In this document: one piece after another, positions 1 through 58,437 of the stretch | Numbering within the stretch: position 1 is the stretch's first letter | Layout of the letters: every line of letters starts with the position of its first letter | From: a virus | Virus record (IMG/VR): IMGVR_UViG_3300006738_000010 | Span: 1-58,437 of that record | Length of the DNA stretch: 58,437 bases | Direction: 5' to 3' (one strand) | Position numbers and translations under genes: made by a program | Notes under the pieces: model-generated | Databases searched by the model: none | Told to the model about the DNA's origin: nothing | The model's input: only the letters and a program-made list of their open reading frames with translations

Positions 1-1
1 A

Positions 2-259
2 TCATACTACGACATGGCCGAACTTCGCCAACTCGTCAATGATGCTCGAAGAGCGATGAAGCGGAAGGAGACTAAGAAAAAGGGGAAGGGAGACAGAGAC
101 ACAAGTGGCGGTGGCTCTAATTTACCAAAACATCCAGAGAATGGGCCTAAACAAACAACTCGACCCGAAGGTGCTACCGAAGATGCGAATAATGAACCAA
201 GAACATTCGGCTTAGACCCCATAGGCCACTTAGTAGGACGTGGAGGTAGAACTCCATGA
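2..259 (+). CDS. Hypothetical protein, C-terminal part (cut by window edge)
   Basis: The frame is open to the left edge, so this is probably the end of a longer gene. An in-frame ATG lies at 14 and would give 81 residues. The visible part starts with a basic, probably helical stretch rich in Lys and Arg, followed by a disordered Gly/Ser/Asn/Pro-rich tail. No family is recognised. Its stop overlaps the start of the next gene (ATGA at 256-259), which indicates translational coupling to the head module. A head or packaging role is only inferred from position. Confidence 0.5.
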   Translation, partial: SYYDMAELRQLVNDARRAMKRKETKKKGKGDRDTSGGGSNLPKHPENGPKQTTRPEGATEDANNEPRTFGLDPIGHLVGRGGRTP

Positions 260-2640
260 TTTACTCATCTCCTCAACTTCTCAAGGCTCTCCTCATTAGG
301 AAGGGCGATGGTAACTATCTACTCTATGGTGGGCAACTTCAAGTTCAAAGATATCCGCCACCAGAGGCTCATTTTGAAGACCCGGCTAAACCAGATATTC
401 CGGCTTTTGCTCACACTGGTGGTCATGGGGAGAATGATACCGGTCACCCCGGTGTGGGCCACGTGATAAACGGCACATGGGTGAAGGGAGAACATGGTGA
501 AATGGTCTGGCGCGATGACTCTGCTAATGAATATCTACATGGTATTGATGGCTTAATCAGGGCTGTTGGAAGTGAGTTTGCTAAGAGAGGCATAGAAGCC
601 AATCCAAAGGACGTAATTCAACGAGCCATTGACAGACACAATATGGGAAGAGCAGAGAATGACCAAGTTCCTCATATTGATAGCAATGAGTGGAAAAAAC
701 TCCACATGTCTCATTTGAATGAAGGCGGACCTGTTAGAGGTAAAGATGGTCAATTTATCACTACTATCTCGAACGGTCTTAAGCACGCCAAAGACCATTG
801 GCTTGGGAGATTTATGGAATCATACCATATCCCTATGAACAAAGAACTTGGAGCGGAAATGGCCGCAGTAGGCCATGAAAATCCCAATAGACACAGTTGG
901 ATTCGGGAACCTTACGTTAAGCCACATAGGTTGTCTTTTGCAGTCAATCCCGATGGAGAATTACAACCTGCTGGTGGGTCAGCCGATAATCTCAAAGGAA
1001 GAACAACGCTCCCTCAAAGAGATGTTCAAAGACTCTTAGAAAGTGGATTGATGAGTGGTACACCAGAGTTCCAAAACATATCGGCTTGGGGACTCGGCGG
1101 AATGAAGGCGCCAACCTATTATCTCAGACAACCATATGGCAACCAAAATCCAGTGAATATAAATCCACAAACTAAGGCAAGTTTCATGCATGAAATGATG
1201 CAAGCAATGGGAGGTAGCCCAGAGTCACTCGCCAACAACACCATAGTGAATAGTGCTGGAGCAAAGGAGTTCATCAGTAAATTACCAAACAATTTTTCGA
1301 TACCAGTCGAAGGAAGGAATCGGTCATTGAAGGCTCTTCTAATGTCTGGTTCAGCAGGTTGGGAGAAGGTATACGGCTCTCTATCAAACGTAGTAGCATT
1401 CCAAGGTATGTTTGGTGAAAACAAGAGAGGAAGACGAGATGCAAATGGAAAGTTGCAGGGAAGCACAATCGGAAAGAAGAATCTACTCTACGGTGAGAGA
1501 TATGGAGATATGGCAGAAGAGGGACAAGGAATCGACAAGTTTCTCGGACACTCAGCCAGAATAGGCAATCAGCATATATACAGAACCGAGGGTGGTCGAG
1601 GTCTCGGCACACACACTCGTGCAAAAGACCATTACAGTCATATTCTTCTTGCTGCTGCACATGGCATCGCGCACCATGAGGATGAATTATCACCAGAAGC
1701 ACTGGCTCTCAATAATATCAAACTGATTGATAATGAACAGGAAAGGGCACAGATACCAAGATTAAGAAAGGTCATGGAGGTGCTCGGTAATACGATAATG
1801 ATTGCCAGAGGAATCGAACCTATGAAAATACCCGACCAAGAAACATTGCGGAATATGCAGGCGTTTACAGGTCACGACCTCAGAGGAGGAACTCACGAAG
1901 ACCCGGCAATGCTCGGCATTCCAGACCACGTAAGATTAGTAGGAACAACTGCTCTTCCAATAGATACAGAACCTCACATTACGGGACTTGGCACCCCATC
2001 ATCACCTCACCAATCAGTAGACGGAGCGCCCGTTAGACCCGGTGCTGCTGAAATGATTCAAGGAGGAGGTCAATCGGCTGCAACTGGGCCTCCTCCACCT
2101 AATCCATTCAATATCCCCGGTGCCACTGTTACTCGAACACCGGCAGACCCTTCAATTGCGGGAACTCGATTTCCGGTAGACCCAACTACACCGGGTTTAG
2201 ACCCACTGCAACAAGTTAGAGCAAGGGTAGGTAATGCTCCTATGGAGAAAGTGAGAGATTTTATGGCACGACGAGAAATGCCAGTTACGCCACAAAGAGT
2301 GCAGCAGTTTCAGCAGTCTTATGGCGACCCATATCAAACGCAGTTATTTGACCCCAATCAACCATGGATGCAGAAGTCGGATAATCTGGTCAATGTGGTA
2401 GAGACGATACAGATAGACGATGCTATGAGCGATATGGCAATAATGAAGCATGTCCCTACGAGAAAATTAGACAAGAGGTCGATAACAGATATCTTACTTA
2501 TTGCTAAGAGAATGGATATTTCACCAGTAGATGTTCGCACGATACTCAATACCAAAGGCGATTGGGAGCGTATTACCAAGACCTATGGCTATGATGAGGA
2601 TGCCATTAAGGTAGTCAAGGTTTCATTTGGAGGGATTTGA
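256..2640 (+). CDS. Large uncharacterised head-module protein (794 aa)
   Basis: This long ORF lies two genes upstream of the terminase and overlaps the previous gene by ATGA. I do not recognise a family. The N-terminal 130 residues are rich in Gly and His. The middle is mixed alpha/beta with many His and Asn. Residues around 600-690 are Pro/Gly/Thr-rich and look like a flexible linker. The last 100 residues form a compact, mainly helical domain that ends in a short strand. There are no membrane segments and no signal peptide. The Gly/His-rich composition resembles parts of the 1910-aa protein at 8944, which hints at a related virion role. Its function is unknown; placement suggests a capsid-associated or packaging accessory protein. 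Confidence 0.8.
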   Translation: MIYSSPQLLKALLIRKGDGNYLLYGGQLQVQRYPPPEAHFEDPAKPDIPAFAHTGGHGENDTGHPGVGHVINGTWVKGEHGEMVWRDDSANEYLHGIDGLIRAVGSEFAKRGIEANPKDVIQRAIDRHNMGRAENDQVPHIDSNEWKKLHMSHLNEGGPVRGKDGQFITTISNGLKHAKDHWLGRFMESYHIPMNKELGAEMAAVGHENPNRHSWIREPYVKPHRLSFAVNPDGELQPAGGSADNLKGRTTLPQRDVQRLLESGLMSGTPEFQNISAWGLGGMKAPTYYLRQPYGNQNPVNINPQTKASFMHEMMQAMGGSPESLANNTIVNSAGAKEFISKLPNNFSIPVEGRNRSLKALLMSGSAGWEKVYGSLSNVVAFQGMFGENKRGRRDANGKLQGSTIGKKNLLYGERYGDMAEEGQGIDKFLGHSARIGNQHIYRTEGGRGLGTHTRAKDHYSHILLAAAHGIAHHEDELSPEALALNNIKLIDNEQERAQIPRLRKVMEVLGNTIMIARGIEPMKIPDQETLRNMQAFTGHDLRGGTHEDPAMLGIPDHVRLVGTTALPIDTEPHITGLGTPSSPHQSVDGAPVRPGAAEMIQGGGQSAATGPPPPNPFNIPGATVTRTPADPSIAGTRFPVDPTTPGLDPLQQVRARVGNAPMEKVRDFMARREMPVTPQRVQQFQQSYGDPYQTQLFDPNQPWMQKSDNLVNVVETIQIDDAMSDMAIMKHVPTRKLDKRSITDILLIAKRMDISPVDVRTILNTKGDWERITKTYGYDEDAIKVVKVSFGGI

Positions 2641-3248
2641 TGGGGAAAGTCATGGTCATTAGGAAAGAAGCAGGAACAGCGTCTGCTGTTGGTGGTGGCG
2701 GTGGCAGTGTAGGAGTCGGATTGGGCGGTGGTGGCCTGATGTTCATGTTGGGGCAAGGCAGAACGATGACGCCGGAACAATTGGCAGATGCCGGATTTGG
2801 AGAAATCGGAAGCGATAGACACAATAGAGCACTCCGTATGCAGCGAATAGGTCATGCAGCAAGATATGGCGCCGCAGGATTAGGTGCATTCAATGCACTC
2901 TATAATCAGACTTCAAGCGGCCAGCCGGGAATTGGGGGAGCCATGGCAACCGGTGCGATGAGCGGATATGCTGGAACTGCTGGTGCAGAAGATATAGCAG
3001 CACGAATGGGACAGCGCTTTGGAAGAAAATTAGACGATAAAGTGTATCATGATGATTTTGTTGAGGGGCCAGAGGTCGCATCTCCATCTCCAGAGCCACT
3101 GATGATTACAGAAGGTTATGCAGAGATGACCCCCGAAGAGGCATCGTGGCAATATATGCAAAACGTTCACGCTGGGGCAGCAGAAGATTTTCCTGAGACT
3201 GAGGAAGAGAGACTGAATAGAGATGCAAGGAGTTACGATTGGTCATGA
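2640..3248 (+). CDS. Glycine-rich protein with two Gly/Ala hydrophobic segments
   Basis: The ATG at 2640 shares its A with the upstream stop (TGATG) and follows a GGAGGG ribosome-binding site, so it is preferred over the in-frame TTG at 2637. The product is 202 residues. Residues about 12-45 are a nearly pure Gly/Val/Leu/Met segment. A second Gly/Ala-rich segment lies near residues 75-120. Both have small-xxx-small spacing like glycine zippers and could insert into membrane or pack as helices. The C-terminal third is acidic. Candidate roles are a membrane-active virion protein, an ejection protein or a small packaging factor. None is supported by a recognisable domain. It is coupled directly to the terminase gene. 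Confidence 0.7.
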   Translation: MGKVMVIRKEAGTASAVGGGGGSVGVGLGGGGLMFMLGQGRTMTPEQLADAGFGEIGSDRHNRALRMQRIGHAARYGAAGLGAFNALYNQTSSGQPGIGGAMATGAMSGYAGTAGAEDIAARMGQRFGRKLDDKVYHDDFVEGPEVASPSPEPLMITEGYAEMTPEEASWQYMQNVHAGAAEDFPETEEERLNRDARSYDWS

Positions 3249-4723
3249 GTAATGAGCAGATGGACGCCTTCATCCTGAATATGGATAGAGAGATGTGCAA
3301 GAAGTCATTCAAGTATTTCTTCGTAGATATCCTTGGTTTCCTATACAATCACCATCATGACGATTGGCGGAAGGGATTAGAAGAGTCACAATACTACTGC
3401 GTGAAAGCATCTCGTGACCACGGTAAATCCGTCTTCTTCATGTCGTATGCGCTATGGCTTGCTGCATTCAATCCCGGCAAACACGTTATGGTTTTCTCTC
3501 ACTCACTTGAGCAGACGCTTGAGCATATGAGATTCATTCGCAATCTGATAGAGGGAAATGACATCCTTAGACATTTGAAGCCAGAGGGCAAGCCTTGGGC
3601 GAAATCTTACTTCGAGTTTTCTAATGGTAGCCGTATGATGGCAAAGTCAGTTGGTGGAGCAACTCGTGGATTCCACCCCGATATTGTCGTTTGTGACGAT
3701 ATTCTCTGGGGAACGACTGCTTCTGAATTGGCTAAGACGGCCGATTGGTTCTACGGCGTTCTCCTTCCGGTTCTCCATCACACGAGTAAATTGATGATGG
3801 TTGGCACGCCATTTAGTTACAATGACTTGTATGCGGAATTAGAGCAGAAGGAGACATTTAGAGTAGAGACTTATCCTGCAATTGATGCTGAAGGAATTGC
3901 TCTTTGGCCTGAGCGTTGGGATTTAGAAGCCTTAGATTTGAGGCGCATGTCGATGCCAGCAATTCAGTTTACGCGAGAATATCTCTGTGAGCCTATTCAC
4001 GATGTAGCAAGTATGTTCCCGATGCCTTTGTTGGAGCAAGCAAGAGACACTGATTTGGTTCTGATAGACAGGGCCGAAACTAATTACAACGAAGAAGGAG
4101 AGGCAGATGGTGTCTTCGGACAGCACTTCATAGGTCACGACCCTGCGATAGCATCTGATAAGAATGCTGATTTTACTGCGATGACTGTTATGCGTATCAA
4201 ACCCGATGAGGAGAAGAAGGAGATAATCCACGTCGTTCACGAAAGAGGAATGTCCTCAGTAGCACAAAAGAGGATGATGGTGATGCTCAATAGTAAGTTT
4301 CAACCTGAACTTATCGAACTTGAGGGAAATAACTTCCAAAGAATGCTTGAGCAAGAGATGAGAGAACTTAGGGCGGATATGCCTATTCGAGTATTCATGA
4401 CTACGCGCACGCGTAAGGAGAGTTTGTTCATGTCTCTCCTTCTTGCATTTGAGCAAGGACACATTAAAACTCCATATGGCGATGAGAGAAGTAAGAAATA
4501 CACTCATGCTCTTGAGCAGGAACTCAATCGTTTCGGTATGCAGAAGAGTGGTAAGTTAGAGAGCGTAGGCGTGCACGATGACTTAGCGATGAGTATAGCA
4601 CTCGCAAATTGGGCATCTAAGGAGTTTAAGGGAAGTGTAATGCTCTTGGATGATTATATGCCCGGTTTCGATAGTTGGGTAAGTGGGGATGGCAATAATA
4701 CAGGGAGTTGGATGATACCATGA
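3245..4723 (+). CDS. terL: Terminase large subunit (packaging ATPase/nuclease)
   Basis: This is the motor that pumps viral DNA into the prohead through the portal and cuts concatemers. From the ATG at 3245 the product is 492 residues. The ATPase domain shows a Walker A variant ASRDHGKS (55-62), Walker B DIVVCDD (146-152) followed by the coupling region, and motif III-like VGTPFS (186-191). The RNase H-fold nuclease has GHDPA (Asp299), acidic LIELEG (Glu358, Glu360) and HDD (445-446). These are the expected three acidic clusters, and the length is normal. The start overlaps the previous stop (ATGA). A TTG at 3239 sits better behind AAGGAG and would add two residues. No canonical small subunit is seen next to it; the LAGLIDADG-like gene at 4787 occupies the gap before the portal. 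Confidence 0.95.
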   Translation: MSNEQMDAFILNMDREMCKKSFKYFFVDILGFLYNHHHDDWRKGLEESQYYCVKASRDHGKSVFFMSYALWLAAFNPGKHVMVFSHSLEQTLEHMRFIRNLIEGNDILRHLKPEGKPWAKSYFEFSNGSRMMAKSVGGATRGFHPDIVVCDDILWGTTASELAKTADWFYGVLLPVLHHTSKLMMVGTPFSYNDLYAELEQKETFRVETYPAIDAEGIALWPERWDLEALDLRRMSMPAIQFTREYLCEPIHDVASMFPMPLLEQARDTDLVLIDRAETNYNEEGEADGVFGQHFIGHDPAIASDKNADFTAMTVMRIKPDEEKKEIIHVVHERGMSSVAQKRMMVMLNSKFQPELIELEGNNFQRMLEQEMRELRADMPIRVFMTTRTRKESLFMSLLLAFEQGHIKTPYGDERSKKYTHALEQELNRFGMQKSGKLESVGVHDDLAMSIALANWASKEFKGSVMLLDDYMPGFDSWVSGDGNNTGSWMIP

Positions 4724-4782
4724 ATAAGATAAATACGACAGAAATAGACTCAAAGAATGTAAACACTACACTTTGGACGTGA
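4720..4782 (+). CDS. Possible 20-residue peptide
   Basis: An ATG at 4720 overlaps the terminase stop (ATGA), and the frame runs 20 codons to a TGA just before the next gene. The overlap matches the coupling used throughout the window. The peptide is polar, Asn/Thr-rich and has no motif. It could equally be a short translated spacer that delivers ribosomes to the start at 4787. Confidence 0.25.
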   Translation: MNKINTTEIDSKNVNTTLWT

Positions 4783-4786
4783 GAGA

Positions 4787-5929
4787 ATGGGCATTTTTCC
4801 AGATAATGGAGACGGTTGGTTTGAAGCCAATCTTGGTTTTTCAGCATCTGAATTAGTGAAGCGTCTAAAGAAAGCCAGAAGGCACAATAAACAAGATAAG
4901 GATTTCATAGACAAAGCAATAGATGATATTAGAGCGTTGAAAATTATGGAAGTTGATGCTACATTGAAGGTGCATGATTGGAGTGAACCCTATTCTGATA
5001 CTATCAAGGAATTAGGACTTACTGACCGTAATATGAAAGCACTCAGAAAGTTTGGAGAGTCAAGGAGTATTACTCTTCAAAGGGCTTGTCGCCAATGGGA
5101 TAATGCAGATGATACACTTAAGATGCTCGAAGAATATGAAGATGTATGGGGCGATTCGGAAAAGAAGGCTTGGGTAGAAGCGATGGATGCCAAAAGAGAT
5201 GCCAGATTGATATGGAAGACTGCACTTCATCAGATAGAAAGACTAACCGATAAAGAGAAGGAAACACTTGTCAAAAGTGCTGAGATTCTACAAAGTAAAG
5301 GCCCAATGACAGGAAGGATGATTTTTGAAAACTTATCTGAAAAGAAGATTCTCCATAAGAGTATGACGTCCATGAAATTAGCAAAATTACTCTCAATGTA
5401 TGGTGAGGAGATTGATATTATTGGAGGAGCAGGAAGAGGGACTTTTGTCAAGATGGATAAGACCGGTCTCATTATCAAAGACCCATGGGCGTATGCTGCT
5501 GGATTCCTCGATGCCGATGGCTATATCACAATTACAAAGAGAGGTGAGCCTCGCGCTGGTTTCATAGCGACAGGGAATAGAGGTAAGATACATTGCGAAC
5601 AACTGCAGAAAACTTTGGATTGCGGTATACTACAGTTGGACCAAAAGGTGTATAGCGACAATCAACGCAGTCAGCATCGCCTTCAGTTCTATTCTAAAGC
5701 GGATATAGCAAAACTATTGAAAGGAGTCCTGCCATTCTTACAAATGAAAACAACTCAAGCAAAAGCGGTGCTTGCATTCATAGAAGAGAGAGATAGTCTG
5801 AAGAAAGACGAATTGAAGAAAGTAGTAAGGTATAGCAATTGGAGTGACGATACCAATAAGGCTAATGCCCTACTGGCCGAGTGGGGTATAGAGGCCGACC
5901 AAGTGAATAAGTGGGCGGAGGCGATTTGA
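4787..5929 (+). CDS. Winged-helix and LAGLIDADG-type DNA-binding protein
   Basis: This 380-residue protein has three visible parts. Residues 1-155 are charged and helical. Residues about 160-225 look like a winged helix, with helices followed by a Gly-rich hairpin. Residues 232-340 hold one clear LAGLIDADG motif, AAGFLDADGYITI (237-249), followed by the usual strand-rich fold and closing helices. Single-motif proteins of this family normally dimerise to bind and cut about 20 bp. It is not an intein: it has its own start, and no splice-junction residues flank it. It may be a homing endonuclease inserted between terL and the portal gene. Alternatively it may be a family member recruited for DNA recognition in packaging, since this is where a small terminase could sit. 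The family call is fairly sure; the role is open. Confidence 0.8.
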   Translation: MGIFPDNGDGWFEANLGFSASELVKRLKKARRHNKQDKDFIDKAIDDIRALKIMEVDATLKVHDWSEPYSDTIKELGLTDRNMKALRKFGESRSITLQRACRQWDNADDTLKMLEEYEDVWGDSEKKAWVEAMDAKRDARLIWKTALHQIERLTDKEKETLVKSAEILQSKGPMTGRMIFENLSEKKILHKSMTSMKLAKLLSMYGEEIDIIGGAGRGTFVKMDKTGLIIKDPWAYAAGFLDADGYITITKRGEPRAGFIATGNRGKIHCEQLQKTLDCGILQLDQKVYSDNQRSQHRLQFYSKADIAKLLKGVLPFLQMKTTQAKAVLAFIEERDSLKKDELKKVVRYSNWSDDTNKANALLAEWGIEADQVNKWAEAI

Positions 5930-7728
5930 TGGCAGAAGATGAAGAAACTGGAATACGTGGTTTTCTCAGGAGGGTTTCGGCTCCATTCAGAAGTCGAACT
6001 ACACCTGAACCGCAGATGCCGCTCTATACTACTGGTATACAGGAACCAGTCTTAGCGCAGGGTATTACACTACCCGCGCTATATGCGGTCACGCACGAGA
6101 ATCTCATACTGCGAACAGTCATTTCTAAGTTAGCGCAGGAGATATTCAGACGAGGCTACTATTGGGAAAAGAAGTTTCAGCACAAGTGTATGGACTGTGG
6201 TGAGGAATATAAGAATGAAGTAGAACAATGTAATCTATGTGGCGGGCAATTGAAGACGCCAGATGTAAATCAACTAATCTATCCTAAATGGCTTCTTGAG
6301 CAGCAAAATTCGATGGAACAGAACTTCATGCACATAATGGCTGAGATTGAGAAAGACCTCAATATAGTGGATGATGCATTCTTGATTTGCGTTAAGGAAT
6401 ACTTCGTAGACCCTGAGACATCAGATATGAAGTTCTATCGAGTAAAGGAAATCATCAGAGGCGACCCGATATTCATGAGAATCATCTCAGATAAGCGCGG
6501 AGTTCGTGGTGGTAGATACAAGGTATGTCCTCTCCATCGTGACCAAGTTTCCTATCCCGGACAAGACGAGAAATGCCAAGTCTGTGGAAATAACATGCAG
6601 GAAGCCCACTATGCCAATATGGCAGGAAGTGGGAAGACACAGTATTATCTGGAAGGAGAGGTTCTCCATATCAGTAAATACAATCCATCCAAGTTGTATG
6701 GTAAGAGCCCAGTTAATACCATGTGGCGACAAGCCATGACTTTGACGGCAATGGATAATTACATGTATACAGCATATCAGAAGAGAAGGAGTCCGAAAGG
6801 AATCATATCTGTTACCACTGATAATCTTGAATCAATGAAGTCATTTTGGAAGACTGTTGATGAGAAAATGGAGCGTGACCCACATTACATACCAAAAGTT
6901 GGCATAGAGAGTCAGACTGGAAGAGGTGGAGTGAATTGGGTTAAGTTCATGGACACTCTTGAGGAAATGCAGTATATTTCAGTTAGAGATGAGATGAGGA
7001 ATCGTATAGCCGCTTTCTTTGGTGTAAGTAGCATTTTCATGATTGACAGTGGTAAGAGTGGCGGTTTGAATAACGAGGGAATGCAGATTCTTGTAACTAA
7101 TCGGGCTGTAGAGTTTGGTCAGAAAGTCTACACTGACGTGCTTTTCCCTCGTATGCTCAAAGAAATGGACGTTACAGATTGGAAACTTACTCTCTATCCT
7201 AATGAGGAAGAGGATGAAATTACTCGTTTGCGACGAGACGAGATGGAAGTGAACCTCGCTCAGAGGATGATGATGCTTGGCTACAAACCAGAACTTATGG
7301 AGGAAGGCGACAGAGACATACGCTTTACTTATCGTCAAATGGACCCCCAGCAGGATGGCGCAGCGCCAATGCCGCCGGGAATGACACCACCGCAAGGAAT
7401 GCCGCCCGGCACTGGAATGATGCCTAATGGAATGATGCCGCCGGGAATGGCACAACGTGGAGGAATGCCACATGGAGGAATGCCACATGGAGGAATGTCA
7501 CCCGGTATGCCACCCGGTATGCCACTCAATCAGATAATGCCGCCATCACAACCCGGAGGAGAGGGAATGGGAATAAGAACGCCAAGAGGACCAGCCTCGC
7601 CACAAAGTCGAACATCTTTCGGTATAGGCTCCCCTGTTTCATCAGTTCAACAGAGGGGACCACAGAACTCATTAGCGCAGGATAATAGTCGTGCTCTACT
7701 AAACGCAAGACGAATAAAGGGCGCGTAA
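5929..7728 (+). CDS. Portal protein with two zinc ribbons
   Basis: The portal is the dodecameric ring at the capsid vertex through which DNA passes and to which neck proteins attach. The ATG at 5929 overlaps the previous stop (TGATG) behind GGAGG and is preferred over an in-frame start at 5911, giving 599 residues. The central and C-terminal parts are portal-like: the segment with YQKRRSPKGII, the stem-region RNRIAAFFGVSSIF and the following helices that end near LGYKPELMEEGD. Two metal sites are inserted in the N-terminal half: C87-x2-C90...C101-x2-C104 and C200-x2-H203...C216-x2-C219. The last 130 residues are a Met/Pro/Gly-rich low-complexity tail, including GGMPH repeats, probably disordered. 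The portal assignment rests on these features and on position after terL. Confidence 0.85.
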   Translation: MAEDEETGIRGFLRRVSAPFRSRTTPEPQMPLYTTGIQEPVLAQGITLPALYAVTHENLILRTVISKLAQEIFRRGYYWEKKFQHKCMDCGEEYKNEVEQCNLCGGQLKTPDVNQLIYPKWLLEQQNSMEQNFMHIMAEIEKDLNIVDDAFLICVKEYFVDPETSDMKFYRVKEIIRGDPIFMRIISDKRGVRGGRYKVCPLHRDQVSYPGQDEKCQVCGNNMQEAHYANMAGSGKTQYYLEGEVLHISKYNPSKLYGKSPVNTMWRQAMTLTAMDNYMYTAYQKRRSPKGIISVTTDNLESMKSFWKTVDEKMERDPHYIPKVGIESQTGRGGVNWVKFMDTLEEMQYISVRDEMRNRIAAFFGVSSIFMIDSGKSGGLNNEGMQILVTNRAVEFGQKVYTDVLFPRMLKEMDVTDWKLTLYPNEEEDEITRLRRDEMEVNLAQRMMMLGYKPELMEEGDRDIRFTYRQMDPQQDGAAPMPPGMTPPQGMPPGTGMMPNGMMPPGMAQRGGMPHGGMPHGGMSPGMPPGMPLNQIMPPSQPGGEGMGIRTPRGPASPQSRTSFGIGSPVSSVQQRGPQNSLAQDNSRALLNARRIKGA

Positions 7729-7759
7729 TTCAAATAGCATCGCGCATACGCAATAGGCA

Positions 7760-8110
7760 GTGAAGACCATGGACCTCATCAAAATGCACCCAATGGCGCG
7801 AAAAATGACAGCCCACAACGAAGAACTTGCGAAAGCAATAGAAGATGGTAATGCAGATGTCGCAAGACAGCACATTATGGAGATAATCAAGTATGCGAGC
7901 ACTCTTGAAGACGACCTTCTTATGGCTGTGAAGAAAGGAGAGAACGAAGTAGTAGTGCCTGATAACTCATGGCAAGTCATGAAGTTCAATCAATCTGGTG
8001 CAAACTTCGACCCATCTATGAGGGGCGACCAATTGCCCGGCACAATCATTCCAGCAAGAACAAAGCAGGCTATGAGGCCCGTACGCGGAACCTTTGGTCG
8101 AAGAGTCTGA
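7760..8110 (+). CDS. Small helical head-module protein
   Basis: The 116-residue frame starts at GTG 7760. An ATG three codons in (7769) is an equally good start, and neither has a strong ribosome-binding site. The first 60 residues are amphipathic helix (HPMARKMTAHNEELAKAIED onward) with an acidic helix near TLEDDLL. The C terminus is basic and Pro/Arg-rich. No known family is recognised. It lies between the portal and the scaffold-like genes, so a role in head assembly is plausible but inferred. Confidence 0.7.
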   Translation: MKTMDLIKMHPMARKMTAHNEELAKAIEDGNADVARQHIMEIIKYASTLEDDLLMAVKKGENEVVVPDNSWQVMKFNQSGANFDPSMRGDQLPGTIIPARTKQAMRPVRGTFGRRV

Positions 8111-8119
8111 GGCGATATA

Positions 8120-8467
8120 ATGGAAGAAGGGGACGCAGGAAAACTCATGAATACTCTCATCTCTAAGATGGAGAGTATGGATAATGAGGTTCAGACGCTA
8201 AAGGCGGAGAATCTTATTCTCAAGAGAATGATGGATAATCCTAAAGTTCTCTTACGTAAAGCAGGTTTTGTTCCTTTCAACACTCCTCTATCGGAAGACG
8301 TTGAGGTTGACGCTTTCAGAGCAGACGTGCAGACTGGCGGACTTCTCAAGGCAGAGGTAGACTCCTCTGACCCAGATAAGTTTAGCAATACTGAGATTCA
8401 CGAAATGAGTTGGGATGAGATACACGATATGGCAGACCAACATAGAGAAGTAAAGGAGATGTATTGA
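8120..8467 (+). CDS. Coiled-coil protein sharing a C-terminal motif with the scaffold
   Basis: The product has 115 residues. Residues 8-38 form a clear heptad coiled coil (MNTLISKMESMDNEVQTLKA and on). A conserved-looking middle (VLLRKAGFVPFNTP) and an acidic C-terminal part follow. About a dozen residues from the end is MSWDEIHDMAD. Nearly the same motif, MSWDEVHQLAD, ends the protease-scaffold encoded at 14712. This suggests that both bind the same partner, most simply the capsid protein. The start follows GAGGCGAT, and the stop overlaps the next ATG (TGATG). It may be a scaffold or a packaged internal protein. Confidence 0.75.
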   Translation: MEEGDAGKLMNTLISKMESMDNEVQTLKAENLILKRMMDNPKVLLRKAGFVPFNTPLSEDVEVDAFRADVQTGGLLKAEVDSSDPDKFSNTEIHEMSWDEIHDMADQHREVKEMY

Positions 8468-8790
8468 TGGTAAAACCAAGATATGAAGAAACCTCGTCTG
8501 AGGTCCAAGAATTATTGATGAAAGCAATTGCACTTGAAAAGCGTATAGATGAGGCAGAGATACAGAAATCATCTCATCATCCAGAAACTACTTTTGATAC
8601 GAGGCCGGGTGGCGTTCAATTCATGGCAGAAAGTGGAGGGCAAACTTACAATGTCTTCTATAACACAAACCAATCACTTCTTGATTCCGATGATGTCGCT
8701 AACAAGGGTGCGTCCAGTGAGAGCGTAAATCTTGATAATACTCCAATGAAGAATACCCACGACACCGTAAACAGGCTTGTCGAGGGATGA
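8467..8790 (+). CDS. Small hypothetical head-module protein
   Basis: The ATG at 8467 overlaps the previous stop (TGATG) behind AAGGAGATG and is preferred over TTG at 8464, giving 107 residues. The first 40 residues form a charged helix (SSEVQELLMKAIALEKRIDE). The rest is polar, Ser/Asn/Thr-rich and probably extended. No family is recognised. Its stop overlaps the following 44-residue zinc-binding ORF (ATGA), so the three small genes here form a coupled string between portal and the giant protein. Confidence 0.65.
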   Translation: MVKPRYEETSSEVQELLMKAIALEKRIDEAEIQKSSHHPETTFDTRPGGVQFMAESGGQTYNVFYNTNQSLLDSDDVANKGASSESVNLDNTPMKNTHDTVNRLVEG

Positions 8791-8921
8791 GCGTGACCAA
8801 AGTCGCCGTAATCAAAGGCGTCATAGACTCTATGTCGTGTAGAACATGTGGTGCTACTCCCAGCGAGGGGTGTAGGCGAAAACAAGGATTACCCATAGAA
8901 CAATGTCCGATGAATGGGTGA
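8787..8921 (+). CDS. 44-residue four-cysteine (zinc-ribbon-like) protein
   Basis: This short frame starts at an ATG overlapping the upstream stop (ATGA). It encodes 44 residues with C18-x2-C21, C29 and C40. The CRTCGAT knuckle followed by two spaced cysteines fits a minimal zinc site. The start context and tight coupling argue that it is real despite its size. The region 8919-8944 after it carries a duplicated 8-base tgataagg element that supplies the AAGGTGATG ribosome-binding site of the next gene. Function unknown. Confidence 0.55.
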   Translation: MSVTKVAVIKGVIDSMSCRTCGATPSEGCRRKQGLPIEQCPMNG

Positions 8922-8943
8922 TAAGGTGATAAGGTGATGATGG

Positions 8944-11900
8944 ATGAAAGAAGGCCCAATAGATGTCTATCTGCGTCATCGTTCTGAATTACTGAAGGCC
9001 ATATACGACGGCACCGACCCAGAGCAAGAGGTTGGAGATTATCTCATCTCTACGATAAATCTGGAGAATCACGAAATAGAGTTTCATCCTACATCAGAAG
9101 ACGAACTCTGTCGGGGATTTAGTTCCGATTTTCTAAAAGCAGAAGAGGGCGGACGGAGTCAACCATTCGCATCATGGAGACCTGCTTTTCATATGGAAAT
9201 GGGGACACGCCATCCTTGGCGTGGACGAGTCAAGATGGCCTATGATGAGAGCGATAACGATAGATTCAATTTTCCCTTATTCACTGAGAAGAGGAAAGGG
9301 GAAACGCATTCACAGTTTATGGAGAGAAATAAGATACCTATCAGTATGAAGCATGGCCTTTGGCCGGAAGTTCTACCATCGAGAACGAGACCTGTAAGGG
9401 AGAAAATTGTAGGTAAGGATGGGATAGAGCGTCTGGTCGAGACGGGAGTCGAAACCGAACCAATAGAGAATTATACTGACGTCAGTCCTTTTGATAAAAA
9501 AGTGCATCCATTAAGGAGGATTCGTGCTGATACTGGTAAACCAGAATGGGAACAGATGCTTAGAGAGTTCTATCTGGGTAAGAATAAATGGGCTGAGAAG
9601 GTAGCAGATGCGGAAAAGAAGCATAGAGCGCATTGGAAGAAAGATGCAATTGGAGACGGCTCTGAGGAATATGATACGCAGACTATCTATGATTCTATAC
9701 CCGATGGAAAGTTCTCTTTCTTAGGTGGAGATGATGGGCACAAAAGTGAAGTCACTAACCATCTTCATGGATTGCGATTGAGAGACTTCGAGAGATGGAA
9801 GAATGGAACTGGCGATTGGGGAGGTTTCAATGAAGAAGATGGTGAGAAGCACAAAGATAGAGTCAAGGCGCTGGACAAAGAAGGCAAGGACTTGGAAGAG
9901 GAGCATTTCAATGATAGGATGGAGAAATTACTCAGTAACGATGTTACTCCTATTACTTACAAACCAGAAGACCCATACGGAGAATGGGATAAGAAGGGAA
10001 TAGAATCATTAGCAGATATGACCAAAGTCCATGCTCATGGAATGGGGCATTCGACTTTGATGAGAGGATTGGAGTTCCTTTCTCCAGAAGATAGGACTAT
10101 TGTGATGGAGCATATAGCGACACATGGCACAGATGACCCAGACCTAAGACATCAATATATTGAACTTGATGATGGGCATCGTCTTTTTATGGCTCGTATA
10201 AAGCAGACAAAGAAGCAGAGGCAAGAAGGAGAGTTGCATTGGTTTCAACGTGCCAGAATGCATTCGGGCGCTAATGTTCCAGAGCATAAGGAAAAGCCAC
10301 ACGATTCATTCATACATGGAGACGAAGGCATGATTGCTGGCACTTTGGCTAATACGCTCGTCAAAGACGACGGCATCCATGAGGGCGAGCCGCACCAGTA
10401 TGCGAGGCACGCATCTGGGGAGATAGATATGGATAAGGAGCCGAAGAAGATGTATGATAAGACCGCATTAGAGCATGTGATGGAAAAACTCGAAGAGGCC
10501 TATGAGGGAGATGGCCTCTTAGAGTATGGTGAGGATAGGGTAGATGCGGGTGGCTTACCTATCGGTAAGGCCAAGAATCTTCCGAAGTTTAGCGAGAGAG
10601 ATATAGAAGATATTCAAAGTGCTCTATCAGAAGGGAAGGATGCAAAGGAGGCATTGAGCGAAAAACTCACAAATAATAGTCACATTGCTTTGGGAACAGA
10701 AGGATTTCTGGATTTAATGGGTTGGAATCGTGATTTAACTGAGAGGCACAAGAGTCACCCTCTCTTCAGTGGGAGAGGGAGTAAGGCTCTGATTAACAAG
10801 TCTATCATGAGAGGCATTCTCAAAAATCTAAAGCGCGTATCTGGTCTTTCTCTTAGTGCAAAACAGATAAGGTCAGCAATGGGAGCGCATATCGTTAATC
10901 ATGGACCGAAGCCTGAAGACATTTCTGATGAGGAGCGAGAACATTACTTAGATGTTGAAGGAAGGCTCAAGGGATTAGGATTCCCACAAGGCGGGCGCAT
11001 ATTTGCACATAGAGGAGGGCTTGGAAGAGAACTTTCAACTTATGTGGAGATGATGCATGATTTTCATGCTGACGATATTGATTGGGATAAGGGAGAGGGA
11101 ATATCGTCAGAGTTAGGGGACAGAGAACAAGAGGGGTCTGGAAAAATCATTCCTAATAGCAATACGTTGGGACTCTGGGCACGTGCCCATCCTCATTTCC
11201 TTCCTTATGGACAAAACTACCACGACACTGCGCATGGTATTATGGCTACGACTGATACAAATACTCACGCATTACACAGAATAGGAACTGCAAGACACCC
11301 CGGAAGAAATATCAAGACGAACAGTTCACAATATCTTTCGACTCGCAGTCCTTACTTTATGGCCCGATTTATGCGTGAAAACCCGTCTCCACAGAACTTT
11401 GTAATGGAAACGAAGAATCTAACTACGAGAAGTATCATGGCTCATCATTTCAATTCTCATAATTTCGCTACTATGACCAATACAGCAAAAGAATGGAAGG
11501 AACCTCCTTCAAAATACAAGAAAGATACGGATGGTGAACTCGTGCTTGACAAAGATGGCGAGCCGATATTATCAAACCGTAAGGGATGGACCGATGAAGA
11601 GTTAGCACGAAGAGTGCAGCCGGGAGATTATGGAATAAGAAGAGTAGCAGCATTAGCACGTCTACAAGCCCACGCCAATGGCAGGCGTAACGCCTTTGGC
11701 AATCCCGGTGAAAGAATGCATATTACCTTGAAAGATTTAGAGGATAACCCAAGTTTTCGAGCATCTCCCGATATGGACTCAATGGATTACTTAGCGGAGA
11801 TGCCTCACTTCAAAGGCTCAAATATCCAAGATAGGCTCGACGCTGGTTTATTGGATGAGTTGGAAGACTTCAATGTCATACTTGATGAGATGAAGTCGAG

Positions 11901-14676
11901 GAACCCTCCAGAAGAATTGCCTGCAGACCATCCAATAATGAGACGATACGAGAATCTCATGGCGAAGTTCAACAAGGTATACGGGGATGAGATAATACGA
12001 ACCAGTAGGGGTGCATACGGTGGGAGGCAAAAGCAAACATCATACGGTTGGCGTGATAAGGACGAGGATGTTATGCGAGGCGACAAAAAGGCTGTTACTA
12101 ATTATGCTCGTGATGTCTTAATTCCAGAAGTTCTCAAAGCCCATCCTTCTGCATATCATCCGTCTAATCCTAAAGCGCTTGCTAATGTCGCCGCCACACT
12201 ACAAGGCGCTATGAGGAGTATTTACAAGAAAGGGGGAGGAGGTCTTACTACTTCTGCTGCTTGGATTAGGCCTGCTGGCTCAAAAGCCGCATTATATGCT
12301 CCAGAATACAAGAAAGATGCGGATGGTGAACTCATACTTGACAAAGATGGTGAGCCGATATTAACAAAGAGGATTTCATCTGATGAGCAATATAGATTGG
12401 CTTCTTTGATGCAGCAAGGTGAAGTCGGAAGCAAGATAATTGGGGATGAGTCAATACATATGATTCTGAAGAAACTCGGTTTGCCAGACGATACTCCCCA
12501 TCGCAAACATGTAAAGCACATGATGAAGACACACGGTGGTGATTTTACTGCTGCTACTCTCGGCCAATTAGCAACAGCAGGTATAGATTGGCAGTCGAAT
12601 TATGAGAAGGATGAGAGGGGAAAGTATGTTCTCGATAAGGATGGGAGGAAAATCCCAGCAGCATCTCCATTTAAGAGTTTGAAAGGGGAAGATATCCATA
12701 CATTTTTAGACGATAAAATGAAAGAACTTCAGGAGAGTTATCCAACTTCGGCAGCAACTGGACGTGAGAGCACAGAATACCAAGTAACACAACGCGCCTT
12801 ACGAAGTGCATGGGACAAAACCCATAAGGGCCATATTGCATTGAGAGGAATTAGAAATGTTGTGAATCTTCAACCTGACTTATTGAAGGGCTATGGATTA
12901 ACCTTCCAATCTTCTCCTAACTACAGTAGGAAGAATCCAATGATTGCTCAACAGAAAGTTTCAGGCGAGCCTTTGGGGGATAGGGAATTGTTGTTCTCCC
13001 ACAGAGATAAGACTGGCGATAGGAGAGATTTAACTGATATGAAGAATATAGCAAACAGCATTCTCGTATTCGATGAAGGGGCATTGCAGGGAGAAACACT
13101 TCAAGCCAAGTTCGACCCTTTCGAGGGAAAGAAAGCGGTAGGATGGTATGACGATGTTCCAATCGAATCACATGATAGCGGAGAAGGGGCTATTCCTCAT
13201 GACCACTACATCAGTGGAGGTATGGATGATGGTTATCTCGTCACACCAGAAATAGGAATTGAACACGATGAAGACGACAACATCGTCGTAGGCACTAATG
13301 CTACTGAGGGCTATTATCACACCGTACCATTCCAAACGTTACAGATGATGTTTCCACACTATAACAATGAGCATATACAAACTTTGATTGATAGCCACCC
13401 AGTTGAAGAAACGACCTTATCTAATCAACAAACTCCATCCAGTGATACGGGATATCCACCATCAGCGGATTTTCCATCTGTTAGATACAGTGAACCAATG
13501 CATATTTCCAATCTGTTGTTGAAGGACAAAGCAGAGTTACCGAAGCAAGTTCCGCTCATTGACCCCCTTCATAGGATATTCGACATTGAAGATTTGAAGC
13601 AATTGAGAGGATTCACTGGTGAATGGGTCGTCTCAATTCACAAGGATGGAAAAAGATGCAAAGTGCAATGCAAGAAGAATCGTGTGACCGTATTCGACGA
13701 TAGTGGCAATAAACAATCAATGAGTGAGAAAATGAGGAATGCTTTCAAACAAATCGGAAAGAAGGATTACGTAATAGATGGCGTAATGCAAGACGGAGAG
13801 TTCCACGTTAATGATATTCTACTCTATGATGACGATGTCGTATACGACCTCTCTACGCGTGAGCGCATTAAAGTGTTAAGGGGACAGTTCGATAGTTACG
13901 ACCCTGTTTACATACCCAGCCCGTCTGATATTAGAATTACAGATGAAGTTGGTTTGGAGAATGCAGTGAAGGAGTTGAGTAAGGAGTCTGACAAGATACT
14001 CTTGAGAGATGCAAAGTCCACATACATGAAGGGAGAAGAAAAGCACCCTAAGTGGGTTCTATTGGCAAAATCGGACATAGAGTTCCACATACCTTTCTCT
14101 ATGGAGATTGATGATAGTCACTTCATTATACATCTTCCAGAGGACTTAGTGAAATACGAGATAGTAGATGGGGAGGCAATCGAGCCAATAGCAGCAATAG
14201 GTAGTCTTACTGATTCAGATTACTCTCTACGCCTCGCTAAGAGTCTTGAGCCTTATTGGAAAATAGCATTAAGTGAGATGTTAAAGGAAGAAACCGAGAT
14301 AGAGCCTGAGATAGATGAGGAGAGGATAGAGGAAGAGAGTGCTGGCATACTCAAACCAAAGAAAGATAAGAATCTGATAATGAAGCCAAACGATGTTTAC
14401 AAGACGCTCGTTCTCATAGAACGCGCAATAGATGCAATGGAGAAGGGATTCAGCAATTTGGCTGGAAGAGGTTTTGGATATGATGTGGGCGATGGAACCG
14501 AGAGTCCACGCGGCCCTACGAAGTTGGATAGTGAGGAGTCTTTACCGGATTGGGACATGAGGAAACGGCCTACAGAGGATATGGAGAAGCCAGAGGACTA
14601 TCCCGGTAGACGAAGGAAAGCGAAGAAAAATGCCGAGCAGTCCAACGAATTGGGAGAAAGAAGCCTTGAGGGATAG
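8944..14676 (+). CDS. Giant (1910-aa) head-module protein with degenerate ligase-like domain
   Basis: One uninterrupted frame behind AAGGTGATG. Residues 1-1500 match no family I recognise. They are charged and rich in His, Asp, Glu and Lys. Three copies of a YxKDxxGxxxLDKDG segment lie at 858-876, 1122-1140 and (weaker) 1220-1238. Residues about 1540-1715 follow the order of covalent nucleotidyltransferase (ATP-dependent DNA ligase) motifs: I-like HKDGKR 1566-1571, III-like VIDGV 1610-1614, IV-like KILLRDAKSTY from 1684, V-like WVLLAK 1704-1709. The catalytic KxDG lysine position is His1566 and the motif III glutamate is Val1614, so activity is doubtful. The last 170 residues are acidic, then basic and disordered. 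Its place between portal and protease suggests a virion or internal head component, but this is inference. The ligase-fold call is moderate. Confidence 0.8.
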   Translation: MKEGPIDVYLRHRSELLKAIYDGTDPEQEVGDYLISTINLENHEIEFHPTSEDELCRGFSSDFLKAEEGGRSQPFASWRPAFHMEMGTRHPWRGRVKMAYDESDNDRFNFPLFTEKRKGETHSQFMERNKIPISMKHGLWPEVLPSRTRPVREKIVGKDGIERLVETGVETEPIENYTDVSPFDKKVHPLRRIRADTGKPEWEQMLREFYLGKNKWAEKVADAEKKHRAHWKKDAIGDGSEEYDTQTIYDSIPDGKFSFLGGDDGHKSEVTNHLHGLRLRDFERWKNGTGDWGGFNEEDGEKHKDRVKALDKEGKDLEEEHFNDRMEKLLSNDVTPITYKPEDPYGEWDKKGIESLADMTKVHAHGMGHSTLMRGLEFLSPEDRTIVMEHIATHGTDDPDLRHQYIELDDGHRLFMARIKQTKKQRQEGELHWFQRARMHSGANVPEHKEKPHDSFIHGDEGMIAGTLANTLVKDDGIHEGEPHQYARHASGEIDMDKEPKKMYDKTALEHVMEKLEEAYEGDGLLEYGEDRVDAGGLPIGKAKNLPKFSERDIEDIQSALSEGKDAKEALSEKLTNNSHIALGTEGFLDLMGWNRDLTERHKSHPLFSGRGSKALINKSIMRGILKNLKRVSGLSLSAKQIRSAMGAHIVNHGPKPEDISDEEREHYLDVEGRLKGLGFPQGGRIFAHRGGLGRELSTYVEMMHDFHADDIDWDKGEGISSELGDREQEGSGKIIPNSNTLGLWARAHPHFLPYGQNYHDTAHGIMATTDTNTHALHRIGTARHPGRNIKTNSSQYLSTRSPYFMARFMRENPSPQNFVMETKNLTTRSIMAHHFNSHNFATMTNTAKEWKEPPSKYKKDTDGELVLDKDGEPILSNRKGWTDEELARRVQPGDYGIRRVAALARLQAHANGRRNAFGNPGERMHITLKDLEDNPSFRASPDMDSMDYLAEMPHFKGSNIQDRLDAGLLDELEDFNVILDEMKSRNPPEELPADHPIMRRYENLMAKFNKVYGDEIIRTSRGAYGGRQKQTSYGWRDKDEDVMRGDKKAVTNYARDVLIPEVLKAHPSAYHPSNPKALANVAATLQGAMRSIYKKGGGGLTTSAAWIRPAGSKAALYAPEYKKDADGELILDKDGEPILTKRISSDEQYRLASLMQQGEVGSKIIGDESIHMILKKLGLPDDTPHRKHVKHMMKTHGGDFTAATLGQLATAGIDWQSNYEKDERGKYVLDKDGRKIPAASPFKSLKGEDIHTFLDDKMKELQESYPTSAATGRESTEYQVTQRALRSAWDKTHKGHIALRGIRNVVNLQPDLLKGYGLTFQSSPNYSRKNPMIAQQKVSGEPLGDRELLFSHRDKTGDRRDLTDMKNIANSILVFDEGALQGETLQAKFDPFEGKKAVGWYDDVPIESHDSGEGAIPHDHYISGGMDDGYLVTPEIGIEHDEDDNIVVGTNATEGYYHTVPFQTLQMMFPHYNNEHIQTLIDSHPVEETTLSNQQTPSSDTGYPPSADFPSVRYSEPMHISNLLLKDKAELPKQVPLIDPLHRIFDIEDLKQLRGFTGEWVVSIHKDGKRCKVQCKKNRVTVFDDSGNKQSMSEKMRNAFKQIGKKDYVIDGVMQDGEFHVNDILLYDDDVVYDLSTRERIKVLRGQFDSYDPVYIPSPSDIRITDEVGLENAVKELSKESDKILLRDAKSTYMKGEEKHPKWVLLAKSDIEFHIPFSMEIDDSHFIIHLPEDLVKYEIVDGEAIEPIAAIGSLTDSDYSLRLAKSLEPYWKIALSEMLKEETEIEPEIDEERIEEESAGILKPKKDKNLIMKPNDVYKTLVLIERAIDAMEKGFSNLAGRGFGYDVGDGTESPRGPTKLDSEESLPDWDMRKRPTEDMEKPEDYPGRRRKAKKNAEQSNELGERSLEG
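11515..11571 (+). repeat. Intragenic repeat, copy A
   Basis: This 57-base segment within the 1910-aa gene encodes YKKDTDGELVLDKDGEPIL (residues 858-876). It matches 12307-12363 at 53 of 57 bases with no gaps. The offset is 792 bases, exactly 264 codons. Confidence 0.8.
12307..12363 (+). repeat. Intragenic repeat, copy B
   Basis: Second copy (residues 1122-1140, YKKDADGELILDKDGEPIL) of the segment at 11515-11571. A weaker third, protein-level copy begins at 12601. Flanking sequence does not match, so this is a short module rather than a long duplication. Confidence 0.8.
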
Positions 14677-14711
14677 TCCCGCAGCATTGAAGTAGTAAAG
14701 CAATACGTGAG

Positions 14712-16091
14712 ATGATTAGTGTGCTCGGTAGTAAACAACTGTTCAGACATGACGATGAGTCAATCGCCATCCTCAAGGGTGGTAACGACCTCATTGTCGC
14801 TGGCTACGCAAGCGTGGAAGTTGTAGACAAGCAAGGCGACGTAATAACAAAGGAGGCATTAAAGGACGCATTTCGTAAGTTCATGGAAAACCCATCTTAC
14901 AGAAACGTTCAATTAGCGCACTCCAATATACAAGTAGGCGACGTAGTACCAAGTTACACAGATAATGAAGGGAGGTTGTGGAAAAGCGAAGTCGATGATG
15001 TCGGGATGTTTGTAGTAGTACAACTCCGTAACGACATCGAGAAGGCCAAGGAAGTCTCAGCAGAGATTAGAAAAGGCGTTCTCAGAGGATTCAGTATCGG
15101 TGGTCAAGCGTTCAAAAGGGTTAGAAAATCAGACCCAAAAAGAGGCGACTACCAAGAAATAAGCAAACTGGAACTTCATGAAATAACGATTTGTGAAAAA
15201 GGCATCAACCCCGAAGCAACATTCAGCATTCTAAAAGAAGATACGGAAGTGAACAATATGACAACAGAAAACGACGAAAACGATATGACAAAGCAACTGG
15301 GCGACGTTCTAACGCGCTTGGAATCACGTTTGGACGGTATGGAAAAGGGCGAGAAGCCTGCTTTCCTTGAAGACAAGAAGGACGATGACGACAAGAAGGA
15401 CGACAAGAAGAAAGAGGCGGCGGAGATAACTGAGGAGCCAGTGGAGAAATCCAATGAGTTCTCAGATGTCATTACATCCGATTACTTGAATTGGATGGAA
15501 GACACTCTGAAGAGTGGCGGTGTGGACACAGGAGCCGCACGCGCACACTTTGATGGTCTGGAAAAGGCTAACCTCGGTTCCACTCCAGAAGAGATGGCCT
15601 CTAACGACCTCCAGCGAACTGGACAGGTTAAGGGACGCGTGCAGGAAGGTGGCAAGCCTTCAACTAACGCACTCGGTAAGACTACTGGTAGTGGCAAGGT
15701 TGCGAAGTCTGACTTCATCGACCCTCGTTCACTAACGGACTCAGACATTGAGGCCGCTTACGAAGTTTACAAGGCTGCAGCCCTTGAGAACGAACTACGT
15801 GGAAGCCTCGAAGAGCAGTTCTCTACACGCTACACGCACGAGAGGCAGTCCGAGATTGCCAAGGCAGAGGCAGCAGCATTCGATGCACGCAGCCCACTTG
15901 AGGCTATTCAGAAGTCCATCGAGGCACTTGGAGAGCGCATTGACGGACTTACTACATCAGCAGAAGCAGGAGAAGATTTCAAGAAGTCCGAGAGCGCCAC
16001 TGGAATAGTGGTTCCTTCGACTGAGGATTTGGCACTAATGTCTTGGGACGAGGTTCATCAACTGGCCGATAAGACATTGAGCCCGGAGTGA
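14712..16091 (+). CDS. Prohead protease fused to scaffold domain
   Basis: Residues 1-175 fit the XkdF/S78-type prohead protease fold: GYASVEVVDKQGDVI near 31-45, catalytic-type His70 in QLAHSN, Ser128 in LRGFSIGG, and the family hallmark LHEITICEKGINPEATF at 155-171. This enzyme cleaves scaffold and capsid precursors during head maturation. Residues 176-459 are acidic and Lys-rich, then helical and Ala/Glu-rich, as in scaffold proteins, and end with the motif MSWDEVHQLAD. Protease and scaffold therefore appear to be one polypeptide. The gene directly precedes the capsid gene, as expected. The start at 14712 is the first in-frame ATG and follows GTGAG. The MSWDE motif is shared with the coiled-coil protein at 8120. 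Confidence 0.88.
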   Translation: MISVLGSKQLFRHDDESIAILKGGNDLIVAGYASVEVVDKQGDVITKEALKDAFRKFMENPSYRNVQLAHSNIQVGDVVPSYTDNEGRLWKSEVDDVGMFVVVQLRNDIEKAKEVSAEIRKGVLRGFSIGGQAFKRVRKSDPKRGDYQEISKLELHEITICEKGINPEATFSILKEDTEVNNMTTENDENDMTKQLGDVLTRLESRLDGMEKGEKPAFLEDKKDDDDKKDDKKKEAAEITEEPVEKSNEFSDVITSDYLNWMEDTLKSGGVDTGAARAHFDGLEKANLGSTPEEMASNDLQRTGQVKGRVQEGGKPSTNALGKTTGSGKVAKSDFIDPRSLTDSDIEAAYEVYKAAALENELRGSLEEQFSTRYTHERQSEIAKAEAAAFDARSPLEAIQKSIEALGERIDGLTTSAEAGEDFKKSESATGIVVPSTEDLALMSWDEVHQLADKTLSPE

Positions 16092-16109
16092 GAATCCACA
16101 ATACAAAAT

Positions 16110-16130
16110 AGGAGATGAAGAAAAATGGCA
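16110..16130 (+). promoter_or_regulatory. Strong translation leader of the capsid gene
   Basis: The leader aggagatgaagaaaaatggc, covering AGGAG and the start codon at 16125, recurs exactly at 17315 before the next gene. Two of the most abundant expected virion proteins share this initiation region. Confidence 0.7.
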
Positions 16131-17291
16131 CGAAACTACGTACGAACAATAACTGACATGGAGCGCTATTACTATGGCGCAGGGAACGCAATGGGGTATT
16201 CTTACTCCGGTAGTGAACTACTCAAGGCAGACAGCCCAATGCTGTCTACCACTGGTGGAACTTACCAAGCAATTTATGGACGCAAAGTCTGGTCGCAACT
16301 GAACCAAGAGTTCAACGCTTTCAGTATTCTACCCAAGAAGCCTTGGGACCGAAGTGGATGGCGCGTAATCACTGGTCGCCCCAATTCGGGCACTCTACAC
16401 GGTGGAGTTGCAGAGAACGCAACACTACCTGAGACAGTCAAGCCGACTTTCCAGCACGTTGCTGCAAAGCCTAAGACTATCGCACACACCTTTGATATGT
16501 CCGAGACAGCGATTTTCCTCGCTGACAAGGATGATGGCCTCGGAGATATCCGCTCGGTCATGAAGGAAGAAATGGGCAAACATCACGCTGAGATGGTGAA
16601 CAAGATGCTTTGTACCGATGTCGACACACCTGCTGCTAACAACTTCGAGTCCTTGGACCGAGTTACAGCAGCATACAGCAACAACGCAACTACCACAACT
16701 GGTCTGGTTAATGGTCACGACAATCTAAGCGCTGACTCTGACCTCGACATATACAGTATCGACAGGAGTGCAAACTCATGGTCGAACGCTGAGATGAGCA
16801 ACAACGCAGTGAGCAATGTCTCAACTGACAGAGTTCTTTCTCTCGACTTGATTGACGAGATGTTCCAGAAACTCTGGGTCCGTGGTGGTAACCCCAAGGT
16901 TATGCTAACCGGATATGACACACTAATGCGCCTGCAGCAACTATTGCAGAGCCAGCAAAGGTTCATGGAAGAGAAGAGAGTCACCCCCACCTACAACGGT
17001 GTAAAGGGTGTTCCGGGAATGGAAGCCGGATTTATCGTGGCTACCTACAACGGAGTCCCAATTATCCCAACCAAGAACATGCTGACGGATTCTATCAGTC
17101 GCGTTTACTTCTTAGATACAGATTACCTGCACTTTAGCACAGCAATACCGACCCAATACTTCGAGTCGGGAATTGAGACCGGCGACCCCTTCGCCATCAA
17201 CAGGCTGGGTCAAGAAGGACTCTACCGAACAATGGGCGAGATTTGGACCACTTTCTTTGGGTCACAAGGAAGTCTGAGGGACTTGAAGTGA
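16125..17291 (+). CDS. Major capsid protein (HK97-like)
   Basis: A 388-residue protein placed directly after the protease-scaffold and behind the best ribosome-binding site in the region. The N-terminal 80 residues are mixed. TGRPNSGTLHGGVAENATLP and the following strand (KPTFQHVAAKPKTIAHTFDMS) look like the E-loop and P-domain strand order of HK97-type capsid proteins. The long helix near EEMGKHHAEMVNKML fits the spine helix. A later part (DLIDEMFQKLWVRGGNPKVMLTGYDTLMRLQQLL) fits the A-domain. Length and position are typical. No N-terminal scaffold segment is evident, which agrees with a separate scaffold on the protease. The call rests on fold-level pattern and gene order. Confidence 0.85.
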   Translation: MARNYVRTITDMERYYYGAGNAMGYSYSGSELLKADSPMLSTTGGTYQAIYGRKVWSQLNQEFNAFSILPKKPWDRSGWRVITGRPNSGTLHGGVAENATLPETVKPTFQHVAAKPKTIAHTFDMSETAIFLADKDDGLGDIRSVMKEEMGKHHAEMVNKMLCTDVDTPAANNFESLDRVTAAYSNNATTTTGLVNGHDNLSADSDLDIYSIDRSANSWSNAEMSNNAVSNVSTDRVLSLDLIDEMFQKLWVRGGNPKVMLTGYDTLMRLQQLLQSQQRFMEEKRVTPTYNGVKGVPGMEAGFIVATYNGVPIIPTKNMLTDSISRVYFLDTDYLHFSTAIPTQYFESGIETGDPFAINRLGQEGLYRTMGEIWTTFFGSQGSLRDLK

Positions 17292-17314
17292 GGCCAGAAG
17301 GCAGGAATATATAC

Positions 17315-17335
17315 AGGAGATGAAGAAAAATGGCA
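17315..17335 (+). promoter_or_regulatory. Repeated strong translation leader
   Basis: Identical over 21 bases to the leader of the capsid gene at 16110-16130, including the ATG at 17330 and the next codon. A related, shorter form (gagtgatgaaaaatggca) precedes the gene at 18203. Confidence 0.7.
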
Positions 17336-17728
17336 GATACATTAACAGTAACAGGCAGTAGCACAACGGCAACCCTTGTAGGGGCATGGGAACTCAGAGC
17401 GGGCTCTCACGACACAACAGAATGGCTTGACGGAGCAGCAGATGTAAGTTATCCGGGCGGAGGTCCGGGCACTTTCCATCCATCAAACTCCGATGGAGCG
17501 ACCGGATACGACCCGGCCCCCAAGATGGCATTGATTACACTTGGTTCAACAACTAATGGAGCCACTGTCACACTAAGTGGCGGAGCAACCTCTGTTCTTA
17601 CAGCAATAGCAACTGGCGGCACAAGCGCGAATGCGCAGACACTCGGTGCTACAATTAGCGGTCTGGTAGTCACACTACCTACAACTGGAACTGTAACCAG
17701 TGGGCAACTTGTGGTATTTTACAACTGA
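17330..17728 (+). CDS. Probable capsid decoration or minor head protein
   Basis: The 132-residue product is almost wholly Gly/Ala/Thr/Ser/Val with alternating hydrophobic residues, as in beta-sandwich surface proteins. There is a Gly/Pro loop (YPGGGPGTFHPSN) near residue 40 and beta-rich repeats in the second half. It has no Cys and few charges. It shares its leader with the capsid gene, so it is probably made in similar amounts. That is consistent with a decoration protein in one-to-one ratio, but no specific family is recognised. Confidence 0.65.
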   Translation: MADTLTVTGSSTTATLVGAWELRAGSHDTTEWLDGAADVSYPGGGPGTFHPSNSDGATGYDPAPKMALITLGSTTNGATVTLSGGATSVLTAIATGGTSANAQTLGATISGLVVTLPTTGTVTSGQLVVFYN

Positions 17729-17737
17729 GGTGGGTGA

Positions 17738-18196
17738 ATGCCTACCGTAACATATGCAGGCAAGTGGTATTCTCGTGCTGGACGCGACCCATCCATAGGC
17801 GAATGGATTCGCGGAAGCAGAAGAACCGTCTCCCAATCTTGGTTGGATGACAACAGGCATTGGTTACTCAAGGACGATTATATCATTGAGGGCGACGAAG
17901 CACCGCATTCAGATGCGGGCAATGATGGCATTCCAGACAGCGAATGGAGAAAAGCCGACATTATGGCTTGGCTCGACAATAACGGAATACCAATTAGCGG
18001 TGGTTACAAGACCAAGAGTTCTCTTCTCTCTTTAGTGGAAGAGGCTTTAAGTCCGGCCCCTGTCGAAGAGCCAGTAGTCGAGGCGGAACCTGAAGCCGAA
18101 GAACCAGTAGTGGAAGAAGCAGTAGTGGAAGAAGCAGTGGTGGAAGAAGCAGTGGTGGAAGAAGCAGTAGCAGAAGACGAAACGGAAATGGAGTGA
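17738..18196 (+). CDS. SAP-like domain protein with acidic repeat tail
   Basis: A 152-residue product that starts behind GAGGTGGGTGA. Residues 1-60 are basic and aromatic (KWYSRAGRDP, WIRGSRRTV, WLDDNRHWLL). Residues about 66-102 (DSEWRKADIMAWLDNNGIPI to LLSLVEEAL) have the helix-turn-helix spacing of SAP/Rho-N-type nucleic-acid-binding modules. The last 50 residues are a Val/Glu/Ala tail made of VVEEA repeats encoded by a 15-base minisatellite. A second protein of the same build occurs at 24506 with the order reversed. It could bind DNA within or near the head. The domain call is moderate and the function is not known. Confidence 0.65.
   Translation: MPTVTYAGKWYSRAGRDPSIGEWIRGSRRTVSQSWLDDNRHWLLKDDYIIEGDEAPHSDAGNDGIPDSEWRKADIMAWLDNNGIPISGGYKTKSSLLSLVEEALSPAPVEEPVVEAEPEAEEPVVEEAVVEEAVVEEAVVEEAVAEDETEME
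18107..18166 (+). repeat. 15-bp in-frame tandem repeat (4 units)
   Basis: Units of gt[ag]gtggaagaagca encode VVEEA four times at 18107, 18122, 18137 and 18152. A degenerate fifth unit follows. The units are nearly identical in DNA, so copy number is likely to vary by slippage without breaking the frame. Confidence 0.9.
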
Positions 18197-18202
18197 TGAA
18201 AA

Positions 18203-18481
18203 ATGGCATTTAGTAGCACAACAGACACAAGAACACACGTAATGGGTGACCTAATGATGGTTACTGGAGATTGGAACGCAGCGAGTGTAGCAACAGGCAC
18301 AATAGTAACTGGCCTATCAGAGATACTCGCTTGCGGAGTAATAGGCGACACTTTCGGTGACGTCACAGGTGGAGGCGTAGATGGGGCATTTGCCATCGTC
18401 ACAGACGCAGCACCCGGCTCCCTCACAATAGATTGCGTAGCCAGCAACACTGGTAAGTGGTGGGCATTGGGTAAGCGCTGA
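18203..18481 (+). CDS. Small structural-type protein
   Basis: The product has 92 residues and starts behind GAGTGATGAAAA, a shortened form of the capsid-gene leader. It is Gly/Thr/Ala/Val-rich and predicted beta (HVMGDLMMVTGDWNAASVAT, then GTFGD-like turns), ending in a basic GKWWALGKR. It resembles short beta-rich head or neck accessory proteins in composition only. No family is recognised. Confidence 0.6.
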   Translation: MAFSSTTDTRTHVMGDLMMVTGDWNAASVATGTIVTGLSEILACGVIGDTFGDVTGGGVDGAFAIVTDAAPGSLTIDCVASNTGKWWALGKR

Positions 18482-18498
18482 AACAGGCGGTGACCTAT

Positions 18499-18696
18499 AT
18501 GGCTAATCTAACACTAAAGTTTGCAGTTATCGGCCCGATAGCCCCGAAGGATTTTTCCAATGAGGCTAGGGCAGAAACAGCATTGGCGGCAGGATATACT
18601 ACGATTACTGATGCAGCGTCTACGTCATCATTAGTGTCATCTGAGCCAATTATTATTCTTGGAAATGTGTTTCTTGTTCTCACATACTATGCATGA
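18499..18696 (+). CDS. Small structural-type protein
   Basis: The ATG at 18499 follows GGTGA by a normal distance and is preferred over GTG at 18490, giving 65 residues. The sequence is hydrophobic and Ala/Ser/Thr-rich, with alternating strands and an aromatic C terminus (VFLVLTYYA). There are no motifs. It sits among decoration-type genes and is probably a minor virion protein. Confidence 0.55.
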   Translation: MANLTLKFAVIGPIAPKDFSNEARAETALAAGYTTITDAASTSSLVSSEPIIILGNVFLVLTYYA

Positions 18697-18711
18697 AGGT
18701 GGTGTTTGTGG

Positions 18712-19011
18712 ATGTCCAAGTTCGAGTTACAAACACTTGATATTGACGACATCAGCAGAGCAGCCAAGCAAAATGTTCGTGCAGACATTAAATACGACAA
18801 CCAGAAAATCAATACCGATGCTCCGCTAAAGGGCATCACTAAGAAGCAGAGGGCGAGAACCTCTGATATCGCAGACATACTCGATATTGGTGCTGGCACA
18901 CGCTGTGCTCACTGTGGTATGCTTCACTTTCTATGGAGGGCTACTTGTGGCGCTTGCGAAAGGCCTATGAAATATAACCTCGGAAGCCGTAATGAGGAGG
19001 CGAGGTTATGA
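18712..19011 (+). CDS. Zinc-ribbon protein
   Basis: From the ATG at 18712 (a TTG at 18706 is possible) the product has 99 residues. The N-terminal 55 residues are charged and helical. C65-x2-C68 and C79-x2-C82 form a zinc ribbon (RCAHCGM...TCGACE). The last residues, RNEEARL, are repeated exactly at the end of the next gene. The gene junction that follows is the left copy of a 35-base direct repeat. It could be a nucleic-acid-binding or assembly adaptor; no specific family is recognised. Confidence 0.65.
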   Translation: MSKFELQTLDIDDISRAAKQNVRADIKYDNQKINTDAPLKGITKKQRARTSDIADILDIGAGTRCAHCGMLHFLWRATCGACERPMKYNLGSRNEEARL

Positions 19012-19022
19012 ATGAGTTTGAC
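18988..19022 (+). repeat. 35-bp junction direct repeat, left copy
   Basis: Covers the last codons of the zinc-ribbon gene, its stop, an internal GGAGG ribosome-binding site and the first codons (MNEFD) of the next gene. It matches 19671-19705 at 34 of 35 bases (t versus c in the tyrosine/leucine-region codon before the ATG). Confidence 0.9.
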
Positions 19023-19694
19023 TTAGCATGGACCATCTTGAAGGGACTCCCCGAACAACAGATGTTTATAGAAGATTCAACACCTCCTAAAATGATGAAC
19101 CAAAATAGGAGAATTAGTAGAATGGGAACAGTCAATCCTGCAATTGAGGGTATGTTATCAAGAGAGTGGTCTAATCATCCAGATTGGGGTGATAAACGTC
19201 CTAATTTAAGAATTAATTCAGAGGCAGCCCCAAATTACAAAGGGGATAGTTTATTGGATTGGACTCATTCCATAATTGATGGTTCTCAAGGACTACATGA
19301 AAAATGGTATCCGGGTAAAAAACGAGGAGCGTGGGGAACTGAGGGAGAAGATGTAGCGTATGACGATACTCCAAGACGCAACTCAACTCAAGATATTATT
19401 AACCAATATGACCCGAAAAAGCATGGAAACGATATTGACCAGTATATGGCTGAGAATGACCCATCTACACGAAGAAAACTGGAAGAAGAGGAAGAAACAA
19501 GAAAAAGAGGTGAACAAGAAACTCAAGATAATTTCAAAAATCTTCTTCAAGAATATGAACCGGAGCAATTTTTGGACCATCCTGACGGCTTAACTCCTAT
19601 TCAAAGACAAAGAAGTAGATTAGAAGACATGGCTCGTGAGTTAGCAATGGCTCGCGGTATGCCTGACCCTCGTAATGAGGAGGCGAGGCTATGA
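19008..19694 (+). CDS. Hypothetical protein in a repeat-bounded cassette
   Basis: A 228-residue protein starting MNEFDLAWTILKGLPE. The first 10 residues resemble the starts of the next two frames. The body is polar and charged, with many Asn, Asp, Arg and Pro and a strongly charged helix near 155-185 (RRKLEEEEETRKRGEQETQD). It ends in RNEEARL, identical to the end of the upstream protein. The coding sequence is richer in A and T than its neighbours. With 35-base repeats at both ends, the gene looks inserted into, or duplicated at, a gene junction. Function unknown. Confidence 0.65.
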   Translation: MNEFDLAWTILKGLPEQQMFIEDSTPPKMMNQNRRISRMGTVNPAIEGMLSREWSNHPDWGDKRPNLRINSEAAPNYKGDSLLDWTHSIIDGSQGLHEKWYPGKKRGAWGTEGEDVAYDDTPRRNSTQDIINQYDPKKHGNDIDQYMAENDPSTRRKLEEEEETRKRGEQETQDNFKNLLQEYEPEQFLDHPDGLTPIQRQRSRLEDMARELAMARGMPDPRNEEARL

Positions 19695-19705
19695 ATGAGT
19701 TTGAC
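19671..19705 (+). repeat. 35-bp junction direct repeat, right copy
   Basis: Right copy of the repeat at 18988-19022, 683 bases downstream. It again spans RNEEARL codons, the stop, GGAGG and the MNEFD start of the following gene. Confidence 0.9.
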
Positions 19706-20065
19706 CCAATGGATATTGTATTCCAATTACTCAAGGATTCTGCTAAAGTACGAGATGGTAGTCCGTTTGCCTTTCCTAAAAGAGATGACCCAAGATATGA
19801 TTACCGGCACCGGCTCCAAGCGCCGCATACGAATCCCTCTTTGGATTATCTGAAAAGACAAGCGGCTTTGTCACAACAATCAGCACCACCTATGGACCCT
19901 TCATGGACTCCTGAAGCAATAGCGAGAATCAATGCTCAAAACGATGAAGCAAGGAGAGCACTTTCTCTGAAGGGCAAAAAAATCAATTGTGAAGATAATT
20001 CCCATGAAGAAGGTTGGTCATATTGCGGTAAGAGTGAATGTGTATCATGTGGCGGGGGTTACTGA
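19691..20065 (+). CDS. Hypothetical protein with C-terminal cysteine cluster
   Basis: A 124-residue protein beginning MNEFDPMDIVFQLLKDS, related at the N terminus to the previous gene through the repeat. The middle is Pro/Arg/Asp-rich and probably extended. The C terminus has four cysteines (INCED...SYCGKSECVSCGGG), a possible zinc site. ATGA overlaps couple it to the gene before. No family is recognised. Confidence 0.6.
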   Translation: MNEFDPMDIVFQLLKDSAKVRDGSPFAFPKRDDPRYDYRHRLQAPHTNPSLDYLKRQAALSQQSAPPMDPSWTPEAIARINAQNDEARRALSLKGKKINCEDNSHEEGWSYCGKSECVSCGGGY

Positions 20066-20066
20066 A

Positions 20067-20132
20067 ATGACAGCATTCGACAAGGCTTGGATATACTGTG
20101 GGTATAGTGAATTAGCCGAAGAGAACTCGTAA
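20067..20132 (+). CDS. 21-residue mini-ORF with FDxAW start
   Basis: The ATG lies one base after the preceding stop, and the frame encodes MTAFDKAWIYCGYSELAEENS. The first residues match the MxxFDxAW pattern of the gene at 19008. The WIYCGYSE segment resembles WSYCGKSE near the end of the preceding protein. It may be a remnant of a third family member or a small peptide gene. Confidence 0.35.
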   Translation: MTAFDKAWIYCGYSELAEENS

Positions 20133-20145
20133 GAGAGAGATTGAA

Positions 20146-21714
20146 ATGCCACAAGTATTCAGCCCCGGTGAAGGAGAGACAAGACCTCTTGACCCCACAG
20201 CAGTCGTCTACACCACAGCACAGAAAGTTGCAGACCTACTCGATATGGGGCCGCAAGATGCTGTCGCAGTCAGTGCTGACTCTGAGTCTGATAGAGTATA
20301 TGTGACGGGCGCCGATTACAGAAATATCGGATTTTCAGTAGGCGATACAATTCTCATTTACAGCGATGCGCAAGCATTGGGAATAGAGAAGACAATTACA
20401 TCTATTGCCGAAGGAGGGACCAATGGAGTAGCCCTATACTTTACAGGGTCATTCTCAACTTCGGATTACCAAGCGGTAGACGATACATATGTGCAAAATC
20501 TGGCATCATTCACCAATGGAAGAACTCGTGGATTAACTAAGGCTAAGGTTGAGGAAGTCATTCTTCGTATGCAGGACCACATAGACAACAGAACTCACAA
20601 TGCATGGAGACCGTATCTTGTTAATGCGGAATACATCAACTTCGATACTTACAAGCCATATCGTCGTCGATACTATACTGACTACGTCGGCACTTCTCCA
20701 CTTCTCTTCAGAAACGTTCAGCAGATACTTCGATTGGAGTTGTGGCAAGGAGATGACTACCGAGAGATAGGTGCAGCAGAGGCAAGAATCACACTGCCAG
20801 ACAATGTGCGAGACCTCTCCGGTTCCATAGTCGTTTCACCCGGCAATGGGAGCGTCGGTGTCCTCTCAATCGGCAGTAGCACTGCGAATTGGCGAGCAGA
20901 CTTCGATAAGGCAACTTCTGCTCAGAATCTGGCTGACCTAATCAATAAAGAAGACAGAGTAGGAAAGACCGTAGTGGATTTTGCGCCTACATTTATTCTT
21001 GAGGGTAATACGGCTAATGTCGCAGTTCACAATGAGTTTCTTGCTTCGGCTAATTCCGATTATGGGACAGGCATCGTCAAGATAACCAGCATGAGAGATA
21101 CAAAGGGAGGAGAGAGTTGCACAATCGTTGCCACTGATAGCGACATAGATATTAGTCAGACCAGCAGTTCAACGGCTACATTCAGTAATCTCTCTTCTAC
21201 AACTATTAACGTAGATACTACAAGTGGATTTGCAGAAACGGGTGTTGTCGTCGATGCGAGCGGTGACGTCTTTCGTTATACAGGGAAAACTGCTACGGCC
21301 TTCACCGGATGTGTAATTGTAGTAGGGTCTGCTCTTTCTGATATAGCGGGGATTCTGACTCAACATCAATTCCAGATAGACCTTCAAGGTGGAAGCACCA
21401 GTGGAGACAAAGGCAGACTGAGAGACTGGTGGCTCGACCACGAGATGGGCATCATATACTTCAACAACTCATATCCATTCTTTGAGTGGAATGCAATCAA
21501 GACATCTTACATCTATGGTGAGCGCTATGTGGATAAAGGCATAGAGGATATCTGCACTAAGTTGGTAGCAATTGATTTACTGATGAATGATGACCGTAGC
21601 GTTCTCATACCGGAAGGAACACAGAATGTGGACTTGGCATCTAAGATTCAACTCTATCGAGCAGATGTAGACCGGGTCTTCACGCGATACATTGAGGTGG
21701 TTGTCTTTGGGTGA
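20146..21714 (+). CDS. Head-tail connector (neck/adaptor) protein
   Basis: A 522-residue protein. The N-terminal 130 residues contain a small beta module with VGDTILIYSD. Then TRGLTKAKVEEVILRMQDHI and, at the far end, KGIEDICTKLVAIDLLMNDD give the helical-bundle core of connector-type adaptor proteins. A region with YINFDTYKPYRRRYYTDYVG and a long beta-rich insertion (about residues 200-430) lie between. Adaptors of this kind dock on the portal and close the head. Position after the decoration genes and before the terminator and tube genes supports the call. The insertion is large for the family. Its end overlaps the next frame. Confidence 0.7.
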   Translation: MPQVFSPGEGETRPLDPTAVVYTTAQKVADLLDMGPQDAVAVSADSESDRVYVTGADYRNIGFSVGDTILIYSDAQALGIEKTITSIAEGGTNGVALYFTGSFSTSDYQAVDDTYVQNLASFTNGRTRGLTKAKVEEVILRMQDHIDNRTHNAWRPYLVNAEYINFDTYKPYRRRYYTDYVGTSPLLFRNVQQILRLELWQGDDYREIGAAEARITLPDNVRDLSGSIVVSPGNGSVGVLSIGSSTANWRADFDKATSAQNLADLINKEDRVGKTVVDFAPTFILEGNTANVAVHNEFLASANSDYGTGIVKITSMRDTKGGESCTIVATDSDIDISQTSSSTATFSNLSSTTINVDTTSGFAETGVVVDASGDVFRYTGKTATAFTGCVIVVGSALSDIAGILTQHQFQIDLQGGSTSGDKGRLRDWWLDHEMGIIYFNNSYPFFEWNAIKTSYIYGERYVDKGIEDICTKLVAIDLLMNDDRSVLIPEGTQNVDLASKIQLYRADVDRVFTRYIEVVVFG

Positions 21715-22012
21715 TGATACCGAAAAAATGGTCTACAATGAGTGGAAAGAAGCGATTGAGAAGGAGTTCACTCAAGCAGAGACTCAAGCGGAACTACGTA
21801 AGGGCGTTATAGAAGGTTCTACGCAGTATCACGATTTAGTGAAGTCTCAAGAGGAGAATCCTGATATTGTGGATAGGCGTATGCTAACTGAATCGCCCAT
21901 ATTGACTGAGCAGAAACTTAAGTTCAATGGTAATTCAGTATTACCAGATTGGGACGCTCATGATAAAGCAAGGAGGAAGAAGAAATGGTTGCCACCTTCA
22001 AAGAAGGAATAG
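21707..22012 (+). CDS. Small neck-region protein
   Basis: The best start is TTG at 21707, seven bases after GAGGTGG and overlapping the previous stop. An ATG at 21728 is the alternative. About 101 residues, charged and helical (KEAIEKEFTQAETQAELRKG), with a basic C terminus (KARRKKKWLPPSKKE). No family is recognised. The 3' end overlaps the next gene by 28 bases and contains its AGGAGG ribosome-binding site. A head-tail joining accessory role is inferred from position. Confidence 0.6.
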   Translation: MGDDTEKMVYNEWKEAIEKEFTQAETQAELRKGVIEGSTQYHDLVKSQEENPDIVDRRMLTESPILTEQKLKFNGNSVLPDWDAHDKARRKKKWLPPSKKE

Positions 22013-22434
22013 ATGTCATTTTGGATGTCCTCAAGGACAATTGGAATAGGGCAAATACGAGCAACTACAAGCCTATTATCATTGATATAGCCGATGTGAC
22101 GCCTGAGCGAGGTAAGCGTCTTGACCTTGATAGGTCGGACTATATTCTCGTTTTCGAGACGGCACATAACGAAGAACTACCTGAGATGCTCTACGATTTT
22201 GTCACAACCAGAATCAATATCACGGTGGATATGCGGACTACGAGAAATCGTAGGCAACTTAAGGAGATGGAAAACGAGTTGAGAAGGTGTATTCACTTGA
22301 AGAGAAAGGGCGATGGCGTCAATTTCGATAGGTTAGTATACAAAACACGCACGGATTTGTCCGATAGGAGCAAGAAATTGTTCAGAATGACCTTCCAGAT
22401 AGAAGTAGTTATCTTTGCAGAGCCAATCCCATGA
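21985..22434 (+). CDS. Probable tail-terminator/neck protein
   Basis: A 149-residue alpha/beta protein behind a perfect AGGAGG. The pattern is an N-terminal helix (EGIDVILDVLKDNW), a strand (KPIIIDIAD), further strands (DYILVFET and TTRINITVDMRT), a helix (LKEMENELRRCIHLK) and a final strand pair ending FQIEVVIFAE. This order is typical of tail-terminator and tail-completion proteins that cap the tube at the neck. It is placed directly before the tail tube gene. The fold assignment is by pattern, not by specific motifs. Confidence 0.65.
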   Translation: MVATFKEGIDVILDVLKDNWNRANTSNYKPIIIDIADVTPERGKRLDLDRSDYILVFETAHNEELPEMLYDFVTTRINITVDMRTTRNRRQLKEMENELRRCIHLKRKGDGVNFDRLVYKTRTDLSDRSKKLFRMTFQIEVVIFAEPIP

Positions 22435-22448
22435 GGTGAGAGAGAGCC

Positions 22449-24509
22449 ATGCCGTCCACAGTCTACAAGGGTGATTTAACAGAAGTGACCTTCGGTCACG
22501 AGTCTGGCTTGACTTTGAAACATGGTTATGCGGGGTCTAATTTCAAGTTCACAGCATCTTTTGACCCGAATGACCCTGCACCCGCTAATGCGCCACATCA
22601 GAATCTCACTAAGGATACCAGTGTGATTGTCTTTGATAGCGGTGCGTCGAATACTCCAGTGCATAACGGAATCCTTCGTTATCCCAATGGGATGCTTGTG
22701 GGTAGTAAAGTGACCTTCTCAATAGCCTCAACCAGTCCTAATTGGAGCACTGATGATGATTATTCTGTAACTGGTAGGACATATACCATCATCAAGCAGG
22801 AAGTCGCAAATGATACGAACAGCCAAAATAACAACAAGACTGAGATTACAGTCACTCCTGCGTTGAAATCTGACCATACTACTGCCGACAAAGACTCAAA
22901 GACTGGAGATACCATGTATATTCACTCCTTCACTACGCCGACAATAGATGTCAGTATGATTCATAATGATGCTGCCAATGAATCTGTGGAGCGTGTTCTG
23001 ACTGACCAATTCGTTGGACTGGTCAGCACCATAGCCCTACCAGAGACTAAAGTTGACCTCAAGCGTTATCATGTTGTTGGCCTTGGTCGTGATGTAGCAG
23101 TGCAAGTTCCGGGTAGATACCTCAATCAAGGAGGCTCTTTCGAGTGCAACATTCACAATGGTAGATGGTTTAACTACTGCCTCGGTCAAGAGGTAGTAAA
23201 ATTACATGCTAACACAAAGGAGACTGGCGGTAACACATACAGTCTTCTTGGTTCAGTTAGTGCAGGCGATAATTTCTTGATGTTTGATGGAAACAGTAGT
23301 TGGCCTACGATAAATAGCGTGCAACTCGCTCCGGGTGATTACATCATTCTTGACTCTTCGACAGAGATGGTTGATGTTCAAACATACAGAGATACTGGCG
23401 TGGGCACCAGTGTAGACAAGAAAGACGACGCTTGGCCCAATGTAGGAGCCGCACAGATATTCGATAAGGCTCTCAAAACTGAGGTTAGAAGGATAGCGGC
23501 TGTGCAACGAAATGGGGCAGAGTATTCAGTCTGGTTGGACGACTCTCTATTGTATGCCCATGCAAATGATTTAGTCGTGAAGTTCGCTAAGTATCAAACA
23601 GACTCAACTTTCGGCAGTCCTCACAGAGACAGTAGCACTGGCAACCTAACTCAACCCGTCGAGCATCTCTTCTTCTCTCGAAGCACAATACCATCTTTCT
23701 CAATGGAAGTGAGTATCAGAAGGCGCGATGCCGATAGCAATGAGGGAACTACAGATGGTGGAAGTGGCGATTCTAAGCAACTTACGCGTGTTTTCCGTGG
23801 TTGTAAGGTCAAGGACTTCAGTTTGACCGCTGATACAGATGCTGCTCTAAGACTCACTACAAACTTCGATTCTGCTCTTTGTTATACCGATACAGGGCGC
23901 TTAGAAAGCACAAAAGGAGACAGATACGATACGCACAGGCTCTTTGAGGACACCGCTAATACTGAAGTTGAACGGAAGAAGGCAGGTATCGAGAAGGGTA
24001 CGCAGAAGCCGTTTATGTTCTACAACGGTTCGATAAGCGTAGCAGGAACCACATTAGGGCAGGTAGTATCTTTCACTTTAAACGGTAAGACTGGAGTTGA
24101 GCAATTCTACACTATCAGCGGAGCAAACATAGCAGATGCGGCGACAGACCAAGTGCCTCATGCTGGAACAAGAAACCCTAAACTCGCTGTGGAAGGTAAG
24201 ACTGAGTATGACCTTGAGATGGAGATTATCGTGGATGACCCTCTTTTCTACCATAAGGTAAGGAGAGCAGTAGACCATTTCGACGATACTGATGAGACTG
24301 CTCAAACAGATGCAGACATGATACGACTGTCTTTCGTCAAACAGGGCACTGGGGCAGACAGAGAATCTATCGACATACTAATTGATGACTATTTCATTAC
24401 GGAGGCACCGCTTCCTATTCCAGAGGATAAGGGGCCAATACGCTCTGCACTCAAGATATTGCCTAAGACCTTCAAGGTCATTAGCAAGGATACGATACTA
24501 CACGCGTGA
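22449..24509 (+). CDS. Tail tube (major tail) protein, enlarged
   Basis: A 686-residue, beta-rich protein. The N-terminal segment reads KGDLTEVTFGHESGLTLKHG. A later block (SMEVSIRRR...FRGCKVKDFSLTADTDAALRLTTNF) fits the recurrent hairpins of tail tube proteins. The C-terminal portion (ISVAGTTLGQVVSFTLNGKTG to ILPKTFKVISKDTI) completes that fold. Tube proteins usually have 150-350 residues, so inserted or surface domains probably account for the rest. The gene lies between the terminator-like gene and the tail-assembly chaperone region, as expected. The family call is moderately sure. A sheath cannot be excluded, but no separate tube gene follows. Confidence 0.7.
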   Translation: MPSTVYKGDLTEVTFGHESGLTLKHGYAGSNFKFTASFDPNDPAPANAPHQNLTKDTSVIVFDSGASNTPVHNGILRYPNGMLVGSKVTFSIASTSPNWSTDDDYSVTGRTYTIIKQEVANDTNSQNNNKTEITVTPALKSDHTTADKDSKTGDTMYIHSFTTPTIDVSMIHNDAANESVERVLTDQFVGLVSTIALPETKVDLKRYHVVGLGRDVAVQVPGRYLNQGGSFECNIHNGRWFNYCLGQEVVKLHANTKETGGNTYSLLGSVSAGDNFLMFDGNSSWPTINSVQLAPGDYIILDSSTEMVDVQTYRDTGVGTSVDKKDDAWPNVGAAQIFDKALKTEVRRIAAVQRNGAEYSVWLDDSLLYAHANDLVVKFAKYQTDSTFGSPHRDSSTGNLTQPVEHLFFSRSTIPSFSMEVSIRRRDADSNEGTTDGGSGDSKQLTRVFRGCKVKDFSLTADTDAALRLTTNFDSALCYTDTGRLESTKGDRYDTHRLFEDTANTEVERKKAGIEKGTQKPFMFYNGSISVAGTTLGQVVSFTLNGKTGVEQFYTISGANIADAATDQVPHAGTRNPKLAVEGKTEYDLEMEIIVDDPLFYHKVRRAVDHFDDTDETAQTDADMIRLSFVKQGTGADRESIDILIDDYFITEAPLPIPEDKGPIRSALKILPKTFKVISKDTILHA

Positions 24510-25240
24510 TTACTATGATGCCGTCAGATTTGGAAAGAGTGCAATACTACAATCGTCATACTCATGAGGAGTATGTCTATTGGCTGCTTGATAGATGTAA
24601 TGAGCATTTAGAACACTATGGAAAGAAGGTGCCTCTTCAAACTATGATGCTCTTTGTAGGCACGAGAGAAAGCGTCGATGAGATGGTCTCAAAGAGGCTT
24701 GACCGATTTACTCTCGAAGACCCTATCGTGCCTCTCGATACAGAGAAGATTGAGGATTTCAAGCCTAAGCCTGAGCCAGAAGTGGAGCCTGAGCCTGAAG
24801 AGGTCGAAGAGAAGCCTGCATGGGTAGAGGCCGCAGAGGAAGTTCTTGAGGAAGAAGAGGAAGTTCTTGAGGAAGAAGAGGAAGTTCTTGAGGAAGAAGA
24901 GGAAGTTCTTGAGGAAGAGGAAGAGGCTATGATAGTCCCCCCTGAGAGCAACCCATTTGGTGAAGTGGATTACCACTCATGGACAGTTCGAGAATTACAG
25001 GACGAATGTAGAGAAAGAGGACTTACAATTCGTGGCACCAAGTCAGAAGTCGTTTTGCGTTTGAGGCAACACGATGAAGGAATAACAATTACACAGGAAA
25101 CTGAAAGCGAGACCGAAACCCCCTCGGAAGAGGCTGTTGAGGAAACGTCGGATGCCCCCTCGGAAGAGGCTGTAACCATGGAAGTGACTGAAAATGACAA
25201 TAGTGGACAACAAGGAGAATATAGTAGCGAAGAAGAATGA
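24506..25240 (+). CDS. SAP-domain protein with acidic repeats
   Basis: GTG at 24506 overlaps the previous stop; ATGs at 24515 and 24518 are alternatives. The first 75 residues are helical. Residues about 87-146 are a Pro/Glu linker, then four VLEEEEE repeats from a 21-base minisatellite. Residues about 152-194 (DYHSWTVRELQDECRERGLT, then IRGTKSEVVLRLRQH) are a good SAP-type DNA-binding module. The C terminus is Ser/Glu/Thr-rich and acidic. The last 47 bases overlap the next gene in another frame. It lies between tube and tail-assembly chaperone genes, an odd place for a DNA-binding domain. It may bind DNA at the tail or neck, or use SAP for protein contacts. Confidence 0.7.
   Translation: MITMMPSDLERVQYYNRHTHEEYVYWLLDRCNEHLEHYGKKVPLQTMMLFVGTRESVDEMVSKRLDRFTLEDPIVPLDTEKIEDFKPKPEPEVEPEPEEVEEKPAWVEAAEEVLEEEEEVLEEEEEVLEEEEEVLEEEEEAMIVPPESNPFGEVDYHSWTVRELQDECRERGLTIRGTKSEVVLRLRQHDEGITITQETESETETPSEEAVEETSDAPSEEAVTMEVTENDNSGQQGEYSSEEE
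24836..24919 (+). repeat. 21-bp in-frame tandem repeat (4 units)
   Basis: Units of gaggaagttcttgaggaaga plus one base start at 24836, 24857, 24878 and 24899 and encode VLEEEEE. The first three are identical and the fourth differs at its last base. Such homogeneity points to recent expansion or ongoing slippage. Confidence 0.92.
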
Positions 25241-25559
25241 ACGAAGACATGAGATTGGCGTAAACCGCGATAATCCAGATGAAAAGATGGAGGTGTGGGT
25301 GCGCGACATTTCGTTTTTCGACGTTCAAAAAGCCGCCCAGAACCTCTTTCTTGTCGATGGTGACGACGTCAAACTTGACCTTGAAGGTTATTGGAAATAC
25401 GCCTTCACCAATTGGATATTGAGAACTAATCCCGAACTCTCACCGGATGACTTAGCCAACGTTAATGCCTACGTAGGGCAGCAGTTAGCCGCGCTATTAC
25501 CAAAGCCAGATGAACTTGCAGAGGTGATGCAGGGGGGTTTTACGAACGCGAACAATTGA
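25194..25559 (+). CDS. Tail-assembly chaperone, short form (G-like)
   Basis: A 121-residue protein that starts inside the previous gene at ATG 25194. The core reads WVRDISFFDVQKAAQNLFLV, KLDLEGYWKYAFTNWI and DDLANVNAYVGQQLAALLP. Size, helical content and the place directly before the tape measure gene match the upstream member of the lambda G/GT-type chaperone pair, which coats the tape measure before tube assembly. Near its end the zero-frame codons are GGG GGT TTT, which contain the slippery heptamer G_GGT_TTT (25535-25541). A -1 shift there leads into the next ORF. The short form ends six codons after the heptamer. Confidence 0.8.
   Translation: MTIVDNKENIVAKKNERRHEIGVNRDNPDEKMEVWVRDISFFDVQKAAQNLFLVDGDDVKLDLEGYWKYAFTNWILRTNPELSPDDLANVNAYVGQQLAALLPKPDELAEVMQGGFTNANN
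25535..25541 (+). promoter_or_regulatory. Programmed -1 frameshift site G_GGT_TTT
   Basis: The heptamer is in the correct register of the upstream ORF (codons GGG at 25533, GGT at 25536, TTT at 25539). After a -1 slip the reading continues TAC GAA CGC GAA CAA and runs open to the stop at 25834. The fused product would be 213 residues: 116 from the first frame and 97 from the second. The gene context is the classic one for this kind of frameshift. Confidence 0.82.
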
Positions 25560-25834
25560 GAGTTCAGCAGTTCCTTAAGAAACGGAAGATAGAATCTATC
25601 GAAGATTTTGGACTGCAGGCTCAGTTGTTCGCCTATATCGTGGCGAAACATTACAGCATATCGCTTACAGAGGTATATCAGATGGATAAGGAGATTTTCA
25701 CCCAGTCCCTTGCTTGGGCGCTCGCAATCAATGATGAAGAAGACAAGGAAAGGAAAAGACAGCATATGCAAGACTCTACTGGAAATGAAACCGTGACTCT
25801 TGATTATTCATTCTTAGATGGAGAGGATATCTGA
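25541..25834 (+). CDS. Tail-assembly chaperone, -1 frame extension (T-like)
   Basis: This frame has no good start of its own. The only early candidate is a TTG at 25556 overlapping the previous stop, without a clear ribosome-binding site. It encodes 97 residues after the slip (YEREQLRVQQFLKKRKIES, then helices FGLQAQLFAYIVAKHYSISL and EIFTQSLAWALAINDEEDKE). In the lambda-type model the GT fusion binds both tape measure and tube protein and is left out of the virion. The stop overlaps the tape measure ATG (TGATG). Independent translation from the TTG is the alternative. Confidence 0.78.
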   Translation, partial: YEREQLRVQQFLKKRKIESIEDFGLQAQLFAYIVAKHYSISLTEVYQMDKEIFTQSLAWALAINDEEDKERKRQHMQDSTGNETVTLDYSFLDGEDI

Positions 25835-26820
25835 TGGCGCTAGGTGCATTACTAAACTCACTTTCTGCAGTATCAAGTTCTCTTAGTGGGATAGGCAGTG
25901 CTATGAGTGGGCTTGGAGGCATCGCATCGGGTATCGGTGGTGCACTAAAGGGCATCTTCTCTGCTGTAAAAGGAGTAGCAATCAAGGCATTCACCAAGAT
26001 TAAGGAGTTTTGGAACGAGCATCTCGCTCCCATTTGGGAGGGATTCAAGAATCTTGTTGCTCCTGTGTTCAAATTTATTGGGGCTCTTTGGAGAGGACTC
26101 GTCAAACTCATGAAAGGGGTTTGGAATGAAATCTTAGTTCCGATATGGGAGATTTTCAAAAATACGTTAGGGTTCATTTTCAATCTCATAACATTACGGT
26201 GGGGGAAAGCCATTGATAATATCAAGAATATCTGGGATATTTTAGTCGGCCGTCTTTCCGCTGTATGGAACAAGGTAATCACCCCTATCTGGGGAACTAT
26301 GAAGAAGGTTGTTGGAGGTGTATTCAACGCTCTTGCTTCTACATGGGGTAAAATCTGGGGAGGTATGAAGAAGGTTGTCGGAGGTATATTCGACGCTCTT
26401 GCTTCTGCATGGGGTAGAGTGATGGGTGTGATGAAGAGCGTTTATGATAAGACGCTTGGTCCGGTATTCTTGTTCCTCAAAGATGGAGTGGGGGCTATTA
26501 TTGACGCCTTGATGAACATACTGAAAACGGCTAAGGATATCATAGGTGGCTCATTGGGTAAGGTCTTCAATTTTGGTAAATCAATAGTGGGTGGAGGAAA
26601 AAATCTCGTTACCGGCGGTGGCGGTGGCGGTGGCGGGAGCACTACAGTAGGTACATCCGTTCAGGGTGGAGTCACTCAAACATTCAATATGTCAATAGAA
26701 ATGAGCGGTGTAACAGACCGCTCAGATAAGAGAGCATTGGCTCGTGAAATGAGTGACTTAATTCAAGAGGAACTCGCAAGAAACATGGGCGGTGTGACGC
26801 AACGTGGTAGGTATGCATAA
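25834..26820 (+). CDS. Tape measure protein (short)
   Basis: A 328-residue protein, hydrophobic and helical. It opens with a Gly/Ser/Ala region (SGIGSAMSGLGGIASGIGG), followed by many amphipathic helices with regularly spaced Trp (FWNEHLAPIWEGFKNLV, LWRGLVKLMKGVWNEI and others). Two near-identical 22-residue units (MKKVVGG[VI]F[ND]ALAS[TA]WG...) are in tandem. A poly-Gly linker near 262-271 leads to a C-terminal helix. Such proteins span the tube lumen and set tail length. At about 0.15 nm per residue the tail would be near 50 nm. The position after the frameshifted chaperone pair makes the call strong despite the small size. Confidence 0.85.
   Translation: MALGALLNSLSAVSSSLSGIGSAMSGLGGIASGIGGALKGIFSAVKGVAIKAFTKIKEFWNEHLAPIWEGFKNLVAPVFKFIGALWRGLVKLMKGVWNEILVPIWEIFKNTLGFIFNLITLRWGKAIDNIKNIWDILVGRLSAVWNKVITPIWGTMKKVVGGVFNALASTWGKIWGGMKKVVGGIFDALASAWGRVMGVMKSVYDKTLGPVFLFLKDGVGAIIDALMNILKTAKDIIGGSLGKVFNFGKSIVGGGKNLVTGGGGGGGGSTTVGTSVQGGVTQTFNMSIEMSGVTDRSDKRALAREMSDLIQEELARNMGGVTQRGRYA
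26298..26429 (+). repeat. 66-bp tandem repeat in tape measure gene
   Basis: Two units beginning atgaagaaggtt at 26298 and 26364 encode 22-residue helical repeats. A 22-residue period, twice 11, fits packing of long helices. It would allow tail length to change by unit gain or loss. Confidence 0.8.
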
Positions 26821-27995
26821 TGCCTTCTGCTACTCCCATTAGACTCGTGCAAGAGAATGGTAGACTCATTGAGTTAGATGCTCAAGAGATGGTCCTGACT
26901 ACAACAAGAAAGGTAGGCGGGTCGCCTATGCCCTTCAGTGGTAGCAAGCGTATAGGATTCGACCTTAACGTGAACCAAGCGATGATAAACATCAGAGGCA
27001 TAATAGCCGACGATAGGAGTGCTGGAGCAAGCACGGCAGCATCAGCCGTGATTAACTTCGCAAGAGGCGGTGGGCTTGGACATAGACACGAAGCATTCGC
27101 AACAAGCACTAATCTCACTGCTCTGTTGGGCCAGAAGTTAGAGATAACCGACCTTTCTGGCACCAAGAGATACATCACTTTCACTTCGACGGGTTCTGGT
27201 GTCGCAAGGCATAATTCAGGTAATGACGATGTTCTAATCAACCTCTCTGAGGCAGATAGCACCGTTGTCGGCAATCTCGCCAGTGCTGTTAATACTTGTA
27301 TCAATGATAGGTTCTCGGCTGCTTTATCGAGCGCAGTTGCACGGACTACAAATCCCGATGGCGATGAAGATAATTGGGGCGTTTCCATATCTATGGTAGC
27401 GAAAGGAGCAGTTTCCAATAATGGCACGCCGAGATTCATCCCCGATACAGGCGTCACTGGGGGATTCTTTTCCTCGGAAATCAACCCTTTCTCAGGCGGG
27501 TCTACAGGTAAGAAGAAATCGGCAGGCGATAAGGCCATGGACCTCTATGGAATACTCAATAATAGCGTAACAAAGGCTGGGAGAGAATTTGTAGGGCTTG
27601 CTATGATTATAGGCGGTATTGCTGCTGTTCCAGCCACTGGGGGCTTATCACTTGCTGGCTCACTTGCCGGCGTAGCAGTTGCGACTACCAAATCCAATGA
27701 TGAGAACGATTACATCACAGGATTACAGATACCTTACAATTCATCTATCAAAGCGGAGGATGGAGAATTATATACTGCAAGGAACTTTTTCATGCCCACT
27801 GGATTATTTGGCGGAGTAAAAGGCTTGGGTAAGACTTCTGAGGGTAACGACTACCCAGCAAGTGTTGCGTTCGACCAAGGAGATAAGTTCACAGGCATTC
27901 AAGGCGCTGTACAAAAATTAGACATTATGTATGATGCCGGAGAGACAGTATACTCGTTCAACATGATATTCGCCCCAGTGGATAACTTGTTGTGA
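26820..27995 (+). CDS. Probable distal tail protein
   Basis: A 391-residue protein starting at TAATG overlap with the tape measure. The first 65 residues (PIRLVQENGRLIELDAQEMV...FSGSKRIGFDLNVNQAMINI) are beta-rich and resemble the ring-forming start of distal tail proteins. A Gly/Ala-rich hydrophobic segment near 258-288 (GLAMIIGGIAAVPATGGLSL) could be buried or membrane-interacting. The C terminus is again beta-rich (AVQKLDIMYDAGETVYSFNM). Position between tape measure and the giant tail protein supports a tail-tip or baseplate ring role. No exact family can be named. Confidence 0.6.
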   Translation: MPSATPIRLVQENGRLIELDAQEMVLTTTRKVGGSPMPFSGSKRIGFDLNVNQAMINIRGIIADDRSAGASTAASAVINFARGGGLGHRHEAFATSTNLTALLGQKLEITDLSGTKRYITFTSTGSGVARHNSGNDDVLINLSEADSTVVGNLASAVNTCINDRFSAALSSAVARTTNPDGDEDNWGVSISMVAKGAVSNNGTPRFIPDTGVTGGFFSSEINPFSGGSTGKKKSAGDKAMDLYGILNNSVTKAGREFVGLAMIIGGIAAVPATGGLSLAGSLAGVAVATTKSNDENDYITGLQIPYNSSIKAEDGELYTARNFFMPTGLFGGVKGLGKTSEGNDYPASVAFDQGDKFTGIQGAVQKLDIMYDAGETVYSFNMIFAPVDNLL

Positions 27996-27999
27996 TGAT

Positions 28000-30900
28000 A
28001 TGACTGTGATAGGCCGCTCCAATCATGCGTTCTTCTTTGATGGCGTGAGCGATAGTATCATTATTCCAGAAGGGCAGTTTACTGCGCTTGGTCATAAGAC
28101 GCTTGATGGTGCGAGTGATGTAAGAAATATCCTCGATGAATCGCCGCACGGCCATCGTACACTAACTCCTTCATCTGGTAAGTTCTCCAATTATCTCGTC
28201 ATCGAGGCTTGGATAATGCCAGATTGTGGCGGCACTGTGATAGAAAAGGAAGGGCAGTTCAAACTCACTGTAGGCAATGTAGATACTCCCGGCCCTGCAG
28301 TATTTGAGGTCTTTCTCAAGGATGGTGTGAGCACTCAAAGATTTCAACTTAGCACCGCTACTAAGCAGAGCACCAGATATGAGGGCACTGTTTATCCATC
28401 TTCTTCATATGGTGGGATTCATGATTCATACAACAGATTCACAGGTTTAACCTATGATGATGCTACTGACCTAAATCGTAACCACAGGCCTCTACTTCAC
28501 GTAGTTGCAGCAGTTAAATCGACGGCGATAGAGTTGTATGTGAATGGGTCGATTGTAGTCAGTAAAGACATTAAGGATACCAATTTTACTTTGGCTAAGT
28601 CTAATGCTCATGTGTATGTAGGTGGTAAGGGCGGTCAGTTTAGAGGCGTCATCGAAGCCGTGCATCTGAATGGAGGACTGAAAAATACTCATATTACTGG
28701 CAATACTCCATTACCAGACGGTAGCACTCAACTTCTCTATCGTTTCGAGGAGCCGATTAGTCCCATTGAGGGAATATACAACATTACCAATATCGCAACG
28801 AATGGCACTCAAGTTGGAGGGCAGTCTGTTACTATCTCGCAAATTACTCTCTCTGATGCAGAAGCGACGGCGCTTGCGAAGAAATTAACGGGGCTATCTA
28901 CGGTTAGCGGCAATTATGCTTTCACGTCCTCCCCATATAGCAATGGAGATTATGAGATTACGCAGAGCACTTCTTCTGGAACAACCATGCGAAAGATTCC
29001 TCATGTTCCATACAATATACTCGTTAATCCGGGTAGCATCAATCCGAATACTAAGATACCTAATCAGACTCCTCCAGAGAGACTCAGACTTCATAATATC
29101 AATGTGGACACTAATACTTGTCTTGTTTCCAGTATTCATCTTGACTTTGCCGCAACTCCAACAAGCGGTATTAGAGGAATGCTTCATACATCCCGTAGCA
29201 CCGATGTAGACAATCATTTCGTGGTCATAGGTGCAGACTTACTGATAGATAGTGGGACTGGGAAGCCGTATCAACCTCCTCACTTCTCTTCTCAGATAGT
29301 GGATAGAACGGGGCAGATGGTGATAGATGAGGGGATATTCGAGTCTCATGGCTTCGTGTATTCGAGTCGAATGGCTACTACTACCTCCGACCCCGATAAT
29401 CCCTATGCAGTTGTGTGGCCCACTTCATTAGATGCTGCATTTCAAATCGGACATAGTGGGAGACATACGTTGAACCATGTTGATGGTCATGAGTTCCTTA
29501 GAATACTCCCAAGAGCCAACGATGAGATAATCGACCAACAGATAGATGGCTCGGCAGATATAATCGACATTATGTATGATGATGCTCAGAAAGGTGTCGA
29601 TAAGCAGATATCTGTCAATAGCAGGGTAGATGTATACAGAGAGGCTGGAAACTTCAAGATAAACGATGTAGTTAATTCGAGCACTGTTACAGCCGCCTTC
29701 AATTCGTATCACAATACATCTTCACCTCCTGCTGGAAAGAAGAAACTCATAGCCATCGGCGGTCCTAATTTTGACTTCACTCCATTCATGCTAAAGGGGC
29801 CAGTACCAGCATGGAAAGGCACCTTTAATGACGAAACAAGAAAATTCCATCTTCGACCCTCGAAGGAAAGCAGAGTAGCATTATTGCATGTTCCGCAATT
29901 GAGCAGCACCAATGTCAAGTTCGCTCCATATGTTGAGATTCACTACAACGCAGTAGACCTTACTGGAGCAAGCATGAGTGGAACAACCCAACCCCTATTG
30001 ATGGTTGAGAAAACCGTTCCTGCTTCCGATGTGGCTACTGGTGGTGGCTCTTACATCTATGATGCCATAATCAATGCCATAGGCTCTGGAAAGACTCTCT
30101 ATTCGCCGGGCGGTTATATTGACATCGCTGCTATCGCAGAACTCTCATTGAATAGTTTAGCCATGCCTCATTCTATGATAGGTGATGTAAGTGAGGGATA
30201 TTCGGCAGACGATGAGTTAGATGATTCCCTTACTCCTTACAGGTTCACTGATGGTGTAGGTGCAGTAAACTTCACTCCCAGAGCAGATGCTGACTCGATT
30301 CAGAATAGTCCACCGAAAGTGATTGTGGAATCAGTAAGTAGCACTGGAACTCATGAGTCGGTATTCAATAGGATAGCATTGAACAAAGTGGAGCAGAAAG
30401 TAAATCTCACAGACAAAGGGTTGTATTCCAGAGTTGAACCACACACAACGGCAGACAGTCCTTCTGCTGGAGAGTTCGATACTGCTACCGCATCGTCTTC
30501 TACGCCGATTCACGAAGTCTTCGATATCATAGACAATATCGAGATAGTAGATTCGCCCACATCAGACACCAGAATAATCATTCAACCATCTGATAGAAGG
30601 AGAACCAATCAACTGACTAACGTCAAGTCATTAGTCTCCACTTCAGATGATGCGAACACAGCCTCGCTCATGTATCTCATGAGTCGCGCTCGTGTGAGAA
30701 GCATAGAAGAAACTGAGGGAGAAGGGCAGAACTTCACTACCATACGCTGCATTGGTCTTTCTGAAGCAGCAACTTCCCGTTCCATCAATGAGATAGGTAG
30801 AGGAAGTCCAGACTCTCATATCGTCAAGGAGATAGAGCCGAACTCACCTGTGGTAACAGTCACGCTTGGAGGACCGGGGCAGGGAGCGATGGACACAAAG

Positions 30901-33900
30901 CCTACGAATCAGCCAAGTATTCTCGCTCATGAACCATATTCTTCTCGTCGTGCTTTTGCAGCAATGGCCCATAAGTTGGTGGCTAACTTCAGTAATGGAG
31001 CCGATGTGCTTCATGTAAAGGCCATCAATAATGAATCTGCAGATATGCAAAGTTGGGGCACTTACGGATTCCCACGTTATGGTAGGGTGTATCTTGCAGA
31101 TGGGAGCAGTGGGAAGTATGATTCCAAGAATGGAACGACCTTCACGTTTTCATTAGGTGCGCTGGGTTCGGGCGACTTCGTCTCATCGAGCGGTGTCGAA
31201 TATACCTCGATGGCGAGACTGCTCAATGCTACTGGTTTTCTCAAAGGAGAAACGAGTGGAACCCCGACTCTGGAAGGTATTTTCACTGTATACAATGAAC
31301 CAGACTTTGGGGAGCAGTCGAGGATAGAGAATGGTAGCACTGTGAATGACCGTATGTTCCAGAGTATGAGTGATGTTAGCCACGATTACCAATTAGGCAC
31401 CCAATACGCCAGCACTCGCGCTTTGGCCGAGATACCTTTCTTCTCTCATCAGTTCTTTGACAGTGGGGTGGGCCCAGATAATGGATTCAAGATTCACATA
31501 GACGCCACTCACACTGCTCACACGTGGAACCCAAGTCCAGTAGGGAGACGGCTCAAGGACGTAATGCCAGCAGACAGGGAGGCTCAATCTGCGTATTCAC
31601 ACGCTTTGGCTAACAGGGAATATATCAACTCGACATTCATCACAAAATGGGATGCGTCTAACAAACGTCTCTATGTGAACGACATCAATGTGTTCCCGGA
31701 TGCTACCACATCGACAGGCACTTACAGAGGAGTAACGACAGCATACAGATACAGAAAGGTCTGGCTCGGTAACGGAGAGTGGGCTTGGTATAGTGGAGTG
31801 AACACAGGTGACAAGTATCTTACCATCGTTGATGCAGAATACGGCCACACAAGTAATTTTCTTGATGGACTCGATGTAGGCACTCCCGTTTTTGCTGGCG
31901 GAATCGGTTTTGATGATACTCTCTCCCCTCTGGCATCAGACGAGTTTACTCCATCGTCTGACTTTGAAGGCAGAAGCGAGTATTACTACGACGCAGCCAG
32001 TGTAAAGACGCAGGGCGGAAATGTGGATTACGGTCTGCGCCAATATGCGAGCGCAGTGGAGTTCAAGGCTGGTCCGGAAAGTAATCCCCATGCTGCGCAC
32101 ATGGAGACTAAGCGAGCCACCACTACTGTGCTGAGCGCTACAGAATACAGTCTTGGAACCCTATTGAAAGCGATAGTGATAACCGTACCTGATGAGGACT
32201 TCTCAAAATTCCCAAGCCTCGGTTATGATGAGATGCAGAATATGCCCATTGGCACTGGGACATTGCGATACTCAGTTCAGTATGATGATGGCACTAATGT
32301 GTTCGATTATCAGTATCATGGGCATTTGAAGAAACTCCCGCTATCACCTACAGTAGATATACCTGAGAATGGCCTTGTTCTCGTATACCTCCAAACCACA
32401 CCTCTCTATCCAGCATCGCTCAATGGAAAGAAGATTACGCTCGCTAAGAAGTGCAGGGATGTCATTAGTTCTAACATGACTACCGCACTCACAACCACAA
32501 GTCAGATGCACCCGCTATGGAGCGAACTCAATGACAATCTGATGATTGACACGAACATAGTAATCACTGCACAAGCGGCGAATAGCAGCGCTCCCTATAC
32601 CATTGAGATAACCAATCAGACTGGTAAGAACGTCAACGACCTCCACGGTCTCAATGTCAAGAAAGACGACATCCTCTACTACAAGACCACTGCTAACGTC
32701 ATTCACAAGATAGGGACTGTGACTAAGGTCACAGAAGCGCTTGCTAATGACAAGCAGACGATAACGCTGAGCGCTGCCACACCGATAATTCCAGCCAATG
32801 CCAAATTAGCAGTGCGGATAGGCGATTATGAGGACAAGGACGCCATACTCAATGCCAAGTGGCTCAACCCCTATGCACCGGGTGGATTGCGAAACGGGGA
32901 TACGGTATGGGCCAATATGTCTTACAACAACCCCCATGCAGTTGAGGGGCTATTCGCAAAGAGCAGGGGAGTTCTGAATGAAGCGCAGGTATGGAAGGAG
33001 TTTAACGGAGGAAAAGGAGATTTGGATACGACTAATCCAAGAGATAGTATACCGCTTGAAAACTTCCTAATTGGAAACACCTGCCTTGAAACTGCGAGGA
33101 ATTACGTACAACACGTGAATAGGACTGTGGAGGAGAACTACAAGGCGCTGGGTCTCACAGCCGCTCAAGCCCCCACTGTGGCCTACGTAGACCCATATCT
33201 GGCTGAAGATGGACACGCACGCGTGCTTTTGTATGATACTGCGCACGATAGGGAGTTTGTAGCCTTCCAAGATATTCACATGCAGGTGCAGTCAAGCGCC
33301 CAAGCCGCAGAGATAGGTTGGCCGAAGGAAGTCGTGGAAGATGGTGGCACAAGCAGAAGCAGACTCGACAAGATTACTGCGACATACAACGGCTCTGGTC
33401 CAAGCCCATGGACTACGCAGATAGACGTGGCTAACGGATTCCTTTCACAGAATCCCTACATACGAGGTACTCAACAGTCTAAGTTCATCGAGAGCGCATA
33501 CGCTCATGACCTTGCTAACAGGCATACGCTTGATTTGCTTGAAAGTAGCACTTATCGTGACTCTCCAATAGCATCGGGAGTTCTAATTAACAAACCTCTC
33601 AATCCTACATATTATTCGGCAGGATACACAGGGGCTATGGTAGTAGATGGTGTTGATGCCACAACTGTCTACTCTGTGGGTGATACACTCTTCAGTTCAG
33701 TCGGCGCTATTGCGGGTTTAATCACAGCGATTTCGCCTACATCAATCACAGTTGGTGGAGGTATTGCTGTGCAGTTGGCTAATAACCAGAATCTACAGTC
33801 TAACGTTAATTTGACGCTTCCCGATGATGGTAGGAAGATAGCAGGCGCGAGATTGTATGGTAAGGCTCACGGTCACCATGTCCATACGGGCTATTCGTTC

Positions 33901-36900
33901 GGTGGAACAGTATCTGGTCTCAGCGTTGATAATAGTGTGACTTCGAGGACTAATGACTCTGTGGCTCTCTACAAGGTTGCAGATGGTTATCACTCATTTA
34001 CCAGAATACCAGTTGATTCGTTTGATACCTTTACGAATGAACTGGTGAGACTTAGAAACGGAACGACAAACTGTTCCTTCCGTGACCCTTCAACATTCTT
34101 TGATACTCCAGATGGGACCAGAGTGATTCCCGCTTTCCTTTGTCTAAAAGGAATACGTAGCACGACACTTGACTTGTCATCTCACGAAGAGAGTAGACTC
34201 CAACATCTGCCTCAGTGGAAGGACATGGACTTCGTTAGGAGGCTTACGATAGACTGCGGTGAGGTTGCTCAGAAGGATGGAGTAGTCAATACTGAGGCAG
34301 CAGCGCAGGAAATTGTGCGATTAATCAACCAACATGCTGCTCTAAACGCTCGTTATACAGATGGTTCCGCGCACGACCCTGCACCATTCTGGCATACCGA
34401 TAACAATGACCGAGGAACTCACATGGGGTATATTCGTGCCCATATCGGCAGAGAAGTTCAGGATTTGAACGGAGATACAGGTTACACGGTAGTGATTCAC
34501 AGCACAGTGCCCGGCGCTACTGGCAGGAACTTCTGCACATGGCTCGACAATAGCACAGGACAACACCCCTATCAACCGCAGTTCCTCATCGGTCATGGTG
34601 GAAGGTGGCGTAACTTCTGGGCATTGCCCGAAGAGGGTGAGGGGGAGAATATGCATCCCGCGCCATTGCCTCTGAATAAGCATGGAAGACCATTTGCCCC
34701 AATCACCACATTACAGCAGTATATCACTGCAGAAGAAAGCGGAGAGGAAGTCAGAAGCGTTGCTGAGTTTGAGGAAGATAGTGTTCTTAGAGCAGTATCT
34801 GATACAGTAAGTGGAAAGAATCACAACACAATAAACAATGAATCTTTCTCGCTCAAGGGTTCATCTTCCACACTTGTGAAAGGTCTCAGAGTTGGCAGTA
34901 GAGCAACCTCTCGTATCAATTTCGGAGGACTGGTAGCCAGTGGAGTGCCCGGTTGGGCGCCAGATGCTGGGATTTGGGGCTTCGGAAAGATTGGAGATAC
35001 CAAGTTCAATAAGCGATACGGTTCATCTTCGGTGACATCATACAGCAGTCATGTGCCAACTGTAGATAAGTTGTCTGACGCAATAGGTAGCGGTCAATTA
35101 TACGGTTTTAGACTCAAGGACAATGTTGGTTCTGAGTCTGGGCTAAGGTTCGTATATCGGAAGATGGGTGATTCTTTCGCCAATGAGAACACCACCTTAC
35201 CTTCAACAATAGAGGAGGAGGTCTGCGTTTTCTTTGATGATAGAGACGTAGCACAAGGCGGATTTACTGTCGGTAATCACATGCACGGCACAGGAGACGC
35301 TACGGGTAGAATGGATTTTGGTGTATTGTCCATAGAATCGAGTTCGTGGAAAGGAGCAAGATGGAGAGGAGTTCATGCTCCAAGTATTGCTGCTTACGTC
35401 GGCACGGCCGTATCGGGCACTAAAATGACGATAACGTTCCCTGCGCCTTTCGATGCTGCATTTTCTGATGATAAATTAGGATATTTGGGCTTCCCAAGAG
35501 AAAACGCTCTGATACAGATTTCGGATATTGACGGCGATGGCGACGCTGATGTTGGTCTGACTCTCTCATACACAAGAAGGGATGGTAATGTATTCTACGG
35601 TATCACAGGTTTACCAAGTTGGACTGATACGAATTATCTCATCACTCCTGTATTGAATTGGACTACTCTTGTCACTGACGAACTTATGGCTGCCGTAACT
35701 GCCGCCGCAATAAACGCTGGAAGGGAAGTAAATACCGAAGATGGGCATATCTTCGATTGTACTGAGATGTATGCGGCAGACGGGCGAACTTTCGGTGAAT
35801 GGGGCGTCAGCGAAAATGCTGTGCGCATTCGGGCATACAATACTCAGAAGCCGGTAATTCCTCTAAATGAGGCGTTTTCTGCTACTCTTCATCGTGACTT
35901 TGGCATTCAAGCGGCTCATCTTGAGTTCGGAGAGGTCAAAAAGGTTACAAGACCCACAGGTACTGCTGACTGGGACTTCGATACCGGGTCGAATTATGCC
36001 ACATCTCGTGCAGTCACAGACGCATTGATAGATGATAGCAGAGGCATAGACTGCGGCTACATCCCCTATACCCTCTTGCAGATTCGTTCCTTTGCACGTG
36101 GTCCTCATGCTAATACTGCAACACCTAATTTGGTCGATTCTAAGAATACTCCAGTCAATATCAATGAATGGAGAGAGAATCTCAAGGGTATACGATATAC
36201 GAGGTCGTCCGGCGACCATATCTTACCGCATATTGATACTCCACATTCTGTGCTAAATATGGGTTGGACTGCTATTCCTACTACGCCTAATCTGGTAACA
36301 GATTACGCTGCTGGATATCCAATAGGTTGGACAGATGCAATAGCGATAGACACAGGAAATTCTGCCAATATAGCAGTAGGAGACATAGTCGCTACGAATA
36401 ATGGTAAGGTGGTAGGAGAGGTCACTGTAGTAAACGGCACTGCTTCATTCACAATAGGTGGAGGAACTCAGACGAGTTTGCCTGATGGCAGTATCATAAA
36501 CAAGAGATTGACTGGTTCTGCTGGTGGAGTAGGTTGGCTTACAAGCGCAACACTCGGCGCTGCCATGTTCCACTTTATGATACCCGCTGGAAATGATTCG
36601 GGTAATATCCCATCATTCGGAGAGAAAAAGAAAGTATGGTTGAATGAGAAGGATTCTCTTTTCGCTGAGAGTAAGAGGGGAGCGACCAGTTCAACCGTGC
36701 TTTCTTGGGACATCGAAAACGCTGAAGGTAACATAACAAGAGACGCACCATATTGGAATAATCTTCTATCACTTAGCAATAACAGAGATTTCGATGGACT
36801 GCGCTCCATAGGTAGTGTCTTCTCAGAACCGGTTGTATATTTCAGAGGGGGAAAAAGCAGCAGCGACCACAGCGTGCCTCTTTACTTCGGAGGCGGATTC

Positions 36901-39900
36901 AGTGGCGTTACGCTCGATGTGAATGACGGCACTAATAATGACTACTCCACATTCTACACACATCCATACGCTAATGGTCCAACGGGAGTGGCTGGTATAC
37001 AGAACGCTAACGAGATATCTACCAGTTTCGCTATGATGGACTGCAATGCTATGTTTGCCTTCTTCCCCGGTGCGGCTCTCTGCAACCAACACAGAGGTAG
37101 TATCAATCCACCAGCATTCAATCGAGACAACATACTCTCACCAGATTTGGGTAGAGGGGGCTCACTTTACGCCAGCACAGGGGAGATAAAGGCCAAACCA
37201 GTTCCTCTCGTATTACGATTCACTCATCCTACAGCACGTTATGAAGACCATGTTGATGGAGTAGATATCGACAACAAGACGACATATATCATCTTTGGAC
37301 CGGGGCAGGCATTCCCATTCACACAGGAAGTCGCAGATGCTGCTTCGGGCCACAACACACTGGAGCCTTTCTCTGGTAGAATCATCTATACTGGTAATTC
37401 TTGGGCAAGCGTGCCCTCTTTAGGCGGTTCTAACAATAAGTTCCCGAACTCGATAGTCAATGACCAAGGAAAGTATAGACCGCACTCAAAATCATACTAC
37501 AATGCTACTGCTGGCTTCCATTGGAAAGCGATGGTGAATTGGGAGACTCCTGCTGGATATTGTTGGAAGAACTCGGCTAACAGTGGTAGTGCGGGCCTGT
37601 TCCAGAGGCCGGAGCATGGTAGGATGTATGGTCAGTTATTGAATGACGACTCAATACACAATGCAGAGGATTTCGAGCAAGTGCATCCTAAAATGCATGT
37701 TCCACTTATCGGTTACGGCATTACGATGGGTGCCGATACGGTATTCCATATGGATGGGGGTTTCCACGCAGGTGGGTCTTGGTTAGATAATCAGTTTACG
37801 TTTAATCCAGTTCATCCAAAGAAGAATACTCGGATTACTGGTGGTAATTCATCAAGCACATGGACAAGAGATAACCAGATTCATCCTACTGCTTTCAGAG
37901 TCGCTGGACCCTTGATGGCTACAATACAGGATTATATCGGTAGTAGCACAGATTTCTCAATTGGAAACACCAAGAACGAATACATCCTGATAGATGGGAC
38001 AAGATGTCAGAATGGAGAAGAACTCGCAACTGTAGTAGGAGCAGCCATCAACGCTTTCCCCGGTGCTGGAGCACTCAAGAGTATGGGAGGCACTCACATG
38101 CCTTCTATGGGTAATGCAATGCGACAAGACCGCTATGGATGGGTAGATTTAGGCACTGTTGGCTCTTACAATCATAGCACCTATCCGCAATATGTCGAAA
38201 GCGCCGTAAATGCCAGCCAAACACTATTGGAACAGATTCCCGCTTCGGGTTGGCTGAGAGTCAATACCGATGATGACAGTGAAGGGGATTCTGTGGACCC
38301 CGGTTGGGCGGTGTATCACTCTCGTGACGTAATTGCTTCAGGAGGTGATTGGAAAGTAAGATTCCATCTTGCACCTAATGCGATAAGAGGCCAGACTGTA
38401 TTTGAGTATGATACTACATGGGCTAATCACAAAGCAAGCAATGCAAATAGCAATCCTACGACTTTGAGTGGTAATCTGTATGTTTGGAGTAAAGCCGGAA
38501 TAATGCAATTCAACAACGAAGATGTAAGTGCACGAGACCACATGACGCAAGTTCACTTCTCAGGCATAGTTGATGCAATAGACAGGACGAGGCCAGTAGG
38601 TGTGGCCGGTTGGCATGGAGAGCGGTATTCATATCTCAATAGTCTCAAGATAAGCACCAGCGTAACGAAGAATGATTCGACTACTACAGCAACCGGATAT
38701 GCTGCTGGATTAGGAGCATATCATTCAATGCTGGGATTCTCACCATACGGCTCTGCTGGTTCCGTTATGAGCACATACGGCACAGTTCCAGTAGTTGCTC
38801 CTATGCGACATAGTCCCGAAAGCACTCCTACCATCAATGGCGCAGGAGATAACCTTGATACTTACATCACGAAGGCAAGTCTGTATACAAATTATACATT
38901 AGATGCTAATGGGCGAACACCTGCTAATGGACAAGGCTACTTCAAGGACACAGATACTACGGATAACTCAAACCAATGGGCAAAACCCACAAATTACGAG
39001 ATATCAACCACTTTACCAAAGGAACTCTCATTGACACAGGGATTGTATAGTAATGCATTCCTTGTAGTCAGTTACAACTCTGAAAGTTCTTTGATAGCGA
39101 AGTTCGATAGAGATGCAATTACGGCCACAGGTGATTGGTTACATGTTAAGGGCGAAGGAACTGACCCCATCCATTATGCTGGAACTACACTATGGGATGA
39201 AAGATTCCACGGTCAAGACCGCTTTATTGCACCTGCAAACGCTGGTCCTAATGTCGAGGCTCTAATTGTAGATAACACAACTGTTCCAACGATAGCAAAT
39301 GCTCTCGCAGACAATTCCTCTGATGCTCCATTTAATGGCGATGTCGGGACATATTTCCACGGTGCAGTATCAGATGACCTCAATCTCAAGAACGCAACAC
39401 CCGGACGTGCTAAGACTGGTGATTTACTCTTCGATTTAGACTACTCTGTTGGTTCTGTGCTTCTTGAAAGTGAAGATGCAGAACGTAATGTATCTGATAA
39501 CCATCAAGATATGGACGGCACTGGATATTCCTATACTGCAAGCGGGAACTATCCTAACGAGTATTGGATGGGTGACGTGAATGCATATGACATGTATAAA
39601 AACTCAGCAGCAAAAAACTTCTCAGTCGAACACATAGTTTGGAAAAGAATGGATGGCGGCAATCTCAGTTTACCCACTATCAACGCACGAGGCCTTGGTG
39701 CAGTGCCGTGGATGACGAGGGTGAAGAATAACACAGCCTACACTACAGGAGAAAAATTGTATGGGAATGTTAGATTTACTTTCGAGACAACAAATAGCGC
39801 TATGTTACCTGTGTTACAAGCGCAGGAACTTGCACACCCTGAGTTGATGAGGAAACACCCATACAAGATGGGGAATGTGCTTACTATACCGAATGAAGAG

Positions 39901-42900
39901 ATACAATTCCAGAGTATTACTGTAACAGATGATGCGGGGCAAACACACAAGATAGAGGGTGGTAGTCCGCTGGGGACTATCATACGTGGCTTCCGCACGC
40001 CGGAAAATCGTGGCGTGGAAGGCAACGGACCAGCACTCGCTAACTCTGGAAAGACTCCTAATCTCAAAGTGCAACTACCGAATCCCGATTCCATACCGGG
40101 AAATATCGTAGTGCGCTCAGGATTCGACCCACTGCAAGCCTATCAGAACGAAACTATGGGAACAGGAGGTATGATACACCCAGATTTAGGTGCCGACACA
40201 ATAGGCCATCTTTTCGATAACAGTGTAGTGGGGCCAAGAAAAGGACCGACATACGAAGACCATAATTGGGAGAGAATAGACCCCATAACATTCGATTCTG
40301 AAGTAGGAGCATGGGTAAATAACGAGCCACTACATACGTCCTACGAATTACATGATAGGACTCTATTCTTCCATGTCTGTAAGATGGGACACAGTCACAC
40401 TCATCGTTATCCGACTATTTACAGTCATACTAACGGTGTGGTAAACGATAGTGTATCGGTTACACAAACACTTGGTGCAAATAATTGGAATGCTGAGACT
40501 GGCGTTCTTACAATAGACGGGGCACTGAATACTGAGGTTTTCAATGCAGGATTTGGAACGAAAGAGGCGAAGGACGGAAGAAAGTTCCTCAGAGTGTATA
40601 ATCCCATAACGGATGAAGGAGTTGTTTGCTCATATCTTGCTGAAAATGATACAACCATGGAGATTGTAGGAGATGTTGATTTTACTGCCTTTATGGCGGA
40701 AAACACAACTACTGCTCTGAAAGTTGTTCCATCTTACTATATACCCGGTGGAAGCACGCGTTTCTTTGCGTCAAGACGCTTACGTGACCATGCTGAAGTA
40801 TCTGGAAATTCCCCAGATATGGCCCATACGCGCTATTTTGCCAGTGATACGATAGCATACAATGCATACAGTAAACCAAAGATGACGCCTATGCCATATC
40901 CCAGAATGGGACATCACTTCATCACGCCCACAATGCCTATGCTGCCCGGACACTGGGCTCATCCTGCATATCAGAGTCTGTATAATCGTCATCTTGCTGA
41001 TTACAACATGAGTGTTGGATTCACAGATTCCGCTCGTTTCGACGAACACACCACTGCAATTAACAAGAAATCGGGTATCAACAATTCTATGGTAACGCAA
41101 TATGGCGGAACAGAAAGCACGTCACTGCAAGACAATACTCATCCAATGGATGCTGAAATCAACTTCAGTGGCATAAACGCAGCACCTTCTGGCCCAAGCG
41201 ATATTCATGGTGGAGCATTCACTTTGATGTTTGAAACAGGCTTGAAGTATGACGGTTACGGTGTTTTGGCCTCTGCTGGTTCATTAGCGGGCGCAGTGAA
41301 CAAAGCGGGCGGACATAGCATCGTTCTCGAAGCCGCAGCCAACTACACACTCGCAAAGCACTTCCCCGACCCTGCTGAAGTTGGAGCCTATCAAATCATC
41401 ATACAACCAAATCTGTTCAATAACCAACTTGTTGGTTTCCACAACAACATCACTACAGAACTTACCAGTCAGCAAGTAAACACGGTAATAGGCATCAATG
41501 AGAGCACTGCAAAAGGCGGGCTAACATTAGTTTTGGCAAAAGCCACACAAGCAGATGTGCGTGGTTGTGAGGTATTCATCAACGAAGCCATGCTCGATGT
41601 TAATCCTGATTTCGGTAGTCAATTCACGAATACGCCTCCACTAATGCTTCATAATGCACATGGAATACAGATGACGGAGTCTCCCGCATTTACAAGAAGA
41701 GGGTTTCCTTACTCAACTATGTTCTCAGACTCTTCGCCGGGTCACACATTACACATACCATGGTGGAGTATACTTCACAAGAACGGAGTGCCCGCGTCTA
41801 ACTTCCGAAAACTATCGCAATATGCACCAGATGATTACTTCATGTATTCAAGAAATGGGTTTGGAAGTATAGGCAATCAACAAACTATCAATGGATATAC
41901 CTCAACATACCTCGACATATACTCCAAACTACAACAAATTGTCAGTCTCAATCCAAAATGCATTGTTGAATCCTTCAATACAGGTGGGACAATTACCGTA
42001 GACAATGCAAATCTATTCCCATTAACCTCTCATTACGCTCAGGAGATTGAATACACGGCAAAGAATGGGGATATCTATTCTAAACCGTATACAAAGAGAA
42101 GCGGTAATGATGCTGCAAATGTGAATGTGCCTAATACCATCTATTTGGCTGCTAAATCAGGTGCAGATAATTTCTGGGATAACATATACGATGGTGCAGA
42201 ACTACGATTGTCGCATTCATACAATACATTATCTGCAAGTAAACTACTTACAGATAGAAAGAAGAGTGTATTTGCGAATATACTACCAGATATAGTGAAT
42301 GGTAATCGTGATACATATTCATCTCATATACCAGATGCTTTCTTATGTATGTGGCATCCTAATTTAGGAAGGCCAAATACATATTTTTCAGATAGTCGAA
42401 CTACTTGGGGAAGTGTTGCTGTGGATAAAGCATCATATAATTCAATGCCAGAACACTTTGAGACTATACATTATCATGATTTTACACATGCTATGAGTGC
42501 TGGACCATTTGACTTCCTAATTATGACACCTAACATATCGAAGACAGGAGAAACAGTTGCTGCTACAACTGGCACTGACCACCAAGCAGGAGGAACCGAT
42601 GTAATGTTGAGCGGTTTCTGGCCTTGTGGGAGTCGTGGCGGCCCTCATGTCAGCAAACTTGACCTTTTCAGTTATGCAAGCGCATCTTGGAATGTGCACA
42701 ATCACAGCGATGGAAATCCCAATTTCACTTCCAGCGACCTTCGAGAATGGGTAGATAGCGATGATGACGGCAGTTATTCTGTCTCTTCAGGCATTACAAC
42801 GGCCGCTATGGGGTCTTCTCGAAGAAAACCGTATGGCTACCGTAACGCTATACGTCAAGCCTGTAACAGGCCTACATACGGTCTCAGTCCGACCAGAGCA

Positions 42901-44838
42901 GTCTATGAGGCAAGCCCAACAGGGTCGGGCATTAAAACCCTTGATTATGACGCTGGACCACTGGTTCAGACTGAAACTGCGACATGGACTTATGCAGGCG
43001 GTTCGGGACTTTCCAATGCGACTCATCCTACCACATATGTTGGAATTATGGAAAGACAGACCAATTTCACAGGAATGCTGGCTCAAGACCAAGCGGACTG
43101 GCAAGTGCGTTATAGCGACGGTAGAAGGATGACCAGACCCTTTGGGACTCCTGTGAGAACACTAACCAATAACGCAGGAACTCAAAGAGACTGGTGGGGA
43201 GATGAAGTGGCTATGGACAAAACAAGCCTATCTGAGGCCTCTCAGTATTATCTGGTGGATTGGTGGGGCAACGAGCGCGGAGAGGACGTAAGGCGTGCTC
43301 CAGTGCGTGGATTCGGCATCAGACCGGCATGGGACTGTGGTGACGCTTATGAGAACGACAGAAGGAATAGCAGAAGCCCATATCGGAGAATCTGGAATAA
43401 CGCTAAACCGATTTTCAATATGAAGGGCGTGGCTGACTTATCTAACGGCAATGTGAGCGTGACGACTACGATACCGAGATTTGGTGGCACAAACAACGAT
43501 GTGAATCTACACGCAACTAATACAGGTCATGATTTGGTAGATGTATTTGCGCCAACTCACTCTATGCGTGTAGGAGATATGGGTAATGGTCGCGGTGTGC
43601 GTTATCCAACGCGATTTAATGAGGATGTGCTTACTGAACTTTCGGCTCCTATCCATAAAACGGGTGTAGTCTTGAGTCATAATACTGCTGAACCTCTCTT
43701 CGGAGATGGTTTGCTGAGACCCCGTAACGCTATACTGCAAGCCGATGAAGTCAAGAGGGGGATTAGTGCTAAATTAGCGATAGACAGTAATGGGTTACTG
43801 AAGCCAGAGGCTGTCGCAAGTGATAGAATTGAAGAGTTTGTAGGCGTTTCTCCTCACAAGGATGCAATATCGAGAACAAGTCCCAGAATTGGAATAGACG
43901 CCGAAGTGACTGAAGGAATAGAGCAAAACCACATTGCTATCAATACTGAGGCGCATAGTCTTCATACAGACAGAAATGTAGGTCAGCGGGTCATTCTACA
44001 CGGTGGATTCCAAGTTGGCACTAACACGATAGCCGACGTTGATTATACAGGTGGCGCATTTGGAAGGCAGAATAATGGCTCTCCAGTAAGTGCAGTGCAT
44101 CGCTATTCTCACACTAATGCATTCAGACCCTATGGCGGTTCCTATGTGTTAGATGCAAGTAATTATGCTGGGTTATTTGATGATACGAATTGGGGAGTGG
44201 CTTCATTGACGGGAAGTAATGATACGAGCAATCCATATCAAGATGCAGATGACTACACCTCAAAATCAGTGAGAAACAACGAAAAAGACAAGAATGTAAA
44301 GTTCTTACTTCGACCAATTAGAACCTTAGACTCTAAACATACAGAGGTATATCGCATTCATAATTCAATTGTTACTGGCACTCCTCAATACGACCAGAAT
44401 TACCTTTTTGCATCGTCTGGTGGAAAATATGGTCTCTTTACGTATGAAGTTAGTAATGGAAGAGCAGCCACTGGGAATCTGGCATCTGGAAGAAGCCTAC
44501 CGGACGGCAATGGACCCTACTTGCCAGTATTCGTATTCGACCCCACAGGGGCTTTCACGACACCAACGAGTTTCGGTCCTAAACTACCCGGAACAGAAGT
44601 TTCTGGATTCGACAAGGAGAGTCTAAACTCAACAGTGAGTAGATTAGTCATTTCTGATAATACGCTACAACATCATCGTTCCGATGCTCCAAGAAGGCGG
44701 CAAGAAGAAGATACAGATGACGAAATGAAGCGAATGGACTTCTCTGTTAAGCCAAGATTTAGTCAAGCGTTGCATTCTAAGGGGCACAAAGGGGACATTT
44801 CATTTAGCATCACGGACCATAGTGGGGATGGAGCATGA
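28000..44838 (+). CDS. Giant 5612-aa tail/baseplate protein
   Basis: A single uninterrupted frame of 16.8 kb, about 600 kDa, starting at ATG 28000. Residues about 50-230 look like a LamG/concanavalin-type jelly roll (EAWIMPDCGGTVIEKEGQF; AVKSTAIELYVNGSIVVSKD; VYVGGKGGQFRGVIEAVHLN), a fold often used in glycan binding. A small beta module with a VGD/KDD core recurs near residues 1522-1605, 1882-1930 and 2779-2830. DIDGDGDAD near 2509 looks like a calcium loop. The rest is Asn/His/Ser/Tyr-rich, beta-dominated, and matches nothing I know. It lies between distal tail and hub genes and overlaps the hub start (ATGA). Likely roles are tail-tip, host-recognition or surface degradation; these are inferred. 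Confidence 0.85.
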   Translation: MTVIGRSNHAFFFDGVSDSIIIPEGQFTALGHKTLDGASDVRNILDESPHGHRTLTPSSGKFSNYLVIEAWIMPDCGGTVIEKEGQFKLTVGNVDTPGPAVFEVFLKDGVSTQRFQLSTATKQSTRYEGTVYPSSSYGGIHDSYNRFTGLTYDDATDLNRNHRPLLHVVAAVKSTAIELYVNGSIVVSKDIKDTNFTLAKSNAHVYVGGKGGQFRGVIEAVHLNGGLKNTHITGNTPLPDGSTQLLYRFEEPISPIEGIYNITNIATNGTQVGGQSVTISQITLSDAEATALAKKLTGLSTVSGNYAFTSSPYSNGDYEITQSTSSGTTMRKIPHVPYNILVNPGSINPNTKIPNQTPPERLRLHNINVDTNTCLVSSIHLDFAATPTSGIRGMLHTSRSTDVDNHFVVIGADLLIDSGTGKPYQPPHFSSQIVDRTGQMVIDEGIFESHGFVYSSRMATTTSDPDNPYAVVWPTSLDAAFQIGHSGRHTLNHVDGHEFLRILPRANDEIIDQQIDGSADIIDIMYDDAQKGVDKQISVNSRVDVYREAGNFKINDVVNSSTVTAAFNSYHNTSSPPAGKKKLIAIGGPNFDFTPFMLKGPVPAWKGTFNDETRKFHLRPSKESRVALLHVPQLSSTNVKFAPYVEIHYNAVDLTGASMSGTTQPLLMVEKTVPASDVATGGGSYIYDAIINAIGSGKTLYSPGGYIDIAAIAELSLNSLAMPHSMIGDVSEGYSADDELDDSLTPYRFTDGVGAVNFTPRADADSIQNSPPKVIVESVSSTGTHESVFNRIALNKVEQKVNLTDKGLYSRVEPHTTADSPSAGEFDTATASSSTPIHEVFDIIDNIEIVDSPTSDTRIIIQPSDRRRTNQLTNVKSLVSTSDDANTASLMYLMSRARVRSIEETEGEGQNFTTIRCIGLSEAATSRSINEIGRGSPDSHIVKEIEPNSPVVTVTLGGPGQGAMDTKPTNQPSILAHEPYSSRRAFAAMAHKLVANFSNGADVLHVKAINNESADMQSWGTYGFPRYGRVYLADGSSGKYDSKNGTTFTFSLGALGSGDFVSSSGVEYTSMARLLNATGFLKGETSGTPTLEGIFTVYNEPDFGEQSRIENGSTVNDRMFQSMSDVSHDYQLGTQYASTRALAEIPFFSHQFFDSGVGPDNGFKIHIDATHTAHTWNPSPVGRRLKDVMPADREAQSAYSHALANREYINSTFITKWDASNKRLYVNDINVFPDATTSTGTYRGVTTAYRYRKVWLGNGEWAWYSGVNTGDKYLTIVDAEYGHTSNFLDGLDVGTPVFAGGIGFDDTLSPLASDEFTPSSDFEGRSEYYYDAASVKTQGGNVDYGLRQYASAVEFKAGPESNPHAAHMETKRATTTVLSATEYSLGTLLKAIVITVPDEDFSKFPSLGYDEMQNMPIGTGTLRYSVQYDDGTNVFDYQYHGHLKKLPLSPTVDIPENGLVLVYLQTTPLYPASLNGKKITLAKKCRDVISSNMTTALTTTSQMHPLWSELNDNLMIDTNIVITAQAANSSAPYTIEITNQTGKNVNDLHGLNVKKDDILYYKTTANVIHKIGTVTKVTEALANDKQTITLSAATPIIPANAKLAVRIGDYEDKDAILNAKWLNPYAPGGLRNGDTVWANMSYNNPHAVEGLFAKSRGVLNEAQVWKEFNGGKGDLDTTNPRDSIPLENFLIGNTCLETARNYVQHVNRTVEENYKALGLTAAQAPTVAYVDPYLAEDGHARVLLYDTAHDREFVAFQDIHMQVQSSAQAAEIGWPKEVVEDGGTSRSRLDKITATYNGSGPSPWTTQIDVANGFLSQNPYIRGTQQSKFIESAYAHDLANRHTLDLLESSTYRDSPIASGVLINKPLNPTYYSAGYTGAMVVDGVDATTVYSVGDTLFSSVGAIAGLITAISPTSITVGGGIAVQLANNQNLQSNVNLTLPDDGRKIAGARLYGKAHGHHVHTGYSFGGTVSGLSVDNSVTSRTNDSVALYKVADGYHSFTRIPVDSFDTFTNELVRLRNGTTNCSFRDPSTFFDTPDGTRVIPAFLCLKGIRSTTLDLSSHEESRLQHLPQWKDMDFVRRLTIDCGEVAQKDGVVNTEAAAQEIVRLINQHAALNARYTDGSAHDPAPFWHTDNNDRGTHMGYIRAHIGREVQDLNGDTGYTVVIHSTVPGATGRNFCTWLDNSTGQHPYQPQFLIGHGGRWRNFWALPEEGEGENMHPAPLPLNKHGRPFAPITTLQQYITAEESGEEVRSVAEFEEDSVLRAVSDTVSGKNHNTINNESFSLKGSSSTLVKGLRVGSRATSRINFGGLVASGVPGWAPDAGIWGFGKIGDTKFNKRYGSSSVTSYSSHVPTVDKLSDAIGSGQLYGFRLKDNVGSESGLRFVYRKMGDSFANENTTLPSTIEEEVCVFFDDRDVAQGGFTVGNHMHGTGDATGRMDFGVLSIESSSWKGARWRGVHAPSIAAYVGTAVSGTKMTITFPAPFDAAFSDDKLGYLGFPRENALIQISDIDGDGDADVGLTLSYTRRDGNVFYGITGLPSWTDTNYLITPVLNWTTLVTDELMAAVTAAAINAGREVNTEDGHIFDCTEMYAADGRTFGEWGVSENAVRIRAYNTQKPVIPLNEAFSATLHRDFGIQAAHLEFGEVKKVTRPTGTADWDFDTGSNYATSRAVTDALIDDSRGIDCGYIPYTLLQIRSFARGPHANTATPNLVDSKNTPVNINEWRENLKGIRYTRSSGDHILPHIDTPHSVLNMGWTAIPTTPNLVTDYAAGYPIGWTDAIAIDTGNSANIAVGDIVATNNGKVVGEVTVVNGTASFTIGGGTQTSLPDGSIINKRLTGSAGGVGWLTSATLGAAMFHFMIPAGNDSGNIPSFGEKKKVWLNEKDSLFAESKRGATSSTVLSWDIENAEGNITRDAPYWNNLLSLSNNRDFDGLRSIGSVFSEPVVYFRGGKSSSDHSVPLYFGGGFSGVTLDVNDGTNNDYSTFYTHPYANGPTGVAGIQNANEISTSFAMMDCNAMFAFFPGAALCNQHRGSINPPAFNRDNILSPDLGRGGSLYASTGEIKAKPVPLVLRFTHPTARYEDHVDGVDIDNKTTYIIFGPGQAFPFTQEVADAASGHNTLEPFSGRIIYTGNSWASVPSLGGSNNKFPNSIVNDQGKYRPHSKSYYNATAGFHWKAMVNWETPAGYCWKNSANSGSAGLFQRPEHGRMYGQLLNDDSIHNAEDFEQVHPKMHVPLIGYGITMGADTVFHMDGGFHAGGSWLDNQFTFNPVHPKKNTRITGGNSSSTWTRDNQIHPTAFRVAGPLMATIQDYIGSSTDFSIGNTKNEYILIDGTRCQNGEELATVVGAAINAFPGAGALKSMGGTHMPSMGNAMRQDRYGWVDLGTVGSYNHSTYPQYVESAVNASQTLLEQIPASGWLRVNTDDDSEGDSVDPGWAVYHSRDVIASGGDWKVRFHLAPNAIRGQTVFEYDTTWANHKASNANSNPTTLSGNLYVWSKAGIMQFNNEDVSARDHMTQVHFSGIVDAIDRTRPVGVAGWHGERYSYLNSLKISTSVTKNDSTTTATGYAAGLGAYHSMLGFSPYGSAGSVMSTYGTVPVVAPMRHSPESTPTINGAGDNLDTYITKASLYTNYTLDANGRTPANGQGYFKDTDTTDNSNQWAKPTNYEISTTLPKELSLTQGLYSNAFLVVSYNSESSLIAKFDRDAITATGDWLHVKGEGTDPIHYAGTTLWDERFHGQDRFIAPANAGPNVEALIVDNTTVPTIANALADNSSDAPFNGDVGTYFHGAVSDDLNLKNATPGRAKTGDLLFDLDYSVGSVLLESEDAERNVSDNHQDMDGTGYSYTASGNYPNEYWMGDVNAYDMYKNSAAKNFSVEHIVWKRMDGGNLSLPTINARGLGAVPWMTRVKNNTAYTTGEKLYGNVRFTFETTNSAMLPVLQAQELAHPELMRKHPYKMGNVLTIPNEEIQFQSITVTDDAGQTHKIEGGSPLGTIIRGFRTPENRGVEGNGPALANSGKTPNLKVQLPNPDSIPGNIVVRSGFDPLQAYQNETMGTGGMIHPDLGADTIGHLFDNSVVGPRKGPTYEDHNWERIDPITFDSEVGAWVNNEPLHTSYELHDRTLFFHVCKMGHSHTHRYPTIYSHTNGVVNDSVSVTQTLGANNWNAETGVLTIDGALNTEVFNAGFGTKEAKDGRKFLRVYNPITDEGVVCSYLAENDTTMEIVGDVDFTAFMAENTTTALKVVPSYYIPGGSTRFFASRRLRDHAEVSGNSPDMAHTRYFASDTIAYNAYSKPKMTPMPYPRMGHHFITPTMPMLPGHWAHPAYQSLYNRHLADYNMSVGFTDSARFDEHTTAINKKSGINNSMVTQYGGTESTSLQDNTHPMDAEINFSGINAAPSGPSDIHGGAFTLMFETGLKYDGYGVLASAGSLAGAVNKAGGHSIVLEAAANYTLAKHFPDPAEVGAYQIIIQPNLFNNQLVGFHNNITTELTSQQVNTVIGINESTAKGGLTLVLAKATQADVRGCEVFINEAMLDVNPDFGSQFTNTPPLMLHNAHGIQMTESPAFTRRGFPYSTMFSDSSPGHTLHIPWWSILHKNGVPASNFRKLSQYAPDDYFMYSRNGFGSIGNQQTINGYTSTYLDIYSKLQQIVSLNPKCIVESFNTGGTITVDNANLFPLTSHYAQEIEYTAKNGDIYSKPYTKRSGNDAANVNVPNTIYLAAKSGADNFWDNIYDGAELRLSHSYNTLSASKLLTDRKKSVFANILPDIVNGNRDTYSSHIPDAFLCMWHPNLGRPNTYFSDSRTTWGSVAVDKASYNSMPEHFETIHYHDFTHAMSAGPFDFLIMTPNISKTGETVAATTGTDHQAGGTDVMLSGFWPCGSRGGPHVSKLDLFSYASASWNVHNHSDGNPNFTSSDLREWVDSDDDGSYSVSSGITTAAMGSSRRKPYGYRNAIRQACNRPTYGLSPTRAVYEASPTGSGIKTLDYDAGPLVQTETATWTYAGGSGLSNATHPTTYVGIMERQTNFTGMLAQDQADWQVRYSDGRRMTRPFGTPVRTLTNNAGTQRDWWGDEVAMDKTSLSEASQYYLVDWWGNERGEDVRRAPVRGFGIRPAWDCGDAYENDRRNSRSPYRRIWNNAKPIFNMKGVADLSNGNVSVTTTIPRFGGTNNDVNLHATNTGHDLVDVFAPTHSMRVGDMGNGRGVRYPTRFNEDVLTELSAPIHKTGVVLSHNTAEPLFGDGLLRPRNAILQADEVKRGISAKLAIDSNGLLKPEAVASDRIEEFVGVSPHKDAISRTSPRIGIDAEVTEGIEQNHIAINTEAHSLHTDRNVGQRVILHGGFQVGTNTIADVDYTGGAFGRQNNGSPVSAVHRYSHTNAFRPYGGSYVLDASNYAGLFDDTNWGVASLTGSNDTSNPYQDADDYTSKSVRNNEKDKNVKFLLRPIRTLDSKHTEVYRIHNSIVTGTPQYDQNYLFASSGGKYGLFTYEVSNGRAATGNLASGRSLPDGNGPYLPVFVFDPTGAFTTPTSFGPKLPGTEVSGFDKESLNSTVSRLVISDNTLQHHRSDAPRRRQEEDTDDEMKRMDFSVKPRFSQALHSKGHKGDISFSITDHSGDGA

Positions 44839-46280
44839 CGCTAATACAATCTTCCGTTGGTCGTTTCGATACCACTCTTACTTCAGTAATGAACGATGTT
44901 AGACAGCCCGTATTCGTAGATAACGCAGTTCATTATGCTAAGATTCAGCCTCAAAGTAGCAATAAGAGCAAAATTACAATTGAGACAAGGAATGCTCAGA
45001 ACTACGATTTAGCGACAGAAAAGACCTACACATTTGTAGAATCAGAATCTGGTATGCATATCACTCATAACGAAACAGATGGGCATTCATTGAAAGGCAC
45101 TATCTGGACAGGAAAAGGGAAAGACACGCCTACATCTCTGATGTATGGTGTGAATAAGCCGTCGAATAGAATCATAGGAGGTAGTAATGAAAGTACGACT
45201 TCTGGAGTAAGGGTGAATGTAAGGAACCTGAAAGGTAACACATTGAAGGATTTAGGATTCAATGAAGAAACACTGCGCTTTGGTCAAATTATAGATGTGG
45301 GGTTGAGAACAACGGATTTGGCAATGAAACTGGGTAATTCTATCACTGGCACCGTCACTGCTGTGACGATAGGCGATTCGCCTACAATAGCGAACTTGGG
45401 TAAAAATAGAAGAAAGGTAAGCAATACGTATCTTGCTGCAGATTTCAATGGTGTTAATCTGCTATCTGCATTGAGATTCATCTCTCGTCATGATAACAGG
45501 ATTTCGATATTCAATCGCTATGGCGCGCTACAATACGTGCCATTCAACTTTTCAAACGGAATTAAACAACTAAACCCGCAATTTAGAAGTGGAAGTGAAG
45601 ATAAGAGTCCAGTGGAAAATACAGAGAATCGAATTACTGTTCAAGGCGAGGCCATTGCTCTGAATGAGAAATTGATACTCACTATGGACGATGGCGCAAG
45701 ACAGCAGGGTAAGTTCGATACGGACATTCTCGAAAACACCACACCAATATACGATGCGTCGATAAGCAGTGTGCAGAGTGCAAAGAAGGTCGCAAGACAG
45801 ATATTGAAGGCAAACTCAATTATGAGAGGGGCTATTGTAACAAATGGACATCCAGATGCTTGGGATTTGAGACCGGGTAGTGTAGTTGAATACGGCAACA
45901 ATATGTATGTAGTAATGGAATCAAAGCATAAGTTGAGCGATAGGATGAGTGATTTCACATTCTTAACATTAGATACTGGCATAGAGGGCGTATTGCAGAG
46001 TATCACGAAAGGCAGCATCTCAAGAGGCTCAATTGAGAATCCAGATAAGAGTAGTCAGATTGTGGATGAGAATCTTTCCTTCTTTGATTCATTGGATGTT
46101 TTCATAACGCCGATAATCACATTAAGACAAGTGTCGTCTTCTGGCCTCATAATTGGAAAAAATGCAAATAGAAGAGGGGTTGGAGGCGCAAACACCATCA
46201 ATGATGGCATTACAACATATACCATCAAGCCTACAGGCTTGAACAAGAGTGCCGTAGTAATCATGCGAGGTGAAAGTTAA
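44835..46280 (+). CDS. Tail hub / baseplate hub protein
   Basis: A 481-residue protein whose ATG overlaps the giant gene's stop. Beta-rich N-terminal 150 residues are followed by a helix and segment AADFNGVNLLSALRFISRHDNRISIFNRYG, which resembles the region between the barrel domains of gp27/GpD-like hub proteins. RPGSVVEYGNNMYVVMESKHKLSDRMSDFTFLTL near 370-402 fits the usual closing barrel, where a position-dependent coordinate system ends in hub families. Such proteins form the trimeric base on which the spike or fibres sit. The assignment is by pattern and order, since it is followed by small baseplate and fibre genes. Confidence 0.7.
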   Translation: MTLIQSSVGRFDTTLTSVMNDVRQPVFVDNAVHYAKIQPQSSNKSKITIETRNAQNYDLATEKTYTFVESESGMHITHNETDGHSLKGTIWTGKGKDTPTSLMYGVNKPSNRIIGGSNESTTSGVRVNVRNLKGNTLKDLGFNEETLRFGQIIDVGLRTTDLAMKLGNSITGTVTAVTIGDSPTIANLGKNRRKVSNTYLAADFNGVNLLSALRFISRHDNRISIFNRYGALQYVPFNFSNGIKQLNPQFRSGSEDKSPVENTENRITVQGEAIALNEKLILTMDDGARQQGKFDTDILENTTPIYDASISSVQSAKKVARQILKANSIMRGAIVTNGHPDAWDLRPGSVVEYGNNMYVVMESKHKLSDRMSDFTFLTLDTGIEGVLQSITKGSISRGSIENPDKSSQIVDENLSFFDSLDVFITPIITLRQVSSSGLIIGKNANRRGVGGANTINDGITTYTIKPTGLNKSAVVIMRGES

Positions 46281-46624
46281 TGCCAGCGAACGACCATTTG
46301 AAGAGATTGATGATTGATACGATTGCATCGAACATCAATGAGATGGTAATAGGATTCGATGGTACTCCGGCAACATCCAGTGATGGCTCTGCAGGTCGTC
46401 CTGCCGTTACCATCATTCCAACGGTAAAAGTGATTGATAATGCGACGCTTCTTGTCGAAGGAACACTCAGCACAGCCGATACATTCGATGAGACTTTGAA
46501 GGAAGTCTATGTCCAGTTACGCGGAGCGAGCGGTTTCACACCCATCACAAGGCATGTTTTCAGGCCAATAGTGAAAAGTGCAAATAACGAAATGAAGATT
46601 CAATTAGTAGTAGAGGTGAAGTGA
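46280..46624 (+). CDS. Small baseplate/fibre-associated protein
   Basis: A 114-residue protein that begins at a TAATG overlap with the hub gene. An N-terminal helix (DHLKRLMIDTIASNINEMVI) is followed by beta strands (AVTIIPTVKVIDNATLLVEG; EVYVQLRGASGFTPITRHVF; KIQLVVEVK). The composition suits a fibre-attachment or baseplate component. There is no recognised family. It is four bases from the first fibre gene. Confidence 0.6.
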   Translation: MPANDHLKRLMIDTIASNINEMVIGFDGTPATSSDGSAGRPAVTIIPTVKVIDNATLLVEGTLSTADTFDETLKEVYVQLRGASGFTPITRHVFRPIVKSANNEMKIQLVVEVK

Positions 46625-46628
46625 GTAA

Positions 46629-49064
46629 ATGGGCGATAATGCGAAATCTGGACATACAACGGGTCTAACAGATGGAGACTACATACTCTCTCCATCTTTT
46701 ACTAATCTCTATGAGGGGCTTCATGGTAATGGAATCTTAGCATTAGAAGACGGGGCAGTAGGAGACGGTGATAGAAATACACCTGCGGATATGCCCGGCG
46801 CTATTTCTGCTTCAACCAATGTATTGACGATTAAGGGTGGGTATGCTGTCATTGATGGCATCGTAGTAGCATTCGGAGGAGGGTACGATAGCAATGCACC
46901 CGATGATTATACAGTAACGCTTGAAGATAGTCGTATAGAGGGGAACCAATCTGCCTTAACAACTGGTCAGTCTGTCCTTTTGGTAGTCTATGTCTGCTCT
47001 GATGGAGGTAGTACGAAGAAGAACATCTATGTAGAAATGGGCACTCCTGTGTCAAGCGGTTATCCTGTAACTCCAGAAGGATTCCTTTCCGACCCCAATA
47101 GTTCACTCGTGTCTAAGCAAACTACGGTTCTTGGGATAGTGAAATGTGTTTATTCCAGTGGCACAGGCGATTTGGATATGACTACAGCCGGAGGAGAGAT
47201 ACTCGATAGGCGAACATTCCTTCGTCCATCGCCAATTTACATGACTCCCGTAAGCACAGGCGCAGTAGGAGCCACTGTTACGGATTCAAATCGCGTTGAT
47301 ATGCATACTGACTTAGATGGTATTCACGGAGGTGGAGATGAAAATGGCGCACTGACTAACAGCGAGTTAGGCGCTCTATGGATGTCTTACAGTAATGCTG
47401 GGGATAACGTGCTTTACTTCAGCGGTAAGCAGGGCGGTGCACGAAGGTCATACAGACTCGGTCCAGACAAACTCAGCACGAGCAATGCTTCGCAGACTTT
47501 CAGATTCGATGGGCCAAACTTCTTTCATGCTACGCCTACTGGTAACATCACACTAACGCCAAGTGGCACATTTCCTCCAAGTCATACGGTGACAGTAAAC
47601 AACGCTGCTTCTGCTACTCACAATATAGCATTCGACCCGTCTGGTATCAATTCCACCGTTGGTCCTGCGTCAGCAGCAGTATTTGCATACAACGGCAGCG
47701 CATGGGTCAAGATATTCGCATCAAGTAGTAGTTCGAGCGCTTCGGGTGGCTCTACTGGTGATGTTCAATATAATGATGGGTCAAGCGGATTCTCTGGCGA
47801 AGGGGTATTCACCTACAATGCTGGAACGAACACTCTTACTGTAGGCGTAGTATCAACAGCAGGCCTCATTAGTGCGCCTACGGGTGTGCAATTTGGCACT
47901 GGCACGGCTACTAATCCGGGTTCAGCAACTACGCTATGGCGCGATTCCGATGATTCAAGATTATACTTCAATACCTCAAAGGTGCTTCTTGATGGGGATT
48001 CCATAGCCACCAATTTGAATGCTCTTTCTGCTGCTGCTGTGGATGTCGCCGCCGATTCGATTGGATTCATTGACGCTAACGACTCAAATAATTCCAAGAA
48101 AGAATCTATCGCTGATTTGGCTACTGCTATGGCTGGCACAGGCATTTCAGCATCCAGTGGTGTTTTGAATCTCGATGCCGCCCAAACGGGCATTACGTCA
48201 ATAGGTCCAGCGAGTGGAACGCTTACTGTAAGCGACGACCTCACAGTCACTGGTGATTTAATTGTCAGTGGAGCGACTACTACATTGAACGTGGCTACGA
48301 TAGACGTGGCGGATAAAAACATCAATCTCGGTAGTGGCTTAGGAAACGACGCTGCCGTAGATGGAGGAGGTATCACTCTTGAATCATCGAGTGGCACTGG
48401 GGATAAGACGATAGCATGGGTTGATGCCAATGATGCTTGGACATTCAATCAGCATATTTACCCAAGTGCAGATAGTGCGCTGAACTTAGGTTCTAACACC
48501 ATCAGATTCGCCACTGGGTATCTCGATGCACTTACTACTGGCACCATCACTGGAAGCGGAGATGTTACAATCGACACGAATGTGCTCAAAGTAGATACTG
48601 CCGGAGATAAAGTCGGTATACTCCAAGCCTCCCCAGAGGCCACATTCCAAGTAAAGGAGACTGGTTTTGGATACGGTAGTGGGACTCTTGCAGCAGGTTC
48701 TAACAATGGCTCCACAGTAGTCAATGATGGGACTTCATCTACTGGAATCGTACTCTTTCATAGTCAGAAGTTCAGAGCAGGAAAACTGCTTGTCGAAGTG
48801 GCTAATGAGGGAGATGACCCTGATTTCTCTACTGGTAGAATATACGAAACTGCAGAAATGGTCATCACACACAATGGGCGGTCAAATGCGGCTGCTACAG
48901 AAGCATATCTCACTACATATGGCGTAGTTACAAGCGGCGGAGGCACACTCCAAGGCGCATATAACGTCGCTATCGTGAGTGGAAATGTTGAATTACAGGT
49001 TACACCTACGGTGAGCAGCGATGACATCACCGTGCGCGTCTCTTGGCAAGCAATGACAATATGA
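46629..49064 (+). CDS. Tail fibre 1
   Basis: An 811-residue beta-structured fibre. The N-terminal 200 residues form a globular part with LTIKGGYAVIDGIVVAFGGG. A Ser-rich linker (ASSSSSSASGGSTG) lies near 360-375. Residues about 548-610 carry a module with TTLNVATIDVADKNINLGSG and GGITLESSSGTGDKTIAWVD that occurs again in the next gene and is widespread in marine phage fibres. The C-terminal 130 residues (LFHSQKFRAGKLLVEVANEG to RVSWQAMTI) form a compact beta domain, probably the receptor-binding tip. Trimeric assembly is expected for the class. Confidence 0.75.
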   Translation: MGDNAKSGHTTGLTDGDYILSPSFTNLYEGLHGNGILALEDGAVGDGDRNTPADMPGAISASTNVLTIKGGYAVIDGIVVAFGGGYDSNAPDDYTVTLEDSRIEGNQSALTTGQSVLLVVYVCSDGGSTKKNIYVEMGTPVSSGYPVTPEGFLSDPNSSLVSKQTTVLGIVKCVYSSGTGDLDMTTAGGEILDRRTFLRPSPIYMTPVSTGAVGATVTDSNRVDMHTDLDGIHGGGDENGALTNSELGALWMSYSNAGDNVLYFSGKQGGARRSYRLGPDKLSTSNASQTFRFDGPNFFHATPTGNITLTPSGTFPPSHTVTVNNAASATHNIAFDPSGINSTVGPASAAVFAYNGSAWVKIFASSSSSSASGGSTGDVQYNDGSSGFSGEGVFTYNAGTNTLTVGVVSTAGLISAPTGVQFGTGTATNPGSATTLWRDSDDSRLYFNTSKVLLDGDSIATNLNALSAAAVDVAADSIGFIDANDSNNSKKESIADLATAMAGTGISASSGVLNLDAAQTGITSIGPASGTLTVSDDLTVTGDLIVSGATTTLNVATIDVADKNINLGSGLGNDAAVDGGGITLESSSGTGDKTIAWVDANDAWTFNQHIYPSADSALNLGSNTIRFATGYLDALTTGTITGSGDVTIDTNVLKVDTAGDKVGILQASPEATFQVKETGFGYGSGTLAAGSNNGSTVVNDGTSSTGIVLFHSQKFRAGKLLVEVANEGDDPDFSTGRIYETAEMVITHNGRSNAAATEAYLTTYGVVTSGGGTLQGAYNVAIVSGNVELQVTPTVSSDDITVRVSWQAMTI

Positions 49065-49076
49065 GAGGGATAGAAA

Positions 49077-52000
49077 ATGGGCACGATAAAAGATTTCAGA
49101 GTAAAGCAAGGATTGGTAGTAGAAGACGGGGATGTGACGCTTGCGAGCGACCATACTGTAAAAGCGGGGATATTCGATACGAATGTCGCTGCAGCCGGTG
49201 TTACGCTTACAGGCACGACACTTGCAGCAGATGGCTCAAATACCAATATCGACATCAATATCACCCCGAAAGGGTCTGGAGAAGTGAATATCACTAAGGT
49301 AGACATTGACGCTGGCACGATAGATGGTGCGACGATAGCCACATCGGATGTTACAGTTGGCTCTGGAAAAACGCTCGATGTTTCCGGCGGAACTCTTACT
49401 CTGGCTAATAATCAGATTAGTGGTGATAAAGTCGAAGGAGGAACAATCGCTGCTACTACAATTACTGCACTTACAACTGCTGGGATTACAGCGACTTCTA
49501 ACATAGATATCGGCGCTTACAATTTCAGAGCAGCGAGTATTACTGCAGATGGATTGACTTCTGGTCGAGTTCCATTTGCTTCCACTAATGGTTTATTGAC
49601 TGATGATGCCGATTTCGCTTTCGCTACTGATACGCTAACAGTCACTAAACTCGGCGCTTACGAACAAGCGGGTGCAGTTGATTTCTCCGATGAAGCAATG
49701 ACTAATGTGAACATCGACAGCGGTGCGATAGATGGCACGGCTATCGGTGCAAATAGTGCTTCTACGGCGGTATTCTCTTCAGTTGATATCAACGCTGGCA
49801 CGATAGATGACACAGATATTGGGCAGTCGACTGCAAGGTCAGGAGCATTCACGACACTCAGTGCGACCGGCGCTGTTACTACTGGCACTGCTGGCAGTGG
49901 CGTAGACGTCACATTCCATTCAGCCACTTCTGGCGACCACATGTTGTGGGATGCTAGTGAAGAGCAATTGAAAATTATCGGTACTTCAGGTCAAGTTGCA
50001 CTGGATATTGATACAGGTAACTTCACAGTTGGTGCTTACGGATTAACTGATGGTGGTGCAGCAACTATCGCCTCAATGGCTGGTAATTGGACTAATGCAG
50101 GTAGAACTGTGGCCGATGCGGGCACTCTTACAACCGTAGATATCAATGGGGGCTCGATTGATAATACGTCAATTGGCACTTCTACAAGGGCTTCGGGTAA
50201 GTTTACTTCACTCCTTGCCACCAGCACTGCAAAGTTTACTGCGAGTCAATCAATTACAACAACCGGAAAAGTCTCAGTTAAAAATGCTGATGAGGATAAC
50301 CCCGCAATAGAAACCAACACTCAATTTCAAGTCAATGGGCCTGCTTTATCTGGTTCCGATGCTACTACCAGCATGAATTATGCGGAAGCCCGTATTCATA
50401 CAGATATTGGTAACGACGATGTTGCTGGAACTACTTACAACGGAATAGGTAATGCCTTGCTCTTAGACCAAGCAGAAAATATCCATGTTGGTCAAGGAAT
50501 AGTATACACCCAAGGTCGAAGCGGCACAGGAAACTCTTGGGCTGTGGGAAGACAAGCCAACAGAGCGGGTGGAAATAGCGAAATTCAAACCAATGTATTC
50601 CATATCGGATATAAGGCTAAGGATTATGATAACGTCGCAAGCAGCACCGACAATCCTCTCAATGTTGGAAATTATCTAATGACTCTGGACACTAGCGGCA
50701 CGGCTAAGTTCAAAGGAGATATTATTCTTGATGATGGTGGTAGTCTCAAAGAACGGAGCGGAACTGCGGCTCTTACTTTTGATGCTTCGGGGAATATAAC
50801 CAAGATAGGTCAAGACTCTCCGAGCGATACCCATGTCTTGACTTGGGACAACAGCGCTGGATATGCTGTTTGGTCTGCTTCTGCTTCAGGCGCAGACGGA
50901 ATGGGTAGCGGATTTGTCTTAGAAGATGGGGACGGCACAGAAGTCACAATTGATGAAGACAAAGAAGTGAAGTTCATTGATGGTAATGGATTAAAAATCA
51001 ATTGGACTGATACATCAACAGGCTCTGACGGAGACCCATACGACCTAACTTTCTCTTTGGACATTGACGGAATGACCGACATCGGTGCAGGACTTGCGAG
51101 TGGTGATTTATTCATAGTCGATGATGGCGCAGGTGGAACCAACCGAAAGACAACAGTGGACAGGATTGCTACGCTATTCGCTGGCGATGGTATTACTGCT
51201 TCCAGTGGCGTGATAAGCGTAGATGCCGCACAAACAAAGGCTACCAGTAGTATGACCAGTAGCACTTCACGCACAATTACGACTCCTTTACTGAGTATTG
51301 AGAGTAGCACGAGCACTAAACCTGTGGTTCAAATTAAGAATACTACTAACGACCAAGATGGTCCTTCTGAACTGCGCTTTGTAAAGGATAAGGGAGCAGC
51401 AGGTGCCGCAGGAGATGTAGCAGGTGCAATTACCTTTTACTCCGACGATGCTGCACAAAATAACCAAGCCTTTGGAAAGATACAGACAAAGACGACAGCA
51501 GCAACTGCTGGTTCAGAAACCGGCGAGATAGGTCTCAGTGTAGCGACATCCACAAGTGGCGCTCTCGCTGAAGTGCTTGTAGTCACAGGTGGCGCAACTG
51601 CCGCAACATCGACTGTTGATGTGAAGGGTCATCTCATCGTGCGCGGGACAACGACCACGGTGAACAGCACTACGATTGACGTAGCCGATACTAACATTAC
51701 TCTTGGAAACGGTGTCGGAAATGATGCGGCAATAGATGGTGGTGGAATTACTCTTGAATCAAGCGGAGATGATAAGACATTCATCTGGGTGGATGGAACC
51801 GACTCATGGACTTCTAACAATCACATGAACTTGACTTCCATCACCACTCCTGCATACAAGATTGCTGGCACATCAGTTCTCAACGCTACCACACTTGGCA
51901 TAAATGTAGTTAATTCGACTCTTACCAAAGTGGCCGCACTTAATGAAGGTAGCATCACATCGGGCTTCGGCACAATTAACACAGGCTCGTCTAATATCAC

Positions 52001-52586
52001 AACTTCGGGCACTCTTGCTGGAGGGGCAATTACAGGAACCAGTCTGGCGGTTTCGGGCACAATTACTGGAGATACTTCGCTTACTCTCGATTCTACTACA
52101 CTCACAACCGCCGAGTTAGGAGTCTTAGATGGTCTTACAGTAGGGACTGTGGCAGCGAGTAAGGCTCTAACTGTAGACGCCAGCAGAGATGTAGCCACAA
52201 TTAGAAATCTAACTTCCGATGGACAAGTGCAAGGTGCCACACTCAGCGCCGATGCAGTAGCCATCATTGATACAGCAAGAGGTAGTGGAGCATCAATTTC
52301 TGGCGAAACATCTCTCATGAACATCGCCAAGGCAACATACCGAGCGGCTAAAGTCTTGTATCATATTAAGAAGGACGATAGTGCAGATACAGATGCGGGT
52401 GAGATACTCATCACATACAACGGCACAGATGCCTTCCTAACTCACTATGCGGAAATCAGCACAGGTTCTGCAGTAATCGGAACTTGGGATGCTACAGTCA
52501 ATAGTGCTAATATCGAAGTGAGATTTACTCCTACTGCAGACGGGGCGCATACATACAGTCTCTGCACAACACAACTCATAACCTGA
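49077..52586 (+). CDS. Tail fibre 2
   Basis: A 1169-residue fibre behind GAGAGGGATAGAAA. It starts MGTIKDFRVKQGLVVEDGD, a segment nearly repeated at the start of the next fibre. Four repeats of the form V[DN]I[DN]xGxIDxTxIG lie near 49300, 49705, 49783 and 50138, as in triple-beta-helix shafts. Residues about 859-920 repeat the fibre 1 module (VADTNITLGNGVGNDAAIDG). The C-terminal 110 residues (ETSLMNIAKATYRAAKVLYH to HTYSLCTTQLIT) resemble in layout the tip of fibre 1. Probably a trimeric side or central fibre. Confidence 0.75.
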   Translation: MGTIKDFRVKQGLVVEDGDVTLASDHTVKAGIFDTNVAAAGVTLTGTTLAADGSNTNIDINITPKGSGEVNITKVDIDAGTIDGATIATSDVTVGSGKTLDVSGGTLTLANNQISGDKVEGGTIAATTITALTTAGITATSNIDIGAYNFRAASITADGLTSGRVPFASTNGLLTDDADFAFATDTLTVTKLGAYEQAGAVDFSDEAMTNVNIDSGAIDGTAIGANSASTAVFSSVDINAGTIDDTDIGQSTARSGAFTTLSATGAVTTGTAGSGVDVTFHSATSGDHMLWDASEEQLKIIGTSGQVALDIDTGNFTVGAYGLTDGGAATIASMAGNWTNAGRTVADAGTLTTVDINGGSIDNTSIGTSTRASGKFTSLLATSTAKFTASQSITTTGKVSVKNADEDNPAIETNTQFQVNGPALSGSDATTSMNYAEARIHTDIGNDDVAGTTYNGIGNALLLDQAENIHVGQGIVYTQGRSGTGNSWAVGRQANRAGGNSEIQTNVFHIGYKAKDYDNVASSTDNPLNVGNYLMTLDTSGTAKFKGDIILDDGGSLKERSGTAALTFDASGNITKIGQDSPSDTHVLTWDNSAGYAVWSASASGADGMGSGFVLEDGDGTEVTIDEDKEVKFIDGNGLKINWTDTSTGSDGDPYDLTFSLDIDGMTDIGAGLASGDLFIVDDGAGGTNRKTTVDRIATLFAGDGITASSGVISVDAAQTKATSSMTSSTSRTITTPLLSIESSTSTKPVVQIKNTTNDQDGPSELRFVKDKGAAGAAGDVAGAITFYSDDAAQNNQAFGKIQTKTTAATAGSETGEIGLSVATSTSGALAEVLVVTGGATAATSTVDVKGHLIVRGTTTTVNSTTIDVADTNITLGNGVGNDAAIDGGGITLESSGDDKTFIWVDGTDSWTSNNHMNLTSITTPAYKIAGTSVLNATTLGINVVNSTLTKVAALNEGSITSGFGTINTGSSNITTSGTLAGGAITGTSLAVSGTITGDTSLTLDSTTLTTAELGVLDGLTVGTVAASKALTVDASRDVATIRNLTSDGQVQGATLSADAVAIIDTARGSGASISGETSLMNIAKATYRAAKVLYHIKKDDSADTDAGEILITYNGTDAFLTHYAEISTGSAVIGTWDATVNSANIEVRFTPTADGAHTYSLCTTQLIT

Positions 52587-52611
52587 TGGACAGTGAAATT
52601 ATGGTGATAAC

Positions 52612-55353
52612 TTGGGAACGAATAAGGATTTTGTAGTAAAGAAAGGATTAGTAGTAACCGAAGACATTGAACTCGGTCATGCTACTGATACCACGATAGC
52701 GCGCTCCAGTGCTGGAGCAATAACCATTGAAGGGGTAGCAGTCCCCACTGTATCATCCACTTCCACACTCACGAACAAGACACTTACAGCGCCCGTCATC
52801 AACATAGGTTCTGATGCAGAAGGGGACATTTACTACCGTACTTCTGGTGGCGCATTTACTCGTTTGGCAAGAGGGTCTGATAATCAGACTCTAATGATGA
52901 ATGGTAATGTCCCTAATTGGGAAACAGTAAGTGGCGGTGGTAGTGGCGATGTAGAGAAGGTAGGAACACCAGTAAATAACCAAGTTGGAGTTTGGACTGG
53001 TGATGGGACTATTGAAGGAGATGCCAAATTAACATGGGATGGAACAGAACAACTTGAACTAACTGATTCTGATGCAGGTTCAGGATGGGGGCCAATTCTC
53101 AGTCTTTACCACGATTCAGCATCACCACTTGCTAATGACGGGCTTGGAAACATAAGATTCTATGGTAAGGACAGCGTAGGGAATAAAGAAGAATATGCTC
53201 GTATTCGGGCTAAGATAGCAGATGAATCATCGGGTACAGAAGATGTACAGTTGAAGTTTGGAACAGTTAATGCGGGTACTTTCGATGAAGATATGCTTGT
53301 TCTTTCTGAGGGTGGAGTTTCAGGAACAGTAATCAAAGATGAAGACAATTTGGCTTCCAATTCTGCTACTCATCTTGCTACTCAACAATCAATCAAAGCG
53401 TATGTTGATGCTAACGCAGGTGGCGGTGGTGCTTCTGCTCTTGATGGCCTGTCCGATGTGGCGGATAGTACCGATGCAAACTTAACAGAGAGCATAGTAG
53501 TGGGGAACGCTGTTGGTTCTGTTGCGAGTGGGACATGGGATAGGGTCTATTACCTGACCGCACTTGGTTCAGGCGCGGCGGCGAATATCACCACAGGCGA
53601 CGGTATAACAGCCATCGGAAGGAACGCAGGGAGAGCCATAACAACCGGCTCCGATTCTGTATTCATTGGCTCAGGGGCTGGGTCTAATTCGGATGGTACA
53701 TCGGGTGTTACTACAGCAACTCACAATTATATTATCGGGAACGCAGGTTCAGGACCAATGACCGGCAGTAAGAATGTAATCATGGGTGCAACCGCAGGTT
53801 ATGACCTAACCTCGGGTCATTCAAATGTGATGTTAGGATATAGAGCCGCCGCTAATCAGACAACGGGCAACTCTATGGTGGCTATCGGCCATGATGCACT
53901 TTACACAGGAACAGGTCAGAACTTTATGACCGCAGTAGGTCATAGTGCTGGATATAGCCATACAGGAACAGAAGGTGTCTTGATTGGTTCAGATGCAGGG
54001 AGAGAGTCAGGTAGTGGAAATGGTGCTGTTCATATCGGCAGACAAGCGGGCTACTACGCTACAGGAAACGACAATGTGTCGGTTGGCCGCACCGCTATGT
54101 TTGGGACAAATGGTTCGGCAACAGGGACTAACAATGTGGCGATGGGAAGAGGCGCACTTTACACCTACACTTCGGCATCAGGCTCAACAGCAATAGGACA
54201 TAATACTCTGTATAACCTCACCTCGGGAGGATATAACGTCGCTGTAGGTTATCAGACCATGTATAATGCTTCGGATGGGGAGAAGAACACCTGCGTTGGG
54301 TATCAGGCCATGTATAATCACGGAGGAAACTATAACGTCGCACTTGGCTACAGGACGTTATACGGAGCCAGCGAAGCATCATCCACAGGTGGCTACAATG
54401 TCGCCATAGGCGAGGAAGCCATGAAGAACAACACATCAGGAGGGGCAAGTGTCTGCATCGGTTGGGAGGCTGGTAAGGCTATAACAAGCGGTGGCTCCAA
54501 CATCGCAATAGGTCGTGCGGCAGGTTGGAGCATGACTGACCCAAACTACAACATCTTCATTGGCGAGTTCGCAGGTAAGTTGGTGACTACCAATAATTAC
54601 TGCGTCGCGGTGGGTCACTTCTCACAAGACGGTATGACAGGTAGTAACAATGTGAGTATGGGAGTTAATACTCTTGGTGGTACTGGGGCTGGAGAACACA
54701 ACACAGCAATTGGAAATCACGCTGGTCATGCAACGTCGAGTGGGACAAGAAATATCTTCCTCGGACAGTATGCCGGGAGTGGAGTCACTTCGGGTGATAA
54801 CAATGTGGTTATAGGTAAAGCAGATGTGACGGCAGATGCAGACGACCAACTCTCAATTTCTTCGGGTGATGGTAGCCCTATTTGGATTACAGGTGACTCA
54901 GCAGGTAAAGTCACAATGAATGATGTATCGCCAGCAGAATACAATACTTGGGCGCAATTCTTCTATCAACGAGATGATGTAGGAACAGGCACAGTCAATA
55001 TAACTTTACCTACTCAATCAGGGGCTGATTCAACTGCGGCGGGTTATCCAATGCCGGTAGCAGGGGTAGTTAAAGCAATATCATTTCAGTCTTCGGGTGT
55101 TTCTCTTAGTGGTTCAGATGCACAAACATGGAGAGTTAGAGTAAATGGTTCAAGTAGTGCGGGTGATTATGAAGATTTTACTTTTTCTCCGGCAGACATG
55201 GCTAATCCAAGCGGGACTAATTTTGTTTATACTAAGACAAGATTAGAATTAAGTGTGGATGCAAACGACTTATTACAAATTAGAAGACAGGCTGTTGCTG
55301 GTTCCGTATCATACGGAGATGTGAACTGTATAGTATATGTTGATTTTAGTTGA
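52612..55353 (+). CDS. Tail fibre 3 with beta-roll (YadA-head-like) repeats
   Basis: Starts at TTG 52612. This start is supported by MGTNKDFVVKKGLVV, which aligns with the start of fibre 2, and by a GGTGATAAC upstream. Residues about 325-745 are a long run of degenerate repeats of the form N-x-[AV]-x-[IVM]-G-x-x-[AT]-[GL], with 14-25 residues between units (for example GGSNIAIGRAAGWSM). These are typical of left-handed beta-roll heads in trimeric adhesins. A beta domain of about 150 residues closes the protein. The product has 913 residues. Likely a host-receptor binding fibre. Confidence 0.78.
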   Translation: MGTNKDFVVKKGLVVTEDIELGHATDTTIARSSAGAITIEGVAVPTVSSTSTLTNKTLTAPVINIGSDAEGDIYYRTSGGAFTRLARGSDNQTLMMNGNVPNWETVSGGGSGDVEKVGTPVNNQVGVWTGDGTIEGDAKLTWDGTEQLELTDSDAGSGWGPILSLYHDSASPLANDGLGNIRFYGKDSVGNKEEYARIRAKIADESSGTEDVQLKFGTVNAGTFDEDMLVLSEGGVSGTVIKDEDNLASNSATHLATQQSIKAYVDANAGGGGASALDGLSDVADSTDANLTESIVVGNAVGSVASGTWDRVYYLTALGSGAAANITTGDGITAIGRNAGRAITTGSDSVFIGSGAGSNSDGTSGVTTATHNYIIGNAGSGPMTGSKNVIMGATAGYDLTSGHSNVMLGYRAAANQTTGNSMVAIGHDALYTGTGQNFMTAVGHSAGYSHTGTEGVLIGSDAGRESGSGNGAVHIGRQAGYYATGNDNVSVGRTAMFGTNGSATGTNNVAMGRGALYTYTSASGSTAIGHNTLYNLTSGGYNVAVGYQTMYNASDGEKNTCVGYQAMYNHGGNYNVALGYRTLYGASEASSTGGYNVAIGEEAMKNNTSGGASVCIGWEAGKAITSGGSNIAIGRAAGWSMTDPNYNIFIGEFAGKLVTTNNYCVAVGHFSQDGMTGSNNVSMGVNTLGGTGAGEHNTAIGNHAGHATSSGTRNIFLGQYAGSGVTSGDNNVVIGKADVTADADDQLSISSGDGSPIWITGDSAGKVTMNDVSPAEYNTWAQFFYQRDDVGTGTVNITLPTQSGADSTAAGYPMPVAGVVKAISFQSSGVSLSGSDAQTWRVRVNGSSSAGDYEDFTFSPADMANPSGTNFVYTKTRLELSVDANDLLQIRRQAVAGSVSYGDVNCIVYVDFS

Positions 55354-55363
55354 AGGTGATTAA

Positions 55364-55573
55364 ATGGAATGGGATGAATTAAGAGATATTAGAACACAAA
55401 AACTGTTGCGTATGGACAGGTATCAATTATCAATACGATACGATGCGCTTACAGACGCACAGAAAACAGAACTACAACAATATAGAACAGACCTTCTTAC
55501 ATTACCACAAAATTATAACACACCTCAAGAGGCGTATGATAACATTCCCACCAAACCCACTTGGTTTGATTAA
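55364..55573 (+). CDS. Tail (fibre) assembly chaperone-like protein
   Basis: A 69-residue protein behind AAGGTGAT, directly after the last fibre. The pattern W-D-E-L-R-x-x-R...LL-x-x-D-x-Y-x-L...L-T-D-A-Q-K-x-E-L-x-x-Y-R-x-x-L-L-x-L-P...P-T-K-P-x-W matches the small phage tail assembly chaperone family found next to fibre genes. Such proteins aid fibre folding or attachment. The family call is good from the conserved spacing. Confidence 0.78.
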   Translation: MEWDELRDIRTQKLLRMDRYQLSIRYDALTDAQKTELQQYRTDLLTLPQNYNTPQEAYDNIPTKPTWFD

Positions 55574-55585
55574 GGAGGAAAAGAA

Positions 55586-55912
55586 ATGGCACTAAGAATA
55601 GAATACGAAACAGCATACGGAATAACTTGTGAATACGCGCATTGTGTGGTAATTGACGCTAGATGTAATAGAGATACAAAACGCTCTATTGTTGACGGCG
55701 AAGATGTTGAGATAAAGACATTCCCAATAAATTACAGTGGAAAAATATACGCGAGTGAATCTGCGTATGGTGATGGGGCTTCACCCATTGGCGGATTTAA
55801 TGGTCGCTTTGAATTAGATGCTACTGGTGCTAAGACACAATACAACATAGTAAAACAATGCTACAATCACTTGAAGACCAAAGATGGTTTTACTGACGGT
55901 GTGGATTGCTGA
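55586..55912 (+). CDS. Small conserved-type fibre-module protein
   Basis: A 108-residue protein behind a strong AAGGAGG. It is mostly beta with a final helix (YNIVKQCYNHLKT) and four cysteines (C15, C20, C27 and near the C terminus), which are not in a zinc pattern. FPINYSGKIYASESAYGDGA suggests a small globular virion or fibre-associated protein. It is the last + strand gene; its stop abuts the stop of the opposing gene with no base between. Confidence 0.65.
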   Translation: MALRIEYETAYGITCEYAHCVVIDARCNRDTKRSIVDGEDVEIKTFPINYSGKIYASESAYGDGASPIGGFNGRFELDATGAKTQYNIVKQCYNHLKTKDGFTDGVDC

Positions 55913-56179
55913 TTACTCATCCATCAATTCGCGGGCTTTCTGCACGCTGAACCGAATCTTCTGCGTGCTTGGTAAATACCAAAATGTCTCCTTTTCTAAG
56001 CCGAAGGTTTCTTCCACTCTTTGACATAGTTCGTAGCGCGAGTTTACACGCAAGTCATCGTCTATCTCAAGACCGAGAACGGTGCCTGTTTCCTCGTCTG
56101 TATATTGGATTTTCTTATCCAGCCAAACATAGACATTACCCATTAACGAGATAAGGCGGCGAGCCAACCACTGAAACAC
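55913..56179 (-). CDS. Small hypothetical protein
   Basis: Read from GTG at 56179 (88 residues), or from ATG at 56143 (76 residues). The first 20 residues are basic, aromatic and amphipathic (FQWLARRLISLMGNVYVWLD). The remainder is acidic alpha/beta (GLEIDDDLRVNSRYELCQRV, then helices). No family is recognised. It is the last gene of the leftward cluster. The GTG start lies at the foot of a small hairpin at 56179-56197, which might affect initiation. Confidence 0.6.
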   Translation of the reverse strand: MFQWLARRLISLMGNVYVWLDKKIQYTDEETGTVLGLEIDDDLRVNSRYELCQRVEETFGLEKETFWYLPSTQKIRFSVQKARELMDE

Positions 56180-56197
56180 GGTGTGAAAAATACACCG
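56179..56197 (-). other. Small inverted repeat at a gene start
   Basis: CGGTGT (56179-56184) and ACACCG (56192-56197) form a perfect 6-bp stem with a 7-base loop. On the - strand the loop is attttc-like and T-rich. It lies between two leftward genes and could be a weak terminator or translational control site. The stem is short enough to be chance. Confidence 0.3.
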
Positions 56198-56205
56198 CTT
56201 CTATA

Positions 56206-56388
56206 CTAACTTTTCTTCTTAAATGCAGTGTCTTGCCAAATATGACCGCATTCTTTGCACTGCCACAATTGGATTTGTTTTGCCCTACCTGTGGCTTGAG
56301 TATTGGAATAGCCCGAATATCGAGCCATGAGAGAGTGGGGGATATGCTTGTGTTCGCAATTGCGACAGTGGACTTTCAGTCTATCCAT
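56206..56388 (-). CDS. Zinc-ribbon protein
   Basis: The ATG at 56388 shares its A with the stop of the preceding small gene (TAATG), so it is preferred over a GTG at 56409. The product has 60 residues. HCRNCEHKH near the N terminus and WQCKECGHIWQ near 48-52 form a CxxC...CxxC zinc ribbon separated by about 30 basic residues. The C terminus is lysine-rich. It looks like a nucleic-acid-binding or transcription-modulating small protein. Its target is unknown. Confidence 0.7.
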   Translation of the reverse strand: MDRLKVHCRNCEHKHIPHSLMARYSGYSNTQATGRAKQIQLWQCKECGHIWQDTAFKKKS

Positions 56389-56519
56389 TAAACGGCCCAA
56401 TCGTGCCACGCCCTAATTACTTCATGTGTAGGAATCCATTTTTTACATTTCATACATCTTGAGTAATGAAAATCATCTATTCCCCAATCTTTCTTTATGC
56501 AATCACAATAATCACTCAT
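56388..56519 (-). CDS. 43-residue four-cysteine protein
   Basis: A short frame encoding 43 residues with C5-x-C7 and C22-x2-C25 (SDYCDCIKKDW...RCMKCKKW), a likely zinc site. The start overlaps the end of the upstream membrane-protein gene by 8 bases (ATGAGTGA), and its stop overlaps the next start (TAATG). These linked junctions strongly suggest it is translated. Confidence 0.65.
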   Translation of the reverse strand: MSDYCDCIKKDWGIDDFHYSRCMKCKKWIPTHEVIRAWHDWAV

Positions 56520-56661
56520 TGTAATCCCACTCCCAATCTCTCATTCCATATGCATAAGAAAATATCTTATCCATTGCGAGTCCTACATACCACATTCCGT
56601 AAACTAAGGCGAAAGATAACACTCCCAACAACGCAAGTTCTGTTATCCAATATAGCAACAT
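56512..56661 (-). CDS. 49-residue membrane protein
   Basis: The ATG at 56661 is immediately next to the preceding stop (TGAATG). The product has 49 residues. Residues 2-28 (LLYWITELALLGVLSFALVY onward) form one transmembrane helix, followed by an acidic, aromatic tail. The small size and single helix would suit a holin, a superinfection factor or a membrane regulator, but nothing here discriminates. Its two junctions are coupled to zinc-ribbon genes. Confidence 0.6.
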   Translation of the reverse strand: MLLYWITELALLGVLSFALVYGMWYVGLAMDKIFSYAYGMRDWEWDYNE

Positions 56662-56910
56662 TCACTCACTTTCCTTCAATTTTAGTAGCAATTTACGGGT
56701 TTCTTTCATGTATATTCTCGCTCTCTCGGTTATGACTCGGCGGGTGATGTTATTCCACAAAGCACCACATTCATTACAACTAATAACTGTTGATTTGTAT
56801 TCTTCTATATCTGAATCTTCAACAAGATATTCTTTAACCATTTCAGAAGCACAATTGAAACAATTATCCATGCCCTCATCAATGTTATTCTCAACATACA
56901 GATATTTCAT
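56662..56910 (-). CDS. Zinc-ribbon protein sharing its start with a duplicate
   Basis: An 82-residue protein. It opens MKYLYVENNIDEG, a segment encoded identically at 57262. CFNCASEM near 17-20 and SCNECGALWNN near 45-48 form a zinc ribbon. The C-terminal 30 residues are a basic helix (RRVITERARIYMKETRKLLL). The start overlaps the upstream stop (ATGA). Function is unknown; the ribbon plus basic helix suits nucleic-acid binding. Confidence 0.7.
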   Translation of the reverse strand: MKYLYVENNIDEGMDNCFNCASEMVKEYLVEDSDIEEYKSTVISCNECGALWNNITRRVITERARIYMKETRKLLLKLKESE

Positions 56911-56919
56911 TCACTCACC
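56873..56919 (-). repeat. 47-bp junction direct repeat, copy nearer the small-gene end
   Basis: Identical over 47 bases to 57225-57271. On the - strand it holds GGTGAG, the end of the upstream gene, an ATG and 12 further codons (KYLYVENNIDEG). The surrounding sequence differs on both sides. Confidence 0.95.
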
Positions 56920-57167
56920 TCCACGTATTCAGGTGGCTTTACACTCTTACCAAAGCACCAACAGTTGTGTTTTTCGGTGTGGTCATCGTTATTGTCTTCC
57001 ATCCAATGAGTTATCCCCATGAATTGATATGGTGCATTGAGATTATGACCACAAGCAGGGCAAGGATGATAATTATGCAAAACCCAATGGCTTGTGGTAG
57101 GCTCGGTTACATGGCCGCACATACAACCATATACGATTATGTTGCTTCTTTCTTCTTCATCACTCAT
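56907..57167 (-). CDS. Zinc-binding protein
   Basis: The ATG at 57167 (TTG at 57176 is possible) overlaps the stop of the 32-residue gene upstream (ATGA). The product has 86 residues. CMCGH near 15-17, CPACGHN near 36-39 and CWC near 69-71, with several His, suggest one or two metal sites. It is acidic overall at both ends. It lies inside the segment bracketed by the two 47-base repeats. No family is recognised. Confidence 0.65.
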   Translation of the reverse strand: MSDEEERSNIIVYGCMCGHVTEPTTSHWVLHNYHPCPACGHNLNAPYQFMGITHWMEDNNDDHTEKHNCWCFGKSVKPPEYVEVSE

Positions 57168-57262
57168 GCATACCAACCTTCCTTAAATCTATTCAATTCC
57201 TTTAGCGAAGTGAAGGTTCGTATCCCCTCATCAATGTTATTCTCAACATACAGATATTTCAT
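57164..57262 (-). CDS. 32-residue ORF made of a duplicated gene start
   Basis: Starts at ATG 57262, adjacent to the thermosome stop (TGAATG). The first 13 residues are identical in protein and DNA to the start of the gene at 56910, then the sequence diverges (IRTFTSLKELNRFKEGWYA). The end overlaps the next start (ATGA). It may be a functional peptide or merely the scar of a duplication that still carries ribosomes to the next gene. Confidence 0.45.
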   Translation of the reverse strand: MKYLYVENNIDEGIRTFTSLKELNRFKEGWYA

Positions 57263-57271
57263 TCACTCACC
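57225..57271 (-). repeat. 47-bp junction direct repeat, thermosome-proximal copy
   Basis: Second copy of the repeat at 56873-56919. It covers the last codons and stop of the thermosome gene, the next ATG and 12 further codons. The two copies are 352 bases apart start to start. Confidence 0.95.
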
Positions 57272-58437
57272 CCTCTTGGCAATCATGTCGTCAATCTTGA
57301 GGATTGAGGTTGTGACTTCGGTTGCGCTCAGAACTGCTTGTCTAACCAACGATACAGGCTCCATCACGTTATTGTCTAACATCGAGACGATGCCCTCATG
57401 CTCTAAATCCGGCCCCATATCAGTCACCCCGTCTTGTATAGAGTGTCTGAGTGCAAGGATGCAGTCGAGGGGGTCTTGGCCCCCATTCTCCGCTATCGTG
57501 GCTGGAATTATCTCCAACGAGTCAGCAAATGCTTCTATCGCCATCTGCGCTCTTCCCGACACTGAAGCGGCTTCGGAACGAAGATGGGATGCCATAGCCG
57601 CGTATGTGCTACCGCCTCCCGGCACTACACTGTCGCCATTCTTCACCAATGATACTACACCGAGCGCATCATCAAATCCTCGCTCTATCTCATCGAGTGT
57701 AGTGGTGGTTGCACCTCGCAATACAAGCGTGGATTGGTCTGAATCAACCACTCCTTGCACGAAAATGTAATTCACATCATAATGTCGCTCTTTGTGGACC
57801 TTTGCCTGTGCGGCGCATTCTATGTCCGAAGGGGTCTGAGCCACTGAAAGGCCAAGAGTCGCTGAGAGCGCACGCATTGTGCTTTGTGGGAGGTTTCTGA
57901 TAGTATGGACATTGTTCTTTCGCAGATAGTTTACTACGCTGTCTAACGCACCGTCTCTTACAAAGACCAAACCTCCTTCCGGTAAGTGTTCGCTTATCTG
58001 TTTCGCTTGCTCCAACACTCCTTCATTGGTGGATGATTTGAATTGTGTATATCCCTGCATATCTAATTGGACAGTCACATTGTCTTCTGTCTTCTGTGGC
58101 TCAAGCCCTCCATTCAAAAGGACAATGTGTAAATCTCCATTTATCTCGTCTTCAATGACCAAATCTTTATTGATGATTGCTCCATTGAAGAGATACGAGT
58201 CTTTCAGGCTCCCGCCCGGAAGACATAGGACTCTTACTTTCTCGGCATCTCCTGCCTTCTCCACCGCCGAGACGCACAGATGCGCTACGGTATCGAGCGC
58301 TGCATCAACAGTCTTTCCGGTTATCGCCGTCTTTGCGACTGCGTATTCGGCATGGCTGTTTGTTTCTAAGTGACTATCACTCACATACGAGTGTTCTGTA
58401 TTCTTCAAAGCAATTTCATTCATTAGGTAATCCACTG
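57263..58437 (-). CDS. Group II chaperonin (thermosome) subunit, 5' end outside window
   Basis: About 390 residues of the middle and C-terminal part are present; the frame runs off the right edge. A usual subunit has about 540 residues, so roughly the first 150, including the GDGTT motif, are missing. Seen here: apical-domain part (IINKDLVIEDEINGDLHIVL), the intermediate-domain LRGATTTTLDEIERGFDDAL with the conserved Asp, VVPGGGSTYAAMASHLR, AIEAFADSLEIIPATIAENG and EPVSLVRQAVLSATEVTTSI. These are group II hallmarks. The protein would form a double-ring ATP-driven folding cage for viral or host proteins. It ends at KIDDMIAKRGE, without the Gly/Met-rich tail common in cellular thermosomes. The usual GGGAxE glutamate is Tyr. 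Confidence 0.92.
   Translation of the reverse strand, partial: VDYLMNEIALKNTEHSYVSDSHLETNSHAEYAVAKTAITGKTVDAALDTVAHLCVSAVEKAGDAEKVRVLCLPGGSLKDSYLFNGAIINKDLVIEDEINGDLHIVLLNGGLEPQKTEDNVTVQLDMQGYTQFKSSTNEGVLEQAKQISEHLPEGGLVFVRDGALDSVVNYLRKNNVHTIRNLPQSTMRALSATLGLSVAQTPSDIECAAQAKVHKERHYDVNYIFVQGVVDSDQSTLVLRGATTTTLDEIERGFDDALGVVSLVKNGDSVVPGGGSTYAAMASHLRSEAASVSGRAQMAIEAFADSLEIIPATIAENGGQDPLDCILALRHSIQDGVTDMGPDLEHEGIVSMLDNNVMEPVSLVRQAVLSATEVTTSILKIDDMIAKRGE

Follow-up and report, generated by a model that had tools for sequence, protein, structure and literature searches.

Dead members of the ligase fold and polymorphic injected virus proteins are each already known. The m3G-cap-binding domain of snurportin-1 (PF21974) has the fold of the DNA ligases without their catalysis, and is thus a precedent for a non-catalytic member. 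T4 internal proteins are directed to the capsid by a targeting sequence, packed together with the genome and then injected, and one of them at least, IPI, counteracts host defence (PMC9026906, PMC9391042). Large modular proteins associated with virions or transfer have been described as polyvalent proteins (Iyer et al. 2017, PMC5512222); that study notes an inactive enzyme domain, PBECR in Mu MuF. Finally, the Druskaviridae encode large proteins between portal and head protease (HVTV-1 gp113-gp115, HCTV-1 gp106-gp109), annotated with gpF-like and zeta-toxin domains, and have relatives, by published profiles, in the magroviruses, which are viruses of Poseidoniales with genomes of 90-110 kb and a family B polymerase (PMC10768690, PMC12999244). 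Here we describe a family of giant head-module proteins, from abundant marine viruses that are probably archaeal, that combine a predicted, catalytically dead ligase-type domain with an N-terminal region that is replaced between close relatives.

The window, that is, the whole stretch of DNA that we analysed, is the 58,437-base virus record IMGVR_UViG_3300006738_000010. Its capsid and portal proteins are closest, among annotated proteins, to those of Druskaviridae (HVTV-1, HCTV-1 and HCTV-5; about 33% and about 28% identity, respectively). The head genes follow the order portal, three small genes, giant protein, protease and capsid protein (Table 1), which is fixed in every relative with enough flank, and the sequence-only reading was thus right to place the giant protein in a late head module. 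In capsid-gene loci without the ligase-type domain, the contig ends before the domain would be reached. The giant protein shares its genome position, and its related portal and capsid proteins, with the large Druskaviridae proteins, but differs from them in lacking their annotated domains. In profile comparison, the giant protein showed no homology to HVTV-1 gp113, gp114, gp115 or gp119, to HCTV-1 gp107 or to vir519 gene 22.

A family B DNA polymerase is encoded by all 17 of the long relative contigs searched (81-116 kb). Since these relatives carry both the polymerase and a Druskaviridae-like head module, the window virus is most likely a magrovirus. The Magrovirales traits found are an HK97-type head module akin to that of Druskaviridae, the family B DNA polymerase and a genome of about 90-110 kb; they are shared features that fit this assignment rather than a phylogeny. 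Between terminase and portal, an ORF at 4787-5929 has a match to an HNH endonuclease PHROG (4.7e-9) and a weak one to LAGLIDADG, and probably encodes a homing-type endonuclease; in HVTV-1, HNH genes flank the terminase on both sides.

Table 1. Head-module features of the window, with the parts of the giant protein
Feature	Coordinates	Strand	Basis
Portal protein	5911..7728	+	PF04860, phrog_18178
Giant head-module protein, 1910 aa	8944..14676	+	ORF; preceded by three small genes after the portal gene, followed by the head protease gene
N-terminal leader, about residues 1-50	8944..9093	+	Leader profile search
Fast-evolving region, about residues 51-1500	9094..13443	+	Conservation profile, dN/dS, breakpoints in relatives L112/L119 and L212/L213
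Predicted catalytically dead ligase-type nucleotidyltransferase domain, about residues 1531-1710	13534..14073	+	PF01068, PDB profile matches, AlphaFold2 and Foldseek
Motif I remnant HKDGKR, His1566 at the nucleophile Lys position	13639..13656	+	Alignment of 125 distinct relatives
Motif III remnant DGV, Asp1612 invariant, Val1614 at the Glu position	13777..13785	+	Alignment of 125 distinct relatives
Motif IV to V segment DKILLRDAKSTYMKGEEKHPKW, best conserved stretch of the giant protein, R1688 replacing the catalytic Lys	13990..14055	+	Conservation profile, alignment of 125 distinct relatives
Four-strand beta extension and poorly ordered tail	14074..14673	+	AlphaFold2 secondary structure, conserved columns
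Head maturation protease	14712..16091	+	phrog_80 and others
Major capsid protein	16125..17291	+	phrog_24667; 33% identity to HVTV-1 and HCTV-5

Identification of the ligase-type domain needs evidence from the family, since the window domain alone scores 20.2 bits against PF01068 (DNA_ligase_A_M), below the curated cut-off of 26.2. All 19 aligned relatives match PF01068 (best 5.4e-7), and one distant family member clears the cut-off at 27.8 bits. Family profiles compared with the PDB place DNA ligase 3 first (E about 0.002), followed by other ligases and snurportin-1; in addition, PF21974 is matched below its cut-off by 10 of the 19 members (best E 0.0014; window member 16.3 versus 27 bits). 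An AlphaFold2 model of residues 1511-1910 has a pLDDT mostly of 70-88 in the domain core and a poor one in the tail, and the top 50 Foldseek matches to it are all covalent nucleotidyltransferases (DNA ligases, capping enzyme) or snurportin, with E values of 1.5e-7 to 2e-5 and a probability of 1.00. The TM-scores are low, about 0.3, which we attribute to the disordered tail of the query. Taken together, sequence profiles and model indicate, well beyond chance, that this part of the protein is a ligase-type nucleotidyltransferase domain.

The sequence-only reading had proposed such a domain in the giant protein and had named profile search and structure prediction as the means of checking it. 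Both agree with the proposal: ligases lead the PDB profiles, and the predicted fold is that of nucleotidyltransferases and not an unrelated one. The span it gave, 13600-14075, is broadly right; the domain starts slightly earlier, and after it come a conserved beta extension and a tail with the conserved motif G.GID..SPRGPT..LPDWD. In a distant branch of the family (44-50% identity), about 100 extra residues follow motif V, where the OB domain of a ligase would lie. This region is predicted to be all beta strands, albeit with low model confidence and without a Pfam OB match, and it is missing from the window's group.

The domain shares with the ATP-dependent DNA ligases (archaeal, LIG1, LIG3 and LIG4) the fold, the order and spacing of motifs I, III, IIIa, IV and V, and the structural residues G1569, R1571, D1612, R1641, Y1694, G1697 and W1704; it differs from them in that the catalytic residues of motifs I, III, IV and V are replaced and in that it is fused to a giant head-module protein. 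A HMMER alignment of the family profile to the archaeal ligase 4eq5 puts the KYDG lysine on the column of H1566 and the motif IV lysine on that of R1688. Scans of marine viral contigs yielded hundreds of relatives, from which 125 distinct full-length domains were used for residue counts. Specifically, the nucleophilic lysine (KxDG) is kept in none of the 125, the position holding Met, Tyr, His, Phe, Leu, Trp or Gln (H1566 in the window, codon 13639-13641), and the motif III glutamate is likewise kept in none (V1614 in the window, 13783-13785). The motif IV lysine has become arginine in 123 of 125 domains, so that EGxxxK now reads DKILLR in the window, and the first motif V lysine (WxK) is Leu, Met, Ile or Val in every one; the window has L1706 and A1708 at the motif V lysine positions. 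With the adenine- and phosphate-contacting residues taken to be those of human LIG1, the adenine-contact glutamate before motif I is replaced by Ser, Thr or Ala across the 125 domains, and the aromatic stacking position is variable.

The substitutions of His for the catalytic lysine and of Val for the motif III glutamate, which the sequence-only reading had picked out in the window, thus extend to a loss of both original residues throughout the family. Its statement that motifs I, III, IV and V are kept applies to their order and spacing and not to their residues, since motifs IV and V are stripped too. Judged by these sequences, the ligase domain is catalytically dead across the family. A pattern scan of cellular genomes and a tblastn search of annotated phage records found no relatives, and a search for still-active members by way of capsid-protein relatives covered the nearest 80 of at least 571. 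The best explanation is that catalysis was lost before the sampled family radiated, and that the ancestor was the nucleotidyltransferase domain of an ATP-dependent (archaeal/eukaryotic-type) DNA ligase.

By a conservation profile, the giant protein is best conserved in the dead domain and in the tail that follows it. In all 22 non-overlapping pairs compared, some of them from overlapping contig sets, dN is lower in the domain than in the N-terminal part, with a median difference of 3.8-fold; in the 11 pairs with unsaturated synonymous change, median dN/dS is about 0.055 for the domain and about 0.20 for the N-terminal part. Among the positions examined, R1571, D1612, R1641, R1646, D1689, S1692, Y1694, G1697, E1698, K1703 and W1704 are invariant in all 125 domains. 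Some of these are structural residues of ligases, and the stretches RGFTGEW and RDAKSTYMxGE..HPKW are family-specific. The domain has a net charge of about -1 over 180 aa, and thus no net positive charge. Across a whole group of ocean viruses, then, a ligase fold has been fully stripped of catalysis and yet is the most constrained part of the protein that carries it, so it must do something else. The best explanation is that strong purifying selection keeps it as a non-catalytic binding module.

The giant protein is composed of a short leader, a long variable region, the dead domain and the conserved tail. In two separate lineages, the 1200-1300 residues preceding the domain have been replaced wholesale, with the same layout. 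Relatives L212 and L213 have 99% protein identity in the domain and 28% in the N-terminal region, and relatives L112 and L119 have 98% and 38%, respectively. Both edges are sharp: between the swapped relatives, DNA identity of about 90% gives way to about 50% in the opening 100-200 bases of the gene, and 95-98% is regained at the domain or at most about 150 bases before it. At the DNA level, these relatives are over 80-90% identical in the genes for portal, protease and capsid protein and in the dead domain. Such cassette replacement up to a dead domain in two relative lineages is a new observation. That the dead domain stays constant while the N-terminal part is exchanged is the most informative feature of the protein, and one that a reading of the window sequence alone could not reveal. 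The window's closest relatives, L003 and L004, are unswapped (92% identity in the N-terminal part), and the cassette behaviour is therefore established for the family and not for the window itself.

Pfam and PDB profile searches gave no credible match to a known domain in the N-terminal 1500 aa. Of 224 complete family proteins, redundant contigs included, 201 have the conserved leader of about 45-60 aa, and one clade lacks it; a search with the leader profile found it on no other protein of the window. In relative L179, the giant protein is apparently split into overlapping frames, 3739-4710 and 4683-9521, with the leader on the first, which is either a genuine split or an assembly frameshift. 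A short acidic motif (YKKDADGELILDKDGEPIL-like) occurs in three copies in the window's variable region, at 11512-11574, 12304-12369 and 12601-12663; the copies resemble repeated insertions.

Since no part of the protein is better conserved than the dead domain, whereas the remainder is exchanged among closely related viruses, this domain is probably a fixed docking module for changing cargo. In full, we propose, at what we judge an even chance, that a non-catalytic C-terminal module holds polymorphic, probably packaged cargo in the head. The giant protein would be built into the head, where the constant module would dock it on packaged DNA or on portal or capsid proteins, and the variable region would be the cargo, most likely acting on host functions after injection by analogy with the T4 internal proteins. 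T4 IPI-IPIII and Alt are likewise head-module products, and a short conserved leader is found here as well; they are, however, small proteins with a short N-terminal targeting sequence, whereas the protein described here, which would be packed and injected, has a dead ligase domain as a large constant C-terminal module. Against this proposal are the lack of a recognisable effector domain in the variable region, the unswapped N-terminal part in the window's closest relatives, the clade without a leader and a domain that is not basic, so that its charge lends no support to DNA binding. The giant protein is also set apart from the polyvalent proteins by having no recognised effector or processing domain, and a dead ligase-type domain is not described in the accessible part of the survey of those proteins (PMC5512222).

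A broader form of this proposal, which we put forward only tentatively, is that the heads of tailed viruses of marine archaea are loaded with a giant protein that is polymorphic, in which a dead DNA ligase serves as a universal docking module for cargo cassettes of about 1300 residues exchanged between viruses, as an archaeal counterpart of polymorphic injected anti-host proteins. If true, the docking domain would be one without a known use for such a purpose in any described system. A literature search of limited coverage found no giant head protein of an archaeal virus whose constant part is a dead ligase. Furthermore, the arrangement of constant module and variable cargo allows direct tests of the host-directed cargo that uncultured archaeal viruses carry.

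The sequence-only reading had suggested re-use of the domain for DNA binding inside the head or at the packaging vertex. In this vein, the domain might instead clamp DNA, holding the packaged genome or a genome end at the portal while the rest of the protein is structural. The ligase fold, the kept arginines of motifs I and IV (Arg1571 and Arg1688), the invariant Arg1641, Arg1646, Lys1703 and Trp1704 and a gene position near portal and terminase all fit a clamp, and yeast ligase IV still binds breaks when its catalysis is lost through point mutations (PMC3694833), which is a precedent for a ligase fold that works by binding. The net charge speaks mildly against unspecific DNA binding, and the window's group is missing the region at the OB position, and we regard a DNA clamp as rather unlikely. 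We also lean against a purely protein-contacting role, in which the fold would serve solely for contacts with portal, protease or capsid as the head is assembled, and the variable region would be an internal scaffold or core protein that the neighbouring protease cleaves. The two invariant family-specific stretches, which are not ligase motif residues, suggest a new surface, and the gene always lies immediately upstream of the protease; such a scaffold, however, leaves the N-terminal exchange unexplained while portal, protease and capsid protein stay over 80-90% identical.

It is improbable that the domain is a non-covalent sensor whose old pocket still binds a nucleotide or a capped or phosphorylated end. 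Snurportin-1 is among the profile and fold matches and the pocket residues Arg1571, Asp1612, Arg1688 and Trp1704 are kept, but the adenine-contact glutamate, the nucleophile and the motif III and motif V catalytic residues are lost and the stacking position varies; moreover, snurportin-1 is a eukaryotic import adaptor with another ligand, and the virus setting offers no cap. An active enzyme with a relocated nucleophile is hardly credible. We reject Lys1567, which adjoins the lost nucleophile in the window and had been suggested as its substitute, since this position is lysine in only 9 of 125 domains and most commonly proline (71 of 125); motif I has no other invariant lysine, and the catalytic residues of motifs III and V are gone.

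The contig of a near-identical virus (G001) encodes a separate ATP-dependent DNA ligase in its replication half (L300 12641-13777), with intact motifs KFDGVR, DGELY and EGAMVR and an OB domain. Profile comparison with this active ligase (L127) was not significant, and we reject it as the direct parent of the dead domain. Among 13 long contigs, G001 is the only one with a PF01068 match outside the giant protein, and no NAD-dependent or RNA ligase families were found in the long contigs. According to a published survey whose annotation relied in part on Pfam at E 1e-5, almost all magrovirus groups encode a DNA ligase (PMC10160649). In 12 of the 13 long contigs the only PF01068 match, if any, is the dead domain, which is thus a trap for automatic annotation, and some published magrovirus DNA ligase calls may rest on it.

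Further along the window, the tail module contains a single ORF of 5612 aa at 28000-44838; the tape-measure PHROG match lies outside this ORF, at 25834-26820. In addition, comparison of L003 (13601-14400) with L001 (about 19000-19840 of the window) reveals, beyond the capsid gene, a second short block in which the DNA identity of near-identical viruses drops to about 55%. Further variable blocks follow in L200 and L203, which we read as another hypervariable structural gene.
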